Notes under the pieces: model-generated | Databases searched by the model: none | The model's input: only the letters and a program-made list of their open reading frames with translations | Told to the model about the DNA's origin: nothing | In this document: positions 1 to 64,000 of the stretch, in pieces | How the letters are laid out: every line of letters begins with the position of its first letter | Position numbering within the stretch: the stretch's first letter is position 1 | Position numbers and translations under genes: made by a program | Source: Actinomycetota bacterium | GTDB lineage: Bacteria; Actinomycetota; Actinomycetes; Mycobacteriales; Micromonosporaceae | Direction: 5' to 3' | Assembly (NCBI GenBank): GCA_005885555.1 | Contig: VAWN01000025.1 | Coordinates: forward strand, 1-64,000 | DNA length: 64,000 nucleotides

Positions 1-94
1 ACTCCAGCGCCTTCGCCGCGCCCCGCACGACCAGGCAGGGCGTGACCCGGCGATAGCTGTCGGGAATCGGGTCGGGTTTGGCTGCATCTGTCAT
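1..94 (-). CDS. VOC/glyoxalase-family protein, N-terminal end only
   Basis: Only the first 31 codons are inside the window; the gene runs off the left edge. The visible protein reads MTDAAKPDPIPDSYRRVTPC and then LVVRGAAKALE, which matches the opening of PhnB-like VOC proteins (a Y-x-x-V-T-P-x-L-V-V strand followed by G-A-x-x-A-L-E-F). The start at 94 is chosen because a GGAGG lies nine bases upstream; an in-frame ATG three codons earlier touches that GGAGG directly and is unlikely. Substrate and exact subfamily cannot be told from this fragment. Confidence 0.6.
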   Translation of the reverse strand, partial: MTDAAKPDPIPDSYRRVTPCLVVRGAAKALE

Positions 95-397
95 CGCGAT
101 CATCCTCCGTCTTTGCTGGTACCTCTACCAGTCAGACGACCGCCGTACCGGCGGATCCGACACCGGCCGGGAAATTCTTCGGGAGCCAATCGCCAGGCGG
201 CGGCCGCGCCGATGTGCGAGCCCGGCTCCACGAGCGCCATGAGCGCCGCGGTCGCCGAGCCGGACCCGGCGACGCATCCTGCTGCGCCCGGCCTGGCCGC
301 CCGGGTTGGGTCGCCGTCGCGCGCTACCGCTCGCCGGTGATGGCACAGGGCCGATCGCCCGCCCTGGGCGGGCGGCCGGTACGGTGGCGGGTGGCAC
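95..397. other. Intergenic region without recognisable genes
   Basis: This stretch separates the leftward VOC gene from the rightward cobalamin riboswitch. It is very GC-rich and open frames exist on both strands, but none has a ribosome-binding site or a recognisable protein. It should hold the promoters for both flanking transcripts; no convincing -35/-10 pair was found. Confidence 0.4.
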
Positions 398-588
398 GAA
401 CTGTTGCGAGGTGCCCCGCCCTAGCGGGTGGGGAGAATCGGGAAGCCGGTGGAATTCCGGCACGGGCCCGCCGCGGTGACCAGGGAGCTGCCGCCCACGC
501 GCAGGACAGCGCAGCCACTGGCCCTGCGGGGTTGGGAAGGCGGGCGGTCAGGCGGTGATCTGGGAGTCCGAAGACCGGCCTCGCGCCT
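398..588 (+). promoter_or_regulatory. Cobalamin (adenosylcobalamin) riboswitch
   Basis: The leader of bluB carries the landmarks of the B12 riboswitch. A GGGAAGCCGGTGGAATTCCGG block (about 439-459) is followed by CACGGGCCCGCCGCGGTGAC, the B12-box region. A GCCACTGG segment lies near 513-522, and GGGAGTCCGAAGACCGGCC (about 562-580) closes the element. It ends about 45 bases before the bluB start, so translational control by sequestering the GGGAG ribosome-binding site is plausible. This suits a gene that makes the lower ligand of B12. The boundaries are approximate, since the P1 helix was not folded. Confidence 0.8.
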
Positions 589-632
589 CGTCCACCCCAG
601 CCTGTGGGGTGCCAAGCGCAGCGGGAGCCTGC

Positions 633-1268
633 ATGCCCATCGACCTGTACGACGTCATCCACCGCCGCCGTGACGTGCGCGGCCAGTTCACCGGCGCGCC
701 GATCCCGGACCAGACACTCGACCGCGTGCTCGCCGCCGCCCACGCCGCGCCCAGCGTCGGACTGTCCCAGCCGTGGGACTTCATCGTGGTCCGGGACCGG
801 GCCATCCGGGAGGCGTTCCACCGCCACGTCCACCACGAGCGGGACGTGTTCGCCGCCACCCTCGACGCCGACGCGGCGGCCCGATTCGCCCGCATCAAGA
901 TCGACGGCGTGTTGGAGTCCACCCTGTCGGTCGTGGTCACCTACGACCCGTGGCGCGGCGGCCCAGCGGTACTGGGCCGGCACGCGATCGCCGACGCCGG
1001 CCTGTACTCGGTGTGCCTGGCCATCGGAAACCTGTGGCTTTCGGCGACCGCCGAAGGGCTCGGCGTGGGCTGGGTGTCGTTCTACCGGGAGGCGTTCCTG
1101 CAGGAGCTGCTGGGCATCCCGGCCGGTGTCCGCCCGGTGGCCTGGCTGTGCCTGGGACCGGTGACCCATCTGGAGCAGGTACCCGACCTGGAACGACACG
1201 GGTGGCGACAGCGCCGCCCGATTGCCGCGGCCGTGCACGCCGACCGGTGGGGCGCGCCGCCGCGGTGA
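633..1268 (+). CDS. bluB: 5,6-dimethylbenzimidazole synthase (BluB)
   Basis: Cytoplasmic flavin-destructase of the nitroreductase fold. It fragments reduced FMN with oxygen to make 5,6-dimethylbenzimidazole, the lower ligand of cobalamin. The 211-residue protein shows the family signatures: an early RRRDVRGQF segment, AAPSVGLSQPWDF, and the later SATAEGLGVGWVSFY and PVAWLCLGPV blocks. The ATG at 633 is preferred over the upstream in-frame codon at 555 because the protein aligns from MPIDLYDVI and a GGGAG lies just upstream. The cobalamin riboswitch directly in front independently supports the assignment. No other B12 genes are in the window. Confidence 0.93.
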   Translation: MPIDLYDVIHRRRDVRGQFTGAPIPDQTLDRVLAAAHAAPSVGLSQPWDFIVVRDRAIREAFHRHVHHERDVFAATLDADAAARFARIKIDGVLESTLSVVVTYDPWRGGPAVLGRHAIADAGLYSVCLAIGNLWLSATAEGLGVGWVSFYREAFLQELLGIPAGVRPVAWLCLGPVTHLEQVPDLERHGWRQRRPIAAAVHADRWGAPPR

Positions 1269-1399
1269 CACCGACCCGGCGGGCATCCTGTCGGCTGCCG
1301 CGACCGCTCGCGTTCCAGATTCACGACGCCCGGCACCCACACCGCCACGGACGGCGGAGATCGGCCGCGACAACGTACGACTGCCGCGACAACGTACGA

Positions 1400-2062
1400 C
1401 TACACGGAGACCGGCGGGCGTGGAGCGGGCAGTATCGCCAGGTTCTGGACCGTCCCCGCGATGGCTCGGTCGAGGATATCGAGGACCTCCTCGGTGCTGC
1501 GTCCTGGTGCGTCGTTCCAACGGGTGAGCCACTGGACCTTCGCCAGACGGACCTGGGGGGACGACACCATGATCGGACCGCGGCCGGGTGTTGCGGCCGG
1601 CTGGCCGCGCGATTCCCAGAGCGCGTCGTATACCGCGTCGATGGCTCGGCCGACCTCCGGATCCCGGCCCTGCCGTGAGCCGGCCCGGATCAGGGCACCG
1701 ACGAGGCAGACCGCGCCCACCGCATGAGGATCCGACGGGCCGTCCCCCAGGCGCCGCACCAAGGCCTGCCGGTTCCCGCCGGCGGACGTGGTCCACCAAC
1801 CGCCCTGCACCCATCCGGCCGACACCTCTGCGCGTGCGCTCTCCAGCAGGGCCAGCATCCGCTCGAGGACCGCCTGCTGGAGTTCGTGCGGTGGCTGCTG
1901 CGGCGAAAGGAATCTGCGCAGGCGTTGCCACCAATGAGGTTCCCGCTCGGCGCGGCTACCGGGGCCGTCGCTTCCGGGCCGGGACACCCCCGCACCGGCT
2001 GGCGCGACAAGATCGCTCGCCTCGCTCGTGTGCCCGCCACGGAAGATGGTGCTGCTAGTCAT
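1400..2062 (-). CDS. DUF6197-like hypothetical protein
   Basis: A 220-residue cytoplasmic protein. The first 60 residues are low-complexity. The rest carries a GWVQGGWW block, a CLVGALI block and, near the C-terminus, LTRWNDAPGRSTEEVLDILDRA. This pattern (aromatic stretch, CLxGA, WND followed by EVLxLLDRA) is what I recall for the actinobacterial DUF6197 family, whose function is unknown. The ATG at 2062 is chosen because homology-like sequence does not extend upstream. It diverges from the sugar-binding protein gene and shares the 2063-2200 promoter region with it. Family assignment is from memory. Confidence 0.6.
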   Translation of the reverse strand: MTSSTIFRGGHTSEASDLVAPAGAGVSRPGSDGPGSRAEREPHWWQRLRRFLSPQQPPHELQQAVLERMLALLESARAEVSAGWVQGGWWTTSAGGNRQALVRRLGDGPSDPHAVGAVCLVGALIRAGSRQGRDPEVGRAIDAVYDALWESRGQPAATPGRGPIMVSSPQVRLAKVQWLTRWNDAPGRSTEEVLDILDRAIAGTVQNLAILPAPRPPVSV

Positions 2063-2112
2063 GCGACCAGAATCGCCGTCCCGGCCTCCCGATGCCAGAG
2101 GGTGCGCAGGTG

Positions 2113-2148
2113 TTGACACGAGCGGCACGGAGAGAAATGCTTGCATTT
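2113..2148 (+). promoter_or_regulatory. Promoter with palindromic operator for the carbohydrate operon
   Basis: A perfect TTGACA (2113-2118) is followed after 17 bases by a weak -10 candidate, AATGCT (2136-2141). Overlapping that position is an exact inverted repeat, AAATGC-TT-GCATTT (2135-2148). A palindrome on the -10 is the usual place for a repressor of the LacI, GntR or ROK type, so sugar-responsive repression of 2201-8659 is inferred. No repressor gene is adjacent. Confidence 0.55.
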
Positions 2149-2200
2149 ATCCTCGACCGGTCGGGCCGTCGGTTAAGTCTCCATCCTGGGGGGCGCCGTC

Positions 2201-3214
2201 ATGAGGCCGAGAAGACTAGCGGTGGCGGTAGTCACGCTGCTTCTGTTCCCACTGACAGCATGCACGAAGCAGAGCACGTCAGGTACGACTCCAGCGAATT
2301 ATCCTTCGGGTCCGCAGATCGCCGTGGCGATGGTGACCCACGGGCAGGCATTCGACCCCTTCTGGGCCCTCGTCAGGAAGGGCGCGGAGGCGGCAGCGTC
2401 GCAGTTCAATGTCAAGCTCGCGTATCAGTCGCCCAGCACGACCGATCCGCAGGCGCAGGCCAAGATGATCATGCAAGCCGCGGCAACGAAACCAGCCGCT
2501 ATGGTGGTCACCATTCCCGACCCGGCGGTGTTGGCGAGCCCGGTACAGCAGGCGTCATCGGCCGGTACCCCGGTCGTGGTGGTCAATGTCGGCGAGGGTG
2601 TGTACCGCAGCGTCGGTGCGCTGACCTACGTCGGTCAGGTTGACCTCCAGGCCGGGCAGGAAGCTGGCACCGCAATGGCGTCGGCCGGGGTGCGGAAGGC
2701 GCTGTGCGTCATCCACGAAGAGCGGAATACGGCGCTCATCGACCGCTGTGCCGGATTCACCAAGCAGCTGGGCATGAGCGGCGGCTCCGTGCAGACCCTG
2801 CATGTCAACGGGGCGCAGTTGCACGAGGCGCAGAGCGCCATCGAGCAGGCACTGCGGGCCGACCCCGGTATCAACGGCATGCTGGCCACCGGCATCATCG
2901 GGTTCCAGGCGGCGGGCGGGGCTCTGCACTCCTTGAACGCCTTCGACAGGGTGAAGTTCGGATCATTCGACGTGGCGACCGCCGTCCTCACCGCTCTTGA
3001 GAACGGTCAGCTGCTGTTCACGGTCGATCAGCAGCCCTTTATGCAGGGCTACCTGGCGGTGCAGTTCGCGGCATTCGACGTCCGCTACGGCCAGCACCCG
3101 TATCAGCCGATCTACACCGGGCCCAGCTTCATCACCAAGGAGAATGCGGCCAAGATCGCACAGTTGTACAAGAGCACCGGGATCCCGTTGTTCCAGGGTG
3201 GTTACCCACAATGA
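2201..3214 (+). CDS. Sugar-binding lipoprotein (type I periplasmic binding protein)
   Basis: A 337-residue secreted lipoprotein. It has a basic start (MRPRRLAVAV), a hydrophobic stretch and the lipobox LTAC near residue 21, followed by a Thr/Ser linker. The mature part has the Peripla_BP_4 fold used by ribose/xylose-type binding proteins and related sensors. It includes AMVTHGQAFDPFW near the N-terminus, a KPAAMVVTIPDP strand, PVVVVNVGEG, and the hinge-side KFGSFDVATAVLTAL and TVDQQPFMQGYLA segments. ABC permease and ATPase genes are absent; the stop overlaps the start of an SSS symporter by four bases. It may deliver substrate to that symporter or act in sensing. Ligand unknown, probably a sugar or glycoside. 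Confidence 0.85.
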   Translation: MRPRRLAVAVVTLLLFPLTACTKQSTSGTTPANYPSGPQIAVAMVTHGQAFDPFWALVRKGAEAAASQFNVKLAYQSPSTTDPQAQAKMIMQAAATKPAAMVVTIPDPAVLASPVQQASSAGTPVVVVNVGEGVYRSVGALTYVGQVDLQAGQEAGTAMASAGVRKALCVIHEERNTALIDRCAGFTKQLGMSGGSVQTLHVNGAQLHEAQSAIEQALRADPGINGMLATGIIGFQAAGGALHSLNAFDRVKFGSFDVATAVLTALENGQLLFTVDQQPFMQGYLAVQFAAFDVRYGQHPYQPIYTGPSFITKENAAKIAQLYKSTGIPLFQGGYPQ

Positions 3215-4908
3215 CCTCCGCAGGAACCATGACGATCACCTTGGCTGGGACCGCTCGCGTTGAGGCTGCGGCAGGGCTCCGGCTGTCGCTCAGCGGCCTG
3301 GACGTCGTCCTCATTGTCATCTATTTCGCGTTTGTGCTCGGGATCGGCTTTGCGCTACGCAGGGTGATAGCCACCTCGACCGACTTCTTCCTGTCTGGCC
3401 GGTCACTGCCCGCCTGGGTTACCGGCATTGCTTATATCTCCGCCAATCTGGGTGCGATCGAGATCCTCGGGATGTCGGCAAGCGGAGCCCAGTACGGCAT
3501 AAGCATCGTGCACTACTACTGGATCGGCGCGGTGCCCGCCATGGTTTTCCTCGGCGTGGTCATGATGCCTTTCTACTACGGTTCCCGGGTCCGGAGCGTC
3601 CCCGAGTACCTGCTGCGCCGCTACGATCGCAAGACACACCTGGTCAACGCCATCATTTTCGTCCTGGCCTCGGTCCTCATCGCGGGCGTGAATCTGTACG
3701 CTCTGTCTGCCGTCCTGGAGGCGCTGCTCGGGATACCGCTGGCCGTCGCCATCGTGGTTTCGGCGCTGTTCGTGCTGTCGTACATCATGCTCGGGGGCCT
3801 GTCCAGCGCCATCTACAACGAAGTGATGCAATTCTTCGTCATCCTGGCCGGCCTCATTCCGGTAGTCATCATCGCTATGAAACTCACTGGCGGCATCGGT
3901 GGGCTGTTCGCCAAGCTCAGCACCAGCGGCCCCTACTTCACCTCAGCCTGGACCGGAACCGGGCTGGGCGGCCACAGCCCGATCGGTGACTGGGTTTCGC
4001 TCGTTTTCGGGCTGTCCTTCTGCCTGTCTTTCGGCTATTGGACCACCAACTTCGCCGAGGTCCAGCGGGCGATGTCGGCGAAGGACGACAACGCTGCCCG
4101 GCTCACGCCGATCATCGCCGCGTTCCCGAAGGCGCTCATCCCGCTCGGCATCGTCATCCCAGGGATGGCGGCGGTCCTGCTGATCCCCGGTCTGGGGGAG
4201 GGCGGCGGCCTCGAATACAACTACGCGATCCCAGCACTGATGAACAAGTACCTCCCCACCGGGGTGCTGGGCGTAGCGCTCACCGGCCTGCTCGCAGCGT
4301 TCATGGCGGGCATGGCGGCGAATGTCTCGTCCTTCAACGCGGTATGGACCTACGACATCTGGCAGGACTACATCAGGCCCGGCCGTCCGGACAGCTACTA
4401 CCTGCGGGTCGGTCGCGTCACCACGGTGGTGGGCGTGTTCATCGGCATCCTCACCGCCTTTATCGCGGCCGGATACACCAACATCGCCAACTACCTGCAG
4501 ACGCTTTTCTCGTTCTTCAATGTGCCCATCTTCCTCGCCTTCATCGTCGGTATGCTGTGGCGAAAGGCGGGACGCGGATCCGGGTTCTGGGGCATGGTCG
4601 TCGGCGCCCTGGTCGCCTTCGGCACCTGGCTGCTCTACCAGGCGCATGTCCTGTCGTTCCGCAGCGACCTCGCCGAAACCCAGTGGGGCGCCATCTTCGG
4701 GTTCGTCGCCGGGTTCGTGGCGATGCTGATCGCCACTCTATTCGACAAGCCGAAACCGCTGTCCGAGCTCAACGGCCTGGTCGTCGGGCTGCAGCAGCGG
4801 GACGTGCAGACCGCAGCTCCAGTTCGCTGGTACCGGTCGCCCGTGGTGCTCGGGTTCGGCGCGCTGCTGCTGTGCGCGCTCCTCTACCTCTATATCGCGG
4901 TTGTGTGA
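3211..4908 (+). CDS. SSS-family sodium:solute symporter
   Basis: A 565-residue multi-spanning membrane protein of the solute:sodium symporter family (SglT/PutP type, usually 13-14 helices). Visible family features are TDFFLSGRSLPAWVTGIAYI in the first helices, GAIEILGMSASGAQYG, PFYYGSRVRSVPEYLLRRYD, and the AALVG-like MAGMAANVSSFNAVWTYDIWQDY region. Roughly a dozen hydrophobic segments are seen. The first 27 residues are a polar extension. It overlaps the binding-protein gene by ATGA and is followed by a small membrane protein, a sugar kinase and a GH65 enzyme, so the cargo is most likely a di- or oligosaccharide taken up with sodium. Confidence 0.9.
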   Translation: MTSAGTMTITLAGTARVEAAAGLRLSLSGLDVVLIVIYFAFVLGIGFALRRVIATSTDFFLSGRSLPAWVTGIAYISANLGAIEILGMSASGAQYGISIVHYYWIGAVPAMVFLGVVMMPFYYGSRVRSVPEYLLRRYDRKTHLVNAIIFVLASVLIAGVNLYALSAVLEALLGIPLAVAIVVSALFVLSYIMLGGLSSAIYNEVMQFFVILAGLIPVVIIAMKLTGGIGGLFAKLSTSGPYFTSAWTGTGLGGHSPIGDWVSLVFGLSFCLSFGYWTTNFAEVQRAMSAKDDNAARLTPIIAAFPKALIPLGIVIPGMAAVLLIPGLGEGGGLEYNYAIPALMNKYLPTGVLGVALTGLLAAFMAGMAANVSSFNAVWTYDIWQDYIRPGRPDSYYLRVGRVTTVVGVFIGILTAFIAAGYTNIANYLQTLFSFFNVPIFLAFIVGMLWRKAGRGSGFWGMVVGALVAFGTWLLYQAHVLSFRSDLAETQWGAIFGFVAGFVAMLIATLFDKPKPLSELNGLVVGLQQRDVQTAAPVRWYRSPVVLGFGALLLCALLYLYIAVV

Positions 4909-4951
4909 CCGCCGGCATCCCGTCGTGCGGGCAGAGCAAGGAGACCGACAG

Positions 4952-5299
4952 GTGGCCGACAAAGTTGAACTGACCCCTGAGGAAGCCCGAAACTGGCGGC
5001 TGGCGAAGCTGTTCGATCTCCGATCGTTCATCGGGGCACTCTTCGTGGTCTTCGGGATCCTGGTCACCATTCCTGGTCTCGCCGCGAGCAAGGCCATGAT
5101 CGACAAGGCGGCTGGCATCAACCTCGCGCTGTGGATCGGCCTCATCATGCTGATCATGGGTGTGTTGTTCTTGGCCTGGGTGTTGCTGAGGAGGCCGAGG
5201 CGTCCCGCCGGGCCCGCGAGGAGTTCGGAACACAAGGCCCGCCCGGCCACTAGCCGCGTTTGCGTCTTCGAGAGCCCGGAGGTGTTCCATGACGACTGA
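4952..5299 (+). CDS. Small two-helix membrane protein
   Basis: A 115-residue protein starting at a GTG preceded by AAGGAG eight bases upstream; an ATG-like start at 4901 lies inside the symporter gene and lacks a ribosome site. Residues 20-65 include FIGALFVVFGILVTIPGLAA, and a second helix reads ALWIGLIMLIMGVLFLAWVL, followed by a basic RRPRRP tail. Such small proteins often follow SSS symporters in actinobacteria and may be accessory subunits, but no function is established for this one. Its end overlaps the kinase gene by 11 bases. Confidence 0.75.
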   Translation: MADKVELTPEEARNWRLAKLFDLRSFIGALFVVFGILVTIPGLAASKAMIDKAAGINLALWIGLIMLIMGVLFLAWVLLRRPRRPAGPARSSEHKARPATSRVCVFESPEVFHDD

Positions 5300-6290
5300 T
5301 GGGCGAGCGCGGGCGGGTCGTAAGGTCGCCGTGTTGGGCCCCATTCCACGCGACGAGATCGTGACCCACACCGGCGAACGGTTCGAGAAGTACGGCTGCG
5401 TGCTGTACACGGCCGTCGCCCTCTCGGCGCTGATGGGCCGCGACGACACGATCGTTCCCGTTTCGCACGTCCGGCGGCGGGACGAGGACCCTATCAAGGA
5501 GATCCTCGGCGCGTACCCGAATATCGACACCTCGGGGATAACGTCCCAGGCCGATCAAGGGGACGTCATCGAGCTGCGCTACATCGAACACAACCGTCGG
5601 GTCGAGCGGCAGGCGAGCTTCATGAACCCCATCCTGCCCGCCGACGTCGAACCGGTCCTCGACGCCGACGCGTTCGTCTGCGTACCGATCACCGACTACG
5701 AGGTGGGCCAGCCGACGTTGCGGTACATCAAGGAGAACGGCGGTGCCCCCGTGGTCCTGGACGCGCACGGCCCCACCGTCACCCTGACCCGCAGCGGGCA
5801 GCGGCATCCACGGGTGTGGGCCGATCGCGACCTCTGGCTCCCGTACATCGACATCCTGAAGATGAACCTCGAGGAGGCGAGCTCGACCTGGCTCGGCGAG
5901 TGTGCGGAGCTCACCCCTGACCCGCCGAGGCTGAGCACCGAGGAACTGCGGACGTTGGCGGCGCACTGCCTCGCCCGCGGGGTCGGAGCGCTGTGTGTGA
6001 CCCTCGACGAGCGGGGTTGTGTGGTCTTTCACCGCGGTTCCTCGGGCGTGGTCATCGAGGACGTCGTCGACCGGATCGAGGTCGAGAAGGTCGTGGACAC
6101 CACCGGCGCCGGCGATTCGTTCGCGGCGGGACTGGCCTTCGGCTATCTCGCGTACCGGGACTACGTCACGGCCAGCCGGTACGGGAATGCCATGGGCGCG
6201 CAGCGCGTCAGCGGCGCGGACCTCAACGTCTACCTCTCCCGGGAGGAGACCGAGCGGCAGATCCGCGCGGCGTACGGGCCGCGGAGGTAG
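5289..6290 (+). CDS. PfkB-family carbohydrate kinase
   Basis: A 333-residue cytoplasmic kinase of the ribokinase/PfkB family. The C-terminal signature is intact: VVDTTGAGDSFAAGLAFGYL carries the catalytic Asp of the DTxGAGD motif and the anion hole. A VLDAHGPT strand and a KMNLEEASSTW segment fit the family. The N-terminus (GRKVAVLGPIPRDEIVTHTG) lacks the usual GG motif, so the sugar-binding side is atypical. Its place between a symporter and a GH65 phosphorylase suggests it phosphorylates a monosaccharide or nucleoside released from the imported substrate. Confidence 0.88.
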   Translation: MTTDGRARAGRKVAVLGPIPRDEIVTHTGERFEKYGCVLYTAVALSALMGRDDTIVPVSHVRRRDEDPIKEILGAYPNIDTSGITSQADQGDVIELRYIEHNRRVERQASFMNPILPADVEPVLDADAFVCVPITDYEVGQPTLRYIKENGGAPVVLDAHGPTVTLTRSGQRHPRVWADRDLWLPYIDILKMNLEEASSTWLGECAELTPDPPRLSTEELRTLAAHCLARGVGALCVTLDERGCVVFHRGSSGVVIEDVVDRIEVEKVVDTTGAGDSFAAGLAFGYLAYRDYVTASRYGNAMGAQRVSGADLNVYLSREETERQIRAAYGPRR

Positions 6291-6313
6291 GGGCCGGCGG
6301 GAGGTGGCGTGGT

Positions 6314-8659
6314 ATGGATCGCGTCGAGGATGCGGACCCGCGGTGGCTGGTCGTCGAGGACGGCTTCGTTCCAGCGCGGGCGAACGTCCACGAGACCCTC
6401 TTCAGCACCGGTAACGGCTATCTCGGCACCCGGGGTTCGCTGGCCGAGGGTCACGAGGGCGGCTGGCCCGGGACCTACCTGCGGGGCGTGTTCGATCACC
6501 ACGACTCCCGGGGGGTCGAACTGGTCAAGGCACCCGACTGGCTGAGCCTGGCCGTCGTGGTCGACGGCACCAGACTGGACGTGACGTCCGCGTCGGTCGT
6601 ACACCATCGCCGGATCCTCGACATGCGGCGGGGCACGGTGTTCCGGGAGACCGTGTTCGAGGACGCCGAGGGCCGCCGGACCCGCGTCGAGACCATCCAC
6701 TTCGCCAGCGCCGCCGATGAGCACCTGTGTTGCCTGCGGGCGCGGATCACACCGGAGAGGCACTCGGCCTCGATCACCGTCCAGAGCGGGGTCGACGGGA
6801 CCGGATTCAACCTCGACCGGAGACCGATCTACACCGACCCGCCACCGTCGAAGCACTTCGAGGAGATCACCCGGATGGCCTCCACCGACGGCCTCTACCT
6901 GGAGACCCGTACGATCGACAGCGGTATCACGATCGGCTACGCGGCCCGGACGGCGGTGTCCGCGCCGGTGGAGGCTCCGGTCGAGGCCGAGATACGGCAG
7001 CGGCACGGGTTCGTCGCGGAGGTGTTCCGGGCCCAGGTAGCCGCCGGTCAGACGCTCACCGTGGACAAGCTGGCCACCATCCACACCTCCCGCGACGGGC
7101 CGGCCGACTCGGTTCGCCCGGCATGCGTGGCGGAGTTGCAGCGCCATACCGCTGCCGGGTTCGACCGGTGCCGGGACCGCCACCGGGCCGCCTGGGCCGC
7201 GAGATGGTCCGACTGCGACGTCACGATCGACGGGGACGCCGAGGCCACCCGGGCAGTGCGGTTCAACATCTACCACTTGCTTATCGCCGCGAACGCGTCG
7301 GATCCGTACGTCAACATCGGGGCGAACGCCTTGACCGGAGAGCGCTACCGGGGACACTACCGGGGACATGAGTTGTGGGACACCGAGGTGTTCAGGCTCC
7401 CGTTCTTCATCTACACCCAACCGGGTACGGCCCGCGCGCTGCTGCTGTACCGCTACCACACGCTCGACGGCGCGCGCCGGATCGCCTGCGCGGGCGGGTT
7501 TCGCGGCGCTCGGTACGCCTGGGAGTCAGCGGACACCGGGGACGAGACGACTCCCCAGTGGACGGTGGATGGCGCCCACCGGATCTGGATGGGGGAAGAG
7601 GAGATCCACGTCACCTGCGCCGTCGCCTTCGGGCTGCTCGCCTACGTCGCCGCGACCGGCGACCAGGCGTTGATGACAGACTACGGCGCCGAGATCCTCT
7701 TCGAAACCGCTCGATTCTGGGCCGACCGGTTGGAGCCGATGCCGGCCGGCCGGTATGCCCTGAGCAGGGTCGTCGGCCCTGACGAGTTCCACGAGCATAT
7801 CGACAACAACGCGTACACCAACTACCTGGTGCGGTGGCACCTGCGGCAAGCCGCCCACGTCTACGCCGACCTCGCGGCCCACCATCCCAGCGAGCTCACC
7901 GACCTGTCCGAGCGTATCGGCCTCACCACGGACGAGGCACGGGAGTGGCTCGATCGGGCGGATCGGATCCGGCTGCCCGTCCGGACCGACGACGGGGTGA
8001 TCGAGCAGTTCGACGGGTACTTCGGGCTGGAGAGTCTCGCGGTGACGTTGGACCACAACGACATGCCGCAATACCCACCCGGCTACCACCACTACAACCT
8101 GGGCGGAACCAAGCTGCTCAAGCAGGCCGACGTGGTGATGTTGACGTATGTGCTTCCCGACGAGTTCCCGGCACCGGTCAAGCATGCCAACTACGAGTAC
8201 TACGAGCCGCTGACGCTGCACAAGTCGTCGTTGAGCGCCGCGATCCACTCCATCATGGGTATCGAGGTCGGCGACCCCGCCCGGGCGGTGCAGTACTTCC
8301 GCCGGGCGGCATTCGTCGACCTCGCCGACAACCAGGGAAACACCGAGGAGGGCATCCACATCGCGTCCGCTGGCGCCACCTGGCAGATGATGGTCTGCGG
8401 CTTCGGGGGCTTCCGGGTACGCCACGGGCGGATGACCTTCAAGCCATGGCTCCCGACGGGCTGGGACGCCGTGCGGTTCCGGATCAAGTGGCACGGCCGC
8501 TGCGTTTCGGCGTGCATACGCCCGACCTCCGCCACGTTCCGGCTGTCGGGCCCCGAGGGGTTCCGCGAGACGATTCTGGTCAACGATCGCGAGGTCGGGC
8601 TTCCGGCTGGCGAGGACGTGGTCGTTGACCTGACCGATGCGCCGGTCGTGCGGGAATAA
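6314..8659 (+). CDS. Glycoside hydrolase family 65 enzyme (disaccharide phosphorylase)
   Basis: A 781-residue cytoplasmic enzyme with the GH65 order: an N-terminal beta-sandwich (from VEDGFVPARANVHETLFSTG), a helical catalytic barrel, and a C-terminal beta domain. The catalytic block VVGPDEFHEHIDNNAYTNYL contains the general-acid Glu of maltose, kojibiose, nigerose and trehalose phosphorylases. GHELWDTEVFRLPFF and HKSSLSAAIHSIMG are further family blocks. The ATG at 6314 has GGGAGG nine bases upstream. It probably cleaves an alpha-linked disaccharide with phosphate to give beta-glucose 1-phosphate. A beta-phosphoglucomutase, the common partner, is missing; a PfkB kinase stands in its place. 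The bond specificity cannot be read from sequence alone. Confidence 0.9.
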   Translation: MDRVEDADPRWLVVEDGFVPARANVHETLFSTGNGYLGTRGSLAEGHEGGWPGTYLRGVFDHHDSRGVELVKAPDWLSLAVVVDGTRLDVTSASVVHHRRILDMRRGTVFRETVFEDAEGRRTRVETIHFASAADEHLCCLRARITPERHSASITVQSGVDGTGFNLDRRPIYTDPPPSKHFEEITRMASTDGLYLETRTIDSGITIGYAARTAVSAPVEAPVEAEIRQRHGFVAEVFRAQVAAGQTLTVDKLATIHTSRDGPADSVRPACVAELQRHTAAGFDRCRDRHRAAWAARWSDCDVTIDGDAEATRAVRFNIYHLLIAANASDPYVNIGANALTGERYRGHYRGHELWDTEVFRLPFFIYTQPGTARALLLYRYHTLDGARRIACAGGFRGARYAWESADTGDETTPQWTVDGAHRIWMGEEEIHVTCAVAFGLLAYVAATGDQALMTDYGAEILFETARFWADRLEPMPAGRYALSRVVGPDEFHEHIDNNAYTNYLVRWHLRQAAHVYADLAAHHPSELTDLSERIGLTTDEAREWLDRADRIRLPVRTDDGVIEQFDGYFGLESLAVTLDHNDMPQYPPGYHHYNLGGTKLLKQADVVMLTYVLPDEFPAPVKHANYEYYEPLTLHKSSLSAAIHSIMGIEVGDPARAVQYFRRAAFVDLADNQGNTEEGIHIASAGATWQMMVCGFGGFRVRHGRMTFKPWLPTGWDAVRFRIKWHGRCVSACIRPTSATFRLSGPEGFRETILVNDREVGLPAGEDVVVDLTDAPVVRE

Positions 8660-9170
8660 CCAAGCCGCAGCCGCTCCACGGGGTCGTCCATCGCTCCGCC
8701 GCGGGTCAGGTTGTCCTGTGGAAGCGGGTGGGGGACGTCGCCCGCTGGTTCAAGCACGCCGCTGTGGGAGGCGTCGCCCTCGCGGTCGCTGCGGCTGCGG
8801 TAACCGCCTGTCGGTAGCGGCGGTGGTGGTGTATCCGGTGTCCATCGGGCTGTGTGTGGTTACTCTCTGGCAGGGGCTGGCTGACGGCCGCGCGGACCCG
8901 CGAGGAACACTTCATGACGATCCCGGTGGCACAGGAGTGCCGGGCCGGGCGCCACCGGCCCGGTCGGTCGCGTTCTTCGCGGCGCTGGGCCAGCCCGACG
9001 GTACCTTCGGCCCGAGCCCGCTGCAGAACGGCCGCACAGCCATCTGAAGCAGGTCCGGTGGGTGGTCACGCACGGGCGACGCGGTTCTGGGCCGCAACGC
9101 GGCCGCGGTCCGCGCAGCGCTCGGCGAGGCGCCGTAGGGCCGCCATGCGCGTGCGGCGGCTTTCAGTGAA
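8660..9170. other. Intergenic region, no supported gene
   Basis: About 510 bases between the GH65 stop and the chitinase terminator. Open frames occur on both strands but lack ribosome sites and recognisable domains. A 29-codon frame at 8728-8817 would encode a short peptide with a hydrophobic tail; it is not convincing. No clear terminator follows the GH65 gene. Confidence 0.4.
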
Positions 9171-9198
9171 GCCCCGGGTACCGGCGGGTACCCGGGGC
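9171..9198 (-). terminator. Strong intrinsic terminator hairpin downstream of the chitinase gene
   Basis: A perfect 12-bp inverted repeat, GCCCCGGGTACC (9171-9182) and GGTACCCGGGGC (9187-9198), with a four-base GGCG loop. It begins 17 bases past the chitinase stop. There is no U-tract, which is common for actinobacterial terminators. Confidence 0.8.
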
Positions 9199-9214
9199 TC
9201 CACGCGCATCGGGA

Positions 9215-10558
9215 TCAGTCGCCGTCGTGTCGGGTCAGTCCGTTGAAGATGGCGGTGGTCAGGGCGCCGTTGTCGGTGTCGGCATCCAGTGACCACACCA
9301 TCGCGCCGCCCAGGTCCTGGCGCCGGATGAACGCGGTCTTCTGTGCCATCACCTGCGGATCGTCGAAGGTCCAGAACGTCGTACCGTCATAGAGCCATGC
9401 GAAGCCGGCTCGTTGGTCGTGGTAGACGGTGAAGCCGGGGTGGTCCACCAGAACCTTGTAGTCGTTGACTCCGTTCTCCACGGCACCGGGCGCCGGACCG
9501 GTCGAGGTCTGGAACAGTCCGTGGTTGATGTTCGGTACGCCGGTCCAGCCGCGGCTGTAGTACGGCATGCCCACCACGAGTTCATGGCGCGGCGCCCCGC
9601 GCTGTACCCAGGCCTGCACGGTGGCCGCGACGGTGAAGTCCGGGGACACCGGGTCGCCGGCCGGTTGACGCAGCGCGGACTGCTGGTTGGTCTGCGTCTC
9701 CCAGGTGCCGTGGAAGTCGTACCCCTGCAGCGTGGCGAAGTCGAGGTCGCGGAAGATCTTCCGGGGCTCGAAGCCGTTGTCGATGTTCGTCGGGTTGGCC
9801 GGCAGGAACGCGGTGAGCTGGAAGTGCTTGTGCACCTGGTGGCCGTACGCGTCCAGCTGGTCGCGGAACTCGTCGAGCAGCTTGGTGTAGTTGGCCTTGT
9901 CCTGCGGCCGGGAGGTGCCGCCGATCAGGTTGTTGGCCGGCCATTCCCAGTCGATGTCGAAGCCGTCGAACACGCCGGCCGCGACTCCCGGGCCGCCGCT
10001 ACCGCCGTCGAGGATCGGCAGGTTGCCCTTGATGAACAGGTCTATGCAGGAGGTGACGAAGGCGCGGCGGGACTGTTCGGTCAAAGCGGCGTCGGAGAAG
10101 AACCTCGACCAGGTGAAGCCGCCGATCGACATCAGTACTTTGAGCCCCGGGTGCCGGGCCTTGAGCTTGCGCAGTTGGTTGAAGTTGCCGGCGAGGGGTT
10201 GGCCCCACGTGTCGGCCATGCCGTCGACGGACTCGGTAGCGGCCGCGGGGCGCTGGTAGTCGGCCCAGGCGTCGCCGAGCCCGGCCGCGTTGACCTCGAA
10301 GCATTTGCCGTCGGAGCTGACGTTGGCGAAGGCGTAGTTGACGTGGGTCAGTTTGCCGGCCTGGCCGGTTGTTTCGACCCGCTTGACGAAGTTACCGCTG
10401 TAAATGCCCCACTGGGTGAAGTAGCCCACCTGCTTCAAGCGGTCGCCGCCCCGGTGGTCGGGCGAAGCCGGCCCGGCACCGGCACTGCCGGGTAAACCGG
10501 CGATACCGAGGGCGACCGCGGTCGCGACGATCGCGAGCCGGGAGAGATTCGTTCGCAT
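9215..10558 (-). CDS. Secreted GH18 chitinase
   Basis: A 447-residue secreted endochitinase. MRTNLSRLAIVATAVALGIA and the Ala-rich stretch after it form a signal peptide with probable cleavage near AGA. The GH18 barrel follows: KQVGYFTQWGIYSG (strand 1), KVLMSIGGFTWSRFF (SxGG motif) and GFDIDWEWPA, whose Glu is the catalytic acid of the DxxDxDxE motif. GMPYYSRGW and GGAMVWSLDAD complete the barrel. No carbohydrate-binding module is present. The start at 10558 is favoured because GGAG lies eight to eleven bases upstream. It hydrolyses beta-1,4-GlcNAc polymers outside the cell. Confidence 0.93.
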   Translation of the reverse strand: MRTNLSRLAIVATAVALGIAGLPGSAGAGPASPDHRGGDRLKQVGYFTQWGIYSGNFVKRVETTGQAGKLTHVNYAFANVSSDGKCFEVNAAGLGDAWADYQRPAAATESVDGMADTWGQPLAGNFNQLRKLKARHPGLKVLMSIGGFTWSRFFSDAALTEQSRRAFVTSCIDLFIKGNLPILDGGSGGPGVAAGVFDGFDIDWEWPANNLIGGTSRPQDKANYTKLLDEFRDQLDAYGHQVHKHFQLTAFLPANPTNIDNGFEPRKIFRDLDFATLQGYDFHGTWETQTNQQSALRQPAGDPVSPDFTVAATVQAWVQRGAPRHELVVGMPYYSRGWTGVPNINHGLFQTSTGPAPGAVENGVNDYKVLVDHPGFTVYHDQRAGFAWLYDGTTFWTFDDPQVMAQKTAFIRRQDLGGAMVWSLDADTDNGALTTAIFNGLTRHDGD

Positions 10559-10922
10559 CCGTGCCTCCAGCATCACGTGGCTGTCCGCCGTCATGGACCG
10601 GAGCAGCCGTGGAAATCTTGACGATGTCCGCGCAGTGGACGGCCGACGGCGAGACGCGGCGGCGGGAGCCGGGCCTGGGATGACGGGACCTTCACCGGGC
10701 AGATTGATCACGCACTCCAGGTCTGACCACGGGCGACCGGACATCGATGACAGCTGATCATACCGCCCTTGACCGCGATTGCACCGGTGTCGTATTCGGC
10801 GCCACCCTACTGTCGCTGCGCACCGTTGGGACCACCGCCGTTCCACCGTCTATGTGGTCACCGCAGGAAGCGCTTGGTGTGGATGCGGCCGCGCGGCGAA
10901 CTGGTGGCGCAGTTCGGTGCCG
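10559..10922. other. Chitinase upstream region with a degenerate DasR/chitinase-type box
   Basis: No gene is supported here. On the minus strand, 160 bases upstream of the chitinase start, the sequence TGGTCAGACCT (complement of 10719-10729) resembles the TGGTCYAGACCW box found before chitinase genes and bound by DasR in Streptomyces, but one central base is missing. This may be a weak or decayed control site. The rest of the region shows no feature. Confidence 0.3.
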
Positions 10923-11408
10923 TCACGCCCGGGTGATGTCCATGTACCAGTTGGTCTCCCACGTGCGCTCCCCGTCCGCGGAGAACGCCTGCTCCCACCG
11001 CGCCGACCGGGGAGTGATCCGGGACCAGGTGAAACGGACCCGCACCGGGGTGCCTTCGTGGACATCGTCGCCGTAGAACACGCCGACGCCGTCAGCGAAA
11101 CGACCCACCACCGGTGGAAACAGTCGACCGGTGTCGCTACTTGACCAGTAGAGCGACCATTCTTCGCGCTCGTGGTCGAACAAACGCAGCGTCAGTCCGG
11201 ACAGGCCCCAGGTATGGAAAGTGATCTCGTCGATGTTCGCCCAGCCACCGAACAGGCTCTGGCACACCGACGAGGCGGGGAACGCCTCCCAATCGGTACA
11301 CCCGACAAGGCGTTCCTTGAGCCTGCGGTTGGCGATGTTCGACCGGCAGCGCAGCCGTTGCCTTTCAATCCCCCTACACACCTCGAACACGCGGAACGTG
11401 TCACGCAT
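10923..11408 (-). CDS. Conserved hypothetical protein, probably 5'-damaged
   Basis: 161 residues if started at 11408. From NRRLKERLVG onwards the protein looks intact and carries LTLRLFDHEREEWSLYW, PPVVGRFADGVGVFYGDD and RFTWSRITPRSARWEQAFS, a beta-rich lipocalin-like pattern. It resembles small actinobacterial proteins that normally open with a W-x-V-x-NRRL segment. Here the residues in front of NRRL (MRDTFRVFEVCRGIERQRLR and SNIA) do not fit, and the underlying DNA is less GC-rich, so the first 20-30 codons seem replaced or frameshifted. Function unknown. Confidence 0.5.
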   Translation of the reverse strand: MRDTFRVFEVCRGIERQRLRCRSNIANRRLKERLVGCTDWEAFPASSVCQSLFGGWANIDEITFHTWGLSGLTLRLFDHEREEWSLYWSSSDTGRLFPPVVGRFADGVGVFYGDDVHEGTPVRVRFTWSRITPRSARWEQAFSADGERTWETNWYMDITRA

Positions 11409-11518
11409 CCGACTGATCGAAGTGACACATCAGACCCCATATTGGATGGTGTTCGAGAAAGCCGCGGAGCAACGTAAATGCCCAGTACCGTCGGGCTACG
11501 TGGCCGGGAGAAAAGACC

Positions 11519-11875
11519 ATGGTGGAGCAGACTGTCCAGTGGCGATTTGCGCGCGGCGACGCCGGGGCAGACGAGATTCAGTCAACGGTCGACGAGATTC
11601 TGGTACAACTCAGCGACTCCGCTAGCGAGGCGTGGGATGCGGCGCGCGCGGCCGGCCTCGAACCGGCCGGGCTCGGCGAGGTACAGATCGAGGTACGCGA
11701 GGGCGCCCAGGGCGCCGAGCCCGTCCTCACCACGATCCTCATCGGCATCGCGGTCAAAGCCGGCTCGACCGTCGCGGAAAGTCTCTGGCGCGAGGTGATC
11801 TGGCCGCAGTTGCGCAGGCGTCTCGGTACCCGGGTGCTCGGCGACCGCCAGGACGGCCTGGCGCGGTCGGCATAG
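11519..11875 (+). CDS. Small hypothetical protein, first gene of a five-gene signalling operon
   Basis: 118 residues, ATG preceded by GGGAGAAAAG. The N-terminal two thirds (VQWRFARGDAGADEIQSTVD, then an acidic helical stretch and GEVQIEVREGAQG) look like a small alpha/beta domain. TTILIGIAVKAGSTVAESLW is a hydrophobic or amphipathic helix, followed by a basic PQLRRRLG tail, so it may dock to membrane or protein. I do not recognise the family. Its stop lies two bases before the next start, so it is surely cotranscribed with the metallopeptidase-like gene. Confidence 0.7.
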   Translation: MVEQTVQWRFARGDAGADEIQSTVDEILVQLSDSASEAWDAARAAGLEPAGLGEVQIEVREGAQGAEPVLTTILIGIAVKAGSTVAESLWREVIWPQLRRRLGTRVLGDRQDGLARSA

Positions 11876-11877
11876 CA

Positions 11878-12942
11878 ATGGTCGCCCTGTCGCCGTACGC
11901 GTTTCTCGAACCCTCCGTGTGGCGCAGCCTGCTGGCCCGGGCCGCGGTGTTCCACGCGACCCGCCGCATGCTCGGCAATCTGTGCGACCTGGCCGAGCGG
12001 GTCAGGGCCGTGGAGATGGTTCTCGACCAGCTTCAGCTTCGGGCTCAGGAGGTGTCCGAGGAGGACGACGACGCCACGGCGGTGGCCCAGGTCGTAACAG
12101 CGTGGGACGGGGATCTGTCGCGGGTTCTGGAGCTGCGGCGGGTCGAGGCGGACGTCCTGCGGTTGCTCGCCGAGGTACGCGCCGCCCTTGAGCACGCCTG
12201 TGGCGGGGACCCGTTCCAGGCCATGTTCCGGGCCGTCGAGCGGGAGGCCCGGGCGCTGTACGGGTCGGCCTGGCGACCGGCGGTACTGTCCCTCGCGCAC
12301 ATCCGCAGCCATCCGCGCGAGGGGCACCCGGCCACAGATCCGTATGGGCTGACCGCGACGACCGCATGGTCACAGCGCGCGGGCCAGGACGAGGCCCTGG
12401 TGGAACTGCAGATCTACGGCGAGCGGTTCGGTCCGGCGGCGTACGCCGCGGTACCCATGCTTCTTACGCACGAGTGTGTCTGCCACGTGCCGGCGCGGCA
12501 GGACCGGGTCAGGAACGACAGTGCCTTCGCCGAGGGTCTGCTCGACTGGGCGGCGTACCACTTCCTCAGCCTCTGGGCCGTGAAGCTGGACCGCGAACTC
12601 GGTCCCACCGCCCGCAAGCACGCCGAGCGACTCAAGAGCGTACTGACCGGGCGGTCCACGACCCGGGAGGGCGCGGCGCGTCGGGTCGGGCACGACGCGG
12701 CGGGCAACCTCGCGGCCTGGTTCGAGAGTGAGTGCGAGATGTCGGCGGAGGAGAGCTTCCACCGCGTGGCCCGGCTCGCGGTGGAACTGAACATGGTCGA
12801 CCGCTCGCTGGCAGCCAAGGAGAACCTCGTGTCGCTGCTGTCGTCGCCGCCGCCGAAGCTGGAACAGGATCTGCATTCGTGGGTGCTGGGGACGATGACC
12901 ACCGAGCAACTGCTCGACGCGGCCGGTACGGACACGACATGA
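11878..12942 (+). CDS. Putative metallopeptidase-like protein with HExxxH motif
   Basis: 354 residues, mostly helical, no signal peptide. Around residue 200 it reads PMLLTHECVCHVPARQ, an HExxxH arrangement, followed about 20 residues later by SAFAEGLLDWAAYHF; the Glu and Asp there could supply a third metal ligand. Classical zincins use HExxH, so the extra residue makes this a variant or a separate family; protease activity is inferred only. The long N-terminal helical part (ERVRAVEMVLDQLQLRAQE) may bind partners. It overlaps the next gene by ATGA. Its neighbours are a histidine kinase and a receiver, which suggests a signal-controlled effector. Confidence 0.6.
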   Translation: MVALSPYAFLEPSVWRSLLARAAVFHATRRMLGNLCDLAERVRAVEMVLDQLQLRAQEVSEEDDDATAVAQVVTAWDGDLSRVLELRRVEADVLRLLAEVRAALEHACGGDPFQAMFRAVEREARALYGSAWRPAVLSLAHIRSHPREGHPATDPYGLTATTAWSQRAGQDEALVELQIYGERFGPAAYAAVPMLLTHECVCHVPARQDRVRNDSAFAEGLLDWAAYHFLSLWAVKLDRELGPTARKHAERLKSVLTGRSTTREGAARRVGHDAAGNLAAWFESECEMSAEESFHRVARLAVELNMVDRSLAAKENLVSLLSSPPPKLEQDLHSWVLGTMTTEQLLDAAGTDTT

Positions 12943-14162
12943 CCCCCTCGTCTGTCCTCGCCGCCGCGGCTGCCCTTGATGAGTTCGCGGTCGACCAGCT
13001 CACCGCGTACTGCGCCGGGGAACCGCACGAGGTACGGGCGGTACTCGACAGCTTCAGCCGGTACTTCGAAATGGTCGATCGGTCGACCGGCGCGCAGGAG
13101 GAGCGACGGTGGCGGGTCGTCGACGCGGCGGCGCTTCGCGCCGCGATCGGGGAAATGTCGGCGCCCGTCGCCGGGAGGCGGGAAACAGCCCGGCCGGCCG
13201 GGCGCACCGTGGCCGGGCGTTCCTCGGATGCCCGGCTCCTGCTGGCCGAGGAGACGCTCGTCGACTGCGCCGCCGAGCCGTCACCGGCGCACCGCCGCGT
13301 GATGGCGAGAACCGCGCTGAACTATCTGCAACAGGTCGTGGCCGCGGGTGGTACCGGGGACGTCGACTGGTGGGACGTTGAGCTGCTCGGCTCGCATGCT
13401 GCGGACGGCGGGCGGGGAGCGTTGCGGTCGCGGATCCGCACCGACGTCGCGCTGGCCCGGATGACCGACTGCGAGGCAGCCGGCGAGACGATGGCCATCG
13501 ACTACCTGATCGAGGCGGCGGCCGGTACCCGCCGGTTGTTCCGGTCGGCAAAGGTGGACCGGCAGCGCCTGACGACGCTGCTGGACCGCTTCTCGGCGCT
13601 GGCTCGGGAGCTGACCACGCCGCCCCGGCGCGAATCGGCCGCGACCGTGTGCCCGGCGGCTCCGGCCCGCCTGCTGTCCGCGGTCGCGTGGGGACGCGCC
13701 GACATCCGCGCGGCGCGTGGCGGGGCGGCGGCGCAGGTACTGGTGGATCTGCTCAAGGGAATCGGGCGCAGCCGCATCCGCGCGGAGAGCGCCCACCCCG
13801 TGTCGCTGTACCAGGTGTTGGGCAACCTTCCGCGCGGCCGGCAGCGGGTGGTCGTCTACACCGACCTGCTCAACCTGCTCCCGCGGCAGTTCGAGCTGGC
13901 CCTCGCGGACCAGGTCCTGCCCGGCGCCCTCGTCGAGGCGGTCGCCGGCCCGGCGGCATCGGACCACCTGCGCGAGTACGCCACGGTGATCGAGACCGAT
14001 CTGGTGCGCTCACCCTTCCACAGCGAATCGGCCCTCATCGGTCAGGTGACGCACGTCCTCCAGGACCTCGCCGCACGGGAGTCGCGTTCGGACGGCAGCG
14101 TCGTCGAGCGCACCGATCGGACGTGCGTCGAGTTGCTGTCCCTCGCCGGTGTCGGCGTCTGA
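12939..14162 (+). CDS. Uncharacterised helical protein of the signalling operon
   Basis: 407 residues, cytoplasmic, rich in Ala, Arg and Leu, no domain that I recognise. An N-terminal block (AALDEFAVDQLTAYCAGEPH) is followed by a disordered Arg/Gly region near 85-100 and a long helical remainder with HRRVMARTALNYLQQVVAAG and RQRVVVYTDLLNLLPRQFEL. Two WWDVE/RTDVALA segments suggest a repeat-like scaffold. It is translationally coupled (ATGA) to the metallopeptidase-like gene and abuts the sensor kinase gene, so a scaffold, adaptor or substrate role in the same module is plausible but unproven. Confidence 0.6.
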   Translation: MTPSSVLAAAAALDEFAVDQLTAYCAGEPHEVRAVLDSFSRYFEMVDRSTGAQEERRWRVVDAAALRAAIGEMSAPVAGRRETARPAGRTVAGRSSDARLLLAEETLVDCAAEPSPAHRRVMARTALNYLQQVVAAGGTGDVDWWDVELLGSHAADGGRGALRSRIRTDVALARMTDCEAAGETMAIDYLIEAAAGTRRLFRSAKVDRQRLTTLLDRFSALARELTTPPRRESAATVCPAAPARLLSAVAWGRADIRAARGGAAAQVLVDLLKGIGRSRIRAESAHPVSLYQVLGNLPRGRQRVVVYTDLLNLLPRQFELALADQVLPGALVEAVAGPAASDHLREYATVIETDLVRSPFHSESALIGQVTHVLQDLAARESRSDGSVVERTDRTCVELLSLAGVGV

Positions 14163-14181
14163 AGGTCCGGGAGGAGCTGCC

Positions 14182-16455
14182 GTGGACCGTTTGGTGGGCG
14201 CTACGGTCAGGGGCGCGCGCGAGGGGTGTTGCGACGATTCGGCGGTGTGGTTGCGCAGGCTCACCCACGAGGTCGCGCGGTCCGAGCCGTCGGGTGGCCT
14301 CGACAGCTTGATCGGCGTGCTCGCCCGGGCCGCCGGGTCGTGCGGCGCGATCCTGTGGGAGGCGTCCGAGACCGAGCTCGATCCGGCCGGGCCGGCGATC
14401 GCCGGTGCATGGTTCGCCGACGGAGTGACGATCGTGGATCCGGCCTGTCCCGATCCAATCACGATGGAGGCGTTCACCGACCACACACTCGTCATGGCCG
14501 CCGGGGCACGGGACCGCCGTGGTTCACCGCCGGCCGTGATCGCCGCGCTGCCTCTCGAGTACCTCGACGGCCGGCGCGGCGCGCTGACCCTGCTCGGCGA
14601 CGACGAGCTGACCGGGAACTCCTTCGACCTGACCGTGGACCTGCTCGACGTGCTGCCCGCCCTGTGCGTGCTGGTCCGCGAGCGCAGGTGCCTCGCGCTC
14701 GTCCGCCGGTGCAGCGACATCCTCCAGGACGCCGAGGTGGAGTCCGCGCGGCAGGGGCCGGGCGGTGGCGATTCCGGTGATCACCTCGGCGATCACCTCG
14801 GCCGGGTCTGCACCGTCATCGGCGACACGCTGCGCTGCGGCAAGGTGAGCATCTTCCTGCGGGAGCCCGGCGCACCGGACGGTGTGTTCCCGCTGGTCGC
14901 CAGCTCGGTCGGCGGCACGGCACCGGGCGTACCGGCGCGGTCGGGAATCGGGCTGGTCGGCCGGGTCATCGAGTGCGGGCGGCCGCTGGTCGCCCCCGCC
15001 GGCCTGGCCGGGGAGGGGTCTTGTCGCGGCGCGGAGATGGCGGTACCGCTGCTGGACGGCGACCAGGTCTCGGGCGCGATCGCGTGCCGCGGACTTCCCG
15101 GCCCGCCCTTCCACTTCACCCGGTCGGATCTGTCGGCCCTCGGCCTGATCGCGCCGCACGTCACCCGGTACTGGCGCAACTGGCTGCACCGGCGCGCCAT
15201 CTCCGTCGAGAACCGGTCCTGGTTGCTCCTCGCGGCAGGCATCACCGCCTTCAACAAGCTGGCCTCCGAGCAGCTTGCCAGAACTGACCCTGACGACCAG
15301 CGGATCTACCGGGCCGCGATGCAGATCGTGCGGGACGTCGGCCCCGACTGCGTCGGCTGCGACGTGTACCGGTCCGACGCGCACCGCCCGGATCGCCACC
15401 GCGCGAGGGGCGCCAGCTCGGCAGAGCAGCGGTTGTGGCCGGCCGAGTCCTTTCCCGGGGCCGGCGGGGCCGAGCCGGAGGCGTCGATGGAGTTCGCGCT
15501 GTCGGTACTCCGGTCCGGCCGGCCCGGGGCGATGGCCAGCCCAGCCGGCGCGGCGGGCTGGCTGGCGGGTACGCCGATCCAGGTCAGCGGTCAGGTCTAC
15601 GGCGTCCTCGTCGCGTTCGGCCGCTGTTCGACGGTACCGTCCAACGCCCTTCAGGTAGGCGAGATCGTCGGTGACCAACTCGGCCTGTACCTGCACCTGC
15701 GGCAGACCCTCCAGCGGTTGCAGGAGACCCGGGGAAAGCTGCAGGCCACCCTGCGCAGCCAGGCCGAGGCGTTGGAGGACCTGGAGCACCAGTTGGGCGG
15801 TCCGCTGCTCGTAGCGACCGAGCGGGTCGACCTCACCCTCCAGCACGGTCGGTTCGACGGCCGTACCGACGCGCAACTGCGTGCGGTACGGGGACTGTGC
15901 CGCAAGGCGGCCCGGGTGGCGATGTCGGCCGCGGTCTTCGCCGCGCTGAGCAAGGGTGCGGCGCCGCGACCCAGGTTCGAGTTGCTGTCCGTCGACGACC
16001 TGCTGCGGCTGCTGATCTCCGGCGCCGACGACGCCCAGTTGCTGAGCAATCCGCGGCGCCGGATCCGCTTCGAGGTCGAGCGGGAGGGAATCCGCATACT
16101 CAACCGGCGGCTGATCCAGGCGGACCGGTCGTTCGTGGAGCAATGCGTCGGCAACCTCCTGGACAACGCCGCGAAGTACAGCTACGAGGACACCGCCGTC
16201 CGGATACACGGCAGTGTCGACGACGAAGGGTTCGCGGTGCGGGTGACCAGCACCGGGCTACCGGTCGACCCGGCCGACGCGAAGCTGTGCCTGCGACGGA
16301 ACTGGCGCGGCTCGGTCGCCCGCACCACCACCGGCGAGGGATCCGGGCTCGGGCTGTGGATCGTGGACCACCTCATGCGGTCCATGAAAGGCGCCGTCCG
16401 GGTGCAGCCGGTACAGGACACGACAACCGTCCTCCTCACGTTCCCGATCGCCTGA
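14182..16455 (+). CDS. GAF-domain sensor histidine kinase
   Basis: About 757 residues, soluble, no membrane helices. Two to three GAF-like modules occupy residues 40-480 (blocks near CGAILWEASETELDPAG, KVSIFLREPGAPDGVFPLVA and VGCDVYRSDAH). A coiled coil (LQETRGKLQATLRSQAEALE) leads into a HisKA-like helix with HQLGGPLL, His near residue 536. The HATPase domain has the N-box NLLDNAAKYS and the G-box GEGSGLGLWIVDHL. GTG at 14182 is preferred over GTG at 14149 because GGGAGGAG lies at a suitable distance. It probably phosphorylates the lone receiver encoded next. The His-Gln instead of His-Glu is uncommon but seen in some kinases. Confidence 0.82.
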   Translation: MDRLVGATVRGAREGCCDDSAVWLRRLTHEVARSEPSGGLDSLIGVLARAAGSCGAILWEASETELDPAGPAIAGAWFADGVTIVDPACPDPITMEAFTDHTLVMAAGARDRRGSPPAVIAALPLEYLDGRRGALTLLGDDELTGNSFDLTVDLLDVLPALCVLVRERRCLALVRRCSDILQDAEVESARQGPGGGDSGDHLGDHLGRVCTVIGDTLRCGKVSIFLREPGAPDGVFPLVASSVGGTAPGVPARSGIGLVGRVIECGRPLVAPAGLAGEGSCRGAEMAVPLLDGDQVSGAIACRGLPGPPFHFTRSDLSALGLIAPHVTRYWRNWLHRRAISVENRSWLLLAAGITAFNKLASEQLARTDPDDQRIYRAAMQIVRDVGPDCVGCDVYRSDAHRPDRHRARGASSAEQRLWPAESFPGAGGAEPEASMEFALSVLRSGRPGAMASPAGAAGWLAGTPIQVSGQVYGVLVAFGRCSTVPSNALQVGEIVGDQLGLYLHLRQTLQRLQETRGKLQATLRSQAEALEDLEHQLGGPLLVATERVDLTLQHGRFDGRTDAQLRAVRGLCRKAARVAMSAAVFAALSKGAAPRPRFELLSVDDLLRLLISGADDAQLLSNPRRRIRFEVEREGIRILNRRLIQADRSFVEQCVGNLLDNAAKYSYEDTAVRIHGSVDDEGFAVRVTSTGLPVDPADAKLCLRRNWRGSVARTTTGEGSGLGLWIVDHLMRSMKGAVRVQPVQDTTTVLLTFPIA

Positions 16456-16484
16456 CGAACGCCGGGATTCCCAAGGGAGCAACT

Positions 16485-16964
16485 ATGAAACCGTTCATCG
16501 TCGTCGTCGAGGACGACCACCTCCAGGAGGCCCTGCTGGAGGATCAGCTCCAGCGGGCGTTCCCGGCGGCACGCATCGAAACTCTCGTCACCGAGCAGGA
16601 GTTCCGGGAGCGGCTCGCGGACTTCCGCACCGACCGACCCGACGTGATCATTATGGATGTGATGCTCCGCTGGGCGTTCCCGAGCCCCACCGCGACCGCA
16701 CCACCGGCCGACGTGGCGTCGGGAGGGTACCAGCGGGCCGGGTTCCGATGTGCCGAACTGCTCTTCCAGGACCCCGCGCTGCATGACGTCCCGGTTATCT
16801 ACTACACGATTCTGGAGGGTGGCGACCTCGAGCCGGACACACGGCGCCTGTCGAGCCGCACCACATACGTGCGCAAGAGCAAGGACCACGACTACCTGGC
16901 CCGGAAGGTGCGCGACCTCGTCGGCCCGGCCACGTCGGCACCGTCGGCGGCCAAGCGAGGCTGA
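16485..16964 (+). CDS. Single-domain response regulator (receiver)
   Basis: 159 residues containing only a receiver fold. The acidic pocket is in VVVEDD (Asp10, Asp11), the phosphoacceptor in VIIMDVML (Asp58), the switch Thr in VIYYTILEGG and the conserved Lys in YVRKSKD. A 20-residue Pro/Ala-rich insertion after the phosphoacceptor strand is unusual. There is no DNA-binding output domain, so output must go through protein contact, perhaps with the metallopeptidase-like or scaffold proteins of the same operon. ATG is preceded by AAGGGAG. It ends the five-gene unit. Confidence 0.85.
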   Translation: MKPFIVVVEDDHLQEALLEDQLQRAFPAARIETLVTEQEFRERLADFRTDRPDVIIMDVMLRWAFPSPTATAPPADVASGGYQRAGFRCAELLFQDPALHDVPVIYYTILEGGDLEPDTRRLSSRTTYVRKSKDHDYLARKVRDLVGPATSAPSAAKRG

Positions 16965-17013
16965 GGCTCCGCCGCCAGTCCACGGCCCCGGCCAGACGCC
17001 GCAGAGGCAGCCG

Positions 17014-17388
17014 ATGATGCCGCTGTCCGAGGTGGTGTTCCTGCCCGGTCTCCCGGCGCGGGTGGCGGCATTCACGTGCCGGTGACGATCGACCCGGACA
17101 AGCCGTGGCCGGCCGACGGGTCGGGGCAGGACGTGCGGGTCAGCACGTGGTGATTGTCGTGGTCGGCGTCTCGGCCGGACCCTCGGCGGTCTCGGTGGGC
17201 TGATCGGTACGTCCGTGGGGCTCCTCACGGTACTCGGTGTGGCGGTCCTCAAACGCTGGACCGCGCTGCTCAACCCCACCCTGGTCCTGCCCGCTCCACT
17301 GCTGGGTCTGGTCGTCGGTGCGCTGGCCGGCGGGTACCCGGCGATCCGGGCAGCGCGCATCGAACCCCTTGAGGCACTGCGGCGATAG
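17014..17388 (+). pseudogene. Remnants of a MacA/MacB-type ABC efflux locus
   Basis: Two disconnected protein scraps remain. At 17014-17085 the frame reads MPLSEVVFLPGLPARVAAF, like a segment of actinobacterial MacA-like peptidoglycan-binding adaptor proteins, and a second frame at about 17078-17150 gives VPVTIDPDKPWPADG. At about 17167-17388 the frame reads RLGRTLGGLGGLIGTSVGLL and ends GGYPAIRAARIEPLEALRR plus stop, the C-terminus of an FtsX/MacB permease (the A-R-x-x-P-x-E-A-L-R end is diagnostic). The ATPase and most of both proteins are lost. It marks an old deletion between the receiver and catalase genes. Confidence 0.7.
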
Positions 17389-17448
17389 CGGCGACGCCGG
17401 TCGGCGCGCTCAGCGCGTCCGAAGCGGGATAGCCGTTGGATTTCACCG

Positions 17449-18447
17449 ATGAGCGGTATGGTCAGCCGCATGGCCGAGATCGACGACCCGCGGGAGCGAC
17501 GCGAGGACGCCCTTACTACCCGGATCGCGGCGACGATGCGGCGCAAGCTGGCGAAGGACTACCCCCCGGCGGGCACCAGGCGCGATGCCCATCCCAAACA
17601 CACCGGGTTGCTCGAAGGCGTGTTCACGGTCGATCCGGCGCTGCCGGCCGATCTTCGGGTCGGCCTGTTCGCCGAGGCCAGGTCCTACCAGGCCTGGGTG
17701 CGGACCTCCAGCGCCAGCGACAAGCCGCAGTCCGACGCGGTTCGCGATGTTCGCGGCCTGGCCATCAAGCTGCTGGACGTGCCCGGCGAGAAGATCCCGG
17801 AAAGCGACGAGCCGCAGACCCAGGACTTCCTGCTGCTCAGCCATCCCAGCATGCCGCTGGGCACGGTGCGCCTGTTCCACGACGCCATCGTCTACGCCGC
17901 CAGGTACTCGCCCCTGGTCTTCGCGGCCAAGATGCTGCTCACCGGCAGGTCCGGGGTGCTCAAGGAGCTCGATGCCGCCCGGATCCGGCCCAGTTCTCCG
18001 CTGGAGATCCGCTACTGGAGCACGACGCCCTACCGCTTCGGCGCGGACCGGGTCGTCAAGTACTCACTCCTACCGACGCCGGGCGAGACGAGCCCGTTGC
18101 CGGCGGAGCTGCCCGAGGACTACCTGACCCGGGCGATGGCGCAGCGCCTCGCCAGCCGGAGCGTCAGCTTCGAGTTCGCGGTGCAGTTCCGCAAGGAGGG
18201 CATGCCGGTCCACGATGCAGCTCCCCGCTGGGACGAGGCGGTTTCGCCGTTCGTCACTGTCGCGACGCTCACCATCCCGGCGCAGGACTTCCGTACCGAG
18301 GAGCGCGACCGGCTCGCCGAGGAGCTGCGTTTCTCGCCGGCGCACGCGCTTGTCGAGCACCGGCCGATGGGCCCGGTGAACCGGGCGCGGATGCGCGTCT
18401 ACCGGGAGAACGCGGAGTTCCGGACCCACCGACGTGAGACCGGGTGA
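17449..18447 (+). CDS. Catalase-family protein
   Basis: 332 residues, related to the heme catalase core but much shorter than classical monofunctional catalases (about 480). GLLEGVFTVDPALPADLRVG, the following LFAEARSYQAWVRTSSAS and DVRGLAIKLLDVPG match the catalase-like family found alone in many bacteria. The SDEPQTQDFLLLSHPSMPL segment and RYWSTTPYRFG carry the usual mid-region. A heme-ligand Tyr may lie in EIRYWSTTPYRFG, but this is not certain. Peroxidase-like or lipid-oxidising activity is possible. The start could be 17449, 17458 or 17470, as three in-frame ATGs occur. Confidence 0.75.
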   Translation: MSGMVSRMAEIDDPRERREDALTTRIAATMRRKLAKDYPPAGTRRDAHPKHTGLLEGVFTVDPALPADLRVGLFAEARSYQAWVRTSSASDKPQSDAVRDVRGLAIKLLDVPGEKIPESDEPQTQDFLLLSHPSMPLGTVRLFHDAIVYAARYSPLVFAAKMLLTGRSGVLKELDAARIRPSSPLEIRYWSTTPYRFGADRVVKYSLLPTPGETSPLPAELPEDYLTRAMAQRLASRSVSFEFAVQFRKEGMPVHDAAPRWDEAVSPFVTVATLTIPAQDFRTEERDRLAEELRFSPAHALVEHRPMGPVNRARMRVYRENAEFRTHRRETG

Positions 18448-18612
18448 CGAGTCACCGGACGTCACGGTCGGGCCAGCCTTCGCGGCACGGTGGCCACCAG
18501 CCCAACCTGCATCGGCGGACCCGGGACGGGCGTGATCTTCAGGGGTGCGCCGTGGCCGGTGGGCGGGAAATTGTGCGGCGCGCGGTGGCCAGCTGCGGTT
18601 AGGTTGCCGGGC

Positions 18613-19275
18613 GTGAGCAGGATTGTTTCGGTCAACCTGGCCGTGCCGGAGCCCAACCCGGCCAAGGGCGTCGGTGTCACGGGCATCAACAAGCGGCCGG
18701 TCGACCACCTGGTCACGGTGCGCGCGCCGGGGCCCAGGACGACCGGGCTGCACAGTGGCCTGGTCGGTGACCAGATCTTCGACATCGAGCACCACGGCGG
18801 CGACGACCGGGCCGTGTACGTGTATGCGCGGGAGGACTACGACTGGTGGCAGGCGCGGCTGAGTCGCCGGCTGGCCAGCGGGCTGTTCGGCGAGAACCTG
18901 ACGACCGAGGGGGTCGACGTCAACGGCGCGGTCATCGGCGAACGGTGGCGCATCGGTCCGCGGTTGGTCCTGCAGCCGACGTTCGGCCGCATCCCGGGCA
19001 TGACGTTCCAGCGCAGGATGGGCGAGCCGCGCTGGGTGAAGACCTTCACCCGGGCGAACCGCCCGGGCGCATACCTGCGCGTGGTGGAGCCTGGCGAGGT
19101 GTGGGCCGGGGATCCGGTGACCGTGGAGGACCGCCCGGCGCACGGGGTGACGATCGCGCAGGCGTTTAGGGCGTACCTGACCGCGCCGCAGCTGCTACCC
19201 GAGCTGGTCGGGATCGACGGGCTGCCCGACGATCTGCGCGGGACCCTCGCGGCGCGGCTTGTCCGGCGGCGGTAG
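18613..19275 (+). CDS. MOSC-domain protein (YiiM-like)
   Basis: 220 residues with a MOSC fold, used for molybdenum-cofactor sulfur handling and reduction of N-hydroxylated substrates. Visible signatures are GDQIFDIEHHGGDDRAVYVY (the HGG-x-D-x-A motif), GLFGENLTTEGVDV and GERWRIGPRLVLQPTFGRIP. The GTG at 18613 starts VSRIVSVNLAVPEPN, the normal N-terminus; an upstream ATG at 18490 would add 41 unrelated residues. The cysteine typical of many MOSC proteins is not seen in the usual place. Convergent with the regulator gene at 19454; a GC-rich imperfect hairpin near 19398-19425 may terminate both. Confidence 0.82.
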   Translation: MSRIVSVNLAVPEPNPAKGVGVTGINKRPVDHLVTVRAPGPRTTGLHSGLVGDQIFDIEHHGGDDRAVYVYAREDYDWWQARLSRRLASGLFGENLTTEGVDVNGAVIGERWRIGPRLVLQPTFGRIPGMTFQRRMGEPRWVKTFTRANRPGAYLRVVEPGEVWAGDPVTVEDRPAHGVTIAQAFRAYLTAPQLLPELVGIDGLPDDLRGTLAARLVRRR

Positions 19276-19453
19276 CTCCTGATCAGGCAGCCCCGTGTTC
19301 GACACCACGAGTAGCCCGTGCTCTGCCGGAGTCGTGGCGGTGACCGGGAGTACGGTGACGATCTGACCGGCGACGTGGCGTGGCCGGCGCCCCGGTAGGC
19401 GCGCGCCGGCCACCACCGCCGGCCGCGCCGCAGCCGGGCCGATCCGCGGCGGG

Positions 19454-21712
19454 TCAGGCTCTGTCGTGCAGCCTGGTGCGGACCGCGTCCGCGTCCGGGT
19501 CGGAATGGTCGAGGTCGGCGAGGATGTTCAGGGCATCCTGCCACGCGGTCCGCGCCGCCGCGGGGTTGCCGGCGGCGTGGTGGGTGTCGCCCAGATGCGC
19601 GAGGGTGACCGCCTCCTCGTACCGGTCGCCGAGGTCCCGGTACGGCGTGAGGGCCAGCGTGTAGCAGTCGGCCGCCTGGCCGTAGTGACCCAGGTGGTGG
19701 TGCGCGTAGCCCAGGCTGTTCCAGGTTTCCGCCTCGCCGAACCGGTCGCCGAGTTGCTGGAACAGGTCGAGCGCCTGCGGGCAGGAGGCGAGCGCCTGGT
19801 GGTACTCGCCGAGCAGGGCGTGGTACCAGCCGACGGCGTTGAGGGCGAACGCCTGCCCGCGCCGGTGGCCGGCGGCCTCGTACAGCGCCAACGCCTGCTG
19901 GGCGTGGTGGAGCGCCCGCTCGGGATCGCCGAGCCGCTCGGTCAGGTGGGCCAGGTTCCGATGCGTGTCGGCTTGGCCGACAGGGTTCCCGGCCGCGGCG
20001 TACCGGGTGAGGGCGTGCCGCAGGTGCTCGTCGGCATCGTCGTGCCGGCCGAGCAGGGTCGCCGCGGCTCCGGAGAGCCGGTGGGCGTATGCCTGCGCGG
20101 TCTCGTCGGCCAGCCGGTCGCCGGCGCGCAGGGCGGCCTCCCACGCGACCGCGAGGTCGTGCCAGTGTCCCCGCCGGTTCAGGAACGTGGTGAGACTCCA
20201 CGCGAGCTGCCAGGCGTGCCTGTCGAACCCGGCGTCGACAGCCTGCCGGACAGCGGCGAGCAGCACCGGATGCTCCACGGTGAACCAGGCTGTCACTTCC
20301 CGGTCGTCGGTGAGGTGCTGGGGACGGCTGTCCGGGGCGGCCGGGGCCAGCTGCAGCGGTATCGGGTCGCGATGCGAGTTGAGCAGTCGGGTCGCGGCGT
20401 ACGCGGTGTGTGTGTAGTGGTCCAGCAGCCGGGCGACCGCTGCCCGCCGGGTGTCGTCCGGATCGATGCTGCCGGTGAGGTCACCGGCGTAGACGCGCAG
20501 CAGGTCGTGGAAGGCATACCGGCCGGGGGCGTGCTCGGTGAGGAGGCTGGCGCGGACGAGCTCGGTGAGCAGCCGGCGGGTCACGGGTACCGGCCGGCCG
20601 GCGAGGCTGGCCGCCGCAGCGGTCGACACGTCGGGGCCGGGGTGCAGGCCGAGCAGCCGGAACAGCCGGGCCGCCTGCGTCGTCAGCGCCGCGTAGGACC
20701 AGGACAGCACCGCCCGTACCTGGCTGGCCTCGTCGCCCGCATCCAGCGCGTCCAGCCGTTGCCCGGCTTCGCCCAGCTCGGCGGCGAGTGTGGCCAGCGG
20801 GAACCGGGTATGCCGGGCCCGGGCCGCGGCGATGCTCAGGGCCAGCGGCAACTGGGCGCACGCGGTGATCATGTCCGTGGTGGCGTCCGGTTCGGTGGCG
20901 ACCCGGTCGTCGCCCAGCCGCTGGGCCAGCAGCTTCCGGGCGTCCTCCACCGGCAGGATGTCGAGGGTGATCGGGTGCGCGCCGTGCGCGGCGACCAGCG
21001 GGGTGAGCTGGTTGCGGCTGGTCACCAACACCAGGCACTGCGACGAGCCGGGCAGCAGCGGCCGTACCTGTTCGGCATCACGGGCGTTGTCGAGGACCAC
21101 GAGGATCCGCCGGTTGGCCAGCAGGCTGCGGTACAGGGCGGCCTGCGCGCTCAGCCCGGTCGGGATGCGCTGCGGCGGTACGACCAGGGCGTCCAGGAAG
21201 TCCCGGATGGCCTCGGCGGGCTCCAGCAGCAGCCCGTCCGGGTGGAAGCCGCGCAGGTTGACGTACAGCTGGCCGTCGGGAAAAGCCTTGCGTACGTGGT
21301 GTGCCCAGCGCACCACGAGGGCGCTCTTGCCCACCCCCGCGGTACCGGACACCGCCGCGATGACGACCGGCCGCTCCGGCTCCTTCGCCAGGGCCAGCAG
21401 GCCGTCCAGCTCGCGCAGTTCGCGTTCCCGGCCGGTGAACCCGGATACGTCTGTGGGTAACTGGGATGGCACGGACCGTCCTACCGGCTCCTCGCCGCCC
21501 TGATCGGCGGCGGCCGCATGGAACCGGTTCCGCTCCGGTCCGCTCAACCCGAAAGCATCGGCCAGCACCCGTACCGTCGACTGGCGGGGCGCGGCGACCC
21601 GACCCGCCTCGATCTTCCCGATGCTGGGCACGCTGAGGCCGGTCTTACCGGCCAGATCCTCCTGAGTCAATCCGAGCCGTCGGCGGTGGGAACGAACGAC
21701 CTGACCGAACAC
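19454..21712 (-). CDS. XRE-NB-ARC-TPR transcriptional regulator
   Basis: 752 residues. Residues 1-65 are an XRE-type helix-turn-helix (LGLTQEDLAGKTGLSVPSIG followed by KIEAGR). A STAND NTPase follows with Walker A GTAGVGKSAL (about 125-135), Walker B RILVVLDNA and an LVTSRNQL sensor region. The C-terminal 300 residues are tetratricopeptide repeats (for example GHYGQAADCYTLALTPYRDL). Family members switch secondary-metabolism genes on ATP binding. It is divergent from the NRPS gene with about 210 bases between them, so it is the likely cluster regulator. Its NB-ARC part is closely related to that of the SARP at 43775, but the DNA-binding domain is different. Confidence 0.85.
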   Translation of the reverse strand: MFGQVVRSHRRRLGLTQEDLAGKTGLSVPSIGKIEAGRVAAPRQSTVRVLADAFGLSGPERNRFHAAAADQGGEEPVGRSVPSQLPTDVSGFTGRERELRELDGLLALAKEPERPVVIAAVSGTAGVGKSALVVRWAHHVRKAFPDGQLYVNLRGFHPDGLLLEPAEAIRDFLDALVVPPQRIPTGLSAQAALYRSLLANRRILVVLDNARDAEQVRPLLPGSSQCLVLVTSRNQLTPLVAAHGAHPITLDILPVEDARKLLAQRLGDDRVATEPDATTDMITACAQLPLALSIAAARARHTRFPLATLAAELGEAGQRLDALDAGDEASQVRAVLSWSYAALTTQAARLFRLLGLHPGPDVSTAAAASLAGRPVPVTRRLLTELVRASLLTEHAPGRYAFHDLLRVYAGDLTGSIDPDDTRRAAVARLLDHYTHTAYAATRLLNSHRDPIPLQLAPAAPDSRPQHLTDDREVTAWFTVEHPVLLAAVRQAVDAGFDRHAWQLAWSLTTFLNRRGHWHDLAVAWEAALRAGDRLADETAQAYAHRLSGAAATLLGRHDDADEHLRHALTRYAAAGNPVGQADTHRNLAHLTERLGDPERALHHAQQALALYEAAGHRRGQAFALNAVGWYHALLGEYHQALASCPQALDLFQQLGDRFGEAETWNSLGYAHHHLGHYGQAADCYTLALTPYRDLGDRYEEAVTLAHLGDTHHAAGNPAAARTAWQDALNILADLDHSDPDADAVRTRLHDRA

Positions 21713-21921
21713 CTAGCCTCCCCGTGTGGACTGATGCGGCCGCCTCCCCTTCCCGCCCCGGGGGAACCCGGGCGGTCGTCGGTCCGGCTGGGCAAAGTAC
21801 GGACCAACGATGGGTCAACGTTCTGGTCTGCGCTACCAATATCCACGATTCTTGACGCACTCACAGGCCTGCCCGTGGCCGCCCACCCGCCCGGACCGTC
21901 CGGACCGGCTCCTCAAAAGGC

Positions 21922-24900
21922 TTGCGGCACGGAAATCGTTGGCAGAGGAACCGGTGGCCACCGCCGGTTCATCGAGACGGGGGAACGACGATCAACCGCG
22001 AAACTTATCCCGGGTACGGCGACGACACGGTCCCACCGTTGCCGGACGTGACCGTGGCACAGCTCTTCGAACAGCAGGCCCGGCAGACGCCGGACGCGGT
22101 CGCCGTGGAATGGGCGGGCGGCACCATCACCTACGCGCGGCTGCACGCGCGGACCGACCGCCTCGCCCGGCGACTGACCCGGCACGGCGTGCAGCCCGGT
22201 GACCGCGTCGCAGTCCTCATGCACCACTCCCCGGAGCTGGTGGTCACGTTGCTCGCGGTGGCGAAGTGCGGTGCCGCGTACGTCCCGCTGGACCACCGGT
22301 ACCCCGCGTCGCGGATGCGGTCGATCCTGGGCGGGGCCGGTTGCGTGCTGCTCGCGGTCGACAACGCAAGCCGGGACCACGAGGTGGTGTCGGGCCAGCG
22401 GACGCTGCTCGTCGTGCCCGACGGCACCGGGGGCGAGGACATTCCCGAGGGTACCGCCGACGGCGCGACGTTCGTGAACCCGCGGCCCGATCCGCGCGCG
22501 GTGCTGTACATCATGCACACCTCCGGTTCCACGGGGGAACCGAAGGGCGTCATGGTGACCCACCGCAACGTCCTCGCGCTCGCCCTGGACCGGATCTGGC
22601 GGCGCGGCGCGCACACCCGGGTACTCCTGCACTCGCCATACGCCTTCGACGCCTCGACGTACGAGCTGTGGGTACCGCTGCTGTCCGGTGGGCGGGTCGT
22701 CATCGCCGACGAGGAGGTCAACTCCCTGCTCCTGCGCAGGCTGGCCGGCGCCGGTCGGATCACCGCGCTGTGGTTGACCGCGGGGCTGTTCGCCGCGTTG
22801 GCCGAGGGCGACCCGGGCTGCCTGGCCGGGGCGCGCGAGGTGTGGACCGGTGGTGACGTGGTCTCCCCGCAGGCCGTGGCCCGGGTGGCGGCGGCGTGCC
22901 CGGCAATCGTCGTCTTCAACGGGTACGGCCCGACGGAGACGACGACGTTCGCCACGCGCTATCAGATCCACCCTGGACCGTCCATTGAGGACGATGTGCC
23001 CATCGGCGCGGCGATGGACCACACCCGCCTGTACGTCCTGGACGCGGATGGCCGGCCCGTGCCACCGGGTACCGTGGGGCAGCTTCACGTGGGCGGTGAG
23101 CACGTCGCCCGGGGCTACGTGGGCCGACCCGACCTGACCCGGGAGCGCTTTCTTCCCGACCCGTTCGGGCCGCCTGGCAGCCGCATGTACGCCACCGGTG
23201 ACCTGGTGCGGTGGGACGGCGAGGGTCGGCTGCGGTACCTGGGCCGGGTCGACGACCAGGTGAAGATCCGGGGGTTCCGGATCGAACCCGGGGAGATCGA
23301 GTCGCTACTCTCCCGGCATCCGCAGGTGTCCCGGGCCGCCGTGGTGGCCCAGCGACTCGACGCCGGTGGCGGGCGCATCACCGCGTACGTCGTACCGGCC
23401 GACCCCGGTGCACCGCCCGAGCCGGAGGCGCTGCGCGGCCAGCTCGCCGGCAGCCTGCCGGAGTACATGGTCCCCGCCGAGGTCGTGCTGGTACCCGCAA
23501 TCCCGCTGACCGCCAACGGGAAGGTGGACCGCCGGCGCCTGTCCGACCCGGGCCGGACCGGCGCAGCCGGCGGAACCGCCGGAGCCGTCGTGGCCGGCGG
23601 AACCCGCGCAGCCGGCGTGGCCGGCGGAACCCGCGGAGCCGGCCAGCAGCACGACCCGAGTCCCGGCGTACCCACGCTCGTCGAGCAGTGGGTGCGGCGC
23701 CGACCCGACGCGTGTGCCGTGCACGATCCGGTCGCCGGCGACTCCGTGACGTACGCGCAGCTGTGGCGGCGGTCGGGGGAGCTGGCCGGCGCGCTGGCCG
23801 CCATGGGCGTCGGCCGGGGGCACACGGTGGCGGTCGACCTCGACCGGTCCGTGGACCTGGTGGTCGCCTTCCTCGGCATCGCGCGGGCCGGCGCCGCCTA
23901 CCTTCCGTTGGACACGTACGCGCCGCCCGAGCGCGTCGCCGGGATCCTCGCCGAGTCCGGGGCGGGGGCGGCGGTGGTCCGCGACGACACCGCCGGCGGC
24001 CGGGTGCCGTCCTCGGTACGCACGCTGACGGCGTGGGCGGGCGGCACCGGGTACCCCGGTGACATCCGGGCACCGGAGTGCGACGCGGCCGGTGAGGACC
24101 CGCTCTACGTCACGTACACGTCGGGTTCGACCGGCCGTCCGAAGGGTGTGGTGGTACCGCACCGCGCGGTGGTCCGGCTGGTGACCGGCGCGCGGTACTG
24201 TCCGGTCGACGCCGGTGACCGGGTGGCCAACACCTGCAACCCGGCCTTCGACGTGACCACGTGCGAGATCTGGTCCACGCTGACCGCCGGCGGCACCGTC
24301 GTACCCTTCCCGTCGGTCACCGACGTGAGCCTGGGCGAGTGGATCGCGCTCGTCCGGGACCAGCGGATAACCACCATGTTCCTGACCACCTCGCTGTTCC
24401 ACACGGTGGCGTGGGAGGAACCGGACGCCTTCTCGACCCTGCGCAACCTCGTGGTCGGGGGTGAGCAGCTCGACCTGTCCGCCACCCGCCGGGTACTGGC
24501 CGCCGGGCCGCCGGGGCGCCTGGTCAACGGGTACGGGCCCACCGAGGCCACCGCCTTCGCGACGTACTTCGAGTGCACCCGGGACAGCCTGGCCGGCCTC
24601 GACCGGGTGCCGATCGGCTTCGCGCTGCAGCAGACCTCGCTGCACGTCCTCGCGGATGACCTGTCGCCGGTGCCGGCCGGCACGCCGGGTGAACTGTGCA
24701 TCGGCGGCCCCGGTGTGGCGCTCGGTTACCTGCACCGGCCGGAGTTGACCGCCGAGCGGTTCGTCACCGAACCCGGTACCGGCGAGCTGGTGTACCGGAC
24801 CGGCGACGTGGTACGCGAGCTGCCCGGCGGCGCCCTGGAGATGCTCGGCCGCCGGGACCGGCAGGTGAAGCTGCGCGGGTTCCGGATCGAGCTGGACGAG

Positions 24901-27144
24901 ATCGAACAGGCGGTCGTGGCGACCGGGCTCGCCGATGCGGCGTTCGTGGCGAAGGTCGGCGACGGGACGGCCGCGCAGCTGTTCGCGGCGGTACTGCCCG
25001 ATGCCCGGTCCGCGGTACCCGCGGCGGAACTGCCGGCGACGCTGCCGGCACGGCTGGGCGAGCGCCTGCCCGGGTACATGGTGCCATCGCACTGGCTGGT
25101 GCTGGACCAGCTGCCGATCGGCCCGACCGGCAAGGCGGACCGCGGCCGGATCGAGACCCTGCTCACCGAGGAGTTCGGCGGCCGCGGTGGCCCGGCCGAC
25201 GGCTCGCGCGGACTGGAGACAGCCACCGAACGGCAGCTCGCGCAGCTGTGGTCGGAACTGCTTGAGGTACCCGTGACGTCCGGCGACGCGTCGTTCTGGG
25301 AGCTCGGCGGGCATTCGTTGCGCGGCATCACGCTCGTCGCGCGGATCCGCGAACGCCTCGGCGTGGAGCTGCGCCTGCGCGACCTGTTCGACCGTCCATG
25401 CCTGTCCGACCTGGCGGCCTTCCTCGACGGGACCGACACCCTCGACAGGACCGACACCTCGGGGCCGTCCGGGACGGCGACCGCCCCGGTCGAGGTGGCG
25501 GCGACGGACTTCCAGCAGCGGATCTGGGTCGCGCTGAAGCTCGAACCCGAACCGGCCCTCTACAACGTGCCGTTCGCCTGGCGGGTGGCCGGTGAGCTGG
25601 ATGCGGCGCGGCTCGCCGTGGCACTGGCCCGGGTCGTCGCGCGCCACGAGGCGCTGCGGACCACCTTCGCCGATCGGCGCGGAGAGCTGCGCCAGGTCGT
25701 CGGGGCACCGTGGCGGCCGGTCGTCCATCGGCAAAGCTGTGCCGGTACCGGGGAACTCACGGCGTGCCTGCGCGCCGAGGCCGACCGGCCGTTCGACCTC
25801 GCGACGGGGCCGTTGCTGCGGGCCGGGCTCATCGACACCCCGGACGGGCAGATCCTCACGCTGACCGTCCACCACATCGTCTTCGACCTCTCGTCCCTGG
25901 CGATCCTGCTGGACGAGCTGCGCCGCTACTACGCGGACGACACGGTGGCCGACACGGCGGCCGAACCGGCGCCGAAGCAGTACCGCGACGTCGTCGAGGC
26001 CGCCGGGTCGGCCGACCCCGCCGCCCTGGACCGGTGGGTCAAGCGCCTGCACGGTGCGCCGGGCCGGTTGCCGCTGGACCGTCCACAGTGGAGCGAACCG
26101 CCCGGTGTGGTACCCCTGGACCTGCCCGACGATCTGCTCACGCTGATGCGCCCGGTGCAGGCCCGGTTCGGGATGTCCTGGTTCATGGTTGCCGCGGCGG
26201 CCCTTGCCGGTGCGCTGCACCGGTGGACCGGAAGCGACGACCTGACCTTCGGGTTCCCGACCGACATCCGTTCCGCGAACGGGTTGGACGGGGTCCTCGG
26301 ACCCTGCCTCAACATGGTCGTGGTGCGGTCACGATCGGCGGCCGGCACGCGGTTGTCCGAGCTGCTGGCCGCGACCCGGGACGACGTGCTGCAGGCGATC
26401 GAGGACCAGGACGTCCCCTTCGGCTCGGTCGTGGACGCGCTCAACCCGCCCCGCTCCGCCGGGTCCACGCCGTACCTCGACGTCGTCCTCGCGCCGCAGG
26501 TACACCCGGCGACCCCACCGGAGGTCGGCGGTTGTCACCTGACGCCGCTGACCACCACGGGTACCGTCGGCGCGGTCGGCAAGTTCGCGGTGACCGTCGG
26601 CCTGACGGTTGCCGGTGACCGGCTGACCGGCTCCCTGCTGTACCGCGGTGACCGGCTCTCCGCGGCCGCGGCGGCCGACCTGGCGCGCGCCTACGTCGAG
26701 GTGCTCGGCGCCGCTGTCCGCGACCCGGACGGCGTGCTGGAGACGCCCGGTCCGGCCGGCCGGTACCGGGACGGCGCCGTCGACACCGGTACCGCGGCGC
26801 CCACCGTCCACAGTGGACAGACGCCGCGCGGCGAGCTGGAGCGTCGCGTCGGCGCCATCTGGTCCGCGCTGCTCGGCATGGAAGCCATCGGGGCCGACGA
26901 CAACTTCTTCGACGCGGGCGGCAACTCGCTGAAGCTGGTGACCCTGCACGCCGAACTGTGCCGCGAGTTCGGCGTCGAGGTGCCGATCCAACGCCTCTTC
27001 GAGAACTGCACGGTGCGGACGATGGCCAGGTTCCTGGGGGAGTCCGGTGGGCAGCCGTCCCGGCCGGTGGCGCACAGCCTGGACGCCGCCGACCGGGCCA
27101 CCGCCCGGCGCAACCGGCTGCAGCACCAGGCGGGGCGGAGGTGA
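21922..27144 (+). CDS. NRPS with tandem adenylation domains (A-A-T-C-T)
   Basis: About 1740 residues. A1 (about 35-545) has HTSGSTGEPKGVMV, NGYGPTETTTF and LTANGKVDRRRL; my reading of its pocket is D-A-Y-W-W-G-G-T-F-K, a valine-like code. A Gly/Ala linker leads directly to A2 (about 575-1075; TYTSGSTGRPKGVVV, NGYGPTEATAF, PTGKADRGR), pocket D-V-C-F-V-G-G-A-F-K, unfamiliar. T1 (GGHSL, Ser near 1131), a condensation domain with HHIVFDL near 1317 (the usual Gly after Asp is Leu) and T2 (GGNSL, near 1668) follow. No carrier lies between A1 and A2. The start is uncertain: TTG at 21922 is the only standard upstream codon, but a GGGGGAA sits correctly before an in-frame ATC at 21991. First gene of the NRPS/PKS operon; overlaps or abuts the PKS gene. 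Confidence 0.88.
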   Translation: MRHGNRWQRNRWPPPVHRDGGTTINRETYPGYGDDTVPPLPDVTVAQLFEQQARQTPDAVAVEWAGGTITYARLHARTDRLARRLTRHGVQPGDRVAVLMHHSPELVVTLLAVAKCGAAYVPLDHRYPASRMRSILGGAGCVLLAVDNASRDHEVVSGQRTLLVVPDGTGGEDIPEGTADGATFVNPRPDPRAVLYIMHTSGSTGEPKGVMVTHRNVLALALDRIWRRGAHTRVLLHSPYAFDASTYELWVPLLSGGRVVIADEEVNSLLLRRLAGAGRITALWLTAGLFAALAEGDPGCLAGAREVWTGGDVVSPQAVARVAAACPAIVVFNGYGPTETTTFATRYQIHPGPSIEDDVPIGAAMDHTRLYVLDADGRPVPPGTVGQLHVGGEHVARGYVGRPDLTRERFLPDPFGPPGSRMYATGDLVRWDGEGRLRYLGRVDDQVKIRGFRIEPGEIESLLSRHPQVSRAAVVAQRLDAGGGRITAYVVPADPGAPPEPEALRGQLAGSLPEYMVPAEVVLVPAIPLTANGKVDRRRLSDPGRTGAAGGTAGAVVAGGTRAAGVAGGTRGAGQQHDPSPGVPTLVEQWVRRRPDACAVHDPVAGDSVTYAQLWRRSGELAGALAAMGVGRGHTVAVDLDRSVDLVVAFLGIARAGAAYLPLDTYAPPERVAGILAESGAGAAVVRDDTAGGRVPSSVRTLTAWAGGTGYPGDIRAPECDAAGEDPLYVTYTSGSTGRPKGVVVPHRAVVRLVTGARYCPVDAGDRVANTCNPAFDVTTCEIWSTLTAGGTVVPFPSVTDVSLGEWIALVRDQRITTMFLTTSLFHTVAWEEPDAFSTLRNLVVGGEQLDLSATRRVLAAGPPGRLVNGYGPTEATAFATYFECTRDSLAGLDRVPIGFALQQTSLHVLADDLSPVPAGTPGELCIGGPGVALGYLHRPELTAERFVTEPGTGELVYRTGDVVRELPGGALEMLGRRDRQVKLRGFRIELDEIEQAVVATGLADAAFVAKVGDGTAAQLFAAVLPDARSAVPAAELPATLPARLGERLPGYMVPSHWLVLDQLPIGPTGKADRGRIETLLTEEFGGRGGPADGSRGLETATERQLAQLWSELLEVPVTSGDASFWELGGHSLRGITLVARIRERLGVELRLRDLFDRPCLSDLAAFLDGTDTLDRTDTSGPSGTATAPVEVAATDFQQRIWVALKLEPEPALYNVPFAWRVAGELDAARLAVALARVVARHEALRTTFADRRGELRQVVGAPWRPVVHRQSCAGTGELTACLRAEADRPFDLATGPLLRAGLIDTPDGQILTLTVHHIVFDLSSLAILLDELRRYYADDTVADTAAEPAPKQYRDVVEAAGSADPAALDRWVKRLHGAPGRLPLDRPQWSEPPGVVPLDLPDDLLTLMRPVQARFGMSWFMVAAAALAGALHRWTGSDDLTFGFPTDIRSANGLDGVLGPCLNMVVVRSRSAAGTRLSELLAATRDDVLQAIEDQDVPFGSVVDALNPPRSAGSTPYLDVVLAPQVHPATPPEVGGCHLTPLTTTGTVGAVGKFAVTVGLTVAGDRLTGSLLYRGDRLSAAAAADLARAYVEVLGAAVRDPDGVLETPGPAGRYRDGAVDTGTAAPTVHSGQTPRGELERRVGAIWSALLGMEAIGADDNFFDAGGNSLKLVTLHAELCREFGVEVPIQRLFENCTVRTMARFLGESGGQPSRPVAHSLDAADRATARRNRLQHQAGRR
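23563..23643 (+). repeat. 27-bp tandem repeat encoding the A1-A2 linker
   Basis: Two nearly identical 27-base units (23591-23617 and 23618-23643, core TGGCCGGCGGAACCCGC then GCAGCCGG or GGAGCCGG) follow a third, diverged copy that starts near 23563. They encode a Gly/Ala/Thr-rich flexible linker (roughly AGGTRAAGV repeated) between the two adenylation domains. Copy-number change here would alter linker length in frame. Confidence 0.8.
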
Positions 27145-27146
27145 CG

Positions 27147-30100
27147 GTGGAAGCCGAGGGTGCGGTCGCGGTCATCGGCATGGCGTGCCGGTACCCCGGG
27201 GCGAGCGGCGTGGACGGCTTCTGGGCGGCGCTGCGGGACGGCACGGAGGGGATCACCCACTTCGACCGCGACGACCTCGTGGCCGGCGGGGCGGATCCGG
27301 AGCTGGTACGGCGGGTGGACTACGTCCCGGCCCGGGGCGTCCTGGCCGGGTCCCGCAACTTCGACTGGTCGTTCTTCGGGTACAGCCGCGCCGAGGCGGC
27401 CACCATCGATCCGCAGCACCGGGTGTTCCTCGAATGCGCCGCCGAGGCGATCGACGACGCCGGCATCGACCCGGCCCGGTTCCCCGGGTGGATCGGTGTG
27501 TACGCCGGCGCGGAAGGTACCAGTGCCGGCGGCGGCCCGGACGGCGTCGATCCGCTGGCCCGGATCATCGGGCAGCGCCAGGACTTCCTGACCACCCGGG
27601 TGGCGTACAAGCTCGGGCTGCGCGGACCCGCGCTCACCGTGCAGACCGCGTGCTCGACCTCGCTGACCGCGGTGCACATGGCGGTCCAGGGCCTGCAGGC
27701 GTACGAGTGCGACGCCGCGTTGGCCGGCGGTGTCTCGGTGGCGCCACCGGACGAGTGCGGCTACCTGTACCAGGAGGGCGGGATCCTGTCACCGGACGGG
27801 CACTGCCGGCCGTTCGACGAGAACGCGGCGGGCACGGTACCGGGCGACGGGGTCGGGATCGTCGTGCTGAAGCGGCTGGCCGACGCGCTGCGCGACGGGG
27901 ACCGCATCGCCGCGGTGATCCGCGGCTCGGCGATCAACAACGACGGTGCCGACAAGATCGGCTTCACCGCGCCGTCGATATCCGGCCAGCGCGACGCGAT
28001 CCTGCTCGCCCAGCGGGTGGCCGGCGTCGATCCGGCCGACATCCGGTACGTCGAGGCGCACGGGACGGGTACCCGCATCGGCGACCCCGTCGAGGTACAG
28101 GCGTTGACGGACGCCTTCCACACCGCCACCGACGGCACCGGCTGGTGCTGGATCGGCGCGGTCAAGAGCAACATCGGTCACACCGGCTCCGCCGCGGGCG
28201 TGGCCGGTCTGATCAAGACGGTGCTCATGCTGGAACACGGGGAACTGGTCCCCACGCTCCACTACCGCGCCCCGAACCCGCTGCTGAAGATCGAGACCAC
28301 ACCGTTCCGGGTGTGCGCGCAACGGCGACCGTGGCCCGCCGACGGCGCCCGGCTGGCCGCCATCAGCTCGTTCGGCGTCGGCGGTACCAACGCCCATGTC
28401 ATCGTCGCGGCAGCACCGCGGCGGACCGGGCCGCAACCGCGGCCGGGAGCCCGGATCCTGGCGCTGTCCAGCCCGTCGGTGGACGCGCTGGCCCGGCTGC
28501 GCCGCAGCCTCGCCGAGCACCTCGGCTCGCGGCCGCGCGCCTCGCTGGTGGAGATGTCGTGGACCCTCGCCGGCCGGCGCCGCTTCAGCCACCGCCAGGC
28601 GCTCGTGGTGGACAGCCGGGACGAGGCGTACCGGCTGCTGCGCGCCACCGCGGACCCGCCGCAGCGGGGTTCCGGTGACCGGATCGCCTTTCTCTTTCCC
28701 GGACAGGGGACGCTCGGCCACGCCGCCGGAGCGGCCGCGTACCGGCTGCTCCCCGGATTTGCCGGGTACTTCGCCGAGGTCGCGGACGCGGTGCGCGACG
28801 GGTACGGCATCGACCTGTCGCCGGTGGTCACCGACGGCGCGGCGCCGGCCGGCTGGTTCACCGACACCGTGCACCAGCAACTCGGGGTACTCGCCCTCGG
28901 CTACGCCCTCGGCCGGCGGCTCCTCGACTGGGGCGTCACCCCGGCGTTGCTGCTCGGCAACAGCATCGGCGAGTACACGGCCGCGACCCTCGCCGGACTG
29001 TGGACGCCGTCGGACGCCGCCGCCGTCGTGTACGAACGGGCCTCCGCGATGCGCGCCACCGAACCAGGCCGGATGGCCGCGGTCAGCGCGTCGGTCGACG
29101 AGGTGCGTGCGCGGATCGGATCGGACGGGCCCGTCGCCGTCGCCGTGGCCGGACCGGAACGTACCGTCATCTCCGGTGCCTGGGCCGCCATGGACAGACT
29201 CCTGGCCGGCGGTGCCCTGACCGGGTTCGAGACCCGGCTGATCGACACCGACCGGGCCTTCCACTCGGTGACGATGGAGCCGGCGACCCGGGCGCTGCGC
29301 GACGCGGTGGCGTCGACACCGCACCGCACACCGTCGCTGCCCATGGTGTCCACGGTCACCGGCGAACTGGCCGACGCGCAGTCCCTGGGTTCGCCCGACT
29401 ACTGGGCGCGGCAGCTTCGCCGGACGGTCCGCCTCGACGACGGGATCGCGACCGTCCTCGCGGCCGGCTGCGACATCCTCATCGAACTGGGGGCCGGTAC
29501 CTCGATGACCGGAGCGGCCCGCCGGCACCGGAACTGGACCGCGGACCGGGTGGCCCTCCCGCTGCTCGGCCGGCCGCCGGAGGAGCGCAACCTGCTGCGG
29601 GCGCTCGGCACGCTGTGGGAGCACGGCGCCGACATCGACCTGGCCGACCTGCTCGCCGCGGAACGGCCGGTGCGCTGCGCCCTGCCCGCACAGCCCCTGG
29701 ACTCACGCGACCCGGAAGCCGACGGCGCCGGGCGGGCCAGCGCCGGGCGGTTCGGCGCCGGGGCGCCCACGACCAACCGGCAGCGGCACCCGGCGGCCGG
29801 TACCCGGGACGGGCTCCGGACCGTGCTGGAACGCTTGTGGTGCGCGGCTCTCGGCGTACCGTCCGTGACCGAAACCGACGACTTCTACGCGCTCGGCGGG
29901 GAGTCGCTCATGGCGGTCACCCTGGTGAACCGGGTACGGGAACAGACCGCCTCGGCCGTCACCGTCGCGGAGTTCACCACAGCACCGACATTCGGCCGGC
30001 TGGTCGAGCTGGTCCGGCGGCACCGGTCCGCGGCAGGCGGCCCGGTGCCGGGCATCGTGCCGCTGCGCGAGGGCGGCGCGGGCCGGCCGCTGTTCCTGGC

Positions 30101-30785
30101 CGCCGACGCGACCGGTACCACGGCCGGTTACCGGACCCTCGCCGGGCACCTCGACGCCGGCCGCCCGGTCTTCGGGCTGGAGCCGGCCGGCCGCGCGGCC
30201 CGGCATCCGGTGTTCCCCCGGATCGAGGAGATCGCCGCCGGACACGTCGACGCCGCGCTCGTCGTCCAGGGTTGCGGACCGTACGCGCTCGGTGGCTGGT
30301 CCTTCGGCGCCGTGGTGGCGCACGAAATGGCGCGCCAGCTCATCGACCGTGGCGCGGCGGTCGAGACCCTCGTCTTCGTGGACGGGTACGCCCCCGCCCG
30401 CAAAGGGCTACCGATCGCCACCGCGCCCGGGTTCCTCGCCGGCACCCTCCGGCTGCAGGCCGAGGCGATCCTCGGCATCGGCACCATCGGCGGCCGGCTG
30501 CGCCGGGCGCCGGAGCTGCGCCGCCGGTTCGTGGCCAGCCTCGGCGCCCTGCTGCGGTACCGGCCCGCGCCGGTACCCTGCCCCGCCGTGGTGTTCCGGG
30601 CCGGGGTGGACCGGCGCGGCGCCGAGAACCTGCGCCGCGACCTGGCCACCTTGTACTCCGACGTGCAGGTCCACCCGATGTCCGGAGACCACTGGTCGAT
30701 CCTTGCCGAACCGCACGTCCGGGACCTCGCCGAGAAGCTGCGGTCGGCCCTGCCCGAGCCGGCCAACTCGACAGGAGGTCGCTGA
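27147..30785 (+). CDS. Type I PKS module with terminal thioesterase (KS-AT-ACP-TE)
   Basis: About 1212 residues. KS (about 5-425): active Cys in VQTACSTSL, His in EAHGTGT and NIGHTGSAAG. AT (about 510-820): FPGQGTLG, nucleophile in GNSIGEY (the common His before Ser is Asn) and RAFHS at the specificity loop, which fits malonyl-CoA. ACP (about 890-960): DDFYALGGESLMAV with the pantetheine Ser. TE (from about 975): GGWSFGAVVAHEM with the catalytic Ser and GDHWSIL with the His. No KR, DH or ER. It would extend the peptidyl chain by two carbons and release a beta-keto or cyclised product. GTG at 27147 has GGAGG five bases upstream; GTG at 27141 overlaps that site. It follows the NRPS without a gap. 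Confidence 0.9.
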   Translation: MEAEGAVAVIGMACRYPGASGVDGFWAALRDGTEGITHFDRDDLVAGGADPELVRRVDYVPARGVLAGSRNFDWSFFGYSRAEAATIDPQHRVFLECAAEAIDDAGIDPARFPGWIGVYAGAEGTSAGGGPDGVDPLARIIGQRQDFLTTRVAYKLGLRGPALTVQTACSTSLTAVHMAVQGLQAYECDAALAGGVSVAPPDECGYLYQEGGILSPDGHCRPFDENAAGTVPGDGVGIVVLKRLADALRDGDRIAAVIRGSAINNDGADKIGFTAPSISGQRDAILLAQRVAGVDPADIRYVEAHGTGTRIGDPVEVQALTDAFHTATDGTGWCWIGAVKSNIGHTGSAAGVAGLIKTVLMLEHGELVPTLHYRAPNPLLKIETTPFRVCAQRRPWPADGARLAAISSFGVGGTNAHVIVAAAPRRTGPQPRPGARILALSSPSVDALARLRRSLAEHLGSRPRASLVEMSWTLAGRRRFSHRQALVVDSRDEAYRLLRATADPPQRGSGDRIAFLFPGQGTLGHAAGAAAYRLLPGFAGYFAEVADAVRDGYGIDLSPVVTDGAAPAGWFTDTVHQQLGVLALGYALGRRLLDWGVTPALLLGNSIGEYTAATLAGLWTPSDAAAVVYERASAMRATEPGRMAAVSASVDEVRARIGSDGPVAVAVAGPERTVISGAWAAMDRLLAGGALTGFETRLIDTDRAFHSVTMEPATRALRDAVASTPHRTPSLPMVSTVTGELADAQSLGSPDYWARQLRRTVRLDDGIATVLAAGCDILIELGAGTSMTGAARRHRNWTADRVALPLLGRPPEERNLLRALGTLWEHGADIDLADLLAAERPVRCALPAQPLDSRDPEADGAGRASAGRFGAGAPTTNRQRHPAAGTRDGLRTVLERLWCAALGVPSVTETDDFYALGGESLMAVTLVNRVREQTASAVTVAEFTTAPTFGRLVELVRRHRSAAGGPVPGIVPLREGGAGRPLFLAADATGTTAGYRTLAGHLDAGRPVFGLEPAGRAARHPVFPRIEEIAAGHVDAALVVQGCGPYALGGWSFGAVVAHEMARQLIDRGAAVETLVFVDGYAPARKGLPIATAPGFLAGTLRLQAEAILGIGTIGGRLRRAPELRRRFVASLGALLRYRPAPVPCPAVVFRAGVDRRGAENLRRDLATLYSDVQVHPMSGDHWSILAEPHVRDLAEKLRSALPEPANSTGGR

Positions 30786-30789
30786 GCAC

Positions 30790-32205
30790 GTGAATCCGTC
30801 CTCGACGGTGGGGTACGTGCCGCGACACGCGACCATCCCCCCGCCCACCGCCCCGCCCACCGACCAGGTTCCGCCACCCGACCCCGCCCCGCGGTACGAC
30901 GCCGCCCCGCGGTACCACCGCCCGCGGCCGCCGGCCGATCCGCGGAGCACCGCCCGCAACCTCCACAGTGGAATCCTCGGGGCGGACGTCCCCGTCCATG
31001 CGCTGATCCGCAACCACGACTTCCAGGCGCTGTGGATCAGCAGGTTTTTCGCGAGCATCGGCAAGGAGACGGCCGACGTCGCCTACCCTCTGCTGATCCT
31101 GGCCGTCACCGGCTCGGCCACCTACGCCGGTACGGTCGGCGCGGTTCAGCTCGGCGTGGTCGGGTTCATCGCGATCACCGGCGGCGCCCTCGCCGACCGG
31201 ATCGACCGCCGCCGGTTGCTCATCGCCTGCGACACCGCCCGGGTGGTCCTGCTCGGCCTGTTCAGCGTGCTGATCGCGCTCGACCTGGCGAGCATCCCGT
31301 TGGTCTTCGTCATCGTGGTCGGCTCGGCCGCATGCGTGGGGATCTCGGAACCGGCGGCGTTGGCCGGGATCAAACAGATCGTGCAGCGCTCCCACCTCAC
31401 CCGCGCCACCGCCCAGAACCAGGTCCGTCCGCTCGGCGCCACGGTCGTCGGTACCCCGATCGGCAGTTCGCTGTTCGCGGTCGGCCGGGCGATCCCGTTC
31501 GTCGCCACCGCCCTGGCCTTCACCTGCTCGGCCACGCTGCTGTGGTTCATCCGCAAGCCGATGCAGGCGGCGCTGACCGGCAACGAGGACCGGCGCCACG
31601 TGGTGGCGGGCTTCCGCTACGTCGTCCGCCAGCCGGTGCTGCTCGTCTGGATGGTCTGGGTCATGGGTTCCAACATGGCCTTCAACCACACGGGAGCGTT
31701 CCTCGCGCTGATCGCCACCGCGAAGCAGCGCGGAGCGCCGGAGTCCACCGTCGGGCTCATGCTGGCCATCGCCGGCGGCGGCGGCCTGGTCGGTGCGATG
31801 CTGGCCACCACCGCACTGGCCCGGCTGCGGGCCTCCACGCTGTTCCTGATGGCGGCGTGGTCCGGTCCGGTGGCCGCCCTCGCGCTGGCCGTGGTACCCG
31901 GGGTCCTGCCGCTGGGATTCATCCTCGCCAGCGTCTTCCTGCGCGGCCCGATCGTCAACGCGCTGTTCTTCGCCTACGTCGCCGTACTGGTGCCGGACCG
32001 GTTGCAGGGGCGCGTGATGGGGGCCGTCATGTTCCTGTCCTACGTCGCCCAGCCGATCGGGATCTTCGCGATCGGATCGATCTTCGACACCGGCGGCCCG
32101 ATCTGGGTCTTCCTCATGATGTGCGCCGTCTCGACGCTGGCGGCGTTGCCGACGCTCACCCGCCGCATCCGCCGGCTGCCCGCACCCGAGGAGATGGTCG
32201 CATGA
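30790..32205 (+). CDS. MFS transporter with proline-rich N-terminal extension
   Basis: 471 residues. Residues 1-75 are a Pro-rich cytoplasmic extension (VNPSSTVGYVPRHATIPPPT, then repeats of APRY and PRPP). The remaining part has about 11-12 hydrophobic helices with the MFS loop ALADRIDRRRLLIACD between helices 2 and 3 and HLTRATAQNQVRPLG after helix 5. It resembles enterobactin exporter (EntS)-like MFS proteins. GTG at 30790 is preceded by AGGAGG. Located inside the NRPS/PKS operon, it probably exports the product and gives self-protection. It ends ATGA-coupled to the P450 gene. Confidence 0.88.
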   Translation: MNPSSTVGYVPRHATIPPPTAPPTDQVPPPDPAPRYDAAPRYHRPRPPADPRSTARNLHSGILGADVPVHALIRNHDFQALWISRFFASIGKETADVAYPLLILAVTGSATYAGTVGAVQLGVVGFIAITGGALADRIDRRRLLIACDTARVVLLGLFSVLIALDLASIPLVFVIVVGSAACVGISEPAALAGIKQIVQRSHLTRATAQNQVRPLGATVVGTPIGSSLFAVGRAIPFVATALAFTCSATLLWFIRKPMQAALTGNEDRRHVVAGFRYVVRQPVLLVWMVWVMGSNMAFNHTGAFLALIATAKQRGAPESTVGLMLAIAGGGGLVGAMLATTALARLRASTLFLMAAWSGPVAALALAVVPGVLPLGFILASVFLRGPIVNALFFAYVAVLVPDRLQGRVMGAVMFLSYVAQPIGIFAIGSIFDTGGPIWVFLMMCAVSTLAALPTLTRRIRRLPAPEEMVA

Positions 32206-33461
32206 CCGTACCAATGACATCAGAGCCCGCAGAGCCTGTGGCGACCGAGTTCGTCACCTGTCCCGGGGCCGATCCGCACCCGGAGAACGCGCGGTTGCGC
32301 GCGCACGGCCCGGTACACCCCATCGACTTTCCCCGGGGGGCGACCGCATACGTGGTCGTCGACCACGACACCGCCACCCGCGCCTTCACCGATCCGCGGC
32401 TGTCGAAGCGTCTGGCCAACGCCCCGGACTGGTTCCGCGACCAGACGCTGGCGAACAGCTCGGTCCTCGCGAGCAACATGCTGCTCGCCGATCCCCCCGA
32501 GCACACCCGGCTGAGAAAGCTGGTCAGCAGGGCCTTCCTGCCCCGGCGGATGGCGCTGCTGCGCCCGCGCATCCAGGAGCTGACCGACGATCTCATCGAC
32601 GCCTTCCCGGAGTGCGGCGAGCTGGACCTGTTGCCCGCGTTCGCGTTTCCGTTGCCGCTCATGGTGATCTGCGAGTTTCTCGGGATCCCGTACGAGGATC
32701 GGCCGCTGTTCCTGCGCTGGGGCCGGGTACTCAGCCAGGACCCCAGCCAGGAGGGGGCGCAGGCACGCGAGCGCCGGCTGGTCAACGACGAGGTCGTCGA
32801 CTACTTCACGAAGGTCCTGGCGGTTCGCCGCGCCGATGCGCCGGGGAACGTCCGTGACGACCTCATCGGCGACCTGGTACGGGCCGCCGACACCGACGGG
32901 ATGTTCAGTGACGAGGAGCTCATCTCCACGATCATCTTCCTCATCATCGCCGGCCACAAAACCACCGCGAACCTCATCGGCAACGGCATGGAGGCCCTGC
33001 TGCGCCACCCTGACCAGCTGGCCCGGTTGCGGGCGGAACCAGCCCTGGTGCCGTCCGCCGTCGAGGAGTTCCTGCGCTACGAGGGGTCGGTGGACCGCGG
33101 TACCCTGCGGGTCGCGGCCGAGGACATGCACCTGGGTGGGGTCGACATTCCCAAGGGCGCCTTCGTCCACCTGTCGATCTCGGCCGCGGACCGCGATCCG
33201 GCCGCATTCGAGGACCCGGATCGCTTCGACATCACCCGTTCGCCGAACCGGCACCTGGCCTTCGGGCACGGCGCGCACTTCTGCGCCGGCGCCCCGCTCG
33301 CCCGGCTGGAAGGGCAGGTGGCGTTCGCCACGTTGCTGCGTCGGCTGCCGGTGCTCGATCTCGCGGTACCGGCCCAGGAGCTGACGTGGGTGGCGGACAG
33401 CTCGATCAGCCGCGGCCTGGAGAGGCTACCCATCCGGATCGCCGGGCGCCGGCCGCGGTGA
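32202..33461 (+). CDS. Cytochrome P450
   Basis: 419 residues, soluble bacterial class I P450. Heme-binding loop FGHGAHFCAGAPLAR with the Cys ligand, I-helix IIAGHKTTANLI (oxygen-activating Thr pair, with AGHKT where many have AGHET), K-helix ExxR in VEEFLRYEG, and the early PPEHTRLRKLVSRAF block of the CYP105/CYP107 type. No ferredoxin or reductase is encoded nearby. It is translationally coupled to the exporter. Likely a hydroxylase that tailors the NRPS/PKS product or an amino acid on a carrier protein. Confidence 0.93.
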   Translation: MTVPMTSEPAEPVATEFVTCPGADPHPENARLRAHGPVHPIDFPRGATAYVVVDHDTATRAFTDPRLSKRLANAPDWFRDQTLANSSVLASNMLLADPPEHTRLRKLVSRAFLPRRMALLRPRIQELTDDLIDAFPECGELDLLPAFAFPLPLMVICEFLGIPYEDRPLFLRWGRVLSQDPSQEGAQARERRLVNDEVVDYFTKVLAVRRADAPGNVRDDLIGDLVRAADTDGMFSDEELISTIIFLIIAGHKTTANLIGNGMEALLRHPDQLARLRAEPALVPSAVEEFLRYEGSVDRGTLRVAAEDMHLGGVDIPKGAFVHLSISAADRDPAAFEDPDRFDITRSPNRHLAFGHGAHFCAGAPLARLEGQVAFATLLRRLPVLDLAVPAQELTWVADSSISRGLERLPIRIAGRRPR

Positions 33462-33542
33462 GCCGCCGGAACCCCACCGCGCACACTTTGGTAACCCGCC
33501 GGAGGAACTCCGGCACCAACCCGCGACCTGTGGAGGCACGAC

Positions 33543-34244
33543 ATGGCGGATCTTCCCGTAGCACTGATCACCGGCGGAGCGAGCGGCATCGGAGCCGCCA
33601 CGGCCCGGCGGCTGCTCGCGCTCGGGCACGCGGTCACCGTGACCGGTCGTGACCCCGGCCGCCTGGAGCGTTTCGTCGAGGAGGCCGACGCGCCGGACCG
33701 GCTGCTGGCGGTGGCCGGCGACGCCGCTGAGTACGCGGCCGTCGTGTCGGCGGTGGAGTCGACCGTGGCGCGCTTCGGCCGGCTGGACGTCGCGGTCGCC
33801 AACGCGGGGTACGCGACCCACGACGCGCTCGACACCGGCGACCCGGTCGGGTGGCGCGACATGGTGCTCACCAACGTGCTCGGGCCGGCGCTGCTCATCC
33901 GGGCGTCCCTGGCCGCCCTGAAGGAGACACAGGGCCGGATCGTGCTGATCGGCAGCGTTGCCGGGATGGTGTACACCCCGGGCAACATCTACGGCGCGAC
34001 CAAGTGGGCGGTGACCGGCCTCGCCGAGAACGCCCGTCGCATGGTGACCGCCGACGGGGTCGGCGTCACCCTGGTTGCTCCCGGCCGGGTCGAGACCAAC
34101 TTCTGGGGCCCGGTCGGCGGGGCGCCCGAAGGCAACAACCTGACCGCCGAGCAGATCGCCGACTCCGTGGTGTGGGTGATCGGCCAGCCGCGCGGTGTGG
34201 ACGTCAACACCGTCGTGGTCCGGCCCACCGGTCAGGCCGTGTGA
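33543..34244 (+). CDS. Short-chain dehydrogenase/reductase
   Basis: 233 residues, classical SDR. Cofactor motif TGGASGIGAAT near residue 10, VANAGYATHDAL (NAG motif), catalytic Ser in IGSVAGMVYTPGN, and YGATKWAV with Tyr and Lys of YxxxK. GRDP at the end of the second strand favours NADPH. Located between the P450 and the second NRPS and in the same direction, 80 bases after the P450 stop with GTGGAGG before the ATG. It likely reduces a keto group of the product or oxidises a hydroxyl introduced by the P450. Confidence 0.88.
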   Translation: MADLPVALITGGASGIGAATARRLLALGHAVTVTGRDPGRLERFVEEADAPDRLLAVAGDAAEYAAVVSAVESTVARFGRLDVAVANAGYATHDALDTGDPVGWRDMVLTNVLGPALLIRASLAALKETQGRIVLIGSVAGMVYTPGNIYGATKWAVTGLAENARRMVTADGVGVTLVAPGRVETNFWGPVGGAPEGNNLTAEQIADSVVWVIGQPRGVDVNTVVVRPTGQAV

Positions 34245-34293
34245 CCGAGCAACAGTCCGTTCCGGTACCGACGAGATCCCAGGAGTACACCCG

Positions 34294-37200
34294 ATGACCC
34301 ACCCCGATCCGGCCGCGCTCGAACGCAGTCTGTCGACGCTGTGGTGCGAGATACTCAGCGTCGCGGCCGTCGACCCGGCCGCGGACTTCACCGAGCTCGG
34401 CGGCAACTCGCTGCACGCGGCCCGCATCGTCGCCCGGGTCCGCACCGGCTACGGCCTCGACCTGTCGCTTCGGGACCTGTTCGTGGCCGGGACGGTGCGC
34501 GGGTTGGCGCGGCTCGTCGCCGGTCGGCACGTGGGTACCCCGGCCGGGCTTGCGCCGCTGCACCGGCAGGCCGGGGCGTCGCCGGTACCGTCGCTCAGCC
34601 AGCAACGGCTGTGGTTCCTCGACCGGCTGGACACCGGCGGGGTGGCCTACAACGTGCCGCTGGCGACCTGGGTACGCGGGCCGGTCGAGGTGGCGGCGCT
34701 GCGCGGTGCGTTCGAGGACCTCGTCCGCCGGCACGAGCAGCTGCGCACGTCGTTCCATCTCGTGGAGGGCCGGCTCACCGCCCGCGTGGCCGACGCGTTG
34801 CCCCCGCTGCAGCTGGTGGACCTGCGCGACCACCCGGACCCGGAGGCTGTGGCGCGGCAGCGGTCCGAACGGCTGGCGGCCGAGCACCTCGACCTGGGCA
34901 CGGCCCCGCTGCTGCGCTGCCTGGTGTTCCGTACCGGCGAGGACCGCCACCTGGTCACCGTCGTCCTGCACCACATGGTGTCGGACGGGTTGACCGTCGA
35001 CATCCTCGACCGCGAACTGGCCGAGTTCTACCAGGCCCGCCTCGCCGGCGGCCGCGCGCCGCTGCCGCAGCTGCGCCTGGAGTACCGCGACTTCGCGCGC
35101 TGGCAGCATGACCTGGCCGGATCGGCGGTGCTGGCCGACCTGCTCGGCCACTGGCGCGGTCGCCTGGCCGGCGTGCCGACCGAGCTGGAGCTGCCGGCCG
35201 ACCACCCCCGCCCGGCCCTGCGCAGCCACCGCGGCCGGCGCATCACGACCCGTACCCCGGACGGTGTGCTCCCGGCGGTCCGCGACCTGGCCGTCGCGAC
35301 GCGCACCACGCCGTACGCGGTGTGCCTCGCCGCGTTCGCCGTCCTGCTGCGCCGGCTCACCGGCCGCCGGGACCTGCTCGTCGCCTCGCCGACAGCCGGC
35401 CGGCCGGACCCGGCGCTGGAGGATGTCGTCGGGTTCTTCACCAACACCGTGCCGATCCGGCTGCGGCCGGGCGACGGTACCTTCCGGGAGCTGGTCGGCA
35501 GCGGCCACGCGACCACCCTCGACGCGCTGGAACACCAGTACGTCCCGTTCGAGCGGCTGGTGGCGGAGCTGGCGCCGGCCGGTGACCTGTCCCGGGCGCC
35601 GCTGGCCCAGGTCGCGCTCGCCTACCAGGGACCGCGGCGCGCCCACGCCCGGCTGGAAGGTACCGAGGTCGAACCGGTACCACTGGACAACGGCACCGCC
35701 AAGTTCGACCTGACGATCGAGGTACACGAGGTCGGTACGGCACTGGAGGTGACCGCCGAGTGCAGCACCGACCTGTTCGCGGCCGAGCGCGCCCGGCACA
35801 TGCTGGACGGCTACCTGGACCTGCTGGCCACGGCCGTCGAGGCGCCGGACACGCCGCTGGCCGACCTCGCCGAAGGCGCGCCGGGGCCCCGGCCGCCGGC
35901 GCGGGAAGGGGACCGGCGGCCGGCGGGGGAGTGGGACGGGCGGTGCCTGCACGAGATCTTCGCGGCCACGGCGGCGCGGCACCCGGACGCAGTCGCGGTC
36001 ACCGACGGCACCCGCCGCCTGACCTACGCCGAGCTGGACCGCACGGCGAACCGCCTGGCACACCGGCTGCGCGCGCGGGGGGCGCAGCCGGAGCGGCTGG
36101 TCGGACTCTGCGCGGAGCGTACCGTCGACCTGGTTGTCGGGGTGCTGGCCATCCTCAAGGCGGGCGCGGGATACCTGCCGCTGGATCCCCGCCATCCGGC
36201 CGCCCGGCTGAAGCTGACCCTCGACGACGCGGACTGCCGGTTGCTGCTCGGCGACGGCGAGCTGTGCGCGCCACTGGCCGGGCCGGGCCGGACACTCGTC
36301 GAGCTGGGCGCACCGCTGCACGATGAGCCGGCTGACCCGCCCGAGACGGGGGTACGGCCGGACCACGCGGCCTACGTCATCTACACGTCGGGATCGACCG
36401 GCAGGTCCAAGGGCGTCGTGGTGACCCACGCGAACGCCACCCGGCTGTTCACCGCCACCGAGAACGACTTCGGCTTCGGCCCGCAGGACGTGTGGACCCT
36501 GTTCCACTCGATCGCGTTCGACTTCTCGGTGTGGGAGCTGTGGGGACCGCTGCTGTACGGCGGGCGTCTCGTCGTGGTCCCGTACCTGACGAGCCGGGAC
36601 CCGGTGGCGTTCCTCGATCTTCTGCGCGCCGAGCGGGTGACCGTCCTCAACCAGACGCCCACCGCCTTCCGGCAGCTGGCCGGTGCCGCCGAGGACGCGG
36701 GCTTCCCCGGGACCGGCCTGCGGTACGTCGTCTTCGGCGGGGAAGCGCTGGATCCGGCCATGCTGCGGGGCTGGGTCGGCGGGTACGGTACCGCCCGGCC
36801 CCGGCTGGTCAACATGTACGGGATCACCGAGACGACGGTGCACGTCACGATCCGCCCGATCCAGGTGTCCGACCTGGCCGGCTCCATCAGTCCCATCGGC
36901 CGGCCGATCGCCGACCTGCGGGTACACGTCCTGGACGGGGAGCTGCGGGAGGTGCCGCCGGGGGTCGAGGGCGAGATGTACGTCGGCGGTCCCGGGGTGG
37001 CGCGCGGCTACCTCAACCGGCCCGAGCTGACCGCCGAGCGGTTCGTCCGGGACCCGTTCGGCGCCCCGGGCGACCGGCTGTACCGTTCCGGCGACCTCGC
37101 CGTACGGACCCCGGACGGCGAGCTGGAGTACCGCGGCCGGGCGGACGACCAGGTGAAGCTGAACGGCTTCCGGATCGAGCTCGGCGAGATCGAGCGCGCG

Positions 37201-39087
37201 CTGCTCGACCAGCCCGGTGTGCGGGCGGCCGCCTGCATGCTGCGCGAGGACACCCCGGGCCTGCCGCGCATCGTGGGGTACCTGGTCCCGTCGTCCGGGG
37301 CGGTGCTGCGCCCGGCCGACGTCCGGACCGCGCTGCTGGAGCACCTGCCCGCGCACATGGTACCGGCGGCTCTCGTCGAGGTACCGGCGCTGCCGCTGAC
37401 CACCAACGGCAAGCTGGACCGGGCCCGCCTACCGGCACCACCCACGGCCGTCGCCGCACCCGAGCCGTCGCGGGTCGGCCCGCGTACCGCGACCGAGCGC
37501 GCCCTCGCCGCCGTGTGGGCGCAGGTGCTGGGCATCGACGAGCCGGGCGTGCACGACAACTTCTTCGCGCTCGGCGGTGACTCCATCGTGGCCATCCGGC
37601 TGGGGGTGGCCGCCAGGGCCGCCGGCCTGCCGGTGACCATCGAACGGATCTTCCTCTGCCCGACCATCGCCGAGCTGGCGGAGGCGTGCGACGCGGCGCC
37701 GTCCACCGCACCGGCCCCCGCCGAGCTTGCGGCGGCGGACCTGGCCGCGCTGGCGCCCGGCGTCGTCGACGCGTACCCGACCGCGGCGATGCAGCTGGCC
37801 ATCCTGTTCGAGTGTGAGCTGGCCGATGCCCCGGGTCTCTACCACGACCTCATCAGCGCGCAGGTGACGGGCGAATTCGACCGGCCGGCGCTGGAGCGGT
37901 CATTGGCCACGATGAGCGCCCGCCACGAGATCCTGCGGACCTCCTTCAACCTGGGCAGGTTCAGCGAGCCGATGCAGCTCGTGCACCAAGAGGCGCACAT
38001 TCCCCTTGCCGTGGAGGACGCCTCGTCCGGCCCGGCCGACGACGCGGCGCACGAGGCCCGGCTCCGCGAGTGGTGGCTGGGCGAGACGGCCGAGCAGTTC
38101 GACCTCGACCGGCCGCCGCTGGTGCGCTGCCATGTGCTGCGCCGCACGGCGCGGTCGTACCAGCTCTCGCTGCTCGTACACCACAGCGTCCTGGACGGCT
38201 GGAGTCTCGCCCGCCTGATGACCGAACTGCTGCAGGAGTACGACGCCCAACTCGGCGGGCGGAGTGCTCCGCTGGCACCGCTGGTGTCCGGCCGCTACCG
38301 GGACTTCGTCGCCGCGGAGCAGGCCGCCGTCGCCGATCCCGCCGCGGCGCGGTTCTGGCACGGTACCGTCGGCGGGCTTCCCGCGGCGTCGCTGCCCGTC
38401 CTGCCGGGCCGCGGCGGTGACGGGTTCGCGTGGCACACGGTACTGCCGGAGGCGCTCGACGGCGACCTGCGCCGGGTGGCCGCCGAGCTCGGCTTCCCGC
38501 TCAAGAGCGTGTTCCTCGCCGCGCACCTGTGGGCGCTGCGGCAACTCGTCGACGGCCCCGACGTGGCCTGCGGGGTACAGGTCAACGGCCGGCTTGAGCA
38601 CGAGGGCTCGGACCTGCTGCTCGGCCTGTTCCTCAACCTCGTACCGGTTGCCGTCACCGTGGACCGGGGTACCTGGGCCGAGCTGATCGGCGCCGCGTTC
38701 ACGGCCGAGCGCGAACTCCAGCCCTACCGCCGCTACCCGCTGGCCAGGATGCAACAGCTGGCCGGCCGGGACCGCAGCCTGTTCGAGGCGGCGTTCAACT
38801 ACACCGACTTCCACACGTTCGACGAGCTCGGCACGCTGGCGCGGATCCGGACGCGGGACTGGCGGTTCGCCGACCGGCACAGCTTCCCGCTCATGGTCGA
38901 GGTGGTCCGTTCGCCAGGTACCGGGGAGCGGGCGATCGTGGTGAGCGCGGGCGTCGACAGTCCGCTGGCCGGTACCGGCGTCCGCTTGGGCGAGCTGTTC
39001 TTCGAGGCCCTTCAGCAGCTCGTCACCGACCCACGCGCGGCGTACCCGACGGGCGACCCGGTGTCCACCCGTACGGGGCCGCGGTGA
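34294..39087 (+). CDS. NRPS with domain order T-C-A-T-C, threonine-type A domain
   Basis: 1597 residues. A lone N-terminal carrier (GGNSL, Ser near 38) opens the protein. C1 has SLSQQRLWFLDRL and HHMVSDG (about 227). The A domain (about 555-1050) has YTSGSTGRSKGVVVTH; its pocket reads D-F-W-N-V-G-M-V-H-K, which matches the threonine code. T2 (GGDSI, about 1095) is followed by a terminal C2 with HHSVLDGW (about 1297). There is no A domain for the first carrier and no TE or carrier after C2. C2 may join the chain to an amine or to a carrier on another protein. The ATG at 34294 is used because the T domain starts at once; the stop overlaps the thioesterase remnant. Confidence 0.92.
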   Translation: MTHPDPAALERSLSTLWCEILSVAAVDPAADFTELGGNSLHAARIVARVRTGYGLDLSLRDLFVAGTVRGLARLVAGRHVGTPAGLAPLHRQAGASPVPSLSQQRLWFLDRLDTGGVAYNVPLATWVRGPVEVAALRGAFEDLVRRHEQLRTSFHLVEGRLTARVADALPPLQLVDLRDHPDPEAVARQRSERLAAEHLDLGTAPLLRCLVFRTGEDRHLVTVVLHHMVSDGLTVDILDRELAEFYQARLAGGRAPLPQLRLEYRDFARWQHDLAGSAVLADLLGHWRGRLAGVPTELELPADHPRPALRSHRGRRITTRTPDGVLPAVRDLAVATRTTPYAVCLAAFAVLLRRLTGRRDLLVASPTAGRPDPALEDVVGFFTNTVPIRLRPGDGTFRELVGSGHATTLDALEHQYVPFERLVAELAPAGDLSRAPLAQVALAYQGPRRAHARLEGTEVEPVPLDNGTAKFDLTIEVHEVGTALEVTAECSTDLFAAERARHMLDGYLDLLATAVEAPDTPLADLAEGAPGPRPPAREGDRRPAGEWDGRCLHEIFAATAARHPDAVAVTDGTRRLTYAELDRTANRLAHRLRARGAQPERLVGLCAERTVDLVVGVLAILKAGAGYLPLDPRHPAARLKLTLDDADCRLLLGDGELCAPLAGPGRTLVELGAPLHDEPADPPETGVRPDHAAYVIYTSGSTGRSKGVVVTHANATRLFTATENDFGFGPQDVWTLFHSIAFDFSVWELWGPLLYGGRLVVVPYLTSRDPVAFLDLLRAERVTVLNQTPTAFRQLAGAAEDAGFPGTGLRYVVFGGEALDPAMLRGWVGGYGTARPRLVNMYGITETTVHVTIRPIQVSDLAGSISPIGRPIADLRVHVLDGELREVPPGVEGEMYVGGPGVARGYLNRPELTAERFVRDPFGAPGDRLYRSGDLAVRTPDGELEYRGRADDQVKLNGFRIELGEIERALLDQPGVRAAACMLREDTPGLPRIVGYLVPSSGAVLRPADVRTALLEHLPAHMVPAALVEVPALPLTTNGKLDRARLPAPPTAVAAPEPSRVGPRTATERALAAVWAQVLGIDEPGVHDNFFALGGDSIVAIRLGVAARAAGLPVTIERIFLCPTIAELAEACDAAPSTAPAPAELAAADLAALAPGVVDAYPTAAMQLAILFECELADAPGLYHDLISAQVTGEFDRPALERSLATMSARHEILRTSFNLGRFSEPMQLVHQEAHIPLAVEDASSGPADDAAHEARLREWWLGETAEQFDLDRPPLVRCHVLRRTARSYQLSLLVHHSVLDGWSLARLMTELLQEYDAQLGGRSAPLAPLVSGRYRDFVAAEQAAVADPAAARFWHGTVGGLPAASLPVLPGRGGDGFAWHTVLPEALDGDLRRVAAELGFPLKSVFLAAHLWALRQLVDGPDVACGVQVNGRLEHEGSDLLLGLFLNLVPVAVTVDRGTWAELIGAAFTAERELQPYRRYPLARMQQLAGRDRSLFEAAFNYTDFHTFDELGTLARIRTRDWRFADRHSFPLMVEVVRSPGTGERAIVVSAGVDSPLAGTGVRLGELFFEALQQLVTDPRAAYPTGDPVSTRTGPR

Positions 39088-39451
39088 CCGGGGCCGGGCG
39101 CTGCCTGGTCGTGCCGAAGGAGATCGTCGCCTCGGTCGAACGCGACGGAGGTACCCCGATGGAGATCTTCCACGACCCGGTGGTCCGCGGCGTCTCCCGG
39201 TCGACGCCGACATCACCGCGCTGTGGGGGCGGAGCGATCCGCGCGTGGACGCGGAGCGGATTGCGCGGTGGGGCCGGTTGACGCGGGGAACGTTCCGCGA
39301 CTACATGTTCGACGGCGGGCACTTCTACCTGGTACCGCAGGCAAAGCCCGTGGTCGGCCTGATCCGGCGGCAGCTGCTGGCCCGCGCACTGCGCCCGGAC
39401 CTGGGCGATCAGCTTGCGACAAGCCTGGGAGGTACCTGCGGGCGGCCCTGA
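39084..39451 (+). pseudogene. Type II thioesterase remnant, truncated and frameshifted
   Basis: The first frame from 39084 gives VPKEIVASVERDGGTPMEIF and HDPVVRGV, which fits the lid region of editing thioesterases (L-x-x-x-G-G-T-P-x-E-x-x-x-D-P). The match then moves to another frame: VDADITALWGRSDPRVDAER, then RWGRLTRGTFRDYMFDGGHF and YLVPQ. That is the usual C-terminal half, with the catalytic His in GGHFYL. The N-terminal half with the GxSxG nucleophile is absent. Such TEs normally remove wrong acyl groups from NRPS/PKS carriers, so this cluster has lost its own. Confidence 0.72.
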
Positions 39452-39495
39452 ATTGCCCAACGGACGAGTGCGTGATCGTATCCGGGACCGGTACG

Positions 39496-41886
39496 GTGAA
39501 GTGCTCATATGGCTCGCTCTTGGGCGCAGGTTGCGGAGTCGGTTTGTTGATCAGCGGGAATGGGACGCGACGGTCGTACCTCCCCGCCGTCGGCCTGCTC
39601 GCCGTCGGCGCCATCGTCTGGTTCGGCCTCAACCAGAGCGCGCCGTACGGACCACTCGTCCTCGGCTGGATCGCACCGCCTACGGCACTGGCGGTGAGCG
39701 CGCTCGCCGTGCACCGGACCGCGTCGATGGCCGGGCTGCCGGCCGGGGCACGGCGGTTCTGGAACGGGATCGCCATCGTCTGCGTCTCCTCGGCCGTCGG
39801 CCTGGTCCTGCAGGCGGTCTACGCCCTCACCGGTCACGGGCAGACCGGGGGCAAGGTGCCGCCCCCGGTCGGGCTGCTCTACCTCTTCGGCGTCGGGTAC
39901 ACGGTCTGGGTGCTGCTGCGGATACCGATCGGTTCCCGCAGCCGCAGCGAGTGGGCCCGACTATGGCTCGACATCGCCACCGTGATGCTCGGCACCGCCG
40001 TGCTCATGTGGTACGTCGGCTTCAGCCCGCTGCTCACGCACGGCAGCCCGCACGTCGTCTGGGTACCGCTGTCGGTCGGCGTGGTCTGCCTCGCCGGCGT
40101 GTTCGCGGCCATCAAGATCGTGCTCGCCGGTGCCGGGCCGATTGACCCGGGGGCGCTGCGGCTGCTCGGCGCGGGGCTGGTGGTGGGCGGGGTCAGCGCG
40201 GGCACCGCGACGCTGGTGGCCAATCAGCCGTACCTCGTCCCCGCTCAGGTGTCCGTGCCGCTGATCGCGGTGCTCATCGTGCTCGCCGGGGAGCGGCAGG
40301 GCCGGGCGAGCGCGACCGACCGGCGGCAGTCCGAACACCCGCCGCGGCCCCAGGTGAGCTTCCTGCCGTACGCCGCGGTGGCCGCCACGGACGTGCTGTT
40401 GGTCGTTGCCGTGCTGAACCCGGACGACAGCCGTCGCTATCTCGTCGTGGCCGGCGCCATTACGATCACGGCGCTCGTGGTGGTACGGCAGATGCTCGCC
40501 TTCAACGACAACGCGCGCCTGGTCGACCGGCTGCGCCAGCAGGAGGATCAGCTGCGCCACCAGGCGTCCCACGACGCGCTCACCCGGCTCGCCAACCGAG
40601 GGCTGTTCGCCGAACGGCTCAACGCCGCGCTTGACCACCGCGCCCGAGCGAGCGGCGCCGGAGCGAACGGCGCCGGACCCGGCGGCGGCCTCACCGTGCT
40701 GCTCATCGACCTTGACGATTTCAAGAGCATCAACGACACCCTCGGGCACACCGTCGGCGACCGGGTACTGACCGCGGTCGGTGAACGGATCCGCCACTGC
40801 GTACGGCCCGAGGACACCGTCGCCCGGCTCGGCGGCGACGAGTTCGCCGTTCTGCTGCGGCAGTCCTGGCCGAGCGCGATCGACGGCATCGCCGAACGCA
40901 TCCTCGGCAGCCTCAGCCGGCCGGTCGTGGTCGACGGGTACGAACTCCTCGTGCCGGCGAGCATGGGCGTGGCCGACGCCCAGCCGGGCGACGACCCGGA
41001 AGCCTTGCTGCGCAACGCCGACATCGCGATGTACGCGGCCAAGGACACCGGCAAGGCCGGCTTCGTGCGGTACGCGCCGAGCATGGCGACCCGCATCCTC
41101 GAACACGCCAGGCTCGGCGCGCAACTGCGCCAGGCGCTCGACGACGGCCAGTTGCACCTGCTGTACCAGCCCGTCGTCCGGCTCGCCGACGGACACGTCA
41201 TCGGCATGGAGGCGCTGGTGCGGTGGCGGCACCCGAGCCACGGCCTGATCGCGCCCGCCGACTTCATCCCCACCGCCGAGCGGACCGGCCTCATCGTGCC
41301 GCTCGGCCGCTGGGTGCTGCGCGAGGCGTGCCGGCAGAAGGCTATGTGGCGCAAGGCGTACGGCGACCTGTCCCCGGCGACCGTCGGGGTCAACGTCTCC
41401 GGGCGCCAGCTCCAGGAGTCCCGCTTCGCCGACGACGTGGCCGACGCGGTACATGAAGCCGGGCTCGAGCCGCACCACCTCGTCCTCGAAGTCACCGAGA
41501 CGGCCGTCCTCACCGGCGGGCAGAGCCTGGAGACGCTGCACGCGTTACGGGCGTTCGGCGTCCGCCTGGCCCTCGACGACTTCGGCACCGGCCAGTCCTC
41601 GCTGGGGCTGATCCGCACCTGCCCGGTGCACATCCTCAAGCTGGACAAGTCGTTCGTGGCCGACCACGGCGCCGGGGCCGACCAGCAGCGCGCGGTCGCC
41701 ACCGCGGTCGCCCAGATCGCGAACGCGCTGGGCCTGGACGCCGTGGCGGAGGGCATCGAAGGCCCCGAGCAGGCCGAACGCATGCAGGAGCTGGGGTACC
41801 GGTTGGGTCAGGGGTACCACCTTGCCCGGCCCGGCCGCTCGGAGCAGATCGACCAGATCCTGGCCGGCAATGCGACGGCGCGCTGA
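39496..41886 (+). CDS. Membrane diguanylate cyclase/phosphodiesterase (GGDEF-EAL)
   Basis: About 796 residues. Eight to ten hydrophobic helices fill residues 15-330 (for example YLPAVGLLAVGAIVWFGLNQ). GGDEF follows: LTRLANRGLFAERL, LLIDLDDFKSINDTLGH and the intact RLGGDEFAV. EAL follows with GMEALVRWRHPSHGLI and LALDDFGTGQSSLGLI, so both cyclic-di-GMP synthesis and breakdown motifs are present. A Gly/Ala insertion (ASGAGANGAGPGGG) sits in the GGDEF domain. One TTA codon occurs near 41545. The start is uncertain; GTG at 39496 and TTG at 39544 are candidates and no strong ribosome site is seen. Confidence 0.85.
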   Translation: MKCSYGSLLGAGCGVGLLISGNGTRRSYLPAVGLLAVGAIVWFGLNQSAPYGPLVLGWIAPPTALAVSALAVHRTASMAGLPAGARRFWNGIAIVCVSSAVGLVLQAVYALTGHGQTGGKVPPPVGLLYLFGVGYTVWVLLRIPIGSRSRSEWARLWLDIATVMLGTAVLMWYVGFSPLLTHGSPHVVWVPLSVGVVCLAGVFAAIKIVLAGAGPIDPGALRLLGAGLVVGGVSAGTATLVANQPYLVPAQVSVPLIAVLIVLAGERQGRASATDRRQSEHPPRPQVSFLPYAAVAATDVLLVVAVLNPDDSRRYLVVAGAITITALVVVRQMLAFNDNARLVDRLRQQEDQLRHQASHDALTRLANRGLFAERLNAALDHRARASGAGANGAGPGGGLTVLLIDLDDFKSINDTLGHTVGDRVLTAVGERIRHCVRPEDTVARLGGDEFAVLLRQSWPSAIDGIAERILGSLSRPVVVDGYELLVPASMGVADAQPGDDPEALLRNADIAMYAAKDTGKAGFVRYAPSMATRILEHARLGAQLRQALDDGQLHLLYQPVVRLADGHVIGMEALVRWRHPSHGLIAPADFIPTAERTGLIVPLGRWVLREACRQKAMWRKAYGDLSPATVGVNVSGRQLQESRFADDVADAVHEAGLEPHHLVLEVTETAVLTGGQSLETLHALRAFGVRLALDDFGTGQSSLGLIRTCPVHILKLDKSFVADHGAGADQQRAVATAVAQIANALGLDAVAEGIEGPEQAERMQELGYRLGQGYHLARPGRSEQIDQILAGNATAR

Positions 41887-41930
41887 CCGGTCAGCCTGCC
41901 ACCGCCACCGGCGTGTGGCAGCGTGGTGGG

Positions 41931-42116
41931 GTGGGCGAATTCGTCGCGGGGCTGGACTACCCGATGTTCGTCGTCACCGCCGCCGACGCGGGTACCGGCG
42001 AGCGGACCGGGGACGAGGTCGACAAGTTCACCCGGTGTGCCGGGACATCGGGGCCGCAGGGGACGCCCTTGCCCTCGCACCGGTGCAGGAGACCGGCCGG
42101 GAAGTGCCGACCCTGA
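41931..42116 (+). pseudogene. Flavin reductase remnant with internal deletion
   Basis: The frame from GTG 41931 gives VGEFVAGLDYPMFVVTAADA and GTGERTGDEVDKFTRC. The first part is the N-terminal strand of DIM6/NTAB flavin reductases, and GDEVDKF is a block that normally lies some 60 residues further on. An in-frame deletion appears to have joined the two. The sequence after FTRC no longer matches the family. Only about 60 codons of a roughly 160-residue enzyme remain. Confidence 0.65.
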
Positions 42117-42313
42117 TGTTCTCCGCAGTTCAGGATCTGCAGGCCGGCCACCCGGCCTGAGCACCGCCAGCGTTTGCGGCGCTTATTGATCCGCGCCGAT
42201 ACTGGGGGTACCCCCGAGTGCCGGAGGACCGGCTGCACTGGCGATGGCACGTCTTCCGGCGAAAACGATCGGGACCCCACCCGCCGGTCCCGTCAGCCCC
42301 GCAGGAGGACCCA

Positions 42314-43186
42314 GTGAGGATCAAGCCCACCCTCGGCCGAACAGCCCGGTTACTTGCGTTAACCATCGGTATGGCCGCCGTCGGCGCATTCGCCCTGCCC
42401 GCCGCCGCGTCAGCCGCCCCGCAGCGGTACAGCGCCGGCCAACTCACCGCACTGCGTGACGCGGTGCAGCGCTCCGGCGTCGAAGGCATCGCCTGGTACG
42501 TCGACGCGGCCGCCGACCGGCTGGTGGTGACCGCCGACAGCAGCGTCTCCGCGGCCGGGATCGCCACCGTCAAGCGCAGTGCCGGCGGTAACGCGGGTGC
42601 CGTCCGCGTCCAGCGCGCGGCCGGTGTGTTCACCCCGCTGCTGTCCGCCGGCAACGCCATCTACGGCGGGCAGTTCCGCTGCTCGCTCGGCTTCAACGTC
42701 GTCAGCGGCAGCACCTTCTACTTCCTCACCGCCGGGCACTGCGGAAAGCTGGTCGGCACCTGGTACACCAACGCCAGCCACACCACGCTGATCGGCCCGA
42801 CGGTCAACTTCAGCTTCCCGGGCAACGACTACGCGCTGGTCCGGTACAGCAACACCGCGCTCAGCCACCCCGGCGGGTTCGCTGTCGCGGATGCCGTCGT
42901 GGGGGAGTCGGTCAAGCGCACCGGGTCCACCAGCGGTACCCACAGCGGTACCGTGACCGCGCTGAACGTGACGGTCCGCTACAGCGGTCACCCCGGCGGT
43001 ACCGTGAGCGGCCTGATCCAGACGAACGTGTGCGCCGAACCGGGCGACTCCGGCGGTCCGCTCTATGACGGCAGCAAGGCGCTCGGCCTCACCTCCGGCG
43101 GCAGCGGCGACTGCACGAGCGGTGGCACCACGTTCTTCCAGCCCGTCCGGGAGGCGGCCAACGCGTACGGAGTGACGGTGTACTGA
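42314..43186 (+). CDS. Secreted S1-family serine protease (streptogrisin-like)
   Basis: 290 residues. [20 protein letters not shown] and an Ala-rich stretch ending ASAAP form a signal peptide. A short propeptide ([14 protein letters not shown]) resembles the alpha-lytic protease/streptogrisin pro-region. The catalytic triad is visible: His in LTAGHCG, Asp in GNDYALVRY, Ser in [15 protein letters not shown] at 42314 follows GCAGGAGG. Two TTA codons (about 42350 and 42359) fall inside the signal peptide, so expression may depend on the bldA-type leucyl tRNA. It acts outside the cell on proteins, probably late in development. Confidence 0.92.
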
Positions 43187-43774
43187 CAGCGACTCCGACG
43201 GTGTCGAGGGGTCTTGTTGGAAGAGGTGGTGGGCGCGCCCGCCTCACTGGTGTTCGCTGCGACGCGCCCCCATCACCGCCGTTCTAGGCGTAGGTGTCCA
43301 GCCTTCCGGTCGCCACCGATGTCACGTCCTGCATCTGGAGCGCCTGGACCGCTACCGACGCCTGCTGTGTCTGCCTGGCCGTCTGAGCCGCCACCGCAAG
43401 GCGGGTCAGGCTCTCCACGAGAGACGGGCCGCCCGATACGGAACCAACGTTCACAACCACCTCCGTGTCGAGAACCTTGCTTGGTCCATGCCGATCGGCA
43501 AGCGGGCGTGCTCGCGTAGGGAATCCGACTCCTGCACGGTGTGCTCTGGATCACGTGGGTGGCCAGGCGCTCGATGCCGCGGCCCGGTGCCGCCGGGGTT
43601 GCCCCTGGCGGCACCGTTATCCGGGCGTGTCATCCCCCGTTCGCAATGACACGCCCGTGGACCTCTCGGTGGCGCCACAAGCGCCGGTCGCCTTTGCGTC
43701 GGGTCGAGCATTCCGTACCGGCGTGGGAGGTACGTTGGAGATCCGTTAACGCCGCCCATTGTGGAGGAACAGCG
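43187..43774. other. Intergenic region upstream of the SARP gene, with a 12-bp inverted repeat
   Basis: About 590 bases without a supported gene. A perfect inverted repeat, CGGGCGTGTCAT (43622-43633) and ATGACACGCCCG (43646-43657), with a 12-base loop lies 118 bases before the SARP start. Arms of this length suggest an operator or a transcription-attenuating hairpin. The rest of the stretch shows no recognisable feature. Confidence 0.5.
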
Positions 43775-46573
43775 GTGGAGTTCCGTCTGCTCGGTCCGGT
43801 CGAGCTGCACACCTCCGCCGGTCCGGTCAAGCTGGGCACTCCACGCGAGCGCCATGTCGTCGCGGTGCTCGCCGCCGAGGCCGGCCGGACGGTACCGATC
43901 GGCACGCTGATCGACCGGGTGTGGGGGCCGGACGCCCCCGGAGGTGCACCGGCGACGCTGCGCGTCTACCTCGCACACATCCGCAAGGTACTCGACAAGG
44001 CGAACTCCGACGCCGGCCGGCCGGCCGCGCTGGTCCGCCGGCCCGGTGGCTACCTGCTCGACGTGGCCGCCGACCAGGTCGACCTGTGCCGGTTCCGCGT
44101 GCTGGTCGCCCGTGCCCGCGATCCCGGGTGCCCGGAGCACCGGCGGGCGGAGCTGCTGCGCGAGGCGCTGGACCTGGTGGCGGGTGAGCCGCTTGCCGAC
44201 CTGTCCGGCGAATGGGCGGACCGGGTCCGGCAGGCGTGGTCGCGCGAGCACGTCGAGGCAGCGCTCGGTTGTGCCCGGGTCCTGCTCGGCTCCGATCCCG
44301 GTGCCGCCGTCGTGCTGCTCGGCGGGCTGGCCGACCGGTATCCGCTCAACGAGTCCGTCGCCGCCGCGCTCATGCGGGCCCTGCACGCGGCCGGTCGCAG
44401 CGCCGAGGCACTGCAGCTGTACGCCGACGTGCGGGACCGGTTGGCCGATCAGCTCGGTATCGATCCAGGCGCGGAGCTCCAGGATGTGCACCGGCGAATC
44501 CTGCGCGGCGAACCGGTCATCCCACCCCGTCCGGTACCGTCGGCTGCCGGCGCCGTCCCGGCGCAACTGCCGGCCGACCCACCCGGGTTCGTCGGCCGCA
44601 CCGAGCACCTGGACGGGCTGGATGCCCTGCTCGCCGCGGCGGCCGACAGGACGACGACCCGGGTCGCGGCCATCGACGGTACCGCCGGGGTGGGCAAGAC
44701 CGCGCTCGCCCTGCACTGGGCGCACCGGGTCGCGGACCGGTTCCCCGACGGCCAGCTGTACCTGAACCTGCGCGGGTTCGACCCGGGCGGACAGGTCACC
44801 GACCCTGTCCGGGCGGTGCGGCTGTTGCTGGACGCGCTCGGGGTACCGCCGCGCCAGATCCCGACCGACCTGGACGCCCAGACCGCCCTGTACCGCAGCG
44901 TGGTCACCGGCCGGCGGATGCTCATCGTCCTGGACAACGCCCGCGACAGCGTCCAGGTGGAGCCCCTGCTGCCCGGCGCGCCCGGCTGCCTGGTCCTGGT
45001 CACCAGCCGCAACCGCCTGACCAGCCTGGTCGCCACCGCCGGCGCCCAGCCGCTACCCGTCGAGCTGCTCACCGACGCCGAGGCCCGGCAGCTGCTGAGC
45101 AGGCGGTTGGGTGACCGGGTCGCCGCCGAACCGGAAGCGACCGAGGAGATCGTCGTCCGGTGCGCCCGGCTGCCGCTCGCCTTGACCCTGGTCGCCGCGC
45201 ACGCCGCGCTGCGCCCGCGTACCCGGCTCGCGGTACTCGCCGAGCAGCTACGCGACACCCAGCACCGGTGGCAGACGCTGACCGGCGACTCTCCCACCGC
45301 CGACGTGCGTACCGTCTTCTCCTGGTCCTACCGGGCCCTCACTGCCGATGCGGCCCGGCTGTTCCGGCTGCTCGGCCGTCATCCCGGCCCGGATCTCACT
45401 GTCCCGGCGGCCGCCAGCCTCACCGCTTGGCCGCCCGCTGCGGTGCGGCCGCCGCTGGCCGAACTCACCCGCGCCAACCTGGTCGTCGAACACGTGCCCG
45501 GCCGGTACACGCTGCACGACCTGCTGCGCGCATACGCGGCCGACCTGTCCACGACGACCGACCCCTCCGACGGGGAGGCCACCGGCCGCATCCTCGACCA
45601 CTACGTGCACAGCGCCCACGCCGCCGACAACATGCTGTATCCCGCTGAAGACCCGCTCGTCCTCGCATCACCACGGCCCGGCGTCGTTCCGGAGACTCCG
45701 GCCGACAACGCCGCGGCTCTCGACTGGTTCACGGCAGAGCATGCCGTGCTCGTGGCGGCGGTCGAGCACGCCGCGGCCAACGGGTTGGCGGTGCCCGCCT
45801 GGCAGCTGGCCGGCAACCTGAGCATCTACCTGCACCGCCGCGGCCACTGGCACGACTGGCTTCGTACCGCGCGGGTCGCCGTGGACGCGACCGCACAGAC
45901 GGACGAACCGATCGGCCAGGCGCTGGCGAACCGCAACCTCGGGCGCGCCTACCTGCGGCTGGGTCGGTTCGACGAGGGCGAGCCGTACCTGAGCCGGGCC
46001 CTTGAGCTGACCACCCGGGTTGGTGAGCCGGTGGCGCAGGCGCACGTCCACTCCGTGCTGTCCTACCTGTGGCAGCGACGCGGTCAGTACCCGCAGGCGG
46101 TGGCGCACGCCGAGAATGCCCTGCGACTCTTCCGGGTGGGCGGCCACCTGCGGGGCCAGGCCGACATCCTCAACCAGATCGCCTGGTGCCAGACCGAACT
46201 GGGTGACTACCCGCAGGCGGTCTCCTGCTGCCAGCAGGCGCTGGCGCTGAACCAGCAGTTCGGCGACCCCCACGGGCGGGCCGCCACCTTGGACACGCTC
46301 GGGTACGCACACTCACATCTCGGCGAACACGGGCCCGCGCTGGCCTGCTACACGCAAGCTCTGGCGCTGGCCGCGGACATCGGCAACCGGTACTACGAGG
46401 CGGAGGTGCACAGCCACCTCGGCGACGCCCATCGCGCCCTCGGCGATACCGCGGCGGCCCTGGAGGCCTACCGGAGGGCCCTGGCCATCTTCGAAGACCT
46501 CGACCATCCCGACGCCGGCAGCGTCCGCGCCAAGCTGAACGAACTCGAACCGGTACCGACCGATCAGCCGTAG
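43775..46573 (+). CDS. SARP-type activator with NB-ARC and TPR domains (AfsR-like)
   Basis: 932 residues. Residues 1-95 are an OmpR-like winged helix (FRLLGPVELHTSAGPVKLGT, then LIDRVWGPDAP and TLRVYLAHIRKVL). Residues 100-245 are the bacterial transcriptional activator domain (YPLNESVAAALMRALHAAGR and following). A STAND NTPase has Walker A GTAGVGKTAL and Walker B RMLIVLDNA. The C-terminal third is TPR repeats. The GTG at 43775 is preceded by GGAGGA. This AfsR layout activates antibiotic genes. It stands alone between the NRPS and the aromatic cluster, so its target is unclear. Confidence 0.9.
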   Translation: MEFRLLGPVELHTSAGPVKLGTPRERHVVAVLAAEAGRTVPIGTLIDRVWGPDAPGGAPATLRVYLAHIRKVLDKANSDAGRPAALVRRPGGYLLDVAADQVDLCRFRVLVARARDPGCPEHRRAELLREALDLVAGEPLADLSGEWADRVRQAWSREHVEAALGCARVLLGSDPGAAVVLLGGLADRYPLNESVAAALMRALHAAGRSAEALQLYADVRDRLADQLGIDPGAELQDVHRRILRGEPVIPPRPVPSAAGAVPAQLPADPPGFVGRTEHLDGLDALLAAAADRTTTRVAAIDGTAGVGKTALALHWAHRVADRFPDGQLYLNLRGFDPGGQVTDPVRAVRLLLDALGVPPRQIPTDLDAQTALYRSVVTGRRMLIVLDNARDSVQVEPLLPGAPGCLVLVTSRNRLTSLVATAGAQPLPVELLTDAEARQLLSRRLGDRVAAEPEATEEIVVRCARLPLALTLVAAHAALRPRTRLAVLAEQLRDTQHRWQTLTGDSPTADVRTVFSWSYRALTADAARLFRLLGRHPGPDLTVPAAASLTAWPPAAVRPPLAELTRANLVVEHVPGRYTLHDLLRAYAADLSTTTDPSDGEATGRILDHYVHSAHAADNMLYPAEDPLVLASPRPGVVPETPADNAAALDWFTAEHAVLVAAVEHAAANGLAVPAWQLAGNLSIYLHRRGHWHDWLRTARVAVDATAQTDEPIGQALANRNLGRAYLRLGRFDEGEPYLSRALELTTRVGEPVAQAHVHSVLSYLWQRRGQYPQAVAHAENALRLFRVGGHLRGQADILNQIAWCQTELGDYPQAVSCCQQALALNQQFGDPHGRAATLDTLGYAHSHLGEHGPALACYTQALALAADIGNRYYEAEVHSHLGDAHRALGDTAAALEAYRRALAIFEDLDHPDAGSVRAKLNELEPVPTDQP

Positions 46574-46755
46574 AACCCGTGGGCTGGCGGGGACTGGGGA
46601 TTCCCCCGAAGCCGGCCGGTCGGTGTCGGTGCTTCGCTTGTTCCCGGTCGCGTCCACCCGTGGCGCGACGGACTGCGAATTGTCCCTGATCTGTCTGCCG
46701 TATGGCTGGTTGACGCCGTTTCACGCCGGAGGGGAGTGGGTTAGCGTGACCCTGA

Positions 46756-48069
46756 TTCACCAGGTCGAGAACAGCGATAGGCAGAGCCGATCGACACTCG
46801 TCCGGTCTCCGGGGCCCCACCGAGTCGTACCCGGAGCAGGTGAACACTTGCACGCCGGACAGCGACAGCAACATCGTGGATCCGGCGGTCAGCCCCCGGC
46901 ACCCGGGTGCCGCGTTCATGGAACTGCAGTTCTACCCGCCGGGCTTCGTGCAGCAGTTCACCGGATTCACTTGCGACGCGACGCGCTGATGCGTCGCATT
47001 GACGATCGACAGCCTCTCCCTGGATCCGGTCAACGGCCGGTCGCTCAACCCGACCTGCCAGTCGCAGATTCTCGGTGGGCTCGAGTACGTCAACTTCGCC
47101 TACCTGACGAAGTCCGGCGTTCCGCAGGGGCCACCCGACCCGCTGCACTTCCAGTTCATCGGGTCCGGCCAGCCCGATCCGACGAAGGTGTTGTTCCTCA
47201 ACCCCGGCGACCAGGCCAGGGTGACCATGCACGACACCGCGCAGGGGCTGCTGGCGCAGGTGGACGACCTGACGACCGGCGAGTCCGGCTCGATGACGGC
47301 CAGCGCCGCCAACGGGTTCGGGCAGATCAAGTTCGCGCCCGGTACCGGTACGACGCAATGCAAGGCGCTGCCCTACGACTTCCACCCGATGTACTCCACG
47401 TCCAGCCCGCAGACCCGCGTACCGTGGACGGCACACAGCTACAACGTCGCGTTCTCCGACGAGATCGGGCACTTCGACTTCTGCACGAAGATCGACGTGA
47501 ACACCGGTAGCTGCTCCGGTCTGGAAGGCGTCCCCGGCGACCAGGAACCGGCCGACGGTGATGACAACGCCTGCTTCGGCGCCGCGCAGTCGCTGGCCTT
47601 GCCGGTGACCGGCTGCCTCGACACCAACGCCGGCTTCGACGGCCCGTCGTACCAACCGGTGTGGCCCGACGGCGACACGGTGCACCACCCGACCGCGGTG
47701 CTGTTCTCCAGCCCGCGTACCGGCGCCGGCTACACGGTGCCGTACCAGCAGGCGGCCTTCGAGGCCGACCTGCCGCGGATCGAGACGGCCGACTTCGGCG
47801 GCTCGTGCAACCAGGTGACCGGGGCCGGCTGCACGAAGATACCGATCACCGACGACAAGCAGCCGGCCGCGTTCTACCCTTACTACTCAACGGTTTCGAC
47901 CGGGGCCGGGTGCCGGTGGGGGATCGGCTCCACACTGCCGAACACGATCAGCGACTTCGGCCGCAACAACCAGGTCGGTGACCTGCTGGCGCTGACGTAC
48001 ACCAACGGACACGGCACGGTCAGCGTCATCGAGGACTATCGCAACATCATGTCCAACGTGCCCTGCTGA
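46756..48069 (+). pseudogene. Secreted hypothetical protein with in-frame stop and lost signal peptide
   Basis: One frame reads GPTESYPEQVNTCTPDSDSN, then MELQFYPPGFVQQFTGFTCD, then ATR, then TGA (46987-46989), then CVALTIDSLSLDPVNG and on to the end, 356 further codons. The stop sits where Trp is expected (TGG to TGA), since C-D-x-T-x-W-C-x-A-L looks like one continuous motif. The upstream end meets stops at 46747 and 46753 before any signal peptide. Many Cys pairs and an Asn/Pro-rich texture suggest an extracellular protein. A TTG at 46999 could restart translation, but without secretion signal. Family name not recognised. Confidence 0.65.
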
Positions 48070-48080
48070 AAGGGATTCCT

Positions 48081-48112
48081 GGTCGGGGTCCGGTGTCGGC
48101 CGGGCCCCGACC
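48081..48112 (+). terminator. Intrinsic terminator hairpin
   Basis: GGTCGGGGTCC (48081-48091) pairs with GGGCCCCGACC (48102-48112) through eleven positions with one wobble, around a ten-base loop. It starts 12 bases after the preceding stop codon and insulates the region upstream from the regulators that follow. Confidence 0.7.
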
Positions 48113-48255
48113 GGCTCTGCTCCCCGGCGGATGGCGGAAACCCGCCCACGTCGCGATCCCGCCACCGGTAACCGGTTTCGGGCCCCGTGGCGGCCGGGCA
48201 CTCCTTACTTCGCCGCTTCGGCGCGTGGGTTGCTCAGTGGGGGGTGGGAAAGGCA

Positions 48256-49077
48256 GTGAACGACGTCGACCTGGACGACTCGCTCCAGGCCATCACCGAC
48301 ATCGCGCGGGACCGGGCGCCGGACGCGCGGGCGGCGGTGGATCGGCTCGTCCGCGCGGTCCGCCACGGTGGTACGGGGCCGGACGCGATCGCGTGGACCA
48401 CCGCCCGCTGCACCGCTCTCGTGCAGACCCTCCTGCTCGGCGGCCCGCCGCCGGACGACCTGGCGGCGCAGCTGGCCGTCGTCGGTATCGACCCCGACCG
48501 CGAGTACTTGGCATTCCGCGCCCGCCCGGGGCGAGGCAACCATAGCGGGTACCGGTTGCCGGACGGATTCGCCGTGCCCATAGGTGGCGACCTCGCCGGC
48601 TTCGTCAGCACGCCGCCGGGGCGCCTGGGCGGACTCCTGGTGGGACTCGGCCCCGCGCGTACCCCGCTGCGGCTCGCGGAGTCCTTCCACCTGGCCACCC
48701 GGGCGCTGGACACGATCGAGGCGTTCGGGCTGCGCGGGGTGCACAGCTTCGAGGCGCTCGGGCTGCGGCCGGCCGTGCTCGCCGATCCCGACGTGCAGAG
48801 CAGCCTGCGGCACCGGTACCTGGACCGGCTCGGCGGCCACGACGCGGTACCCGAACTGCTGTCCACGCTTCGCCTGTACTTCGCCTGCGGTATGCGGGTG
48901 GACCGCACAGCCGAGCGGATGTCGTTGCACCGCAACACCTTGCGGCACCGGATCGCCCGGTTCGAGAAGCTGACCGGCGCGAGTCTGCGCGACCCGCTGG
49001 TGGCCATGGAGGTGTGGTGGACGCTGCAGACCACCGGGCGCCGTGCCGCCCGTCCGGTCCGCGCTCTGGTGGCATGA
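48256..49077 (+). CDS. PucR-type helix-turn-helix regulator, shortened N-terminus
   Basis: About 273 residues. The C-terminal end has the PucR/CdaR DNA-binding helix pair, RTAERMSLHRNTLRHRIARF, preceded by TLRLYFACGMRVD. The central part (GIDPDREYLAFRARPG; LATRALDTIEAFGLRGVHSF) is the GGDEF-like sensor fold of this family. It is about 100 residues shorter at the N-terminus than the paralogue that follows, lacking its first helical domain. Starts at 48187, 48244 and 48256 are all open; GTG 48256 has GGGAAAGG just upstream. ATGA overlap with the next gene shows coupling. Confidence 0.72.
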   Translation: MNDVDLDDSLQAITDIARDRAPDARAAVDRLVRAVRHGGTGPDAIAWTTARCTALVQTLLLGGPPPDDLAAQLAVVGIDPDREYLAFRARPGRGNHSGYRLPDGFAVPIGGDLAGFVSTPPGRLGGLLVGLGPARTPLRLAESFHLATRALDTIEAFGLRGVHSFEALGLRPAVLADPDVQSSLRHRYLDRLGGHDAVPELLSTLRLYFACGMRVDRTAERMSLHRNTLRHRIARFEKLTGASLRDPLVAMEVWWTLQTTGRRAARPVRALVA

Positions 49078-50153
49078 CCACGATGCTCCTGCCCGCTCGG
49101 CGCGCGTTGCGCAGTCGGCTCCTCGCCGCGATCGCCGAGCGGGTTCCGTCCCTGCGGCGCGGCCGGGCCACCGTCGGGAACGTCGACTGGCTGTTCGAGT
49201 TGCTGGTGCACGCGTTGGGGAACGGCGGCCTGAGCCTCCACGCCGCACCGGACCTCGCCCGCGCCGGTGCCGCCTGGGCACGCCTGCGGTGCGCGCGGGA
49301 CGATCTGCTCGCCGCGTACCGCACCGTGGTGGATGTGCTCGTCGACTTCGCCGGGGAGACCGGCAACGACCCGCAGGAGATCCGGGACACCGTCGAACTG
49401 GTCCTGACCGTGTGCGCGGCAATGGCGGCGGGGCTCGCCTGCGGGTACCACGGTGTGGCGGACGGGCGTCTGCAGCAGGCCGAGTTCGTCCGTGACGTGC
49501 TGTCCGGCACGCTGCGCCGGAATGACCTGGCCGCCCGCGCGGTCACCGTCGGCGTCGACCCCGCACCGGAGTACCGCGCGTTCCGGGCCCGACCGGCACC
49601 GGGTACCGGTACCGAGGAACTGGCGCAGGCGTGCGGATTCGCCGCCGGCCGGACGGTCACCGGTGGAGTGTGTGCCTGGATCAGCGGGGACCTGGTGGGT
49701 TTTCTCGCCGAACCACCCGACGGGCCGGTACCGGGAGTGTGCGGCCTCGGCCCGCCCCGCCCCTTGGACGACCTGGCCGAATCCTACCGCCTGGCGTCGC
49801 GCGCGCTGGACACGGCCGGGCGGTGCGGGCTCACCGGCGTCGTCGAGTTCGACCGCCTCGGTCTGCTGCCCGCCGTGCGGACCGACCGGGCGGTGGGCGA
49901 GGCGCTGTGCCGGCGCTACCTGGCCCCGTTGGGCGACTCACCCGCGGCCGAGGAGGTGGTGCAGACTCTGCGCGCGTACCTCGCGCACGGCATGAACGCC
50001 GGCCGCACCGCGGTGCGGATGTTCGTGCACCCCAACACGATCCGGTACCGCATCGGCCGGTTCGAGGAACTGGCCGGGGTGAGCCTGCACGACGACCCGG
50101 TGGCCATGTTCGAGGTGCTGTGGGCGCTGGAGTACCGCCGGCTGAACGGGTGA
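49074..50153 (+). CDS. PucR-type helix-turn-helix regulator
   Basis: 359 residues. An N-terminal helical RsbT-coantagonist-like region (VDWLFELLVHALGNGGLSLH) is followed by the sensor fold (GVDPAPEYRAFRARP; SYRLASRALDTAGRCGLTGV) and the C-terminal DNA-binding helices RTAVRMFVHPNTIRYRIGRF. It is a paralogue of the preceding gene; the two share the same block order and are translationally coupled. Both precede the aromatic PKS genes and may be pathway regulators, though family members often control catabolism. Confidence 0.82.
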   Translation: MTTMLLPARRALRSRLLAAIAERVPSLRRGRATVGNVDWLFELLVHALGNGGLSLHAAPDLARAGAAWARLRCARDDLLAAYRTVVDVLVDFAGETGNDPQEIRDTVELVLTVCAAMAAGLACGYHGVADGRLQQAEFVRDVLSGTLRRNDLAARAVTVGVDPAPEYRAFRARPAPGTGTEELAQACGFAAGRTVTGGVCAWISGDLVGFLAEPPDGPVPGVCGLGPPRPLDDLAESYRLASRALDTAGRCGLTGVVEFDRLGLLPAVRTDRAVGEALCRRYLAPLGDSPAAEEVVQTLRAYLAHGMNAGRTAVRMFVHPNTIRYRIGRFEELAGVSLHDDPVAMFEVLWALEYRRLNG

Positions 50154-50250
50154 GCCGAAACCGGCACAGCACAATTTGCCGATGTCTGCCGCGGTATCGC
50201 GTGTCACCATTGCGTTACTCCGCACTCGGGTACCGGACGAGGTGGGAGAC

Positions 50251-51207
50251 ATGCTGGAGCAGTTCGGGTTCACCGATACGGAGGAGAACCTGTACCTGCT
50301 TCTCCTGGAGGCACCGGAACTCGCCATCGACGATCTCGCGTCTGCGGTGCAGGGTCCCGCCGTGAGCGTCCGGCCCATGCTGGACCGGCTCGCCGCGGCG
50401 GGACTGGTGCACCGGCGGCCCGGCCGGCCGGTGCGCTACAGCGCGGTCGACCCGGACGCCGCACTGGCGCCGTTGATCGCCGCACGCCGGCAGCAGGTCG
50501 ACTATCTGCGTACCGTGGCCCGCCGGCTCGGCCGGCAGTACCGGGCGATGCGCTCGCGGCGCGATCCGCTGGATCTGGTCGAGGTGGTCGTCGGGGCGCC
50601 GGGCTACGCCGAATGCCTGAGCCAGCTGCGCACTCTGGCAAAGAGTGAGCTGCGCGGGATGGACAAGCCGCCGTACGCCGGTGCCGACGACGTGCGTCCG
50701 GTGAACGGGGTGCGGGTGCGCAGCATCTACGACCGTGCGGCCCTCGACGCGCCGGACATCGTCGAGCGCATCCTGGACGGCCGGGCCGGGTGCGACGGGC
50801 AGGTGCGGGTGATCGGCGAGGCACCGTTCCACCTGCGGGTGGCCGACGACCGCCGGGCGGTGCTGGCGCTGCCCGGCCCGTCGGCGGCGGCACCGGCCGG
50901 TGCTCTGGTGGTGCATCCGTCGCCGTTGCTGGAGGGGATGCTCAGCCTGTTCGAGACGCTCTGGCGGTACGCCGTCCCGCTGCGCGCGGACGACGTGGCG
51001 GCCGGTGGCCGGACCGACCGGCCGACGCCGATGCAGGCGCTCATGCTGCCGCTCATGGCGGCCGGCATGACCGACGAGGCGGTGGCCCGGCACCTGTCGG
51101 TGAGCCTGCGCACGGTACAGCGCCAGACCCGCACCATGCTGGACCGCCTCGGGGCGAAGACCCGGTTCCAGGCCGCACTCCACGCCCGCAACAGAGGTTG
51201 GCTCTGA
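50251..51207 (+). CDS. LuxR-family regulator with TrmB-like N-terminal HTH
   Basis: 318 residues from ATG 50251 (GGTGGGAG upstream). Residues 1-70 are a TrmB-type winged helix (MLEQFGFTDTEENLYLLLLE, DRLAAAGLVHRRPGRPVRYS). A middle region carries IYDRAALDAPD. The C-terminal end is a LuxR/GerE helix-turn-helix (AAGMTDEAVARHLSVSLRTV followed by QRQTRTMLDRLGA). This double-HTH layout is common in actinobacteria. An earlier ATG at 50182 is open but lacks support. It lies just before the ketoreductase, pointing at it, so it may regulate the aromatic cluster. Confidence 0.82.
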   Translation: MLEQFGFTDTEENLYLLLLEAPELAIDDLASAVQGPAVSVRPMLDRLAAAGLVHRRPGRPVRYSAVDPDAALAPLIAARRQQVDYLRTVARRLGRQYRAMRSRRDPLDLVEVVVGAPGYAECLSQLRTLAKSELRGMDKPPYAGADDVRPVNGVRVRSIYDRAALDAPDIVERILDGRAGCDGQVRVIGEAPFHLRVADDRRAVLALPGPSAAAPAGALVVHPSPLLEGMLSLFETLWRYAVPLRADDVAAGGRTDRPTPMQALMLPLMAAGMTDEAVARHLSVSLRTVQRQTRTMLDRLGAKTRFQAALHARNRGWL

Positions 51208-51257
51208 CGTCGTACCGCGGACCAACTCCACGGCGTCGACTTTGTTCAACCGTCCAT

Positions 51258-51286
51258 TGTCGACAGTTGGCGGCGCCGGATAGCTT
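51258..51286 (+). promoter_or_regulatory. Promoter of the ketoreductase gene, probably leaderless
   Basis: TTGTCG (51258-51263) and TAGCTT (51281-51286) are separated by 17 bases. The ATG is at 51293, six bases past the -10, and no Shine-Dalgarno sequence lies before it. Transcription should therefore begin at or next to the start codon, giving a leaderless mRNA. Confidence 0.5.
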
Positions 51287-51292
51287 CGGCTG

Positions 51293-52084
51293 ATGGAGAC
51301 TCCACTCACCGGCACGGTCGCCCTGGTAACCGGAGGAACCCGCGGTATCGGGCAGGCGTGCGCCACGCAGCTCGGCCAGCTCGGCGCATCCGTACTCATC
51401 ACCGGTACGTCGGCGGAGAGTGTCGACACCGGCGTGCGGGCGCTCAAGGACTCCGGGCTGCCCCGCGCCAGCGGATACGTCGTCGACGTGCGGGACCAGG
51501 CGAGCATCGACGCGCTGTTCGACGGCGCCATCGGCGAGTTCGGCCGCATCGACATCCTGGTCAACAACGCCGGTGTGGGGGGCGGCGGAGCCACCCACGA
51601 GCTGCCGTACGAGGCGTGGGAACGGCTCATCGACATCAACCTCAACGGCGTGTTCCGGGTGACCCGCAGCTGGTTGCAGCGCTCGGGTGCACGCGAACGC
51701 GGCTGGGGGCGGATCGTCAACATCGCCTCCACCGGCGGAAAGCAGGGCGTGCAACTGGCCGTGGCCTACACCGCGAGCAAGCACGGTGTGGTCGGCCTGT
51801 CCAAGTCGCTGGCCATCGAACTCGCGCCGCACGGCATCACCGTCAACGCGGTCTGCCCCGGCTTCGTCGACACCGAGTTGTCCGCCGGGGCCCGGGCGCG
51901 GTACGCCAAGGCCTGGGGGGTAACCCCCGAAGACGTGCTGGAGCGGCAGAACAAGCGGTTCCCGCTCGGTCGGCACGTGCGGCCGGACGAGGTCGCGCGG
52001 CTGGTCGGTTTCCTCGCCGTGCCGGATGCCGAAGCCATCACCGGGCAGGCGATGAACGTCTGCGGCGGGCTCGGCCAGTACTGA
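51293..52084 (+). CDS. Aromatic polyketide ketoreductase (ActIII-like)
   Basis: 263 residues, SDR family. VTGGTRGIGQA (NADPH motif), NNAGVGGGGATHELPYEAWE (the GGG stretch is typical of C9 ketoreductases), NIASTGGKQGV with catalytic Ser, YTASKHGVVG with Tyr/Lys, NAVCPGFVDTE, and the C-terminal NVCGGLGQY, which corresponds to the ending of ActIII. It should reduce the C9 carbonyl of the nascent poly-beta-keto chain on the ACP and so direct first-ring closure. Convergent with the SDR gene 15 bases downstream. Confidence 0.9.
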   Translation: METPLTGTVALVTGGTRGIGQACATQLGQLGASVLITGTSAESVDTGVRALKDSGLPRASGYVVDVRDQASIDALFDGAIGEFGRIDILVNNAGVGGGGATHELPYEAWERLIDINLNGVFRVTRSWLQRSGARERGWGRIVNIASTGGKQGVQLAVAYTASKHGVVGLSKSLAIELAPHGITVNAVCPGFVDTELSAGARARYAKAWGVTPEDVLERQNKRFPLGRHVRPDEVARLVGFLAVPDAEAITGQAMNVCGGLGQY

Positions 52085-52099
52085 CTACCTGCCATCCGC

Positions 52100-52852
52100 C
52101 TACCGGCCACCGGCAACAGTCAGCACCTCGCCGGTGATGTTCCCGTTCGCGGCGGAGGACACGAACACCACGGCGCGCGCGATGTCCGCGGGCCTGGAGA
52201 GCCGGCCGCTCGGCGTGCGGCCGGCCTCCTCGTTCAGCACAGTCTCCGGTACCGCACCGGCCCGCCCGGCCACGGTCAGCCCGGGACACACCACGTTGAC
52301 GAGCACGCCGTCGCCTCCGGCATCCCAGGCGAGGCTGCGGGACAACCCGTGCAACGCCGCCTTCGCAGCCGTGTAGAACCCGCGTCCCGGCCGGCCCTGC
52401 CGGACCAGGTGGGTGGACACGAACGTGATGCGACCCCAGCCGTGGCGGCGCATTCCGGGCAGGACGAGTTGGACCGTGCGCAGTGTCTGCTCGACGTTGC
52501 CGCGCAGGAACGGTACCCAGTCGTCGACCGGTACCTCCTCGAAGGCGGTCGACTGCACCGGCCAGGCGGGCGGCGCGATGCCGGCGGCGACGTAGACCTC
52601 GACCGGACCGAAGCGACGCTCCACAATGGACAGTGCGGGCGCGACCGACCCGGGATCGGTGAGGTCGTACCGGACCGCGACCGCCCGCTCGGCACCCAGC
52701 TCCGCCACCAGGCGCGCCGCCGTCTCGCGGTGGTGGGCGTACCCGAGCGCGACGCGCGCGCCCTCGGCGGCGAAAGCGCGCGCCGCCTCCCGCCCGATGT
52801 CGCCGGAGGCACCGGTCACCAGCACGGTGCGGTCGGTGAGGCCGAGGTCCAT
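52100..52852 (-). CDS. SDR-family ketoreductase
   Basis: 250 residues. VTGASGDIGREAARAFAAEG (cofactor loop), YAAG replaced by YVAAGIAPPAW, catalytic Ser in TFVSTHLVRQG and Tyr/Lys in FYTAAKAALHG, ending GEVLTVAGGR. It resembles FabG-like reductases recruited to aromatic clusters for a second carbonyl or for quinone reduction. It sits in a leftward operon behind the FAD monooxygenase (15 bases apart), the exporter and the methyltransferase, so it is a post-PKS tailoring enzyme. Confidence 0.88.
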   Translation of the reverse strand: MDLGLTDRTVLVTGASGDIGREAARAFAAEGARVALGYAHHRETAARLVAELGAERAVAVRYDLTDPGSVAPALSIVERRFGPVEVYVAAGIAPPAWPVQSTAFEEVPVDDWVPFLRGNVEQTLRTVQLVLPGMRRHGWGRITFVSTHLVRQGRPGRGFYTAAKAALHGLSRSLAWDAGGDGVLVNVVCPGLTVAGRAGAVPETVLNEEAGRTPSGRLSRPADIARAVVFVSSAANGNITGEVLTVAGGR

Positions 52853-52867
52853 CGAAGGTACCGCCGC

Positions 52868-54439
52868 TCAGACCCGTTCCAGCGCGGCCGGGCGAGGCAC
52901 GACCGCGTCGACCGCGGCACGGAACGCGGCCGCGTCCCACCGCTTCCCGCGTGCGGCCACGTAACCGTCCGGGCGGACCAGCAGCCAGCCTCCGGAGGCG
53001 AGGTTCAGGTCGGCGCGCAGCCGGCCGGTCAGGTCCGGTACGCCGCCGTCGGCGATGTCCACCACCGCAAGCCAATGGGCGCGGTCGGCGGGAAGTGACC
53101 GCCGCGCATCGTCACCAGGTCCGGTAATGAGCAGGAGCCAGCGCGGGTCCCGCAGGTACGCCAGCACCGCCGTCCAGCCGGGGTCGGTAGCCGCCTCGGC
53201 GGTCACCTGGGACAGGCGTTGACCGGGCCGGGGTGCCGGATCGTCGTCCGCCGCGCCGACCGGGTACGTCACGCCGAGGGCGGACATCTCTCCCATGATC
53301 TTTCGCTGTACCTTGCCGCGCACCGCCGGTACCGCATCCACCGCCCGGAACAGCAGCGGCACGACCGCGGCGAGGGCCGGGTTCTTCAGCTGGATCAGGG
53401 CGGTCGCCTTACGGGTGGAGCGCAGCAGGGTGCGGCCGATCGGTACCCGCTCGGTCGGGTACGAGTCGAGCAGTGCCTGCCCCGCCTGGCCCCGTGCCAC
53501 CATGGCGAGCTTCCAGCCGAGGTTGTAGGCGTCCTGGATCCCGGTGTTCATGCCCTGTCCCGACGCCGGACTGTGCACGTGTGCGGCGTCTCCGGCGACG
53601 AAACACCGACCCACCCGCATGCGCGGCAGCATCCGCTGCTGGATGGTGAAGACCGACACCCAGGTCGGCGTGTTGACGCGCACGTGACAGCCGAGGCCGG
53701 CGGAGAGCTTGCGGGCGAACCGGGCCGCCACCGCATCCGCGTCACCGGCGTAGTCCGCGTCCGCCGTGTCCAGCAGCCGCCAGCGGCCGGGTTCCGGAAA
53801 CGGGACGAGCATCACGGTGGTGCGCCCCGCCCGTACCCAGTGGATGCTGTCGTCGGGCACGTCGGCGTGCACCTGCGCGTCGGCGATCAACCAGGTCTCG
53901 CTGGACCGCCCGACGAGCGCCAGGCCCAGCTGCTTGCGCACGGTGCTGTGCCCGCCGTCGCAGCCGACCAGCCACGGTACCGTCGTCTCCTCGGTCGCAC
54001 CGCCGGGATGCCGCAGCGTCGCGCGGACCCGGGTGCCGTCCTGGGTCACCCGGTCCAGGCGCACCCCCCACTCGATCCGGCCACCGAGCCGCTCGACGGC
54101 GGCGCGCAGCACCTCCTCGGTGATGGCCTGGTCGACCATGAGCGTGAAGGGGAACCGGGTCGGCAGGTGGCGGTAGTCGGTGCCCAGCCGGGTCAGCACC
54201 CGTCCGTTCTCGTGCAGGGTGAACGCCTGTACCCGCCGGCCCCGGGGGAGCACGTCGTCGAGAATGCCCATCTGGTCATAGGTTTCCAGGGTGCGGGCGT
54301 GGGTGGCGAGCGCGCGGCTGGTCACCGCGGGGCCGGCGGCCGCGTCGACCAGCCGCACCCGGACACCGCGACGCAACAGCTCGTGGGTGAGCGTGAGCCC
54401 CACCGGGCCGGCGCCGGCGACAAGAACCTGTGCTGCCAT
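52868..54439 (-). CDS. FAD-dependent aromatic monooxygenase (PgaE/RdmE type)
   Basis: 523 residues, class A flavoprotein hydroxylase. GAGPVGLTLTHELLRRGV (Rossmann GxGxxG), WLVGCDGGHSTVRKQLGL (DG motif), CFVAGDAAHVHSPASGQGMN (GD motif) and a C-terminal thioredoxin-like domain ending in LLVRPDGYVAARG. The order matches hydroxylases of angucycline and anthracycline pathways. The ATG at 54439 begins at MAAQVLVAGAG. A candidate SARP box lies 32 bases upstream inside the exporter gene, so it may have its own promoter in addition to operon read-through. Confidence 0.92.
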   Translation of the reverse strand: MAAQVLVAGAGPVGLTLTHELLRRGVRVRLVDAAAGPAVTSRALATHARTLETYDQMGILDDVLPRGRRVQAFTLHENGRVLTRLGTDYRHLPTRFPFTLMVDQAITEEVLRAAVERLGGRIEWGVRLDRVTQDGTRVRATLRHPGGATEETTVPWLVGCDGGHSTVRKQLGLALVGRSSETWLIADAQVHADVPDDSIHWVRAGRTTVMLVPFPEPGRWRLLDTADADYAGDADAVAARFARKLSAGLGCHVRVNTPTWVSVFTIQQRMLPRMRVGRCFVAGDAAHVHSPASGQGMNTGIQDAYNLGWKLAMVARGQAGQALLDSYPTERVPIGRTLLRSTRKATALIQLKNPALAAVVPLLFRAVDAVPAVRGKVQRKIMGEMSALGVTYPVGAADDDPAPRPGQRLSQVTAEAATDPGWTAVLAYLRDPRWLLLITGPGDDARRSLPADRAHWLAVVDIADGGVPDLTGRLRADLNLASGGWLLVRPDGYVAARGKRWDAAAFRAAVDAVVPRPAALERV

Positions 54440-54447
54440 GGCCCCAT

Positions 54448-56076
54448 TCACCCAGCCCGCTCTCGCATCGCGCTGAACCGGCGCTTGAGCGGTCCGGCAC
54501 GCTGGTGCGCGGGGCCGGCGCGGTGGCGGGCGGTGGCCGGTCCGCCGGACCGCACGCCACGCAACCGGGCGAGCAACCGCAGCGACACCAGGCTCGCGCA
54601 CACCATCAGCGCGGCCGCGCTGAGGAACACGGCGCCGGTGGCATGCCCGACGGCCGCCGTGGTCGCCCGCACGGCCTGCGCCGGCATGCCGCGCAGCCGC
54701 GCCGGGTCGGCCGCGGCGAGGCGGCCGGCGGGCAGTTCGGCGCTCAGCCGGGCGGCCAGGACCGCGCCGAACAAGGCGGTACCGAACGAGCCGCCGAGCT
54801 GCCGGAAGAACGTGACGGTACCGGTGGCGGCGCCGAGTTGCTTCTTGTCGACCGCGTTCTGCACGGCCAGTACCAGAACCTGTGTCACCAGACCCAGGCC
54901 GAGGCCGAGCACGAAGGTGGCGGCGGTCAACGCGGCCGGCGAGCGGTGTGCGCCGGACAGCCGCAGCGCAGCCAGCCCGGCGGCGGCCAGCACGGTGCCC
55001 AGGGCCGGGAAGACGTGGTAACGCCCGGTCCGCGCGATCGCCTGCCCGGCCGAGGTGGAGCCGACCAGTACGCCGACCATCATCGGTACCAGGTGCACGC
55101 CGGTGCCGACCGGGTCGAGGCCGTCGACGATCTGCAGGTGCAGCGAGACGTAGACGACGGCGCCGAAGGTCGTCGAGCCGACCACGAACGCGACCGGAAC
55201 CGCCAACCGCACCACCGGGTTGGCCAGCAACCGCAACGGCACCAGGGGTACCGCCGGCCGGGCGCGCCGTTCGACGCGGTACTCCCACCACACGAACGCG
55301 ACGAGCAGCGCGAGGCTCAGGGCGGCGGTGACGGGCGACCGGCCGCCCTCCAGCACGAGCAGGAGGGTACCCACGCCGCCGACGAGCAGCACCGCACCCG
55401 GCACGTCGACCTTCGCGCCGGACCGTTCGGGTACCGGCTGCGCGCGCATGCCCGCCGCGGCCGCGGACAGGGCCAGCAGGCCGACCGGAAGGTTGATGAC
55501 GAACACCCACCGCCAGGAGGCGAACCCCGGCGGCCACGGCGGCTGCGCGGTGATGAGTCCGCCGAGCAGCGGCCCGGCGATGCTGGCGACCGCGAACACC
55601 GCGCCGAAGTAGCCCTGGTACCGGCCGCGTTCCCGGCCCGGCGCCAGATCGGCGACGACCGCGAAGGTGAGCCCGATGAGTCCACCCGCACCGACGCCCT
55701 GCACCGCCCGGCCGGCGATCAGCACCGCCATGCTGCCGGCCAGCCCGGCCACCAGGGAACCGACGAGGAACACGACGATCGCGAACAGGTACAGCGGGCG
55801 GCGGCCGTAGAGGTCGGAGATGCGGCCGTACAACGGAGTGGTGGCGGTGGCCGCGACGATGTAGGAAGTCACCACCCACGACAGCCGGGTGATTCCGTGG
55901 GCCGGGTCGAGGTCCCGCGCGATCGTCCACAGCGCCGTCGCGACGATCGTCTGGTCCAGCGCGGCGAGCAGCATGGCGAGCATCAGGCCGGCGATCGCCA
56001 GGCGGATCCGCCGGTCGCCCCGCGCGGCCGGCCCGGCCGCCGCGTGGCGCGGTACCGCGGTGCCCCGCGGCCGCAC
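54448..56076 (-). CDS. DHA2-family drug exporter (EmrB/QacA)
   Basis: 542 residues with 14 predicted hydrophobic helices. AALDQTIVATALWTIARDL (motif D1), SYIVAATATTPLYGRISDLY and GRRPLY (motif A), GRAVQGVGAGGLIGLTFAVV (motif B) and GPLLGGLI (motif C) place it in the 14-helix proton-antiport exporters that give resistance to aromatic polyketides. The C-terminal tail is basic and holds the SARP-box DNA. The stop lies eight bases before the monooxygenase start. Confidence 0.92.
   Translation of the reverse strand: MRPRGTAVPRHAAAGPAARGDRRIRLAIAGLMLAMLLAALDQTIVATALWTIARDLDPAHGITRLSWVVTSYIVAATATTPLYGRISDLYGRRPLYLFAIVVFLVGSLVAGLAGSMAVLIAGRAVQGVGAGGLIGLTFAVVADLAPGRERGRYQGYFGAVFAVASIAGPLLGGLITAQPPWPPGFASWRWVFVINLPVGLLALSAAAAGMRAQPVPERSGAKVDVPGAVLLVGGVGTLLLVLEGGRSPVTAALSLALLVAFVWWEYRVERRARPAVPLVPLRLLANPVVRLAVPVAFVVGSTTFGAVVYVSLHLQIVDGLDPVGTGVHLVPMMVGVLVGSTSAGQAIARTGRYHVFPALGTVLAAAGLAALRLSGAHRSPAALTAATFVLGLGLGLVTQVLVLAVQNAVDKKQLGAATGTVTFFRQLGGSFGTALFGAVLAARLSAELPAGRLAAADPARLRGMPAQAVRATTAAVGHATGAVFLSAAALMVCASLVSLRLLARLRGVRSGGPATARHRAGPAHQRAGPLKRRFSAMRERAG
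54471..54488 (-). promoter_or_regulatory. Candidate SARP-binding repeats before the FAD monooxygenase
   Basis: On the minus strand two heptamers, TCAAGCG and TTCAGCG, lie with an 11-base pitch. This is the spacing and general sequence (TCGAGCG-like) recognised by SARP activators. The pair is inside the end of the exporter coding region, 32 bases before the monooxygenase start. The -10 is not clear. Confidence 0.4.
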
Positions 56077-56156
56077 CCGCCCGACGTGCCACCGGTCGCG
56101 CGCGTGCCCGGGTACCGCCCGGTGGCTCCGGACCGCGACGACACGCAGCAGCGGCT

Positions 56157-57215
56157 TCAGGGCTTCGTCGGCTTCGGGGCTTCGTCGGTTTCGGGCTTCT
56201 CGGCGATGAGGACGTAGTCGTTGCCCACGGTGTACAGGCGCTGCCCCCCGGTGACCCGGAAGCCGGCCTTTCCGGCCCAGCCCCGGCAGTCCTCGACGGT
56301 GTATTCGGAGCCTCCGGCAGTCATCAGTGCGACGTTGAGGCCGGCCAGTGCGCTGTGCAGGTCGGGTTCGCCGTCGTCGAGCATCGGGTCGTAGACCAGC
56401 ACGGCACCGCCCGCAGGTACCGCCTCGAAGGCGCGGTCGAGCAGCGTCTGCCGCTCCTGCGGCGACCAGTCGTGCAGCACGTGGCCGAAGATGAGCACGT
56501 CGGCATGCGGCAGCGGGTCGACGAAGAAGTCACCACCGTGGAAGGTGACCCGGCCGGTGGTGCCCAGCTGTGCCATGTACTCGTCGAAGAGCGGTTCGAG
56601 AGCGGCCAGCTCGAAGACTCCACCACGCAGGTGTGGCATGGCGGTGACGAGTTGCGCGGCGACGTTGCCCCGGGCGCCGCCGACGTCGACGAACGAGCCG
56701 AAGCGCGACCAGTCCAGGCAGTCGACGAGCCCGGGGCCGACGAAACCGTTGATGGCGTCCATGTGGGCGAGGAATCCCCGTGCCGCGTCGACGTTCTCGT
56801 ACAGCTGCCGGAACGGGTTGGCGCCACTCGTCGGTGCCTTCGGTGCGCCGTCGCGCAGCGCCTCGGTCAGGTGGCTCCAGACCTCGTAGTGCCGCTGGCT
56901 GGCCACCCGGATCGCGCCGCCCAGGTACCCGGGCGCGTCCTGGACGAGGAACCGGGCGGCCACCGCGCTGTTGCGGTACCCGTGCCCGTCGCGGCGCAGC
57001 AGGCCGAGCGCGAGCAGCGCGTCGAGGAACGCCCGGGACAGGCGTGGATGCAGGCCCAGCCGCTCGCGGATCCGTTCCTCGCCCGCGGTCCCCGCGGCCA
57101 GGAGGTCGAACAGTCCCAGCTCGACGGCGCTGTGCAGAACCTTCGCCTTCCGGTACGCGGTGCCGAGGCGGGCGGTCGCCACACCGTCGGCCAGGCGCGC
57201 GGCTGTCGCGTTCAT
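56157..57215 (-). CDS. SAM-dependent O-methyltransferase
   Basis: 352 residues of the methyltransf_2 type (TcmO, DmpM/DnrK relatives). The N-terminal dimerisation/winged-helix part includes KVLHSAVELGLFDLLAAGTA and the LLALGLLRRDG wing. The SAM site has FVDVGGARGNVAAQLV (GxGxG-like), and FGHVLHDWSPQERQTLLDRA is the catalytic-region signature. It methylates a hydroxyl of the polyketide. First gene of the leftward operon (methyltransferase, exporter, monooxygenase, SDR). A candidate SARP box is 21 bases upstream. Confidence 0.9.
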   Translation of the reverse strand: MNATAARLADGVATARLGTAYRKAKVLHSAVELGLFDLLAAGTAGEERIRERLGLHPRLSRAFLDALLALGLLRRDGHGYRNSAVAARFLVQDAPGYLGGAIRVASQRHYEVWSHLTEALRDGAPKAPTSGANPFRQLYENVDAARGFLAHMDAINGFVGPGLVDCLDWSRFGSFVDVGGARGNVAAQLVTAMPHLRGGVFELAALEPLFDEYMAQLGTTGRVTFHGGDFFVDPLPHADVLIFGHVLHDWSPQERQTLLDRAFEAVPAGGAVLVYDPMLDDGEPDLHSALAGLNVALMTAGGSEYTVEDCRGWAGKAGFRVTGGQRLYTVGNDYVLIAEKPETDEAPKPTKP

Positions 57216-57235
57216 ACGGCCATCGTCACCAGGCC

Positions 57236-57253
57236 CGCTCGACCCGCGCTGGA
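57236..57253 (-). promoter_or_regulatory. Candidate SARP-binding repeats before the methyltransferase operon
   Basis: On the minus strand TCCAGCG and TCGAGCG are spaced exactly 11 bases apart, the classic SARP operator. Eight bases past the second heptamer is GACGAT (minus strand, 57227-57222), a possible -10. That geometry is what SARP-dependent promoters use, and transcription would start close to the ATG at 57215. Confidence 0.55.
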
Positions 57254-57345
57254 GCGGTGGTGGACCGGGCGGGTGTGCGCTTGGCGCACCGGGCGGCGGG
57301 TCGGCACGCTCGGACCAGACGGGGCCCGACGGGAAGGAGTGGGGC

Positions 57346-58938
57346 ATGGCGGGCAGTGTGCTCATCGCGGGCAGTGTGCTCATCGCGGGCGGTGGGCCGG
57401 TCGGGCTGATGCTGGCATGCGAGCTGCGCCTGGCCGGTGTGCGCACCGTCGTCGCCGAGCGGCTGCCCCGGCGCACCGGGCAGTCGCGCGCCCTCGGGCT
57501 GCACGCCCGTACCGTGGAGGTGCTCGACCAGCGCGGGCTGCTCGACCGGTTCCGCGAGGGCGCCCCGGTCTGGCCCACGGCACACTTCGCCGGGCTGCGC
57601 CTGCTGGACCTGTCCCGCCTCGACGGCAACCATACCTACGCGCTGATGGTTCCGCAGTCGCGCACCGAGGAGATCCTGGCCGGGCGGGCGATCGAGCTGG
57701 GCTGCGAGATCCGGTACGGCCACGAGGTGGTCGGACTGTGCCAGGATGCCGACGGCGTGGACGTGACGGTGCGCGGGCCGGACGGTACCGGGCGGTGGCG
57801 GGTGTCGTATCTGGTCGGGTGCGACGGCGGCGGCAGCGCGGTACGCAAGCTTTCCAGGATCGACTTTCCGGGTACCGCGTCCACGATGAGCGCGCTGCTC
57901 GGTGACGTGCGGTTGGCGCAGGAGCAGCCGGCCGGGCCGCAACTGCGCCGGATGACCGGCGGCCTGTTCGGCGTGGTACCGCTCGACTCCGGTTACCACC
58001 GCGTGGTGACCGTGGAGTTCCGCAGCCGGCCGCCCTGTGCCGTGGTCACGCTGGACGAGCTGCGGGCGGCGGTCGAGCGGGTCACCGGTACCGCGCTGGA
58101 GATGAGCCAACCGCGCTGGCTGTCCCGGTTCGGCAACGCCACCCGGCAGGCGGCCCGGTACCGCGCCGGCCGGGTACTGCTGGCCGGCGACGCCGCACAC
58201 GTGCACTTCCCCGCGGGCGGGCAGGGACTGAACACCGGAATGCAGGACGCGGTGAACCTCGGCTGGAAGCTCGCGGCGACAGTGCACGGCTGGGCGCCCG
58301 CCGGCCTGCTGGACACGTACCACGACGAACGGCATCCGGTCGCCGCGCAGGTGTGTCACAACACCCGCGCACAGCTCGCCCTGATGGACCCGGCCGAGGA
58401 GATCACGCCGTTGCGGGAACTGTTCGCCGAGCTGATGGACCTCCCGCAGGTGAACCGCCACCTCGCCGGGATGATTACCGGCGTCGATCTGCGCTACGAC
58501 ATGCCGACGCCGGGGGACGAGCGCCATCCGTTGCTCGGCCGGCGCCTGCCCGACCTGCCGTTGCAGGTACGCGGCCGGTCGGTGCGCGCGGTACACCTGC
58601 TGCGGTCCGGCCGCGGCCTGCTGCTCGACCTGACCGGCGACCTCGACCGGACCGGCGACGCGGCCGTTTGGGCGGCCTGCGGAGGGTGGGCCGACCGGGT
58701 CGACGTGGTCGGCGCGCAGTGCGGGACACAACCTCCCGCTGACGCGCTGCTCGTGCGACCCGACGGTTACGTCGCCTGGGTCGGCGGCGCGGCCGGGTCT
58801 GCGGCCGGGTCCGGGCCGGGGTCGCTGGAGGACGCACTCACCACCTGGTTCGGTACCCGTCGGGAGGAGCAACCGTGCCCCACCTACTGCACATCGACAC
58901 CTCGACCCGCGGCGCCGGCTCGGTCACCCGGGAACTGA
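57346..58938 (+). CDS. FAD-dependent aromatic monooxygenase with duplicated first strand
   Basis: 530 residues, same class as the leftward monooxygenase. LIAGGGPVGLMLACELRLAG (Rossmann), YLVGCDGGGSAVRKLSRIDF (DG motif), VLLAGDAAHVHFPAGGQGLN (GD motif), and a C-terminal thioredoxin-like domain with LLVRPDGYVAWVGG. An 18-base tandem duplication repeats GSVLIA, so the first beta strand is doubled before the nucleotide loop. The ATG at 57346 has AAGGAG upstream. The last 64 bases overlap the next gene in another frame; a Gly/Ala/Ser insertion precedes them. Divergent from the methyltransferase. Confidence 0.9.
   Translation: MAGSVLIAGSVLIAGGGPVGLMLACELRLAGVRTVVAERLPRRTGQSRALGLHARTVEVLDQRGLLDRFREGAPVWPTAHFAGLRLLDLSRLDGNHTYALMVPQSRTEEILAGRAIELGCEIRYGHEVVGLCQDADGVDVTVRGPDGTGRWRVSYLVGCDGGGSAVRKLSRIDFPGTASTMSALLGDVRLAQEQPAGPQLRRMTGGLFGVVPLDSGYHRVVTVEFRSRPPCAVVTLDELRAAVERVTGTALEMSQPRWLSRFGNATRQAARYRAGRVLLAGDAAHVHFPAGGQGLNTGMQDAVNLGWKLAATVHGWAPAGLLDTYHDERHPVAAQVCHNTRAQLALMDPAEEITPLRELFAELMDLPQVNRHLAGMITGVDLRYDMPTPGDERHPLLGRRLPDLPLQVRGRSVRAVHLLRSGRGLLLDLTGDLDRTGDAAVWAACGGWADRVDVVGAQCGTQPPADALLVRPDGYVAWVGGAAGSAAGSGPGSLEDALTTWFGTRREEQPCPTYCTSTPRPAAPARSPGN
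57349..57384 (+). repeat. 18-bp perfect tandem duplication in a monooxygenase gene
   Basis: The unit GCGGGCAGTGTGCTCATC occurs twice in direct contact (57349-57366 and 57367-57384), followed by a partial third GCGGGC. It adds six residues (GSVLIA) in frame at the start of the FAD-binding strand. Confidence 0.95.
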
Positions 58939-59516
58939 CCGCCGCCTTCGCGCTGGCCTGGCGCCGGCGGTACCCCGACGGCCGGGTCACCTACCGCGAC
59001 TTCGCGGCCGATCCCGTGCCGTACCCCGATCTGCCGTCGCTGGCCGACGCCTTCATTCCGCCCGGGGAGCGCACGCCCGAGCAGGCGGCGAGCGCGGCGG
59101 TCACCGAGCGGCTGATCGCCGACCTGGAGGCGGCCGACACCTACGTGTTCGGTGTGCCGATGTACAACTTCTCGGTACCGGCGGTGTTCAAGTCCTGGGT
59201 CGACCGGATCGTGCTGCCCGGCCGTACCTTCGACCCGGACACCCGGGAAGGGAAGCTCACCGGCAAGGACGTCACGGTGATCACCGCACGCGGTGGCTCC
59301 TACGCCCCGGGTACCCCCCGCGCGCCGTTCGACTTCCAGGAGCCGTGGATCCGGGCCGCGCTGGAACAGGTCGGGCTGCGCGACATCCGGTTCCTGCACG
59401 CCGAGATGACGCTGGCGCATTCGATGCCGAAGCTGGCCCAGTTCAAGCAGTTGGCCGAGGAGTCGCGGGCGCGCGCGTTGCGGACGATCGAGGAGCTGCA
59501 CGTGCCCGTCGGCTGA
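58875..59516 (+). CDS. FMN-dependent NADH:quinone oxidoreductase (azoreductase-like)
   Basis: 213 residues, flavodoxin-like fold of the AcpD/AzoR family. HIDTSTRGAGSVTRELTAAF (phosphate loop), YVFGVPMYNFSVPAVFKSWV (flavin contact, P-M-Y-N-F) and DVTVITARGGSYAPG match the family. It transfers hydride from NADH to FMN and to quinones. In an aromatic polyketide cluster it probably reduces a quinone intermediate or supplies reduced flavin. The GTG start at 58875 lies inside the end of the monooxygenase gene, with AGGAG upstream, so the two are coupled. Confidence 0.88.
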   Translation: MPHLLHIDTSTRGAGSVTRELTAAFALAWRRRYPDGRVTYRDFAADPVPYPDLPSLADAFIPPGERTPEQAASAAVTERLIADLEAADTYVFGVPMYNFSVPAVFKSWVDRIVLPGRTFDPDTREGKLTGKDVTVITARGGSYAPGTPRAPFDFQEPWIRAALEQVGLRDIRFLHAEMTLAHSMPKLAQFKQLAEESRARALRTIEELHVPVG

Positions 59517-59629
59517 GCCGTCGTACCGGCCGACAAGTCCGGTCCGTCGATGTTGTACGCCGCTCCAGCGTAGCTTCCCCAGCCGCCGGGAACCCATCGG
59601 TGTCGACCTATATCTGATAGGGAGTGGCG

Positions 59630-60466
59630 ATGGACTACCGGCTCTTGGGGCCATTGAGTCTCCGCGGAGACAACGGTGCGGGCGTACTCAGCGCGGCAAA
59701 GCAGCGGCAGCTCCTGGCGTTGCTGTTGCTGCACGCGAACCAGATCGTCCCGGTCACCTCGATCGTCCGCGAGGTGTGGAACGACGAGGTACCGCCCAGC
59801 TCGCACGCCACCGTGCAGACCTACGTGCTGCGGCTGCGCAAGGTGCTCGCCGCCGCGGCCGGAGTCACCGCCCGGCGGGTGAGCACGGAGATGCTCGTCA
59901 CCCGCACCGGTGGGTACCTGCTGCGGGTGGCTCCCGGAGCGCTGGACGTGCACCGCTTCGAGCAGTTGGCGGCGGAGGGCCGGCGGGCGCTGTCGACCGG
60001 TGACCACCGTGGCGCGGCGGCGGTGTTCGGCGAGTCGCTGCGCATCTGGCGCGGCCCCGTCCTGGTGGACGTGCCGGCCGGTCGGCTGCTGGAGGTGCAC
60101 GTGGCCCGGCTGACCGAATGCCAGCTCACCGTCCGCCAGCAGCTCTTCGAGGCGCAGCTGAACCTCGGGCTGCACTACGAGATCCTCGGCGAGGTGACCG
60201 CGCTGGCCGCCGAGCATCCACTGCAGGAGAACATCCACGCGCAGCTGATGCTCGCGCTGTACCGGTGCGGCCGGCGGCCGGACGCGCTGGCCGTGTTCCA
60301 GCGGCTGCGTGAGTACCTCGTCGGGGAACTCGGCCTCGAACCGTCGGCGAAGATGCAACGCCTGCACCACGCGATTCTCGTTGCGGACCCGGTGCTCGAC
60401 GGACCACCGCCGCGTAGCGACGGCCTGGTGCTGGACCGGTTCTCCGTCGTGGCCGGGGCACGGTAA
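59630..60466 (+). CDS. SARP-family pathway activator (DnrI/ActII-ORF4 type)
   Basis: 278 residues, only the winged helix and activator domains, like the classic small SARPs. [40 protein letters not shown] and the [10 protein letters not shown] recognition region form the DNA-binding half. [20 protein letters not shown] and [20 protein letters not shown] form the activation half. AGGGAG is six bases before ATG 59630. It is the likely direct activator of the aromatic cluster, whose operons carry 11-bp-pitch heptamers. A TCCAGCG at 59564 also lies in its own upstream region, so autoregulation is possible. Confidence 0.92.
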
Positions 60467-60548
60467 CCACCATCGTCCAGGACCGTGCCGGACCCGGGCC
60501 GGCCGGCCCGCGCCGCCCTGCGCACAAACAAATTCGAGGAGGGGAGCA

Positions 60549-61817
60549 ATGAGACGCCGTGTCGTCATCACCGGAATCGGCACCATCGCGCCCGGAGGCC
60601 TTGGTACCAAGGCGTTCTGGGAGCTTCTGACGTCGGGGCGGACCGCGACACGGCGGATCTCCTTCTTCGACCCGTCGCCGTTCCGGTCGCAGGTGGCCGC
60701 CGAATGCGACTTCGACCCCGACCGGGAAGGCCTTACGCCGCAAGAGATCCGGCGGATGGACCGGGCCGCGCAGTTCGCGGTCGTCTGCGCGCGGGAAGCG
60801 CTTTCCGATGCGGGCCTGGGACCGCACGAGCTGCGCCCGCCGCGCACCTCGGTCGTCATCGGCTCCGCGGTCGGCGCCACCACCAGCCTGGAGCGGGAGT
60901 ACGTGGTGGTCAGCGACGGCGGGCGGCTGGAGCGGGTCAGCCACGAGTACGCGGTACCGCACCTGTACGGGTACCTGGTGCCGAGCTCGTTCGCCACCGA
61001 GGTGGCCTGGGCGGTGGGTGCCGAGGGGCCGACGACGGTCGTCTCGACCGGCTGTACGTCGGGGCTGGACGCGATCGGGTACGCGACCGACCTGATCCGG
61101 GAAGGCTCGGCCGACACGGCCGTCGCCGGGGCGACCGACGCGCCGATCTCGCCGATCACCGTCGCCTGCTTCGACGCGATCCGGGCCACGACACCGCGCA
61201 ACGACGACCCGGAACACGCCTCCCGGCCGTTCGACCGCAGCCGCAACGGTTTCGCGCTGGGCGAAGGGGCGGCGGTGCTGGTACTGGAGGAGGCGGAGCG
61301 CGCCCGGCGCCGCGGCGCGCACGCCTACGCCGAGATCGCCGGCTTCGCCTCGCGCTGCAACGCCTTCCACATGACCGGACTCAAGCCGGACGGCCGGGAG
61401 ATGGCGGAGGCGATCCGCGCCGCGCTCGACGAGGCGCGGCTGGACGGTACCGACATCGACTACATCAACGCGCACGGCTCCGGCACCAAGCAGAACGACC
61501 GGCACGAGACGGCGGCCTTCAAGCGCAGCCTCGGCCCGCACGCGTACCGCACCCCGGTCAGCTCGATCAAATCGATGATCGGCCATTCGTTGGGTGCCAT
61601 CGGTTCCATCGAGGTCGCCGCGTGCGCCCTCGCCATCGAGCACCGGGTGCTCCCGCCGACGGCCAACCTGCACAACCCCGATCCGGAGTGCGACCTGGAT
61701 TACGTGCCGCTCGTCGCCCGCGAACAGCGCACGTCCGCCGTCCTCTGCGTGGGCAGCGGGTTCGGCGGCTTCCAGAGCGCCATGGTGCTGGCCCGGCCGG
61801 ACCGGCGGGCGGCATGA
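60549..61817 (+). CDS. Type II PKS ketosynthase alpha (KS-alpha)
   Basis: 422 residues. [17 protein letters not shown] opens the thiolase fold. The active Cys is in [14 protein letters not shown]; the His residues are in [12 protein letters not shown] and [12 protein letters not shown]; and [13 protein letters not shown] closes the protein. This is the catalytic half of the heterodimer that builds the poly-beta-keto chain from malonyl-ACP. The ATG at 60549 follows AGGAGGGGAG. Its stop overlaps the KS-beta start (ATGA), the normal arrangement of a minimal PKS. Confidence 0.96.
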
Positions 61818-62845
61818 ACCGGGCGGTCATCACCGGCCTCGGCGTGGCCGCGCCGAACGGGTTGGGGGTGGACGCGTACTGGTCGGCGACGCTGGCCGGG
61901 GTCAGCGGGATCGGGCGGATCACCCGTTTCGACCCGTCGGGGTACCCGGCCGTGCTGGCCGGCGAGGTGCCCGGCTTCGATCCGGCGGCGCACCTCGGCC
62001 CGCGGCTGCTGCCGCAGACCGACCACATGACGCGACTGGCGCTCGTCGCCTCCGACGCCGCCCTCGCGGACGCGGCCGTGGTACCGCAACGGCTGCACGA
62101 GTACGCCATGGGCGTGGTGACCGCCAGCTCGTCCGGCGGCTTCGAGTTCGGCCAGCGCGAGCTGGAGAAGCTGTGGAGCGGTGGCCCGCAGCAGGTCAGC
62201 GCATACCAGTCGTACGCCTGGTTCTACGCGGTGAACACCGGCCAGATCTCGATCCGGCACGGCATGCGCGGACCGAGCGGCGTGGTGGTCGCCGACCAGG
62301 CCGGCGGGCTGGAGGCGGTGGCGCACGCGCGGCGCCGGATCCGCCGCAACACCCGGCTGGTGCTGACCGGCGGCGTGGACGGGTCCATCTGCCCGTGGGG
62401 ATGGGTGGCCCAGCTCGCCGGCGGACGGCTGAGCGGGCGCGACGATCCCGGTACCGCGTACCTGCCGTTCGACGCCCGCGCCTGCGGTCACGTACCCGGC
62501 GAGGGCGGCGCGATCCTCGTCGCCGAGGATCTCGACTGCGCCCGCGAGCGTGGGGCGCGGCAGGTCTACGCGGAGATCGCCGGCTACGCCAGCACGTTCG
62601 ACCCGGCCCCGGCGACCGGGCGCGGACCGGCGCTGCGCCGTGCCGTGCAGCTCGCGCTCGCCGACGCCGGCCTGCGCCCGGCCGACATCGACGTCGTGTT
62701 CGCCGACGCCGCCGGGGTACCCGCGCTGGACCGGTCCGAAGCCGACGCGATCAGTGCGGTCTTCGGCCCCGGCGCGGTACCGGTGACGGCACCGAAGACG
62801 ATGACCGGACGGCTCTACTCCGGCGGCGCGCCGCTGTGTCCATAA
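61814..62845 (+). CDS. Ketosynthase beta / chain length factor, frameshifted near the C-terminus
   Basis: 343 codons are open. [20 protein letters not shown] begins the protein, and [19 protein letters not shown] has Gln in place of the active Cys, the hallmark of KS-beta, which sets chain length and makes acetyl primer by decarboxylation. The frame runs through [11 protein letters not shown] and then reads CP and TAA (62843-62845). The remaining C-terminus is present in another frame ([13 protein letters not shown] onwards, to 63012). Comparison with the usual APL-DVAAALL-SIRDG sequence suggests a 19-nt deletion at 62836. The missing 60 or so residues contain core strands, so function is doubtful unless this is a sequencing error or a recoded site. 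Confidence 0.88.
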
Positions 62846-63012
62846 GGGACGGTGCCATCCCGCCGACCGTGAACGTCGGACAGCTCGCGCCGGGCATCGA
62901 GATCGACCTCGTCCGCGGTGCGCCGCGCCGGGTACCGGTCGCCGCGGCGCTCGTGCTCGCCCGCGGGTACGGCGGCTTCAACGCCGCGATGGTGCTCCGG
63001 GCGCTGTCGTGA
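62837..63012 (+). pseudogene. Displaced C-terminal end of KS-beta
   Basis: In the frame shifted by one base from KS-beta, this stretch reads [20 protein letters not shown] and ends GYGGFNAAMVLRALS with TGA at 63010-63012. The I-P-P-T-x-N and G-G-F-N-A motifs are the conserved end of KS-beta. No start codon or ribosome site serves it, so it is the severed tail of the preceding gene. Confidence 0.85.
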
Positions 63013-63041
63013 CAACAGACAACGAACAGGAAGGACCCACC

Positions 63042-63287
63042 ATGAGCACGCTGACGATGACCGACCTGACCAAACTGTTGCGGGCCTGCGCCGGCGATGC
63101 CGAGCACGCCGACCTCGACGGGGACGTCCTCGATGAGACGTTCGCCGACCTCGGGTACGACTCGCTGGCGCTGCTGGAGCTGTCCGGCCAGATCAAGCAG
63201 CGCTACGGCGTTGCGCTGCCGGACGACGCGGCCCGGGTGACCGCCACGCCGCGACAGTTCCTCGCGCTCGTCAACAGCCTGAGCTGA
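63042..63287 (+). CDS. Acyl carrier protein of the minimal type II PKS
   Basis: 81 residues. TMTDLTKLLRACAGDAEHAD is helix 1, and FADLGYDSLALLELSGQIKQ holds the phosphopantetheine Ser (DSL). ALPDDAARVTATPRQFLALV forms the last helices. Length and motif match actinorhodin-type ACPs. ATG 63042 has AGGAAGGA upstream; an in-frame GTG at 63009 overlaps the KS-beta tail and is less likely. It completes the KS-alpha/KS-beta/ACP trio. Confidence 0.95.
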   Translation: MSTLTMTDLTKLLRACAGDAEHADLDGDVLDETFADLGYDSLALLELSGQIKQRYGVALPDDAARVTATPRQFLALVNSLS

Positions 63288-63333
63288 AACGGGACGGCGC
63301 CGGGGCGGATCCGGTCAACGGACGCGGACCCGG

Positions 63334-63801
63334 TCAACGGACGTCGTCGTGCGTCACGTTGCGCTGCCGGATCCGCCAGCGGCCGTCCTCGCGCACCAGC
63401 ACGTCCACGCACACCGTGCTGCGCCACAGCCCCGGCGCGGCCGAACCCGCCGAGCCCGGCCCGGCCGAACCCGCCGGGCCGGGCGTCTGCACCACGAGGG
63501 CGTACGACGTGGCCCGGACGGTACCGTCGGGCTGGCGGGCGACCTGCGCCATGCCGGTCCAGTGCCGGTGCACCACGCCACTGCCGGCCGCGTCGGCGAC
63601 CAGTCGCCGCGCCACGGTGGCGATCGTCGCGCGGCCGCGGGCCGGTTCGGGACGGGTGTTGTTGGCGATCGTCGCATCGTCGGTGAACGTGTCCAGCCAC
63701 GCGTCCACGTCACCGCGGTCGATGGCCTGCATGTGCCGGGCGTAGAACTGCTGGATCTGCGCGGTTACCTGGATCTCGGCGGCCGGGTCGGGAGTCACCA
63801 T
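63334..63801 (-). CDS. SnoaL-like/NTF2-fold protein
   Basis: 155 residues, cone-shaped NTF2-like fold (SnoaL_4-type). IQQFYARHMQAIDRGDVDAW, LDTFTDDATIANN and RRLVADAAGSGVVHRHW fit small cyclase/dehydratase or ring-opening companions of aromatic PKS clusters. A Gly/Ala/Ser/Pro insertion (AGSAGPGSAGSAAPG) encoded by short repeats interrupts the second half. It ends RQRNVTHDDVR, nearly the same as the neighbour's RERRITRDDVG, so the two are tandem paralogues. The start may be ATG 63801 or ATG 63819, the latter overlapping the preceding gene. Convergent with the ACP. Confidence 0.8.
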   Translation of the reverse strand: MVTPDPAAEIQVTAQIQQFYARHMQAIDRGDVDAWLDTFTDDATIANNTRPEPARGRATIATVARRLVADAAGSGVVHRHWTGMAQVARQPDGTVRATSYALVVQTPGPAGSAGPGSAGSAAPGLWRSTVCVDVLVREDGRWRIRQRNVTHDDVR

Positions 63802-63808
63802 GACCGCG

Positions 63809-64000
63809 TCACCCGACATCGTCGCGGGTGATGCGGCGTTCCCGCACCAGCCAACCGCCGTCGTGGCGCACGAGTTCGTCCGCCCCCGCACAGCTGCGCC
63901 AGATGACCGGGTCGCCGCCGCCGGGGGTACGGATGACCAGCGCGTAGTACCGCACCCGCACGCCGCCGTCGGGCCCCGGCCGCGCGTCCAGCATGCCCAG
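63809..64000 (-). CDS. SnoaL-like/NTF2-fold protein, C-terminal part only
   Basis: The last 63 residues of a leftward gene that begins beyond the right edge. The visible part reads GMLDARPGPDGGVRVRYYAL, VIRTPGGGDPVIWRSCAGAD and ends LVRERRITRDDVG. The alternating strands and W-L-V-x-E-R-R-I ending match NTF2-fold dioxygenase/cyclase-like small proteins. It lies directly upstream of, and in operon with, its paralogue. Confidence 0.75.
   Translation of the reverse strand: MGMLDARPGPDGGVRVRYYALVIRTPGGGDPVIWRSCAGADELVRHDGGWLVRERRITRDDVG

Follow-up and report, generated by a model that had tools for sequence, protein, structure and literature searches.

Two adjacent, intact adenylation domains in an actinobacterial NRPS: a putative insertion ahead of an ancestral carrier and a first domain that may load a carrier further downstream

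Which carrier does an adenylation (A) domain load when another A domain stands between it and the next carrier (T) domain? The question is raised by a nonribosomal peptide synthetase, NRPS1, encoded in a stretch of 64,000 nucleotides (contig VAWN01000025.1, assembly GCA_005885555.1, Micromonosporaceae; G+C 71.5%) that was analyzed as a whole and is hereafter called the window. NRPS1 violates the canonical rule that each A domain is followed by its own T domain, as A1 is followed directly by A2:

21922..27144, + strand: NRPS1, A1-A2-T1-C-T2, 1740 aa (Pfam and BLAST domain parse)
22042..23547, + strand: A1, code DAYWWGGTFK, every checked motif kept (Pfam, domain parse, motif reading)
23548..23661, + strand: A1-A2 linker, Gly/Ala-rich, with no carrier remnant (repeat analysis, T-domain HMM)
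23662..25161, + strand: A2, code DVCFVGGAFK, putatively inserted and belonging to the clade of stand-alone A-T proteins (tree, searches, motif reading)
25210..25428, + strand: T1, clustering with the T1 directly behind A1 in Actinophytocola (T-domain tree, HMM)
25495..26739, + strand: C domain of NRPS1, motif VHHIVFDL (Pfam, motif reading)
26818..27039, + strand: T2, with no A of its own here and in three homologous clusters (parse, tree, HMM)

Pfam recovers two AMP-binding, two PP-binding and one Condensation match in NRPS1, and the BLAST parse resolves these (in aa) as A(41-542), A(574-1079), T(1095-1170), C(1188-1610) and T(1632-1707); the domain library of this parse contains the same NRPS1 and homolog domains, and an independent Pfam run on the homologs agrees with it. 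A preliminary description of the locus had the tandem end at 25300, a position that falls inside T1 (about 25210-25428). It had further held that both A domains keep their core motifs and the catalytic Lys, which is borne out by motif reading: A3 is HTSGSTGEPKG in A1 and YTSGSTGRPKG in A2, the A5 motif NGYGPTE, the A7 Asp and A8 are kept in both, and A10 with the catalytic Lys reads TANGKVDR in A1 and GPTGKADR in A2. Pfam AMP-binding_C gives a separate stretch for A1 only, and the equivalent tandem in G239, a genome of another genus, likewise gives just one; the C-terminal part of A2 is atypical, though conserved among A2 relatives, all of which except G101 show the A10 form GxTGKxDR. With specificity codes positioned by PheA numbering, we take DAYWWGGTFK of A1, which is identical in the window and G239, to be aliphatic-looking and Val-like; many codes of the A2 relatives (e.g. 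DAFFLGATFK and DAFFVGGTFK) also look aliphatic. The earlier statement that T2 of NRPS1 and the first T of a second synthetase, NRPS2, have no A in their respective modules likewise agrees with both Pfam and the parse.

The joint between A1 and A2 had been described as a mere Gly/Ala linker, and so it proves by the parse and by its repeat make-up: a 27-bp tandem repeat of 3.4 copies (23553-23643) encodes most of it (aa about 543-580). The preliminary description had named a carrier-like remnant in this linker as counterevidence. A T-domain HMM trained on 17 sequences, T1 and T2 among them, scores these two at 98 and 103 bits and finds no match above noise in the six frames of 23301-23900. A remnant is ruled out by this null result, by the tandem-repeat make-up and by the joint of G239, which amounts to only about 6-8 residues. 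Nor is the tandem an assembly slip of one genome, because in G239 a single frame encodes two AMP-binding domains, one Condensation domain and two carriers.

Homologous clusters were recovered by several routes. A search of 61 relatives yielded the A1 and T-C-T pieces in G057, while the T-C-T alignment, run against the genome collection, picked out 51 stretches, of which one was confirmed as a relative, in Actinophytocola xinjiangensis (L035). Among 300 family genomes, G239 was matched at 2.7e-245 besides the window itself; at a loose threshold of 1e-60 some match was present in 155 of them, the next best being G173 at 2e-115. At 1e-110, matches were confined to G239 among 67 genomes of its genus, to four of 397 genomes of the order (the window, G057 and the more distant G173 and G330), and to three of 394 of the class (the window and the more distant G759 and G938); these samples overlap, and 3 to 18 candidates were scored per genome. 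In the more distant G173, G759 and G330 the T preceding the KS has an A in front of it. G173 and G759 (L058, L067) also show an extra C-like stretch of ~230-240 residues between the C and the A that precedes the KS-bound T.

The window, G239, G057 and Actinophytocola have PKS, MFS, P450 and SDR proteins in common (55-74% identity), and their NRPS1 proteins are 53-63% identical over matching pieces. The layout of NRPS1 differs between them: C-A1-T1-C-T2 in Actinophytocola, A1-C*-T1-C-T2 in G057 (L021 10326-15026), where C* is a C-like domain with HRIAGDP replacing HHxxxDG, and A1-A2-T1-C-T2 in the window and G239. By Pfam, Actinophytocola and G057 each have one AMP-binding and two Condensation domains and G239 has two and one, respectively, with two carriers in all three proteins; the first C of Actinophytocola and C* of G057 each match the Condensation model independently. 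T2 has no A of its own in all four NRPS1 proteins. Separate A-T proteins accompany the clusters of G057 and G239. The Actinophytocola locus encodes a Thioesterase domain fused to an A-T unit (L035 15448-17874, Pfam), with the Thr-like code DFWCIGMVHK.

The remainder of the window cluster lies downstream of NRPS1:

27141..30785, + strand: PKS, KS-AT-T-TE (Pfam; homologs compared)
30772..32205, + strand: MFS exporter, in all four clusters (Pfam, homolog comparison)
32205..33461, + strand: cytochrome P450, start uncertain, 65-69% identity to the other three clusters
33543..34244, + strand: short-chain dehydrogenase/reductase, 65-74% identity to the other three clusters
34195..39087, + strand: NRPS2, T-C-A-T-C, first T with no A and last C with no T behind it (Pfam, parse)
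34297..34524, + strand: first T of NRPS2, with no A of its own (parse)
35908..37437, + strand: A domain of NRPS2, code DFWNVGMVHK (motif reading)

The NRPS2 code DFWNVGMVHK presumably specifies Thr. The terminal C of NRPS2 (37762-39039 of the window), behind which no T follows, may supply the C that NRPS1 does not have before T1. G239 encodes a free T-C protein, and an NRPS of G003 also has a C at its end. The AT active-site motif, usually GHSxGE, is GNSxGE in all four homologous PKSs. The cluster is flanked by two regulator-like large proteins: one (19454-21712, - strand) has ~34% identity to a protein encoded next to the G239 cluster, and the other (43541-46573, + strand), on the opposite flank, contains BTAD, NB-ARC and TPR by Pfam. 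A search of the window with an MbtH-like motif pattern found no instance, and four MbtH matches occur elsewhere in the same genome. When the genome was searched with its own NRPS1, no further A domain was listed within the window; the other two A matches on the contig are 28-29% identical AMP-binding enzymes outside it.

The ancestry of the domains was examined with trees of 26 A and 21 T domains. In the former, the A1s of the four clusters form one group (support 100/100) and 13 A2-type domains a separate one (100/99), in which the window A2 is sister to that of G239 (98/91), followed by G003 (100/99); A2 is 59-60% identical to the A domains of stand-alone A-T proteins. In the latter, from which G178, G272 and G230 are absent as the motif search did not find their T, the T1s group together (98/96), as do the T2s (97/98), while the six T domains taken from the nine stand-alone A2-type A-T proteins split off (99/99). 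The window T1 is 66, 58 and 55% identical to those of G239, G057 and Actinophytocola, respectively, versus 30 and 28% to the T domains of the two stand-alone A-T proteins compared. The arrival of A2 and T1 as a joint A-T cassette is ruled out by the T-domain tree. Since T1 clusters with other T1s and A2 with stand-alone A-T proteins, these trees suggest that A2 is a newcomer, an A domain alone having been inserted, with no T of its own, between A1 and its ancestral carrier T1. The preliminary description had missed this division of roles, i.e. that A2 rather than A1 would be the newcomer and T1 the original carrier of A1. By parsimony over the four clusters, we infer C-A1-T1-C-T2, with a T2 already devoid of an A, as the ancestral layout. 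The A1|T1 joint would then have been breached twice, by A2 in the window and G239 and by a C-like domain in G057.

At a threshold of 1e-150, an A2-type domain is present in 13 of the 300 family genomes, two of these being the tandems. The other 11 loci comprise nine stand-alone A-T proteins and two cases, G194 and G101, in which the A2-type A ends a longer open frame and no T was found. The next gene encodes C-T-C with no A in G178, G272, G230 and G002, C-A-T-C in G320, G220, G290 and G234 (the last read in overlapping frames), C-A-T-C-T-C in G003 and just a C piece in G101; in G194 a C-T-C lies beside the A2-type A. The PKSs of G320 and G272 are of the form KS-T followed by a reductase-like domain. 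These neighborhoods are suggestive: A2-type domains are frequently found next to carriers lacking an A. Stand-alone A-T proteins adjoin such a C-T-C at L090, L092, L093 and L022, and in the first three of these loci the C-T-C is followed by a T in another frame and a KS. The G002 locus (L022 12296-15642), from a single-contig genome, has a C-T-C-T protein spread over two frames, by frameshift or sequencing error. The idea that the A2-type A is the sole loader of these carriers loses weight, as an A-only protein of another type, with the code DPFF(I/T)IVVAK, lies near G272, G230 and G002, the three loci for which wider flanks were read.

Tandems of active-looking A domains had been called rare, and within a limited scope this holds. 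Of 394 class genomes searched with a model of the A1-A2 joint, the top five candidates per genome being scored, 157 matched at 1e-25; among the matches listed, which do not include G239, the window alone spans the whole joint. The longest other match listed, in G889 (1-209 of 307), was considered as a second tandem and rejected, being an ordinary A-T. In a literature search with most subscription papers outside its coverage, AulA and PyrG were the only bacterial tandem-A NRPSs among the matches listed; beyond bacteria, a Fusarium review describes the gramillin NRPS as having a pair of neighboring A domains.

As to loading, the dN/dS between the window and G239 (Nei-Gojobori) is 0.42 for A1, 0.33 for A2, 0.26 for T1, 0.44 for C and 0.46 for T2, values valid just for comparing domains, dS being probably saturated at this G+C. 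By this measure A1 is under the same constraint as these last two and decays no faster than either. The reading that we tentatively favor, as a serious possibility that falls short of being probable, is that A2 loads T1 and that A1 has been kept because it loads T2 of NRPS1. The ancestor would have been an ordinary C-A1-T1-C-T2 protein with T2 already lacking an A; the insertion between A1 and T1 would have occurred in the line shared by the window and G239, and the incoming piece would have been the A domain of a stand-alone A-T protein, with no T. A2 would then load the adjoining T1, while A1, now separated from T1, would be retained as the loader of T2 in the same polypeptide, reaching it past A2-T1-C or acting between two chains. 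The two A domains would thus serve two carriers with different residues, from which the chain would pass to the KS-AT-T-TE protein. Two links lead to this proposal: an A1 serving T1 only should have decayed, and it has not, and T2 must have needed some loader before A2 came, as by parsimony it was without an A earlier. A shade more doubtful is the wider formulation that a synthetase with one A for two carriers acquired a second through the insertion of a foreign A2, both A domains being fully active, A1 loading T2 past A2-T1-C and the A1|T1 joint acting as a natural site of domain insertion. The preliminary proposal that A1 loads a carrier lacking its own A hence stands in part: the intact motifs, shared code and dN/dS of 0.42 speak for a need for A1 beyond T1, whereas the target cannot be assigned by sequence, T2 of NRPS1 being favored as likelier than the free first T of NRPS2. 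Throughout, we infer the activity, the substrates and the A-to-carrier assignment.

Other assignments have to be weighed against this one, and with four clusters and two tandems the pairing of A1 with T1 and A2 with T2, or loading of the A-less NRPS2 carrier by A2, is almost as good a fit. That A1 still loads the ancestral T1 past A2, with the new A2 loading T2, we regard as unlikely, though the strongest of the competitors: A1-T1 is the pair seen in Actinophytocola, and A2-type domains often occur beside A-less carriers (a C-T-C is encoded by the next gene at four of the 11 loci and adjoins the A2-type A at one more). G057 provides a further counterpoint to our preferred reading, in that C* parts A1 from T1 and A1 is the sole A of that protein; there A1 may reach T1 past the intervening domain, and in both G057 and G239 the separate A-T proteins could load T2 in trans. 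Against the pairing of A1 with T1, A2 directly precedes T1, the usual position for a loading A, and T2 was by parsimony A-less before A2 came and so already loaded by something. Slightly less likely still is a scheme in which A1 loads both T1 and T2 while A2 acts in trans on the first T of NRPS2. Both tandem-A clusters do hold another protein starting with an A-less T (T-C-A-T-C in NRPS2 of the window, T-C in G239), the A2 relatives are mostly free A-T proteins, and the ratio of A domains to NRPS carriers is 3 to 4 in the window and G239 and 2 to 3 in G057, where the contig may cut the cluster short. However, the two A-less T domains are no close relatives, with 29% identity, that of G239 being nearer to the second T of NRPS2 (41%), and a position fused beside T1 is an odd one for a trans loader.

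More doubtful again is the possibility that T2 and the first T of NRPS2 receive their residues from a stand-alone A or A-T encoded elsewhere in the genome, leaving A1 and A2 to compete for T1 and give product variants. It accords with the A-T proteins accompanying the homologous clusters of G057 and G239, but the search of the genome with NRPS1 listed no further A in the window, and the two other matches on the contig are AMP-binding enzymes of just 28-29% identity. Least probable of all is that A1 is catalytically dead or skipped, with A2 alone working, on T1, and T2 loaded from elsewhere. A precedent is at hand in the degenerate and dispensable first A domain of AulA (PMC5238615); that domain, however, has lost the acyl-activating motif and an invariant Asp, while the window A1 retains the A7 Asp, the Lys, A3, A5 and A8, shows the same code in two genera and is constrained to the same degree as C and T2.

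The observation is more than an oddity of one genome, and its interpretation as loading by A1 is plausible. It amounts to a natural experiment on the way in which an A domain reaches its carrier: within one family, A1, T1, C and T2 recur with A1 beside T1, with a C-like domain between them or with a second A between them. If A1 does load T2 at a distance, then proximity in cis would not be required, and an assembly line could survive the insertion of an entire A domain in front of a carrier. This would matter for NRPS engineering as well as for product prediction, where one A is assumed for each neighboring T.

Among known systems, a detoxin/rimosamide-like cluster was considered, as these are likewise small NRPS-PKS hybrids with a terminal TE, and ruled out on domain order: miramide MirF is A-T-C-A-T-KS and MirE KR-T-TE, with no AT, and the PipC homologs also have none (PMC9503745, PMC12828459), whereas the window PKS is KS-AT-T-TE, with its own AT and no KR. 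Tandem A domains as such are already known. In AulA of auriculamide biosynthesis, one A domain follows directly on another, no carrier intervening (PMC5238615), and that paper names PyrG (pyridomycin) as the sole precedent and lists PyrG-A2 for an alpha-keto acid. NRPS1 shares this arrangement with both and has T-C-T behind its A-A. AulA is an A-A-KR-PCP protein for an alpha-keto acid, in which the A1 motifs are lost and A1 can be deleted (PMC5238615); in NRPS1, there is no KR match, A2 being directly followed by T1, and the first A is intact in its motifs, A7 Asp and Lys. Unlike the alpha-keto acid codes, which have no leading Asp, both DAYWWGGTFK and DVCFVGGAFK start with Asp. For the proposed loading at a distance, the parallel lies in the fungal siderophore NRPSs: A1 of SidD and A3 of SidC are reported to load their own T and T domains of later modules with no working A (PMC10192304). 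The A-T-C-T organization with no working A in the later module recurs in the NRPS1 layout of Actinophytocola, which would require much the same kind of loading, and T2 is A-less in four of four homologs; SidD, as described there, holds a truncated A in its module 2, whereas the T2 module of NRPS1 has none. In SidD and SidC one A serves several T domains and loading is demonstrated, whereas in NRPS1 loading at a distance is a proposal and a second, unrelated A stands between A1 and T1.
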